Shown one piece after another: positions 1 to 21,250 of a DNA stretch of 21,250 nucleotides. The notes beneath the pieces were generated by a model. It did not search any database. It was not told the DNA's origin and saw only the letters and a list, made by a program, of their open reading frames with translations. This stretch comes from Pseudomonadota bacterium. Lineage in GTDB: Bacteria > Pseudomonadota > Gammaproteobacteria > Steroidobacterales > Steroidobacteraceae. The number at the start of each line of letters is the position of its first letter. Within the stretch, counting starts at the first letter, position 1. A program made the translations under genes and the position numbers. Where the stretch lies: positions 1 to 21,250 of the forward strand of contig JAJZLX010000708.1 in the NCBI GenBank assembly GCA_021850555.1, written 5' to 3'.

Positions 1-108
1 CGCCAGGACGTCGCGGATCCCGACCTGCGGCACGCCGGGCAAGCCCTGCCTTCCCCAGCCCCCGGCTCGGCTCGATTGCGCAGATAAGGACCGGCTTTGC
101 CGCTGCGC
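1..108. other. Unassigned left edge
   Basis: No gene can be assigned with confidence. Plus frame 1 is open from the window edge and ends at a TAA at 85-87, so this could be the last 28 codons of a gene entering from the left. However, the translation is low in complexity and matches no family I recognise. One minus-strand frame is also open to the edge. Confidence 0.2.
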
Positions 109-270
109 GTGAGCGATCAGCCTCGGAAACGCCTGCGCGAGCCGGGGTTGTCAATCCGGCATCGGGTGCTCGGCGACGGCTGCGTCGATCGGGCGCAGGC
201 CGGCGCTGCCGGCTGCAACCGGCCATTGCACGCGCTGCTCAGCGAGCGCTGCTGCGGCGCCGAGACATGA
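109..270 (+). pseudogene. Decayed 5' fragment of a carboxymuconolactone decarboxylase-like gene
   Basis: From a GTG at 109 to a TGA at 268-270 the sequence aligns without gaps to the first 51 codons of the intact CMD-like gene at 15863. By my codon-by-codon count, 123 of 153 nucleotides (about 80%) and 33 of 51 residues (about 65%) are identical. Shared blocks include GLSIR, RVLG, VDRA, NRP, HALL. The similarity starts at the start codon and stops near codon 51, where the reading frame hits TGA. I see no trace of the remaining 78 codons, which carry the conserved CMD core. Many differences change the amino acid, including three changes to Cys, which fits loss of constraint. I infer a truncated paralogue. 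It could instead encode a 53-residue peptide, but no ribosome binding site is evident. Confidence 0.75.
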
Positions 271-414
271 TTGAGTGATTGTCGCTTCAGACAACGGGCG
301 TCTGATGTGCGACAGTGCGGAGCGCGAGCTGCCCGGATCGCGCTCGAGGCGCCGGGGCTCGGCTTCAGCGGGTGGGGAATCGGACTGCGATCCGCGCACA
401 CGGTCGACCGTCAG
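271..414. other. Short intergenic region, no gene recognised
   Basis: This lies between the CMD relic and the end of the flavoprotein gene. It holds a weak hairpin (TCAGAC at 287-292 with GTCTGA at 300-305) without a T tract, and a 12-base palindrome ACGGTCGACCGT at 400-411 just beyond the flavoprotein stop codon. Neither is a convincing terminator. Confidence 0.4.
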
Positions 415-1959
415 TCAGATATGAATGCCGGATTTCCCGGGGGCCAGGATGCCGTTGGGATCGATCGCCCGCTTGATCGAGCGGTTGAAAGCGCGCAGCT
501 CGGGCCCGAGCAGCTCCGCCGCCTTGTCCATGTAGTGCGTCGAGCAGCGATAGTTGCCGAATCCCGCCTTTGACGTCTCCTGCATGAGCACATCGTAGCA
601 GTCGTACGCTGCGCGCATCTGCGCGCGGTCCGTACGGTCAAAGAAGATCCCGGTGGTCTGGTGCATTTCGCGACCGTAGCACCAGTTCATCGCGAGGTAG
701 TCGAAGCCGAAGCGCCGCAGGATATCCTCGGACATGTTGCTGAGCTGCTCCACGTACGCGCCCTTGGCCGCCGTGACCGGCATGTGCCACACGACGCCGC
801 CGCCGCCGATGAAGTTGAGGATGCGAAACGCATCGAGGCTCAGCTTGCCCGTGGCGCTCGCCAGATCGCCCTCGCCCCACGAAGGAATGCCCCCTCTGCC
901 CTGGATCAGCACCTCGGCCGGGCCGGTCTCCTCGAATGCCTTGCGGATCTTGCGCAGCTTGATCGCGGTCTCCTCCTCGTCCCCGAACACGACTCCTCCG
1001 ACGCGCCACTGCGGCAGGCCGCGCTCTTTCAGGAGCGCGTCGACCTGCGCCCGCGGGATCGCACCGCTGCCGGAGTAGAACGTGCGTCGCGGCGCATTGA
1101 AGCCGAGCAGGGCCAGTCCGCTCAGAATGGAGCCGGCGACCGTAATGGTCCTGTTCAATCGCAGGCGGCGGAACGTGTCGACAGCCTGCGGCAGGTCCTC
1201 GCGCCGGTCGTAGTAAACGACGAAGCTCTTGGCGCCCTCCGGCACGGGGACCAGCCAGATGCCCATCTTGGTCACGATGCCGAAGTTCGACTGCGTGAAC
1301 AGGCCGTCGATGTACGGGCCATAGCCGGTCCTAAATGCCTGCCAGCTCTTGCAGTTGGGCAGCGGACCGAAGCCGGTGCGAATCACATCGCCGTTGGCGA
1401 GCACGACCTCCATCCCGGAGAACTTCGCCACGTGATCCTGATAGAGCGAGTAGCCGTGGCCGCGCTCGAGCGTGTTGCCGATGGGACTGACGATGGGCCC
1501 GGGAGAGGGCGCATCGACCCAGAACGGCAGCCCGTGCTTGTCGAGGTAGTTCTTGATGTCCAGGTACGTCACGCCCGGCTCAATCAAGGCGCTGCCGAGC
1601 TCGGTGTCCACTTCGATGATGCGATTCATCCGGCCCAGATTCAGGATCATCTGTCCGCGCGTCGCCGGCGCTGCCGAGCCCATGCCGATGTTGCGTCCGG
1701 TGGAGATGGACCACAGGGGAATCCTGCGGCGGTTGCACACGGCGAGGATCCGTTGGATTTCGGCGACGGAGGAGGGCATGAGCGCGCCCGAAGGCGCAAC
1801 GGACTCCTCGGGCACGGGAATGTACACTTTGCGGTAGGGCGCGAGCCGTTCGGGATCCACCACGACGTGCTCGCGGCCGACGATTTCGGCAAGCTCGCCG
1901 ATCGCCGCCGCAAAGCTCGCCGCCGAGACGCCCGCGGGAAGCACTGAGAACTGATCCAT
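415..1959 (-). CDS. 4-cresol dehydrogenase / vanillyl-alcohol-oxidase-family FAD flavoprotein (PchF-like)
   Basis: A 514-residue flavoprotein of the VAO/PCMH family. These enzymes oxidise para-alkylphenols at the benzylic carbon through a quinone methide that water can attack. The PP-loop region around residues 84-100 (STGRNIGMGSAAP) matches the family. GNTLERG, GMEVVLANGDVIRTG and the C-terminal DPNGILAPGKSGI are near-identical to PchF motifs. The active-site pair Tyr470-Arg471 aligns with PchF Tyr473-Arg474. The residue aligned with the FAD-linking PchF Tyr384 is Leu381 (codon 817-819), and the position of VAO His422 is Val, so neither usual covalent tether is present. The ATG at 1959 was chosen because the family homology begins there and a GAGGGG ribosome site lies 8 bases upstream; longer in-frame starts run through the preceding gene. 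A partner cytochrome c is encoded two genes upstream. The exact substrate (4-alkylphenol, eugenol type or lignan type) is not determined. Confidence 0.9.
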   Translation of the reverse strand: MDQFSVLPAGVSAASFAAAIGELAEIVGREHVVVDPERLAPYRKVYIPVPEESVAPSGALMPSSVAEIQRILAVCNRRRIPLWSISTGRNIGMGSAAPATRGQMILNLGRMNRIIEVDTELGSALIEPGVTYLDIKNYLDKHGLPFWVDAPSPGPIVSPIGNTLERGHGYSLYQDHVAKFSGMEVVLANGDVIRTGFGPLPNCKSWQAFRTGYGPYIDGLFTQSNFGIVTKMGIWLVPVPEGAKSFVVYYDRREDLPQAVDTFRRLRLNRTITVAGSILSGLALLGFNAPRRTFYSGSGAIPRAQVDALLKERGLPQWRVGGVVFGDEEETAIKLRKIRKAFEETGPAEVLIQGRGGIPSWGEGDLASATGKLSLDAFRILNFIGGGGVVWHMPVTAAKGAYVEQLSNMSEDILRRFGFDYLAMNWCYGREMHQTTGIFFDRTDRAQMRAAYDCYDVLMQETSKAGFGNYRCSTHYMDKAAELLGPELRAFNRSIKRAIDPNGILAPGKSGIHI

Positions 1960-1978
1960 CTGCACCACCCCTCGATGT

Positions 1979-2713
1979 TCAGAGCTGCGCGACGAGCGAG
2001 ACGAACGCTCGCGACTGCGGATGCGGCGGCGATGTGCTGCGACCGGCTCGCGCAAGCACCGGTCCCGGGGTCCAAAGGCCCAGTGCCATGCGCGCGAGTG
2101 CCGCGCCGAGCGCCTCGCCCCATGAATTCGCCGGCCCGATCGGCGCGATGCGGCGGGTGCGCCGTGACCCGTAACCGGCGCCCTGTGATCCCTCGCAGCA
2201 ATCCTCCTGCACCAGCCAGTCTCCGCCGTCATGCGCGAGCGCGCCGGCGAGCGCGGCGCCGACGCCGCTCGAGCGTGCGGTCGTCGTGAATGTGTGGCAG
2301 GAGGCGGCACAGGAGCTGGAGACTCCCCGATGCCTGCCGCGGCAGACAACGGCGCCGTGGAGGCCGCGCACCGACTCCTCGAGGAGTATGTGCGTGAAAT
2401 CGTCCATGAGGCCGATCATGGCAAGGCCCCGATGGGAGTCGAGGATTGCGTGCAAGCGGGCGGTATCGGTGATGAGGTCGCTGCCGAGAGCGACCTCGGC
2501 GGGCGGCGCACCGAGGTGGCGGCGCCCGGCCTCGGCCGCGGACAGCGCGAATGCCTCATCGCCCGAAGACCGCAGGAGCACGAAGCGGCTCGGGGCGACT
2601 GTCGGAACAGAAGCCGCTTCACTGTCTGCCGGCAGAAGGGCCGACGAATGGGCGAAGGCAAACACGCCGACGGTCATCGTCGCCTGCAGAAATTCGCGCC
2701 GATCCGCGCTCAC
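1979..2713 (-). CDS. Tat-signal protein of unknown function between cytochrome and flavoprotein genes (PchX-like position)
   Basis: A 244-residue protein that I do not recognise by sequence. It begins with a probable twin-arginine signal: DRREFLQ at residues 4-10 followed by a hydrophobic stretch, with an Ala-rich end near residue 34, so export to the periplasm in folded form is likely. The GTG start at 2713 is chosen because it places the RR motif at the N terminus and overlaps the cytochrome stop in a GTGA, a sign of translational coupling. The stop is 19 bases before the flavoprotein ATG. The middle contains several cysteines (a CAASCH stretch and a Cys-Cys pair). p-Cresol methylhydroxylase operons of Pseudomonas, as I recall them, have an uncharacterised gene (pchX) in exactly this place, so a role in assembly or maturation of the flavocytochrome is plausible but is inferred from position only. 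Confidence 0.75.
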   Translation of the reverse strand: MSADRREFLQATMTVGVFAFAHSSALLPADSEAASVPTVAPSRFVLLRSSGDEAFALSAAEAGRRHLGAPPAEVALGSDLITDTARLHAILDSHRGLAMIGLMDDFTHILLEESVRGLHGAVVCRGRHRGVSSSCAASCHTFTTTARSSGVGAALAGALAHDGGDWLVQEDCCEGSQGAGYGSRRTRRIAPIGPANSWGEALGAALARMALGLWTPGPVLARAGRSTSPPHPQSRAFVSLVAQL

Positions 2714-3036
2714 GGATGCGCTCCGGCCGGATGCTTTTCCGGCGCCGTCCTGTCGAGCCAGACGATAAGCGCTGCGAGCTCCGCGTGACTGATCGCCGCA
2801 GGATTGAAAGCGATCATCGCGCCATCGCCATGCCGCACGACGAATCGAATCTGCGCCGGCGGGTAGTGCGAGCCGCGGATCGGCGGGGCGATGCCGGTGT
2901 CGTGGCAGAAGTGGCAGGTCGCAGCGTAGACGCGGGCGGGGTCGGGCGCGGGTGCTGCGGCCTGTGCGAGGCGCACGCCTGCGCCGATCAGACTCAAGGT
3001 GATCACGGCGGCGCAACGATTGGCGGAAGTGCGCAT
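2710..3036 (-). CDS. Small periplasmic cytochrome c, PchC-like electron acceptor subunit
   Basis: A 108-residue class I cytochrome c. Residues 1-26 form a Sec signal peptide (basic start, hydrophobic core, AQA before the likely cleavage). The haem attachment motif CHFCH is at residues 41-45, and Met74 (GAMIAF) is the likely axial ligand. The length and layout match the cytochrome subunit of p-cresol methylhydroxylase, which takes electrons from the flavoprotein in the periplasm. The gene is first in a three-gene unit and overlaps the next gene by four bases. The ATG at 3036 is preferred because it opens a proper signal peptide, with a GAGG-type site upstream; the longer frame to 3150 begins with non-signal sequence. 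A conserved palindrome lies 132 bases upstream. Confidence 0.88.
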   Translation of the reverse strand: MRTSANRCAAVITLSLIGAGVRLAQAAAPAPDPARVYAATCHFCHDTGIAPPIRGSHYPPAQIRFVVRHGDGAMIAFNPAAISHAELAALIVWLDRTAPEKHPAGAHP

Positions 3037-3372
3037 GTCCTGGTCCTCGTCTCGGGGCGAAGCGGGTTCACAGGGTCCCGGCCGCACGACTCGAGCGTGC
3101 TCGCGCGGCCGGCAAGGCGGATGTCGGTCGACGCGAAATGAGTAGAGCAAACTCCGGGCGGCAAAAAACCACCCTTTCGGGTGGAACGGAGGTCCCCGCC
3201 GGGCACCGAGCTCGTTGACCGCTGACAGGCGTTGGCGTACCGGCGGAGCGCTCGCGATCGCAGGGCATCCGGCGATGCATCGGGCGGAGATGGCAATGCC
3301 GAATCGCAGCCCGATGCGCGGAGAATCTACCCGGAGGCGCTCGGGCGCGGGTCCCTCGCCCGGCGCGGCCGC
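3037..3372. other. Intergenic region between the cytochrome unit and the CMD-ending operon
   Basis: 336 bases with no convincing gene. It contains the leader of the cytochrome unit (3037-3168), the palindrome at 3169-3184 and about 190 bases of GC-rich sequence beyond the stop of the minus-strand CMD gene. Short open frames here have no recognisable product. Confidence 0.5.
3169..3184 (-). promoter_or_regulatory. Palindrome A, candidate operator of the LuxR/LAL regulator
   Basis: On the strand of the downstream cytochrome gene this reads CCACCC-GAAA-GGGTGG, with TT before and TTTTTT after. It is one of three copies in the window sharing both 6-base arms, the central AA and the flanks. It lies 132 bases before the cytochrome start codon. 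In this copy the hairpin with a GAAA loop plus six Ts also resembles an intrinsic terminator for the minus-strand operon ending at 3373; both roles are possible. Confidence 0.6.
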
Positions 3373-3687
3373 TCAGGCGAAGACTTCCTTGGCGACCGCG
3401 ATGGCGGTCATCGCGGTCGGCCAGCCCGAATAGAATGCCAGATGAGTGATCGTCTCGATCAGCTCGGCCTTCGTGAGGCCGTTATCCAGAGCCTTTCGCA
3501 GATGACCCAGAAGCTGCTCCGGGCGGTTGAGCGCGATCAGCGCGCTCACCGTGGCGAGGCTTCGGTCACGTTTTGACAGCTCCGGTCGCTCCCAGACATC
3601 ACCGAACAGCACCTGCTCGGTGAGATCCACCAGCTTCGGTGCGAGGTCGCCGATCAATTTCCGGGCGGGTGAAGGCTCGCTGCTCAT
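3373..3687 (-). CDS. Carboxymuconolactone decarboxylase-fold protein (short, AhpD-superfamily)
   Basis: A 104-residue all-helical protein of the CMD/AhpD superfamily. The C-terminal half (HLRKALDNGLTKAEL, then HLAFYSGWPTAM) is the family signature also seen in PcaC-type decarboxylases. There is no CxxC motif, so it is not an AhpD-type peroxidase. The likely chemistry is a decarboxylation or lactone/dienelactone-type reaction, but the family is functionally mixed. The ATG at 3687 is chosen for its AGGAG site 8 bases upstream. It is the last gene of the minus-strand operon, 105 bases after the esterase-like gene. It is only distantly related to the second CMD gene at 15863. Confidence 0.85.
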   Translation of the reverse strand: MSSEPSPARKLIGDLAPKLVDLTEQVLFGDVWERPELSKRDRSLATVSALIALNRPEQLLGHLRKALDNGLTKAELIETITHLAFYSGWPTAMTAIAVAKEVFA

Positions 3688-3792
3688 GGGGTTCGCTCCT
3701 GGGGAGATTCGGCCCGGCTGCACGCCGGGCCGTTCACGAAGATGAGGGCCGTCCGCCGAGGGAAATCGGGTCTCTTCGGCGACGGCGCCCGC

Positions 3793-4950
3793 TCAATCCG
3801 CCGCCGAAATCACGATGTCCGACAGCTTCTGGAAGCGCTCGATGTTGGCGTTGCTCTCCATGACCCCCGCCGAGAGGCAGACGAACGTCAGGTCGCGCTC
3901 CGGGTCGACCCAGAAGAGCGTGGTGCCCGCGCCGTAGTTGCCGAAGGTGCGCGGCGAGGCGAGCGTGCCGAACATGTGATGGCAGATCGCGGTGCCGCGC
4001 AGGGAAAACCCCAGGCCGATGTACGCCGGCGCGGGCGCCCAGCCGCGCTCCCTGCCGCGCTCGACGTACAACTCGTTCGGCTTCTCGCCTGTCCAGTTGC
4101 GGGTCGCGAGCTCGAGTGTCGCCGGCGACAGTATGCGCGCGCCATCGAGAGTGCCGCCCTGCCGCAGCATCTCCGCAAAGCGGAACATGTCCGGGACCGT
4201 CGATGCGATTCCCACCCACGGCATCTCGGCGTGCTCCTCCTCGAAGGCGCCGTTCGGGCCGAGGTTGCTGTGGCCGCGATGTCCGATCGGATAGTTGCCG
4301 CGGAAGTCCGGTACGACGTGGCGCCGCTTCAGATCGGCGCGCAGGCCGACCGAGGTGTCGGCCATTTTCAGCGGGTCGAGCAGGTCCTGCTGGATGATCT
4401 GCCGGTAGCTGCGGCGCCTCGGATCGATGCGCCTCAGGGCCTCGCCGAGCAGCACGTGGTTGACCAGCGGCGCGTAGGCCACGTGCTCGCCCGGCGGCTC
4501 GGACGGTTTGACGACCTCGATGACCGCCGCGACCATCTCATCGAGCACGTCGATGTACATGCCGGGTTTCAATTCGAAAATGATCGGAAAGCCCGCCTGG
4601 TGCGACAGCAGGTGGAAGACCTCGATCTTCTCGCGGCCGTATCCGCTGAACTCGGGGATGATATCGGAAATGCGCGAGGTGAGGGCGAGGCGGCCGCGCT
4701 CGATCGCCCGCAGTATCAGGATGTTCGTGAAGGCTTTGGTGACCGAGAAGATGCTGAAGACGGAATCGCCGGCGAGCGCAAGGCTCTGTTGCCTGTCCGC
4801 CGAGCCGATCGTTACATCCAGCGCCACCTTTCCGCCGCGCGCCACCTTGATCACGGCGCCGTGGTAAAGCCCTGCGGCAATGTCCTCTCTGACGACCGCC
4901 TGCAGATCCTCGAGACGGCTCGAATCCATGTTTGCTGCACCCATTGTCAT
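3793..4950 (-). CDS. Beta-lactamase-family serine hydrolase (class C-like esterase)
   Basis: A 385-residue serine hydrolase of the class C beta-lactamase / EstB esterase family. The nucleophile motif is SVTK at residues 69-72. The following HLLSHQAG block (about 113-120) is a family hallmark, and Tyr159 in the YAPLVNH stretch is the candidate catalytic Tyr. No signal peptide is visible, so it should act in the cytoplasm. Such proteins usually cleave esters rather than beta-lactams. In this operon it most likely cleaves an ester or lactone intermediate. The ATG at 4950 has GGAGG five bases further upstream; a second ATG at 4929 is possible. It follows the P450 gene by 19 bases. Confidence 0.88.
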   Translation of the reverse strand: MTMGAANMDSSRLEDLQAVVREDIAAGLYHGAVIKVARGGKVALDVTIGSADRQQSLALAGDSVFSIFSVTKAFTNILILRAIERGRLALTSRISDIIPEFSGYGREKIEVFHLLSHQAGFPIIFELKPGMYIDVLDEMVAAVIEVVKPSEPPGEHVAYAPLVNHVLLGEALRRIDPRRRSYRQIIQQDLLDPLKMADTSVGLRADLKRRHVVPDFRGNYPIGHRGHSNLGPNGAFEEEHAEMPWVGIASTVPDMFRFAEMLRQGGTLDGARILSPATLELATRNWTGEKPNELYVERGRERGWAPAPAYIGLGFSLRGTAICHHMFGTLASPRTFGNYGAGTTLFWVDPERDLTFVCLSAGVMESNANIERFQKLSDIVISAAD

Positions 4951-4969
4951 GGTCTCCTCCGGGAACTGA

Positions 4970-6157
4970 TCATTCGAAATACGCGCGGATCGGCAGGCGC
5001 TCGGGACCGTGACCGACCGTGGTCATCCACGGCTTCGGCTCGCCGGCGGACTCGAAGCGAGTGATCGCGCGGGCCACGGCTTCGAGAAGCGCCTCGGCCT
5101 CGAGCAGAGCCAGCACACGCCCGACGCAGGCGTGCAGGCCGTAGCCGAAGCCGAGACTGTGAAGATTGTTCCTGCGGACGTCGAACCGGTCCGGCTCGCG
5201 CCACTGCCTGGGGTCACGGTTGGCGGCAGCGAACATCAGGCCGCAGCGGGTGCCTTGCGGTATGATGTAGCCGTCGATTTCGACCTCGCGCGCCGCGATC
5301 CGGCCGGCCATGCGCGAGGGGGAATCCCAGCGCAGGCTCTCCTCGAACGCCGCCCGGACCAGCGAGGGCTCCGTGCGCACCACGGCGTACTGATCCGGGA
5401 ACTCGCAGAATGCGCGGATGGTGTTGGCCAGGGTCATCACGGTGGTATCCGCCGCTGCCGCCAACAGCGTGCCGACCAGCAGCTTCGCCTCCTCCCGGCT
5501 GACCTCGCCCCGGTCGGCGGCCTCGTACATCGCCATGCCGAGGCTGCCGGCGGCCAGGTTGGCGCGCTCACAGCTCTGGTCCGCCCACTTCAGGACTTCT
5601 TCGGTGTCCTGCATGACCTCGTAGAACAGCTCGTTCATCGGACCCATCGTGGCCCAGACCATGTTGCCGAACGTATACAGGTGCTCGCGCCCTTGCCGCT
5701 GCAGGCCGAGCAGATCCGGCAGCACCTTGTAGACGAACGGCTGCGTCAGGTCGGCGACGGCGTCGAGCGGCTCATCGCGAAGCGCCTTTTCCCTGAGGCG
5801 CGCGACCACGGCATCCGCCTCCGCGCGAAACGCCTGCGCCATCTTCGCCAGGGCGGAGCGCGACAAAGCGTTGGCGACCACGGCGCGCACGCGTGTATGT
5901 TTCGGCGGATCATCGGTGAGCAGCACTTCCGGTCGCACGGATTTCGGATCATGCCAGGGGCGGGAAGTCGAGGAGAACGTCTTCCAGTCCTTGAGCCCGG
6001 AAGCCACATGCTCAAAGCGTGCGAGCATCAGTACATCATCGTCGGGCAGCCGTACAACCGGCGCGAGCTCGCGCAACCGGTCGTCTACGGCGCGCGCATT
6101 GCGCACCGACTCGCGGCTGAACGGATCGACGTCGAACTCGGGGATCGGTCGGCTCAT
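4970..6157 (-). CDS. Cytochrome P450, CYP199-like
   Basis: A 395-residue soluble bacterial P450. Visible motifs are the I-helix AAADTT (234-239) with the Asp237-Thr238 proton-relay pair, ExxR at 273-276 and the haem loop FGYGLHACVG (337-346) with Cys344 as thiolate ligand. Segments such as GREHL followed by MGPMNEL, and CERANLAAGSLG, closely resemble CYP199A enzymes. Those demethylate or hydroxylate para-substituted benzoates such as 4-methoxybenzoate. That similarity suggests aryl-ether demethylation or para-side-chain oxidation, but the family assignment is from memory. No ferredoxin or reductase gene is nearby. The start is 3 bases after the SDR stop and lacks a strong ribosome site, suggesting coupled translation. 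Confidence 0.9.
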   Translation of the reverse strand: MSRPIPEFDVDPFSRESVRNARAVDDRLRELAPVVRLPDDDVLMLARFEHVASGLKDWKTFSSTSRPWHDPKSVRPEVLLTDDPPKHTRVRAVVANALSRSALAKMAQAFRAEADAVVARLREKALRDEPLDAVADLTQPFVYKVLPDLLGLQRQGREHLYTFGNMVWATMGPMNELFYEVMQDTEEVLKWADQSCERANLAAGSLGMAMYEAADRGEVSREEAKLLVGTLLAAAADTTVMTLANTIRAFCEFPDQYAVVRTEPSLVRAAFEESLRWDSPSRMAGRIAAREVEIDGYIIPQGTRCGLMFAAANRDPRQWREPDRFDVRRNNLHSLGFGYGLHACVGRVLALLEAEALLEAVARAITRFESAGEPKPWMTTVGHGPERLPIRAYFE

Positions 6158-6160
6158 GAT

Positions 6161-6922
<762 letters not shown>

Positions 6923-6929
6923 GACGATG

Positions 6930-7808
6930 CTACTCCGTCAGCAGCTTCCATGCCGCGCCGTCGCGGACGATTCGGCCGGCGGTGGGGCCCGGGAAATGGC
7001 TGCCGATCACCAGGGTCGGCTTCTCGGCGAAACGGGCGATGAACTCGCGGCGGGTCCGCAAGGCCTGCTCCTTGTCCATGTCGAAATTGCCGGGCCTGTC
7101 CGGCAGCGCGAGCTGGATGGGGTGATGCATCATGTCGCCTGTGATCACCGCTTCCTCGCCGCCCGAGCGAATCAGCACGCTCACGTGGCCCGGCGTGTGT
7201 CCCGGCGTCGGGATCAGCGACACCTCGTCGGTGATCCGGTAGTCCGGGTCGATGAAGTCCACCAGGCCGGCCTCCATCACCGGATCGATCGAGTCGGCGA
7301 GGTGGGCCATGTGATGATAGCCTCCGGTATCGCGCAGATGCTTCCAGTGCTGCCATTCCCGGCGCCCGAAGAGATAGCGGGCCTGCGGGAAGGTCGGTAC
7401 CCATCGGCCGTCGAGGAGGTGCGTATTCCAGCCCACGTGGTCGAAATGCAGATGTGTGCACAGGACCGTGGTCACTTCCTGCGGAGGGAAGCCGGCGACC
7501 TGCAGGTCATCGAGAAAGGTGGTGTGGAGGTTGGAGAAAATCTCGTATTCGCGCTGGCGGTCGGCGCCGATGCAGGTGTCGATCATGACGGTCTTGCCGC
7601 GTGATCGCAGCACGAACGCCTGAAAGTTGATGATCATGCGGCCGTCCGCGGTGGCGAAATGCGGCCGCAGCCAGGCGATTTGCTGCAGCAGCTGCGGCGT
7701 GGCGCCCGCGAGCAGCACGGCGATATCGTCTTCCAGCCTATCGACCTCGACGATCCTCGCCACATCGACTTCGCCAATTCTCCAATGTTTGATGGTCTCG
7801 GTTGTCAT
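6930..7808 (-). CDS. Metallo-beta-lactamase-fold hydrolase
   Basis: A 292-residue MBL-fold enzyme. The metal-binding motif HLHFDH is at 119-124, followed by PGHTPGH, GDMMHHP and a late GSHFPGP. This arrangement is typical of the AHL-lactonase/AttM-like branch of the superfamily. It has no signal peptide. The ATG shares one base with the TAA stop of the GMC oxidoreductase (TAATG), so translation is probably coupled. A lactone or ester substrate made in this pathway is likely but unproven. The second operon has its own MBL gene, which is only a distant relative. Confidence 0.88.
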   Translation of the reverse strand: MTTETIKHWRIGEVDVARIVEVDRLEDDIAVLLAGATPQLLQQIAWLRPHFATADGRMIINFQAFVLRSRGKTVMIDTCIGADRQREYEIFSNLHTTFLDDLQVAGFPPQEVTTVLCTHLHFDHVGWNTHLLDGRWVPTFPQARYLFGRREWQHWKHLRDTGGYHHMAHLADSIDPVMEAGLVDFIDPDYRITDEVSLIPTPGHTPGHVSVLIRSGGEEAVITGDMMHHPIQLALPDRPGNFDMDKEQALRTRREFIARFAEKPTLVIGSHFPGPTAGRIVRDGAAWKLLTE

Positions 7809-9484
7809 TAAGGCTCCTCTGCAGGATCCGGAAATGCGGCGGGCGGACGCTCGGTTACGAAGGCCGGCGGCGGCTTGCGTCCGCGTATCAGGTCCGCGGC
7901 CTTCTCCGCGATCATGATGACGGGCGCGTTGGTGTTGCCGCCGACGATGCTGGGGAACACGGAGGCGTCGACGACGCGCAACGACCGCACTCCGTGAACC
8001 CGAAGCTCTGCGTCGACGACGGCGCCCGGGTCGGGGCCCATGCGGCAGGTGCCGACGGGGTGGTGTACCGTGCTGGCGGTGCGCCGCAGGTAATCGATCA
8101 GTTCCTCATCGCTTTGCGCCCCGGGGCCGGGTGCGACTTCCGTTGCCCGATAGCGCGCGAACGCGGATGTCGCAAACAGGCGGCGGGAAAGCCTCAAGCC
8201 GCGCAGCAATGGGGCGATGTCCGCGTCGTCGCCGAGGAGGTTTGCCTCGATGATCGGCGGACTGCGAGGGTCGGCGTCGGCGAGGGTGATCCGGCCGCGG
8301 CTGCGCGGGTACAGGCCCACGGTGCTGAGTGCGAACCCGTGGCCGAGAGGCAGGGGGAAGGTGCCGCGGTTGCGCCGCGCGGGCTGGAAGACGATCTGCA
8401 GGTCGGGCCGGTCGAGACCGGGGGCGCTGCGGATGAATGCGGTCGACTCGAAGACGTTGCTCGCGAGCGGGCCGCTGCGGGCGAGCGCATATTGCAGGAC
8501 ATTGATGACGGAGCGGTGCAGGGTGCGCAGCGACAGACCGTAGGAGTCCGTGTTGCGCGTTTCCATGAGTACGGCCACGGCCAGATGGTCGTGATAGCCG
8601 GCGCCAACGCCCGGCAGGTGATGGCGGACCGCGGTCCCGTGCCGGCGGAGCTCCTCGGCGTCGCCGATTCCGGAGAGCATCAGCAGCTGGGGCGTCTGGA
8701 TCGTGCCGGCGCAGAGGATGACCTCTTGGGAGGCCTGGATGCGCCGCGGGGCCCCGTCACGCAGGAGCTCGACCCCGCGCGCGCGCGCCGCTTCCACGAT
8801 CACCCGGGTGACGGGGGTCTCGGTGAGAACCGTCAGGTTTCGGCGTGCCCGGGCCGGGCGCAGAAAGGCGACTGCACTGGAGTCGCGGCGGCCGTTGCGG
8901 ATGGTGCCCTGGCGCGGACCATAGCCTTCCGGATGCGGGCCGGTGAAATCCTCGCAGGGCTGAAAGCCCCCGATGGACGCGAACGCGTCCCGGAAGGCCG
9001 CGTTCAATGGATTGGGATGTCGAATGTGCTCGACATTGATCGGTCCGCCCTGGCCGTGATAAGGCGAGCCCAGGTAGTCGGGGTTGTTCTCCGAACGCAG
9101 GAAGTACGGCAGCACTTCGCGCCAGCTCCAGCCCGGATTGCCTGCCGCCGCCCAGTCATCGTAGTCGCGCGGTTGTCCGCGGAAATACACCATGCCGTTG
9201 ATCGAGCCGGAGCCGCCGAGGACCTTCCCGCGGGGCAGGGGGATGCGCCGGCTCGCAAGCTGCGGTTGAGGCGCGGTCGTGAAGCGCCAGTTGGTCGCCG
9301 GCCGGGCAATGGCGGCTCCCACGAGAGCCGGTACGTGGAAGAACGGGTGACGATCGGGCGGGCCGGCTTCCACGAGGCAGACCCGTGTGCCGGGGTCTTC
9401 GGACAGCCGGGCGGCGAGCACGCAGCCGGCCGTACCCGCCCCGACAATCACGTAATCAAAGAGTTCTGCGGGCTTGGTGCTCAT
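7808..9484 (-). CDS. GMC-family FAD oxidoreductase
   Basis: A 558-residue glucose-methanol-choline family flavoprotein. The N-terminal dinucleotide fold has GAGTAG at 15-20. The GMC signature follows (RGKVLGGSGSINGMVYFRG), then the second signature near AGTIQTPQLLMLSGIG. The C-terminal catalytic region HHPVGTCRMG and the closing GNTNAPVIMIAEKAADLI are intact. These enzymes oxidise alcohols, using a quinone or electron carrier or sometimes oxygen. The ATG at 9484 (MSTKPAELFDYVIVG) is used because the homology begins there; the longer frame to 9676 runs into the receptor gene. It is the second gene of the operon, 82 bases after the receptor stop. Confidence 0.92.
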   Translation of the reverse strand: MSTKPAELFDYVIVGAGTAGCVLAARLSEDPGTRVCLVEAGPPDRHPFFHVPALVGAAIARPATNWRFTTAPQPQLASRRIPLPRGKVLGGSGSINGMVYFRGQPRDYDDWAAAGNPGWSWREVLPYFLRSENNPDYLGSPYHGQGGPINVEHIRHPNPLNAAFRDAFASIGGFQPCEDFTGPHPEGYGPRQGTIRNGRRDSSAVAFLRPARARRNLTVLTETPVTRVIVEAARARGVELLRDGAPRRIQASQEVILCAGTIQTPQLLMLSGIGDAEELRRHGTAVRHHLPGVGAGYHDHLAVAVLMETRNTDSYGLSLRTLHRSVINVLQYALARSGPLASNVFESTAFIRSAPGLDRPDLQIVFQPARRNRGTFPLPLGHGFALSTVGLYPRSRGRITLADADPRSPPIIEANLLGDDADIAPLLRGLRLSRRLFATSAFARYRATEVAPGPGAQSDEELIDYLRRTASTVHHPVGTCRMGPDPGAVVDAELRVHGVRSLRVVDASVFPSIVGGNTNAPVIMIAEKAADLIRGRKPPPAFVTERPPAAFPDPAEEP

Positions 9485-9566
9485 GTCCGTGTGGCGATCG
9501 GGGCGGCGTCGGGTGCCAGGGTGCCGACGCCGCCGAAGGACCGTTCGATCTTCGTGCGCATGGTTT

Positions 9567-12248
9567 TCAATGCATCTGCACGCGCACGGTGGCGTACCAC
9601 TCCCGCGGAGGGTTGACATACCCGTTGATGAAGCCGGCGCCGTAGTTGACGACACCGGACGTGATGTAGCGGTCATTGATCAGGTTCGTGCCACCCACGG
9701 CGAGCTGATACCTGCCGCTTGGAGAAACGTAGTGGAGAGAGATATCGAGCATGTGCGTTACGGGTCGACGTATCTGCGGAGTGTTCAATGAATCGTTGAA
9801 CATGCTGGACGTGTAGGTGTAGACGGGAATCAAGCTGATGGTGGCACCGCTCGGCAGCCCGAAGGTGTACTCAGGATCGAGTGTAAATTTCCACTTGGGC
9901 GTCTGCGGCAGCTGGGCGTCGAGCGCGCTGCCCGGGCCCTTGATCGCGCAGATGGGCGGCCCGGCCGGACAGACGGTCGAGCCGTCCGGGAGAGCGTACT
10001 GCGGGAAGTTCGCGTTCGGACTCAACGAGGTGTAGTAAGCGTCGATGTACGAGGCTGAGCCGTTCAGCCGCAGCCCCGTATGGCCGACGAGCGACTCGAA
10101 CGAGAGTTCCGCGCCCTGGATCTTGGCGTTGCCCGCGTTGGTCAGCACCGGGGAGGTGCCGCGCTGCACATCCAGCTGGATGCCGTCGAAGTTCGTGTAG
10201 AAGGCGTCGGCATCGAGGATCAGGTGGTGTCCGAAAAGAGTGGTCTTGACGCCGGCGTCCCATGCCTTGGACGTTTCCGGGCCGTAGCGGGCCTGCGTCG
10301 GGCTCGCTGTGATCGCGGTGACTCTGGTGGTCCATCCGCCGGCCAGGAAGCCCTTGCTCCAGGTAACATAGGCCATGGTGTTCGGGGTGAAGTGGTACTG
10401 GACGCTGCCGGTGGGATCGAACACGTGCCAGGCCTGACTGTCCGGAGTATCGGGAGGGAAGTACAGGGTGTACGGCTGTCCGGTCAGCTGCGGTCCCAGC
10501 ACCGAACCGAACGGGAAGGAGTTGAGATCGCCCTGGCCGCCGATGAAGTAGGCCTGGGCGTCGGTGTAGCGGCCGCCGGCGATGAATTCCCAATGCCGGT
10601 TCAACTGATAATCCAGATGGAAGTAGGCGGCATAGTCCGTGTTTTCGATGTCGTTTCCCGCGCCGTCATAGATGTCCAGCAGGCCCGCGAACGGCACGAA
10701 GTCGTGCACGTAGCCGGATTCCTTGAAATAGAACAGGCCGCCGACGTAGTGCAACCGCCTGTCGAGCGCGTCGCCGAGGAGCCTGAACTCCTGGGAAACC
10801 TGGTATTGATGCTGCAGGTCGATGACGTACGATATCGTCTCGGGCGTGCCGCCCACGTCGGTGCCGACGTTCCAACGGGTCTGGCGGTAGGCGGTGATGG
10901 ACTTCAGGTGCACGTTATGCGTCAGCCTGTAGTCGCCCGTGAGCGCGAAGCCGAAGATGTTGCTGCGGGCGAAATCCGGTCCCTGGGCATAGGTTGTATC
11001 GTAATTGCCCGTGTTGGCCGCGGCGTAGTCGTAGTAGATCCGCGGCTGGCTCGTGCCGAGATAGGCCGTGCCGGGATGCTCGTTGATATTGAACGGTCCC
11101 GGGGGGCCGCCGACATAGCCCGCCCCGAGCAGCGGCGAGCCGCCGATCGAGATTCCGGGCACGTGGCCGCGCGGCTGGGCGCAGGTGCCGGCGAACAGGG
11201 CATTGACGGGTGTGCCGACCGGAGGCCCACCGTCCGCCGCGATTGCCGCGGGCAGCGTCGAGGCATTGTTGCTGATGCAGAGATTGTAGAGCGTCGAGAA
11301 AGTGGATGCGCTCAGGTTGCCGCTGAAGGTGGCAAGATCGACGAGCGGCAGCGCGGTCTGGCTCTCCCGCGTCCAGTCTCCTTCCAGGGTCATTCTGAGC
11401 CGATCGGAGGCGAGCCACAGCAGCTTGCCGCGCATTGCGACCACGCCCGTGCCGCCGAACCGGTTCGAGCTCCGGTACCCCGGACTCGGCCAGGCTGTCG
11501 CCGGCGTGACGACGAACGGCGTCTCGCCGTAGGGGGAGTTGGTCGGGTACGGGATGACGCGCTGGTAGCCCTGCTGGTTCTGCGAGGAGAAGGTGATGCT
11601 CGAGAGCAGCTCATGCTTGATGATCGGAATATCGGCGCTGAAGGCGATGTCGCGGCGGTTGAGGCTGCCGCCGGTGGCCTGTGCGACGAAAGAGGGCTTC
11701 TCGCCGGGCTCGCGGGTGGTGATGCTGATGGCCCCGGCGATGGTGTTCGCGCCGAACAGCGTTCCCTGGGGGCCCTTCAGGATGGAGATGTTCTGCACGT
11801 CGAGCAGATTTACGTTTGCGCCTATCGTGCGCGCGTAGTAAACGCCGTCTACGTAGACGCCGACCGCGGGGTTGATGTTGAATGCGAAGTCGGACTGGCC
11901 GATGCCGCGAATCGATGCGGACAGGACCGAGCTGTCGCCGGAGAACGGCGCGCCAGCGGTCAGGGTAACCCCGGGCGTGAGGTTGCTCAGCTGGGCAAGG
12001 CTCGTGATATTCTGATTGCGTAACGTCTCGGGCGTGAAGGTCGTGATGGCGATGGGCACGTTCTGCACGTTCTGGCGGCGGTACTGCGCGGTGACCACAA
12101 CTTCGCGCAGCTCTGCCAGTGGATGCGGTCTGTTTTCGGAGCGCGCTTGCGCAGCGGCGGCAGCGTAGGCGCCGGAGAGGCAATAGCCGCCGAGTGACAG
12201 CAGCACGAGCGGCGCGAATGCCTTGCGTTTGACGGTTATGATGTTCAT
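9567..12248 (-). CDS. TonB-dependent outer-membrane receptor
   Basis: An 893-residue TonB-dependent receptor, expected to import a bulky substrate across the outer membrane using TonB energy. Residues 1 to about 30 form a signal peptide with a basic start (KRK) and Ala-rich end. A TonB-box-like stretch (REVVVTAQ) leads into the plug, with typical blocks (NVPIAITTF; GPQGTLFGANTIAGAISI). The rest is beta-barrel with alternating aromatic residues, ending AVGGTNLINDRY and REWYATVRVQMH. The final residue is His rather than the usual Phe or Trp. The start has a strong GAGGGGG site 7 bases before ATG. The receptor leads the long minus-strand operon, and palindrome B lies 135 bases upstream. It resembles the receptors that accompany aromatic or terpenoid catabolic genes in sphingomonads rather than siderophore systems. 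Confidence 0.93.
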   Translation of the reverse strand: MNIITVKRKAFAPLVLLSLGGYCLSGAYAAAAAQARSENRPHPLAELREVVVTAQYRRQNVQNVPIAITTFTPETLRNQNITSLAQLSNLTPGVTLTAGAPFSGDSSVLSASIRGIGQSDFAFNINPAVGVYVDGVYYARTIGANVNLLDVQNISILKGPQGTLFGANTIAGAISITTREPGEKPSFVAQATGGSLNRRDIAFSADIPIIKHELLSSITFSSQNQQGYQRVIPYPTNSPYGETPFVVTPATAWPSPGYRSSNRFGGTGVVAMRGKLLWLASDRLRMTLEGDWTRESQTALPLVDLATFSGNLSASTFSTLYNLCISNNASTLPAAIAADGGPPVGTPVNALFAGTCAQPRGHVPGISIGGSPLLGAGYVGGPPGPFNINEHPGTAYLGTSQPRIYYDYAAANTGNYDTTYAQGPDFARSNIFGFALTGDYRLTHNVHLKSITAYRQTRWNVGTDVGGTPETISYVIDLQHQYQVSQEFRLLGDALDRRLHYVGGLFYFKESGYVHDFVPFAGLLDIYDGAGNDIENTDYAAYFHLDYQLNRHWEFIAGGRYTDAQAYFIGGQGDLNSFPFGSVLGPQLTGQPYTLYFPPDTPDSQAWHVFDPTGSVQYHFTPNTMAYVTWSKGFLAGGWTTRVTAITASPTQARYGPETSKAWDAGVKTTLFGHHLILDADAFYTNFDGIQLDVQRGTSPVLTNAGNAKIQGAELSFESLVGHTGLRLNGSASYIDAYYTSLSPNANFPQYALPDGSTVCPAGPPICAIKGPGSALDAQLPQTPKWKFTLDPEYTFGLPSGATISLIPVYTYTSSMFNDSLNTPQIRRPVTHMLDISLHYVSPSGRYQLAVGGTNLINDRYITSGVVNYGAGFINGYVNPPREWYATVRVQMH

Positions 12249-12371
12249 GTTTTTTCCCCCTCGTACCAGCTTGGGCTAGTTTTTGGCCCCCGGCCGGCGC
12301 CTGTCGCTCTCAATCCGGCAAGAATCGGCGCTGCGAGGCGGGCCAAGGTGCAGGAAGGGAATCAAATCGGC

Positions 12372-12399
12372 GGGTGGAAGAAACCACCCTTTGGGGTGG
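12372..12399 (-). promoter_or_regulatory. Palindrome B with an extra half-site, candidate operator
   Basis: Positions 12384-12399 read, on the receptor strand, CCACCC-CAAA-GGGTGG with TT on both sides, matching palindromes A and C. A third half-site (GGGTGG at 12372-12377 on the plus strand) follows 6 bases closer to the receptor gene, giving three arms in a row. The site lies 135 bases before the receptor ATG, between divergent genes. No upstream gene on this strand needs terminating here, so an operator role is the better reading. Confidence 0.65.
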
Positions 12400-12469
12400 A
12401 AATGCCGCCGGCGCTGCGGGGCCGGCCTTGTCTGTTTAAGGGCGCACAGGCAGCCTAGGGCCTGTACAC

Positions 12470-12480
12470 CCACCCCTACA
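12470..12480 (+). promoter_or_regulatory. Degenerate half-site before the small gene
   Basis: CCACCCCTA at 12470-12478 repeats the left arm and first spacer bases of palindrome C. The right arm is lost (ACACCGGG in place of AAGGGTGG). It ends 16 bases before the small ORF start. This could be a weak operator or chance; only the left arm supports it. Confidence 0.25.
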
Positions 12481-12496
12481 CCGGGAACATTGCGTC

Positions 12497-12706
12497 ATGA
12501 GACTGTTTTCCCAAGACCGGACCGAGCTGCTGCGGGTCGAAGGGCTCGATAAGCGCGGCAACGAGCTCGTGATCCGCGGCCAGGCTTTCGGATCGATGCC
12601 GATTACGGCGATGCTGGGGCCACAGGAGGTGCGCAAGTTCCTGAAGTTGCTCAACTTTAGGCTGGTGCTATTCCTGCTCTCCCTGCCGTTCCGGCGGGCG
12701 CGCTAG
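12497..12706 (+). CDS. Small conserved-looking protein, function unknown
   Basis: A 69-residue protein. The first 45 residues are soluble and have a strand-like pattern (LLRVEGLDKRGNELVIRGQAF then MPITAMLGPQEV). The end is a short hydrophobic segment (about 51-65, LLNFRLVLFLLSLPF) capped by RRAR, suggesting a tail anchor at the inner membrane. I have the impression of similar short proteins beside TonB receptors in catabolic clusters, but cannot name a family. It is divergent from the receptor and precedes the regulator gene on the same strand by 284 bases. The ribosome site is weak. Codon use looks like that of its neighbours, and no larger gene occupies the opposite strand. Confidence 0.65.
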   Translation: MRLFSQDRTELLRVEGLDKRGNELVIRGQAFGSMPITAMLGPQEVRKFLKLLNFRLVLFLLSLPFRRAR

Positions 12707-12773
12707 CCGCCGCCCCATGCCCGGTCGAGGCGCGAAGAGGGGATGCGGGCGCCCGCAGCGCGCGGCCGACGTC

Positions 12774-12804
12774 TTGTCTTGCTTGGGAAAGTCCGGCTTA
12801 TAAT
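12774..12804 (+). promoter_or_regulatory. Sigma-70-type promoter of the regulator gene
   Basis: A perfect -10 hexamer TATAAT at 12799-12804 stands out in GC-rich sequence. The best -35 is TTGTCT at 12774-12779 with a 19-base spacer, slightly longer than ideal. Transcription would begin near 12811, leaving a leader of about 180 bases before the regulator ATG at 12991. The -10 is sure by sight; the -35 choice is less so. Confidence 0.6.
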
Positions 12805-12909
12805 TTGAGCGCGGTGCCGCTTTGCGGCCGGTCTGCCGGTTGTAAGTCGCCCGCTCGCGATGGGGGGGAATCGGATGACAACTGAGCTTCCGCTGCCTGC
12901 AGAGACCAT

Positions 12910-12960
12910 CCGCGAGTTCTCCAGCGGTCGCGGCCGTACGCCGGACCTAGGAACTCGCGG
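12910..12960 (+). other. Large stem-loop in the regulator leader
   Basis: CCGCGAGTTC at 12910-12919 pairs perfectly with GAACTCGCGG at 12951-12960. Inside, GGTC (12926-12929) pairs with GACC (12944-12947) and CGGC (12931-12934) with GCCG (12940-12943) around a CGTAC loop, with one bulged G. That gives 18 base pairs in two blocks, ending 30 bases before the regulator ATG. It could control translation of the regulator or mark a mobile repeat; it has no T tract. Confidence 0.6.
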
Positions 12961-12983
12961 CACAGAGGCACAGAGGCGCAGAG
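12961..12983 (+). repeat. Short tandem repeat CACAGAGG
   Basis: Two perfect copies of CACAGAGG (12961-12968, 12969-12976) are followed by a degenerate third (CGCAGAG). They sit directly between the leader stem and the regulator start. Similar CACAGAG-type intergenic tracts are, to my recollection, scattered in many unrelated bacterial genomes. Confidence 0.55.
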
Positions 12984-12990
12984 CAGGATC

Positions 12991-15771
12991 ATGATCGAGC
13001 CGAGTCCCGTCGCGCTCGAGGACCCGGTCTGTCCGATCCGATCGTCGTCGGTCAACAGGACCAAGCTGCGGCCGCCTTCTTGCAAAGGTCCTCTGGTCGA
13101 GCGCCCCCATCTCCTGCGGCGCCTGCAGGGGCGGGCCCGGCCGAGGCTGGCTCTCATCCAGGCGCCTGCGGGCTTCGGCAAGACGAGTCTGCTTTCCCAG
13201 TGCTTCCATGCGGCGCGCGCCGACGGTAAGGCCGCATGGCTGAGTCTGGATGCAACCGACAACGACTGCGCTCGTTTCCTCCAGCATCTGCTCGCGGCCC
13301 TCGCGACGGTCGGCGTGCAGCTCGGCTCGGCGATCGAGGAGGCTTACGGCTCGAGTGCCGGCCTTCCGCCGCTGATGGCGAGCGATCTGTTGAGCAATGC
13401 AGTCGCCGATCTCGATGAGGACGTCGTCGTCTGCGTGGATGACTTTCACGTGCTGACGGATACGGCCATCGAGCAGTTCATGGCAGGTCTGCTTCAGGGG
13501 CCGGGCTCTCGTCTTTTGTGGCTCATCGCTACGCGAGCTACGCCGGCCGGATTGCCCCTGAGCCGGCTGCGGATGCGGGGGGAGCTCGTGGAGCTTTGCG
13601 CCCGCGATCTCAAATTCACGACCGAGGAGTCACGGCGTTTCTTCGACTCCGCAGCCGGGGTTGATCTCGCGCCGGCGATGGTTGAGCTGGTCAACGAGCG
13701 CGCGGAGGGATGGGTCGCGGGCCTGCAAATGGCCTCGCTCAGCCTGGCGGGCACGGACGATCCGGCGGTCACGATCCGGCGCTTCTCGGGCATGAGCCGT
13801 AAAGTGTCGGAGTTTTTGTATTCGGAGGTGCTGGCCAGGCTGGACAAGCAGACCTGTCGCTTCCTGCTCGATACCGCCGTGCTCACGCGCATGAGCACGG
13901 AGCTGTGCAATCACGTGACGCGGCGCTGGGATGCTCGCGCGCGGCTCGATGAGCTCGAAGCGCTGAACCTGTTCATCTTCTCGCTGGATGACGAGCGCAG
14001 CTGGTATCGATATCACCAACTGTTTGCGGAATTTCTCGAGCAGCGGCTGCGCGAGCTCGAGCCCGAGCGCGCCCGCGAGCTGCACGAGCGCGCGGCCGAG
14101 TGGCTCGAGCAGAATGGACAGGGGGTCGAGGCGATCGATCACGCCTTGAAAGCGCGCTCATTCCGCCGGGCGGCCCGTCTGCTCGATGAGCTTGGGTTGT
14201 ACGAGCAGGGCCAGATGGTGTTGCAGGAGCGGCTGGTCGTGCAGATACCGCAAGAGGTTCTCGATGAATTTCCCAATTTGAAACTCGAGCGTCACTGGGG
14301 CTGGCAGTCGGACTGGGAGTTCACGAAATGCCGGCGTGACATCAACCAGTTCAAGCGTCTCGAGCGCGAGTGGCGCAGCGGCGCGCGCCCTGTGCCCCAG
14401 CGCGTGGATCTTGATTACCTCGCGGCAAAGATCGCGCATCGGGAGCTGATGCTGTCCTTTGTGACCGATAACATGGACGCGGCGCGCAGGCTGTGCGAGC
14501 GATGGCTCGCCGCGGGCCATCCGGTCGACGCCTACATGGAGCTCTCGGCCAAAGACGCTCTGAGGGCGGCGCGCCGGGAGCACTATGCCTGCGAGGACAC
14601 GGGGCTGGCGTCTGCGGCACTTTACGAAGCCTACCAAGAGGCCCGGTTCAGCTTCGGGGCGATCTTCCAGGACTGCATCAGCGGCTTGTCGTTTCTGATG
14701 CAAGGGGATGCCGTGCGCGCCCGGGAGGTTTACGAGAGGGCGCTCGAGACGGCGGTGGCGCTGCACGGGCGGCTTTCCCGGCTCGCGTCCATGCCGGCGC
14801 TGCTGCTCGCCGAGGTTCACTACGAGCAGGGCGAGCTGCAGCATGCCCAAGCGCTCGTGGCCGCTTATTTGGGCGTGGCGCACGGACTCGGGTATGTGGA
14901 CAAGCTGATCGCCGGATTCATGACGAAGTCGCGCCTGGAGTTCCTCGAGGGAAGGCTCGAGGCCGCGCAGTGCACTCTCGATGAGGCCGAGCGGTACGCG
15001 GCGAGGACCGGCTTCGAGCGACTGCGGGCGCATGCGCTCGCCGAGCGCATGCGCCAGCTCCTGCTCGCGGAGAAGCGCGACGAGGTGCTCGAGCTGGCGC
15101 GCGCCTCCGGGCTCATGGGCAGCAGCATTCGCTACCAGCCGCACGAGGCGGCGACCACGCGCGATGAGCTCATGGCGATCGCGTGGTCACGCGCCGCCTT
15201 TGCGCGCGGGGAGCTCGACGCACCGATCCGGCTGCTGAAGAACTGGCACCAGTTCACGATGGAGCGCGGTTGTTACCGCTCCTCGGTGCGCCTGGCCGTC
15301 GAGCTGGTGAGGCTGTTGCATGCTCGCGGCGATCTCGGCGCGGCCTGCCGGCACCTGTGCGAGGCGCTCGGGCAGGCCCGGGCGGGCGGGTTTCTGCGGG
15401 TATTCCTCGACGGAGGCGAGGAGGTGCGCGAGGTTCTGAACGCGGCCTTGTCGGGCTCGACCGCGTTTCGCCCGGCCGAGCTGGCCTACGCACACGTGCT
15501 TCGCTCGGCCTTCGGCAGCGCGCGGCGCTGCCGACCGGAGCCGCGAAGCAGTGGTCCCCACCGTCAAAAGCAGCACGTTGGACTCAATCGCCGGGAGCGA
15601 GACATCCTGGAGCTTGCCGCCGGTGATGTGCCCAATCGCGAGATTGCCAGGCGCCTGGCACTCTCGGAGAACACCGTCAAGTGGTACTGGAAGGGCATCT
15701 TCACCAAGCTCGACGCGCGGCGGCGGCTGCAGGCGATCAACCGCGCGCGGGCCGCCGGCCTCATTTTCTGA
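12991..15771 (+). CDS. LuxR-family transcriptional activator of the MalT/LAL type
   Basis: A 926-residue large ATP-binding LuxR regulator. Such proteins bind an inducer and ATP, oligomerise, and activate promoters. An N-terminal STAND-type NTPase has Walker A APAGFGKT at 58-65 and Walker B VVVCVDD at 145-151. The YRYHQLFAEFL block (MalT-like) ends this part. A long helical, TPR-like region follows, which would sense the inducer. The C terminus (about 865-926) is a LuxR helix-turn-helix (LNRRERDILELAAG, then NREIARRLALSENTVKWY). The ATG at 12991 is preceded closely by AGGA. The gene sits between the two catabolic arms and has its own promoter. The three CCACCC-N4-GGGTGG palindromes in front of the surrounding operons are its most likely targets. 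The inducer is unknown, presumably the substrate or a pathway intermediate. Confidence 0.93.
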   Translation: MIEPSPVALEDPVCPIRSSSVNRTKLRPPSCKGPLVERPHLLRRLQGRARPRLALIQAPAGFGKTSLLSQCFHAARADGKAAWLSLDATDNDCARFLQHLLAALATVGVQLGSAIEEAYGSSAGLPPLMASDLLSNAVADLDEDVVVCVDDFHVLTDTAIEQFMAGLLQGPGSRLLWLIATRATPAGLPLSRLRMRGELVELCARDLKFTTEESRRFFDSAAGVDLAPAMVELVNERAEGWVAGLQMASLSLAGTDDPAVTIRRFSGMSRKVSEFLYSEVLARLDKQTCRFLLDTAVLTRMSTELCNHVTRRWDARARLDELEALNLFIFSLDDERSWYRYHQLFAEFLEQRLRELEPERARELHERAAEWLEQNGQGVEAIDHALKARSFRRAARLLDELGLYEQGQMVLQERLVVQIPQEVLDEFPNLKLERHWGWQSDWEFTKCRRDINQFKRLEREWRSGARPVPQRVDLDYLAAKIAHRELMLSFVTDNMDAARRLCERWLAAGHPVDAYMELSAKDALRAARREHYACEDTGLASAALYEAYQEARFSFGAIFQDCISGLSFLMQGDAVRAREVYERALETAVALHGRLSRLASMPALLLAEVHYEQGELQHAQALVAAYLGVAHGLGYVDKLIAGFMTKSRLEFLEGRLEAAQCTLDEAERYAARTGFERLRAHALAERMRQLLLAEKRDEVLELARASGLMGSSIRYQPHEAATTRDELMAIAWSRAAFARGELDAPIRLLKNWHQFTMERGCYRSSVRLAVELVRLLHARGDLGAACRHLCEALGQARAGGFLRVFLDGGEEVREVLNAALSGSTAFRPAELAYAHVLRSAFGSARRCRPEPRSSGPHRQKQHVGLNRRERDILELAAGDVPNREIARRLALSENTVKWYWKGIFTKLDARRRLQAINRARAAGLIF

Positions 15772-15783
15772 TCCGATGCACTT

Positions 15784-15799
15784 CCACCCCTAAGGGTGG
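15784..15799 (+). promoter_or_regulatory. Palindrome C, candidate operator of the plus-strand operon
   Basis: CCACCC-CTAA-GGGTGG with TT on both sides, in the same orientation relative to its downstream gene as palindromes A and B. It lies 63 bases before the CMD start codon. A TATGTT at 15823-15828, 23 bases beyond the palindrome, is a plausible -10, which would put the site near the -35 as expected for a LuxR activator. It also lies 12 bases after the regulator stop codon and could form a short hairpin followed by TTCTTC. Confidence 0.65.
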
Positions 15800-15862
15800 T
15801 TCTTCGCAGGTGGAGCCTGATTTATGTTACCACGGGTTCGAGGCAAAGAAGGTGCCAAAGCC

Positions 15863-16252
15863 ATGAGCGATGAAACTCGAAAGCAGCTGCACGATCTGGG
15901 GTTGTCGATCCGGCGTCGAGTGCTCGGCAACGAATACGTCGATCGGGCGCTGGCGGGCGCTACCGACTTCAACCGGCCATTTCATGCGCTGCTCAACGAG
16001 TACTGCTGGGGCGCAGGCTGGGGCGGGGAAGGGCTCTCGATGAAAGAGCGCAGCATGATCACCCTGGCGATGCTGACCGCGCTCGGACGCACTCAGGAAA
16101 TCGAGACGCATACGCGCGGAGCGCTCAACAACGGACTGACCCCCGAGCAGATCGCCGCGGTGCTGACACATGCCGCGATCTACTGCGGGGTGCCGGCCGC
16201 GGTCGACGGCTTCCGGGCGGCGGGCAAGGTGCTCTCCGGAAATGCCGGATGA
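15863..16252 (+). CDS. 4-carboxymuconolactone decarboxylase-like protein (PcaC-like)
   Basis: A 129-residue CMD-family protein. The core LGRTQEIETHTRGALNNGLTP, followed by THAAIYCGVPAAVDGFRAA, closely follows PcaC-type gamma-carboxymuconolactone decarboxylases. PcaC decarboxylates the lactone to an enol-lactone in protocatechuate breakdown. No other protocatechuate genes are nearby, so the true substrate may be a different lactone or beta-keto acid. It has no CxxC. The ATG at 15863 is preferred; an ATG at 15824 would add 13 poorly matching residues, and the relic at 109 also begins at this position. It is the first gene of the plus-strand operon and overlaps the next by 11 bases. Confidence 0.88.
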   Translation: MSDETRKQLHDLGLSIRRRVLGNEYVDRALAGATDFNRPFHALLNEYCWGAGWGGEGLSMKERSMITLAMLTALGRTQEIETHTRGALNNGLTPEQIAAVLTHAAIYCGVPAAVDGFRAAGKVLSGNAG

Positions 16253-17153
16253 ATTCCTGCCCCCCGAGCGGGTGGGCTTCATCGGACTGGGGAACATGGG
16301 CTCTCCCATGGCCCGCCGCCTGCGCGAGGCCGGCTACACACTCACGGTTCTGGACGCCAATGGCGAGGCCGTCGACCGCTTCCGCAGCCGGGTAGCGTGC
16401 TCGGTTGAAACCACGCCTGAGGCGCTCGGCCGGGCCTGCCGGGTGGTCGTCACAATGCTGCCCGACGGCCGCGCCGTCCGTCAGGTGATTCTCGGCCGCG
16501 GGGGGGTGGCAGCCGGACTCGCACCGGGGGCGCTCGTCATCGACATGAGCTCTTGCGCGCCGAGCGGGACGCGCGCTCTGGCAGAGGATCTGGCCGCCTC
16601 CGGTATCGTCCTGATCGATGCGCCGGTGTCGGGCGGAGTGGCGCGGGCGCAGGAGGGCAGGCTCGCCATCATGGCCGGCGGGGACCCGGCGGCCCTGGCC
16701 CGCTGCGGCCGCCTGTTCGCAGCGCTCGGGCAGGTGTTCGCCACCGGACCGTCCGGCTCGGGGCATGCGATGAAAGCCCTGAACAATTACCTCTCGGCGA
16801 TCGCGCTCGGCGCCGCGGGAGAGGCGATCATCGCCGGCGAGCGCTTCGGCATCGATCCTGCGACCATGATCCGCATCCTGAACAGCTCCACGGGCCGCAA
16901 TACGGCCACCGAGCAGAAGTTTCCGGCTTTCGTGCTTCCGCGGACTTTCAATTCTGGATTCGCCCTCGGCCTGATGGCGAAGGACCTGCGAATCGCACTC
17001 GGACTGGCGCGCGAGACGGGGGCGCCGACGCTGCTGCTGGAAAGCTGCACGAGGCTCTGGGAGCGGGCAGAGCAGCAGCTGGGCTTCGGTGCGGACAACA
17101 CCGAGGTCGTGAGGTACCTCGAGTCGCTGCCTGCGGGAGGGGCGGGTGGTTGA
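16242..17153 (+). CDS. 3-hydroxyisobutyrate dehydrogenase-like NAD(P) oxidoreductase
   Basis: A 303-residue beta-hydroxyacid dehydrogenase. The Rossmann motif GFIGLGNMG is at 12-20, the substrate-binding DAPVSGG at 126-132, and the catalytic Lys178 sits in GSGHAMKALNN. These enzymes oxidise beta-hydroxyacids or reduce the corresponding semialdehydes. The ATG at 16242 lies inside the end of the CMD gene (11-base overlap) and places the Rossmann motif at the usual distance from the N terminus. The next gene overlaps its end by 8 bases, so the first three genes of this operon are probably translated in a coupled way. Confidence 0.9.
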   Translation: MPDEFLPPERVGFIGLGNMGSPMARRLREAGYTLTVLDANGEAVDRFRSRVACSVETTPEALGRACRVVVTMLPDGRAVRQVILGRGGVAAGLAPGALVIDMSSCAPSGTRALAEDLAASGIVLIDAPVSGGVARAQEGRLAIMAGGDPAALARCGRLFAALGQVFATGPSGSGHAMKALNNYLSAIALGAAGEAIIAGERFGIDPATMIRILNSSTGRNTATEQKFPAFVLPRTFNSGFALGLMAKDLRIALGLARETGAPTLLLESCTRLWERAEQQLGFGADNTEVVRYLESLPAGGAGG

Positions 17154-17955
17154 GCCTCGGCCCTACGAGCTCTATGCCATCCGCTACGCAAGTGCCCGGC
17201 GCAGCGCCGCCGAGGTCTTCGTGGGCGGCGATCCGCACGATGCGGGTCTGCAGATGGACTACTTCGTCTGGTTGGCACGCAATCGAGAGCGCACCGTCGT
17301 CATCGATACGGGTTTCGATGAGGCTGCAGCGCGCCGCAGGGGACGCGAGCTCACTCGCCGCCCGGAGGAAAGCCTGAGGATGCTCGGCGTGGATCCCGGA
17401 GCGGTCGAGAATGTAATCCTGACGCATCTGCATTACGATCACGCCGGCAATCTCGACTTGTTTCCGCGGGCAACCTTTCACGTTCAGGACAGGGAGATCG
17501 CCTACGCGACCGGCCGTTACATGGCCGAGCCGTTCTGCGCGCAGGCATACGACCTCGAGCATGTCCTGAACGCGGTCCGCTTGACGTATGCCGGACGGAT
17601 CCGGTATCACGATTGTACGGACGAGGAGGTTGCGCCGGGCATCAGCGTTCACCACGTCGGCGGCCACACGCGCGGCCTGCAGGTGGTGCGCGTCTGGACG
17701 CAGATCGGGTGGGTGGTGCTCGCCTCGGACGCCATGCATTTTCTGGCGAACAGGGATTCGTGCCGGCCATTTCCCATCCTCGCCGACGCGACGGAAATGA
17801 TCGACGGCTGGAAGCGGATCCGGCGCCTTGCGGACGCTGCTGACTACATCGTCCCGGGTCATGACCCACTGGTCATGAGCCGGTATCGGCCGCCGCGGCC
17901 ACAGCTCGCGGGGATCGTGGCCCGGCTGGATGAGGAGCCGAGCCGGCCCGGCTGA
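17146..17955 (+). CDS. Metallo-beta-lactamase-fold lactonase-like hydrolase (AttM/AiiB-like)
   Basis: A 269-residue MBL-fold protein. Metal ligands are in HLHYDH (94-99), with HHVGGHTRG, the SDAMH block and a closing PGHDP. The N-terminal pattern MDYFVWLARNRERTVVIDTGF is typical of the N-acyl-homoserine-lactonase-like branch. A role in quorum quenching is possible, but its place between a CMD-like decarboxylase and dehydrogenases makes a catabolic lactone the more likely substrate. The start is GTG at 17146, overlapping the previous gene by 8 bases, with GGGAGG a few bases upstream. Confidence 0.87.
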   Translation: MVEPRPYELYAIRYASARRSAAEVFVGGDPHDAGLQMDYFVWLARNRERTVVIDTGFDEAAARRRGRELTRRPEESLRMLGVDPGAVENVILTHLHYDHAGNLDLFPRATFHVQDREIAYATGRYMAEPFCAQAYDLEHVLNAVRLTYAGRIRYHDCTDEEVAPGISVHHVGGHTRGLQVVRVWTQIGWVVLASDAMHFLANRDSCRPFPILADATEMIDGWKRIRRLADAADYIVPGHDPLVMSRYRPPRPQLAGIVARLDEEPSRPG

Positions 17956-17984
17956 ATGTGTATCGCAGAGCGATCATAGGGGGA

Positions 17985-19556
17985 ATGTTGACAGCTGCAG
18001 ATATCGTCACGGTTGGGGCCGGACACAACGGCTTGGTCGCCGCAGCCTATCTGGCGGCGGCAGGCAAGCGCGTTCTCGTGCTGGAGCGCAACGCTTGGCC
18101 GGGCGGAGGTGTGGTCACACGCGAGCTGACGGTGCCAGGCTTCCGTCACGATCAACATTCGATGGCGCACATCTTCATCCAAGCGAACCCGCTGCTCCTC
18201 GCCGATGAGCTCGGGCTGAAGTCAAAGTACGGACTGCGCTATGTGTTCCCGGAGATTCCCATGCGCTCGATCTTCGAGGACGGCTCCTCGATCGCCCTGT
18301 ACCGGGACAGGCGACGCACTCATGCCGAGATCGCCAGGCTCTCCAGGCGCGACGCGGACGCCTATGCGCGGCTGGCGGAACAAGCGGCGCACTGGCTGCC
18401 CATGCTTGCGGCGATGTTTTACACGGCGCCCATGCCTCTCGGGGCCTCGATGGCGCTGATGGATCAGAGCCGGGAAGGGCGCGCGCTCTGGCGCGTGATG
18501 CAGATGAGCACGCACGACCTGCTGTGCCATTATTTCGAGCACGAGCGCGTGCGGATGCATTTTGGGCGAATAGCCGGCGAGAATCTCATCTCACCCGATG
18601 AGAAGGCGACCGCCCTCGGGGTGTTCGTGTTTGTCGGCTTCCTGGAAGCCTACGGCATCGGCGTGCCAGTCGGCGGCAGCGGTAGCCTGACGCAGGCGCT
18701 CGTCGCGTGCATACGCGATCACGGCGGGCAGGTGCTCTGCGGCGTCGACATCGAGCGCATCCTCGTGCGCAACGGCCGGGCGAGCAGCGTACGTGCCCGG
18801 GATGGACGAGAGTTTGCGGCAAAGGAGGCGGTGATCGGCGCCATTCACCCGCACCATCTCGGCCGCGTACTGGAGGGGATCGACGCCGCCGTCGCCAGGG
18901 AAGCCGCTGAGACCGAGATCTCCCAGAACGCCTGCATCACCGTTCATGCGGCCCTGCGGGAGCCGCTGCGCACGGTCGCAGGCCAGCCGATCGATGCCGT
19001 GATGACCGAGCTTCTGCCGAACGAGTACGATCGCATGCGCCGCTCGTTCGACGACCTGCGCTATGGCGGACTTGCGGGCTATCCGTTGGTGGGCCTTGGC
19101 TCTCTCTCTCAGTTCGACGCTACGCGCGTGCCCGTCGGCCGTGCCACCCTGCATGCTTGGGACTACGTCCCCTATGCACGCGCCGACGGGCGCGCTTGGG
19201 ACGATTGCAAAAGGGAGTACGCGGAGAGGATGCTGGCGCACATGCGCGGCTTTCTGCCGAATCTCACATCCGACAACATCCTTGCCTACCATTGCGACTC
19301 GCCCGTCGACATGGAACGGACGTCATCAAGCTTCCTGCGCGGGGACTTGCACGGCATTGCGACTTCCACGTATCAGATGGGCTCACACCGCCCGACTCCA
19401 GAGCTCGGCCAGTACGTGGTGCCGGGAATCGAGCGGTTCTACCTGGTCGGTCCCTTTCAACATCCGGGCGGCGGGGTATTCGGGGCGGGACGGGCGACGG
19501 CGATGCGCATCGGTGAGGACCTGCGCGTGGACTTCGAGAAGATATTGCGCCGCTGA
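17985..19556 (+). CDS. Phytoene-desaturase-like FAD/NAD(P) oxidoreductase
   Basis: A 523-residue flavoprotein of the phytoene-desaturase/PYROXD2-like group. The FAD motif GAGHNG is at 11-16, followed by AAYLAAAGKRVLVLERN, and the C-terminal FAD block FQHPGGGVFGAGRATAMRIGEDL is intact. The family oxidises or desaturates C-C or C-N bonds, and the specific activity is not readable here. No carotenoid genes are nearby, so a catabolic role fits better. The ATG at 17985 is chosen because the dinucleotide fold begins there and AGGGGGA precedes it, though the spacing is very short. A GTG at 17958 adding 9 residues is the alternative. It follows the MBL gene by 29 bases. Confidence 0.88.
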   Translation: MLTAADIVTVGAGHNGLVAAAYLAAAGKRVLVLERNAWPGGGVVTRELTVPGFRHDQHSMAHIFIQANPLLLADELGLKSKYGLRYVFPEIPMRSIFEDGSSIALYRDRRRTHAEIARLSRRDADAYARLAEQAAHWLPMLAAMFYTAPMPLGASMALMDQSREGRALWRVMQMSTHDLLCHYFEHERVRMHFGRIAGENLISPDEKATALGVFVFVGFLEAYGIGVPVGGSGSLTQALVACIRDHGGQVLCGVDIERILVRNGRASSVRARDGREFAAKEAVIGAIHPHHLGRVLEGIDAAVAREAAETEISQNACITVHAALREPLRTVAGQPIDAVMTELLPNEYDRMRRSFDDLRYGGLAGYPLVGLGSLSQFDATRVPVGRATLHAWDYVPYARADGRAWDDCKREYAERMLAHMRGFLPNLTSDNILAYHCDSPVDMERTSSSFLRGDLHGIATSTYQMGSHRPTPELGQYVVPGIERFYLVGPFQHPGGGVFGAGRATAMRIGEDLRVDFEKILRR

Positions 19557-19585
19557 GGGCTCGTCCACCGGCATAGGGCGGAGAG

Positions 19586-20368
19586 ATGATGATGAGCACA
19601 ACGACGCGACAGGCGGTGAATCTGAGCGGCAGGACCGTGCTGGTCGTGGGGGCCACCTCCGGCATCGGCCGTGCCGCAGCGCTCGCCTTCGCGCAAGCGG
19701 GAGCTAGCGTCGTGGTGTCGGGTCTTGGCGTGCAGGCGGGGCGCGGTGTCGAGTCTGAGATCCGCTCCCTGGGGCGAGAGGCGCTTTTCATCGAGGCGGA
19801 TGTCAGCCGGGAAGGCGAAGTGCGCGCACTCATGCAGTCCGCCGTCGAGCGGTTTGGGCGCATACACGCCGCGGTCAACAATGCGGGCACGGAGGGCCGC
19901 TACGGGCCGGTTCAGGACATGACCGTCGAGGATTTCGATCGGATCATCGGCGTCAACCTCCGGGGTATCTGGCTCGGCCTGAAATATCAGATTCCGCACA
20001 TGCTGGCGCAAGGCGGCGGGGCGATCGTCAACACGTCCTCTACGGCCGGCGTCGCGGCGATTCCCAACATAGGACTGTACGGCGCGAGCAAGCACGCGGT
20101 GATCGGGCTGACCAAGGCGAGCGCGCTGGAGGTCGCCCGCTCGGGAATCAGGATCAACGCCGTCGCGCCCGGGCCGGTGGAGACCGGTTTGTTGCACCGG
20201 ATGGTGGGCGGTCACCTCGACACGGCGCAGATTGCCGCGAGCGTGCCCATGGGGCGGATCTCGAGCCCGGAGGAGATCGCGCAGGTCATCGTCTGGCTCT
20301 GCTCGGACGCGGCCTCTTATGTGACCGGGCACACCCTCGTGGTGGACGGCGGCCTGACGGCGGCGTGA
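19586..20368 (+). CDS. Short-chain dehydrogenase/reductase
   Basis: A 260-residue classical SDR. The cofactor motif is VGATSGIG (21-28), a slight variant of TGxxxGIG. NNAG is at 98-101, catalytic Ser152, Tyr165 and Lys169 (YGASK), and VVDGG closes the fold. Three tandem ATGs (19586, 19589, 19592) follow a GGAG, and the true start could be any of them; spacing slightly favours the second or third. It lies 29 bases after the flavoprotein gene. It is a separate lineage from the SDR at 6161 (a typical NNAG and SGIG here), so the two arms each carry their own dehydrogenase. Confidence 0.9.
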   Translation: MMMSTTTRQAVNLSGRTVLVVGATSGIGRAAALAFAQAGASVVVSGLGVQAGRGVESEIRSLGREALFIEADVSREGEVRALMQSAVERFGRIHAAVNNAGTEGRYGPVQDMTVEDFDRIIGVNLRGIWLGLKYQIPHMLAQGGGAIVNTSSTAGVAAIPNIGLYGASKHAVIGLTKASALEVARSGIRINAVAPGPVETGLLHRMVGGHLDTAQIAASVPMGRISSPEEIAQVIVWLCSDAASYVTGHTLVVDGGLTAA

Positions 20369-20433
20369 GTCCTCAAACCGGCGGTTAGAAATCGCATATG
20401 CGGGTTCACTTGTGAGTTTGGGGAGGCGGTGAG

Positions 20434-20853
20434 ATGGTGAACGCGGACAACGAGAACGAGACACTCGTGCTGCAATTCTTCGAGACCCTGAGCAGCGGCG
20501 ACCTGGTGCGGCTGCGGGAGCTGTTCCACGAGGAAGCGACATGGACGCCGATGGTGCGCGGGATTCCAGGAGAGGGCGTGCATCGCGGAAGAGCAGGCAT
20601 CGTCGATCGATTCCTCGCGCCGGTGCGCGGACAGTTCCAGCCCGGAGACCCCAAGGTGCTGCCCGACACCATCGCCTCCAAAGGCGCTCTGGTGCTCATC
20701 GAGACGCGAGGCCTCGGCCGGCTGGCCGATGGACGACCGTACGAAAATCGCTACGCGTGGGCGGTCGAGGTGCGAGACGGGAAGATCTTTGCCGTGCGCG
20801 AATACATGGACAGCTTGTATGTCGCGCGCCTTTTTCAGGTCGAGTCGGGCTGA
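20434..20853 (+). CDS. SnoaL/NTF2-like fold protein
   Basis: A 139-residue protein of the NTF2-like superfamily (SnoaL-like, limonene-epoxide-hydrolase/ketosteroid-isomerase type). The pattern is an N-terminal helix pair (VLQFFETLSSGDLVRLRELFHEEATW), a central GVHRGRAGIVDRF and C-terminal strands (YAWAVEVRDGKIFAVREYMDS). Members act as small cone-shaped isomerases, hydrolases or cyclases without cofactor, and some have no enzyme activity. GGGGAGG lies 7 bases before the ATG. It is the last gene of the plus-strand operon, 65 bases after the SDR, and it faces the convergent permease gene 15 bases away. Confidence 0.82.
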   Translation: MVNADNENETLVLQFFETLSSGDLVRLRELFHEEATWTPMVRGIPGEGVHRGRAGIVDRFLAPVRGQFQPGDPKVLPDTIASKGALVLIETRGLGRLADGRPYENRYAWAVEVRDGKIFAVREYMDSLYVARLFQVESG

Positions 20854-20869
20854 GTGGGCTGCTCGACCT
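20837..20869. other. Inverted repeat at the convergent gene ends
   Basis: AGGTCGAG at 20837-20844 and CTCGACCT at 20862-20869 are perfect inverted copies separated by 17 bases, spanning the ends of the SnoaL-like gene and the permease gene. No T tract follows on either strand, so a classical intrinsic terminator is not supported, though the hairpin may still mark the 3' ends. Confidence 0.35.
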
Positions 20870-21250
20870 CAGCGCGCGGCCCGCCGCTCGAGCACGAAGC
20901 GGGCGAAGACGTTGATGATCAGCACGAAGCCCGTCACCAGGAATGCCGCCGCGTAGGCGAGCTTGTTGGCCGAGGCGAACGGCTCGTTGATGAACGTCCA
21001 GATCGCGTAGGTCAGGTAGCCGATCGGCGAGTGTGTGAGCCGCCCGTCCCACATGAAGTTCGACCAGCCCGCGGTGTAAAGGAGCGGCGCCGTCTCGCCC
21101 ACCGAGACGGCGAGCGCGAGCAGCACGCCCGTCAGGATGGAGGGCATCGCCGCCGGCAGGCAGACCCCCAGAATGACCCGCCGCTCGTTGGCGCCGAGCG
21201 AATAGGCCGCATCCCGCAGGTCGTTGGGCACCTGCCGCAACGCCATCTCC
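20869..21250 (-). CDS. pstA: Phosphate ABC transporter permease, PstA-like (partial)
   Basis: The C-terminal 126 or so residues of a binding-protein-dependent permease; the gene runs off the right edge. The EAA-type cytoplasmic loop (ALRQVPNDLRDAAYSLGA, then LPAAMPSILTG) and the following VSVGETAPLLYTAG are characteristic of PstA, the inner-membrane subunit of the high-affinity phosphate importer. A last transmembrane segment (AAFLVTGFVLIINVFARF) and the basic tail RRAAR finish the protein. It converges on the catabolic cluster and looks like a housekeeping pst locus, so it marks the cluster's right boundary. Confidence 0.85.
   Translation of the reverse strand, partial: EMALRQVPNDLRDAAYSLGANERRVILGVCLPAAMPSILTGVLLALAVSVGETAPLLYTAGWSNFMWDGRLTHSPIGYLTYAIWTFINEPFASANKLAYAAAFLVTGFVLIINVFARFVLERRAAR

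Follow-up and report, generated by a model that had tools for sequence, protein, structure and literature searches.

Three exact copies of the palindrome CCACCC-N4-GGGTGG, here called sites A, B and C, precede three gene sets that are probably involved in the breakdown of aromatic compounds. We consider the palindromes, with C and B the best supported, to be operators of a LAL/MalT-type regulator encoded among them, and assign this reading a probability of about 0.73. The copies at 3169-3184, 12384-12399 and 15784-15799, already located in a preliminary description, are the only exact matches in the window, i.e. the whole stretch of 21,250 bases that was analyzed.

Occurrence and setting of the palindromes

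The sites and the genes around them are as follows:

415..2349, minus strand: flavoprotein of the p-cresol methylhydroxylase/vanillyl-alcohol oxidase family (1dii, E 2.5e-125)
2710..3036, minus strand: cytochrome c (PF13442), first gene past site A
3141..3146, minus strand: weak -10-like TCTACT, 23 bases past site A; putative promoter element, judged by position
3169..3184, minus strand: site A, CCACCCGAAAGGGTGG followed by TTTTTT, with the cytochrome c ATG 132 bp further on
3373..9676, minus strand: remaining B operon, encoding a GMC oxidoreductase, MBL-fold hydrolase, SDR, CYP199-like P450, PF00144 hydrolase and CMD protein (Pfam)
9567..12248, minus strand: TonB-dependent receptor (PF00593, PF07715), first gene past site B
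12384..12399, unstranded: site B, putative operator 135 bp before the receptor ATG, between divergent units (TonB operon, minus strand; 69-aa ORF and LAL gene, plus strand)
12497..12706, plus strand: conserved 69-aa ORF, 26 relatives excluding the window's own entry
12799..12804, plus strand: TATAAT, perhaps the LAL gene's own promoter
12991..15771, plus strand: LAL/MalT-type regulator, 926 aa, with an AAA/MalT N-terminal half, MalT-like TPR and GerE HTH
15784..15799, plus strand: site C, CCACCCCTAAGGGTGG, 12 bases past the LAL stop, with the CMD ATG 63 bp further on; putative operator, perhaps doubling as LAL terminator
15823..15828, plus strand: putative -10-like TATGTT, 24 bases past site C
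15863..20853, plus strand: C operon, encoding CMD, HIBADH-like, lactonase-like MBL, CrtO-like FAD, SDR and SnoaL-like proteins (Pfam/NCBIfam)

The 1dii match of the flavoprotein begins at residue 134-144, and its actual start is therefore probably at ~1950. The P450 of the B operon matches 2fr7 and CYP199A4 (4dnz). Site B is also found 97 bp upstream of the divergent 69-aa ORF, with the LAL gene beyond; this ORF had been overlooked in the preliminary description and gave zero Pfam matches.

All three palindromes are noncoding, and their distances to the start codons agree with those described before, as do the spacers (GAAA, CAAA and CTAA, read toward the downstream gene) and the flanks, with TT on the 5' side and TT plus pyrimidines on the 3' side of each copy. 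The orientation said to be shared by the sites holds for spacers and flanks and not for the stem, since the palindrome itself is symmetric. The previously proposed rarity of one copy per 17 Mb was overstated ~8-fold because it presumed 50% G+C; at the 66% G+C of the window, one copy per 2.2 Mb is expected. None of 100 dinucleotide shuffles of the window attained three exact copies. When the test was extended to all perfect 6-Nk-6 palindromes (k 0-12, 2000 shuffles, gene limits drawn by the authors), a family with at least three members was found in 235/2000 shuffles, which is unremarkable alone, the motif being picked post hoc, and one whose three copies were all entirely noncoding in 2/2000. 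Allowing up to two mismatches added one match at 16260 (one mismatch), in the HIBADH-like ORF, among its first codons, with 1.53 such matches expected by chance in the window.

The exact motif occurred in 100 of 369 gammaproteobacterial genomes, with ~145 copies in total (hand count from a table) and a maximum of four per genome; genome G331 carries four. Five of the 10 genomes encoding distant LAL relatives contained one or two copies, seven altogether, six of these inside ORFs and the seventh (L084) terminator-like. In the open-access PMC literature, no paper combining CCACCC, GGGTGG and LuxR was found.

The regulator and promoter elements near its relatives

The assignment of the large gene amid the sites to the LuxR/LAL class was borne out by Pfam and structure matches. 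The N-terminal P-loop ATPase domain was recognized by PF13191 (35.2 bits, cut-off 32.6; GFGKTS present) and the C-terminal GerE HTH by PF00196 (45.7 bits, residues 865-917 of 926), and the protein matched the MalT structure 8bob (E 1.5e-49) and the NarL HTH (E 1.9e-6). Against NCBIfam NF003420, the model for MalT itself, it scored below the curated cut-off (323.4 vs 537 bits). Close relatives of the protein (P0001-P0006, encoded on contigs of 3.5-74 kb) are 82-91% identical, and a T(V/I)KWYW sequence is present in all 28 aligned proteins (27 among 120 listed plus that of the window), at identities down to 46%. Genome samples searched with E-value thresholds between 1e-100 and 1e-150 yielded relatives of at most 35-39% identity, in 3/53, 0/369, 6/85, 0/5, 0/3, 0/9, 0/57 and 0/1 genomes. 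A contig scan for close relatives gave 38% identity at best and none in viral contigs, and plasmid-borne relatives reached ~34% or lower; the plasmid loci L097 and L098 are aromatic-degradation regions, the former with no matching noncoding site and the latter with a 3-mismatch site only.

A search of related clusters for the motif, as suggested in the preliminary description, did not bear fruit, the exact sequence being present in 0/79 loci of distant LAL relatives. A related element was instead found 107-124 bp before the start codon of VanA-like Rieske genes (identified by Pfam in L003, L107 and L110) near LAL relatives of 37-39% identity. In six of nine compared sites, site C included, TANNNT follows at base 24 downstream of the element, and in L104 and L108 the longest upstream inverted repeats have CCACCC/GGGTGG-like arms. 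The distal repeat of L104 is not conserved in L110/L111, and the element was not seen in L106 and L109. Scored over 42,454 positions of the window, an independent matrix built on the promoters of L104, L107, L108 and L105, in a register set by the authors, ranked site C 1st, site B 7th and site A 103rd (28th if read on the opposite strand). The sites in L107 and L003 had initially been picked for likeness to the motif. In the reverse test with a matrix of the window sites, the elements of the relatives ranked 8th-474th (oriented), except that of L003, which ranked 1st. Top scores in the LAL-less loci L117 and L118 were just as high (12.4 and 12.9), within ORFs, and L117, which encodes SDR, GMC, CrtO-like and SnoaL relatives, had no site at up to two mismatches in 19.9 kb.

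The earlier proposal that the palindromes are operators of the LAL regulator is partly supported. It is the likeliest reading for B and C: their half-sites and geometry resemble those reported for MalT/NarL-type domains, and a related element, with a -10-like hexamer in a consistent place, lies in promoters near distant LAL relatives. Site A has a weak matrix rank, and its hairpin equals one that is terminator-like in another genome. Judged by sequence positions, the half-site and -10-like spacing of MalT-type operators fits C, weakly A, and not B, where a -10-like hexamer is absent at 23-24 bases. A sigma-70 scan of 2000-21250 returned one match vs a shuffle mean of 1.9.

Among the closest parallels is the maltose-responsive MalT-like activator ACSP50_3915 of Actinoplanes sp. 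SE50/110, whose operator TCATCC-N5-GGATGA is located 34.4 +/- 1.0 nt from start sites, with 17 start sites mapped and the effect of deletion tested (PMC7567727). In both systems the LAL gene lies within the region it activates (here proposed), several operons carry the same site, and the site is an inverted repeat of hexamers (overlapping -35 in Actinoplanes) with similar half-sites, GGATGA and GGGTGG; the window sites differ in having an N4 spacer, CCACCC/GGGTGG arms and other genes behind them. The MalT box of E. coli/Klebsiella, quoted as GGGGA(T/G)GAGG in PMC7567727, shares the G-rich half-site and the place near -35 that is proposed here, and MalT the protein architecture, whereas MalT boxes are described as direct repeats (PMC6099782) and the window sites are inverted. 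As a 16-bp inverted repeat suiting a GerE-type dimer, the palindrome also resembles the NarL 7-2-7 sites, from which activation is possible at -44.5 (PMC7419079), although NarL is a phosphorylated response regulator and the base sequence differs. AlkS (alkane) and TpdR (tetramethylpyrazine) are LAL activators encoded beside degradation genes, with repeats near -35 as proposed here (PMC8784404, PMC6099782). Their repeats differ from the window sites, being a 20-bp inverted repeat for AlkS (PMC8784404) and suggested 15-nt direct repeats for TpdR (PMC6099782).

Alternative explanations

As the main alternative, the palindromes could be intrinsic terminators, with A closing the TonB-to-CMD operon, C closing the LAL transcript and the common stem coincidental. 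Site C indeed follows closely on the LAL stop, site A lies 188 bases past the CMD stop codon on the same strand, and a consensus terminator scan flagged A and B, though not C. Among nine noncoding copies in L119-L147, five were terminator-like by eye (L122, L129, L130, L131 and L142), and L142, from another genome, carries a 16-mer identical to site A plus TTTTTT, 12 bases beyond a stop codon. However, no gene was recognized upstream of B on the minus strand that it could terminate, the stems of A, B and C are preceded by TT and not by the A-runs seen in L129, L130, L131 and L142, the palindrome hairpin did not come out as the minimum-energy structure when 40-nt stretches with A and B were folded, and terminators need no identical 6-bp stems. 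Termination is an unlikely explanation for the set; site A, weakly recognized by the matrix, is either operator or terminator and the least certain of the three.

That the palindromes serve a different regulator as operators, with its gene outside the window, is quite improbable. The LAL gene has its apparent own TATAAT with no palindrome adjoining, which would fit such a regulator, but the LAL protein is the only transcription regulator that Pfam recognized in the 21 ORFs scanned, the half-sites suit MalT-type domains, and the related element occurs near LAL relatives. An RNA switch in the 5' leaders of the three operons, pairing GGGUGG of the stem with a later CCGCCC or CCACCC in a second hairpin, is very improbable: the folds of A and B favor the downstream hairpin and spacers and flanks share their orientation, but no such partner exists past C, Rfam 15 gave no match at gathering score across the 21,250 bases, start sites upstream of the stems would be required, and the stems in the element of the relatives are imperfect.

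Proposed mechanism and wider meaning

As operators of the LAL regulator, the palindromes would work as follows. A pathway ligand together with ATP would cause the regulator to oligomerize, and paired GerE domains would hold both GGGTGG half-sites over 16 bp, in a NarL-like 7-2-7 arrangement centered near -43. The regulator could then recruit RNA polymerase where the -35 element of a promoter is poor and its -10 element modest, such that uptake (TonB) and aromatic-degradation operons would be turned on jointly. The mechanism itself, a local activator with repeated operators, is ordinary. If the reading is right, it yields a half-site for MalT-like regulators of a so far unstudied group and joins three operons of one aromatic-degradation cluster under one signal, so that ligand and pathway would be testable by a simple reporter.

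More tentatively, an uncharacterized LAL subfamily with the KWYW recognition helix as its mark might read GGGTGR half-sites and run catabolic regulons for methoxylated plant-type aromatics. The cytochrome/flavoprotein pair, CYP199-like P450, lactonase-like enzymes and TonB uptake of the window would then be under one switch, with the 69-aa protein in the divergent unit, and a vanillate-demethylase-like Rieske oxygenase would be the target near distant relatives. If true, one operator code would tie together convergent demethylation clusters across gammaproteobacteria.

Third half-sites adjoining A and B were considered as well and set aside, their spacing being unequal (7 vs 6) and chance judged likely. 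Near site B, two extra half-sites, which may be due to chance, were recorded:

12372..12475, unstranded: GGGTGG at 12372 and CCACCC at 12470

Palindromes and neighbouring genes

In agreement with the preliminary description, the palindrome CCACCC-N4-GGGTGG was found in three copies without mismatch (site A, 3169-3184; site B, 12384-12399; site C, 15784-15799), all of them outside genes, and allowing up to two mismatches added one window site, at 16260 within the start of a HIBADH-like ORF. The rarity previously put at once per 17 Mb was overstated, as chance alone would give one copy per 2.2 Mb at the window's 66% G+C. To allow for the post hoc choice of motif, every perfect 6-Nk-6 palindrome (k 0-12) was counted; this family was the only one with three copies in the window, while some family of at least three arose in 235 of 2000 shuffles and three fully noncoding copies of a family in 2 of 2000, with gene limits drawn by us. 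The palindrome observation stands, with modest strength lent by counting and more by position. The most likely reading, to which we assign an overall probability of about 0.73, higher for C and B and lower for A, is that the palindromes are operators of the local LAL regulator. The surrounding features are:

After site A: cytochrome c gene (PF13442)
About 1979-2700, minus strand: ORF with a start that we read as twin-arginine-like (DRREFLQATMTVGVFAFA), between the cytochrome c and flavoprotein genes; no Pfam match
After site A: flavoprotein of the p-cresol methylhydroxylase/vanillyl-alcohol oxidase family
After site B: TonB receptor, GMC oxidoreductase, MBL-fold hydrolase, SDR, CYP199-like P450, PF00144 hydrolase and CMD protein
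12497-12706, plus strand: conserved 69-aa ORF, facing site B and adjoining the LAL gene
12991-15771, plus strand: LAL regulator (926 aa), between sites B and C
After site C: CMD, HIBADH-like protein, lactonase-like MBL, CrtO-like FAD protein, SDR and SnoaL-like protein

The P450 best matched 2fr7 (E 3.2e-79) and also 4dnz, named CYP199A4; the gene set suggests degradation of a presumed methoxylated aromatic substrate. Relatives of the flavoprotein at two other loci (L002 4674-6212, 44%; L098 30697-32235, 42%) share stretches with distant LAL relatives. Site B is flanked by extra half-sites, GGGTGG at 12372-12377 and CCACCC at 12470-12475, perhaps forming an array.

The LAL regulator and known systems

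The regulator's structural matches are MalT (8bob) for the N-terminal half and NarL for the HTH. A T(V/I)KWYW stretch in the HTH is kept across 28 aligned sequences (the window and 27 of 120 listed relatives) with overall identity down to 46%, and operators should therefore be alike within this group. In PMC7567727, TCATCC-N5-GGATGA is the site of a MalT-like activator; it precedes 17 start sites in a single region, with 34.4 +/- 1.0 nt between its 3' end and the start, and the MalT box is quoted there as GGGGA(T/G)GAGG. NarL, according to PMC7419079, uses a 7-2-7 repeat and is active from -44.5. The centre of site C would lie at about -43.5 if its putative -10 is correct. TpdR and AlkS are covered in PMC6099782 and PMC8784404, respectively; PMC8265627 contributed nothing further.

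Site A may instead be a terminator, or terminator and operator both. An identical 16-mer in another genome (L142) is followed by TTTTTT and lies 12 bases past a stop codon, and a terminator scan flags A and B, but not C; no recognised gene precedes B, and each of the three stems has TT on its left side, where L129, L130, L131 and L142 have A-runs. Folding of A and B by themselves favours a different hairpin. The exact motif is present in 100 of 369 gammaproteobacterial genomes, with a maximum of four copies (G331). Loci L119-L147 contain 30 copies, 21 within ORFs and nine outside, five of the latter being terminator-like by eye; L119-L153, with flanks of 1.5 kb or less in L119-L147, yielded no LAL relative.

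Elements near distant LAL relatives

For the operator reading, the preliminary description had proposed searching related clusters, and this search went against it, with no exact motif in 79 loci of distant LAL relatives. In genomes with 37-39% LAL relatives, six loci (L104, L105, L107, L108, L110, L111) carry a Rieske oxygenase gene near the regulator. Alignment of their upstream regions brought out a shared element, TTCCAACCTTCTCGGAGGGTGA or a variant of it, with its end 107-124 bp from the start codon; L106 and L109 showed no comparable element. The three Rieske genes tested (L107, L110 and that of a further locus, L003) matched PF00355 and the vanillate O-demethylase domain PF19112, and the remaining ones of the six loci were identified by common start.

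Relative to the end of the element's 16 bp, six of nine compared sites have a TANNNT starting at base 24; at any other offset from 10 to 34, none or one of the nine does. The six are not independent events, as L104 hardly differs from L110 and the Rieske promoters are homologous. The count excluded L111 (same as L110), the other strand of site B, and L003 9895, about 80 bp before that locus's regulator start, which has no TANNNT at 24. The corresponding hexamer is TATGTT at base 24 for site C, TATAGT at base 23 for L003 18094, which lies 121 bp ahead of the Rieske gene of that locus, and a weak TCTACT at base 23 for site A; site B has no -10-like hexamer at base 23-24.

Upstream of the Rieske genes, the longest inverted repeats of L104 (CCACCCGT-N7-ACGGGTGG) and L108 (perfect 8-bp CACCCACC-N5-GGTGGGTG, 193 bp before the start codon and upstream of the proximal element) have arms resembling those of the window palindrome. 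The L104 repeat is not conserved in L110 or L111, and none of this kind was found in L107 or L105.

A matrix built from L104, L107, L108 and L105 ranked C 1st, B 7th and A 103rd (28th on the other strand) of 42,454 window positions, a test that was not blind because L107 was first met in the motif scan and the register was set by us. Adding L003, chosen for likeness, gave ranks of 1, 2 and 6 for C, B and A. In reverse, a matrix from the window sites placed the L003 site 1st in its own locus, and L104, L107, L108 and L105 8th, 16th, 13th and 474th when oriented or 13th, 6th, 5th and 61st when symmetrised; its top scores in the LAL-less L117 and L118 (12.4 and 12.9, within ORFs) were as high as that of L003.

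The conserved 67-69-aa protein

The 69-aa ORF has 26 relatives, not counting the window's own entry, and no Pfam match was found for this protein. For four of them the longest contig listed (66187, 73827, 14463 and 19415 bases) has the same length as that of a LAL relative, so that these four probably adjoin LAL relatives there. In L117 (19.9 kb), neither a LAL relative nor a motif site within two mismatches was found; its 69-aa ORF relative (9927-10130, minus strand) lies directly behind the gene of a CrtO-like FAD oxidoreductase (60%), and relatives of the SDR (63%), GMC (56%) and SnoaL (58%) proteins belong to the cluster as well. L115 likewise has a CrtO relative (45%) together with the 67-69-aa protein; the two loci suggest that the two proteins form a functional pair.
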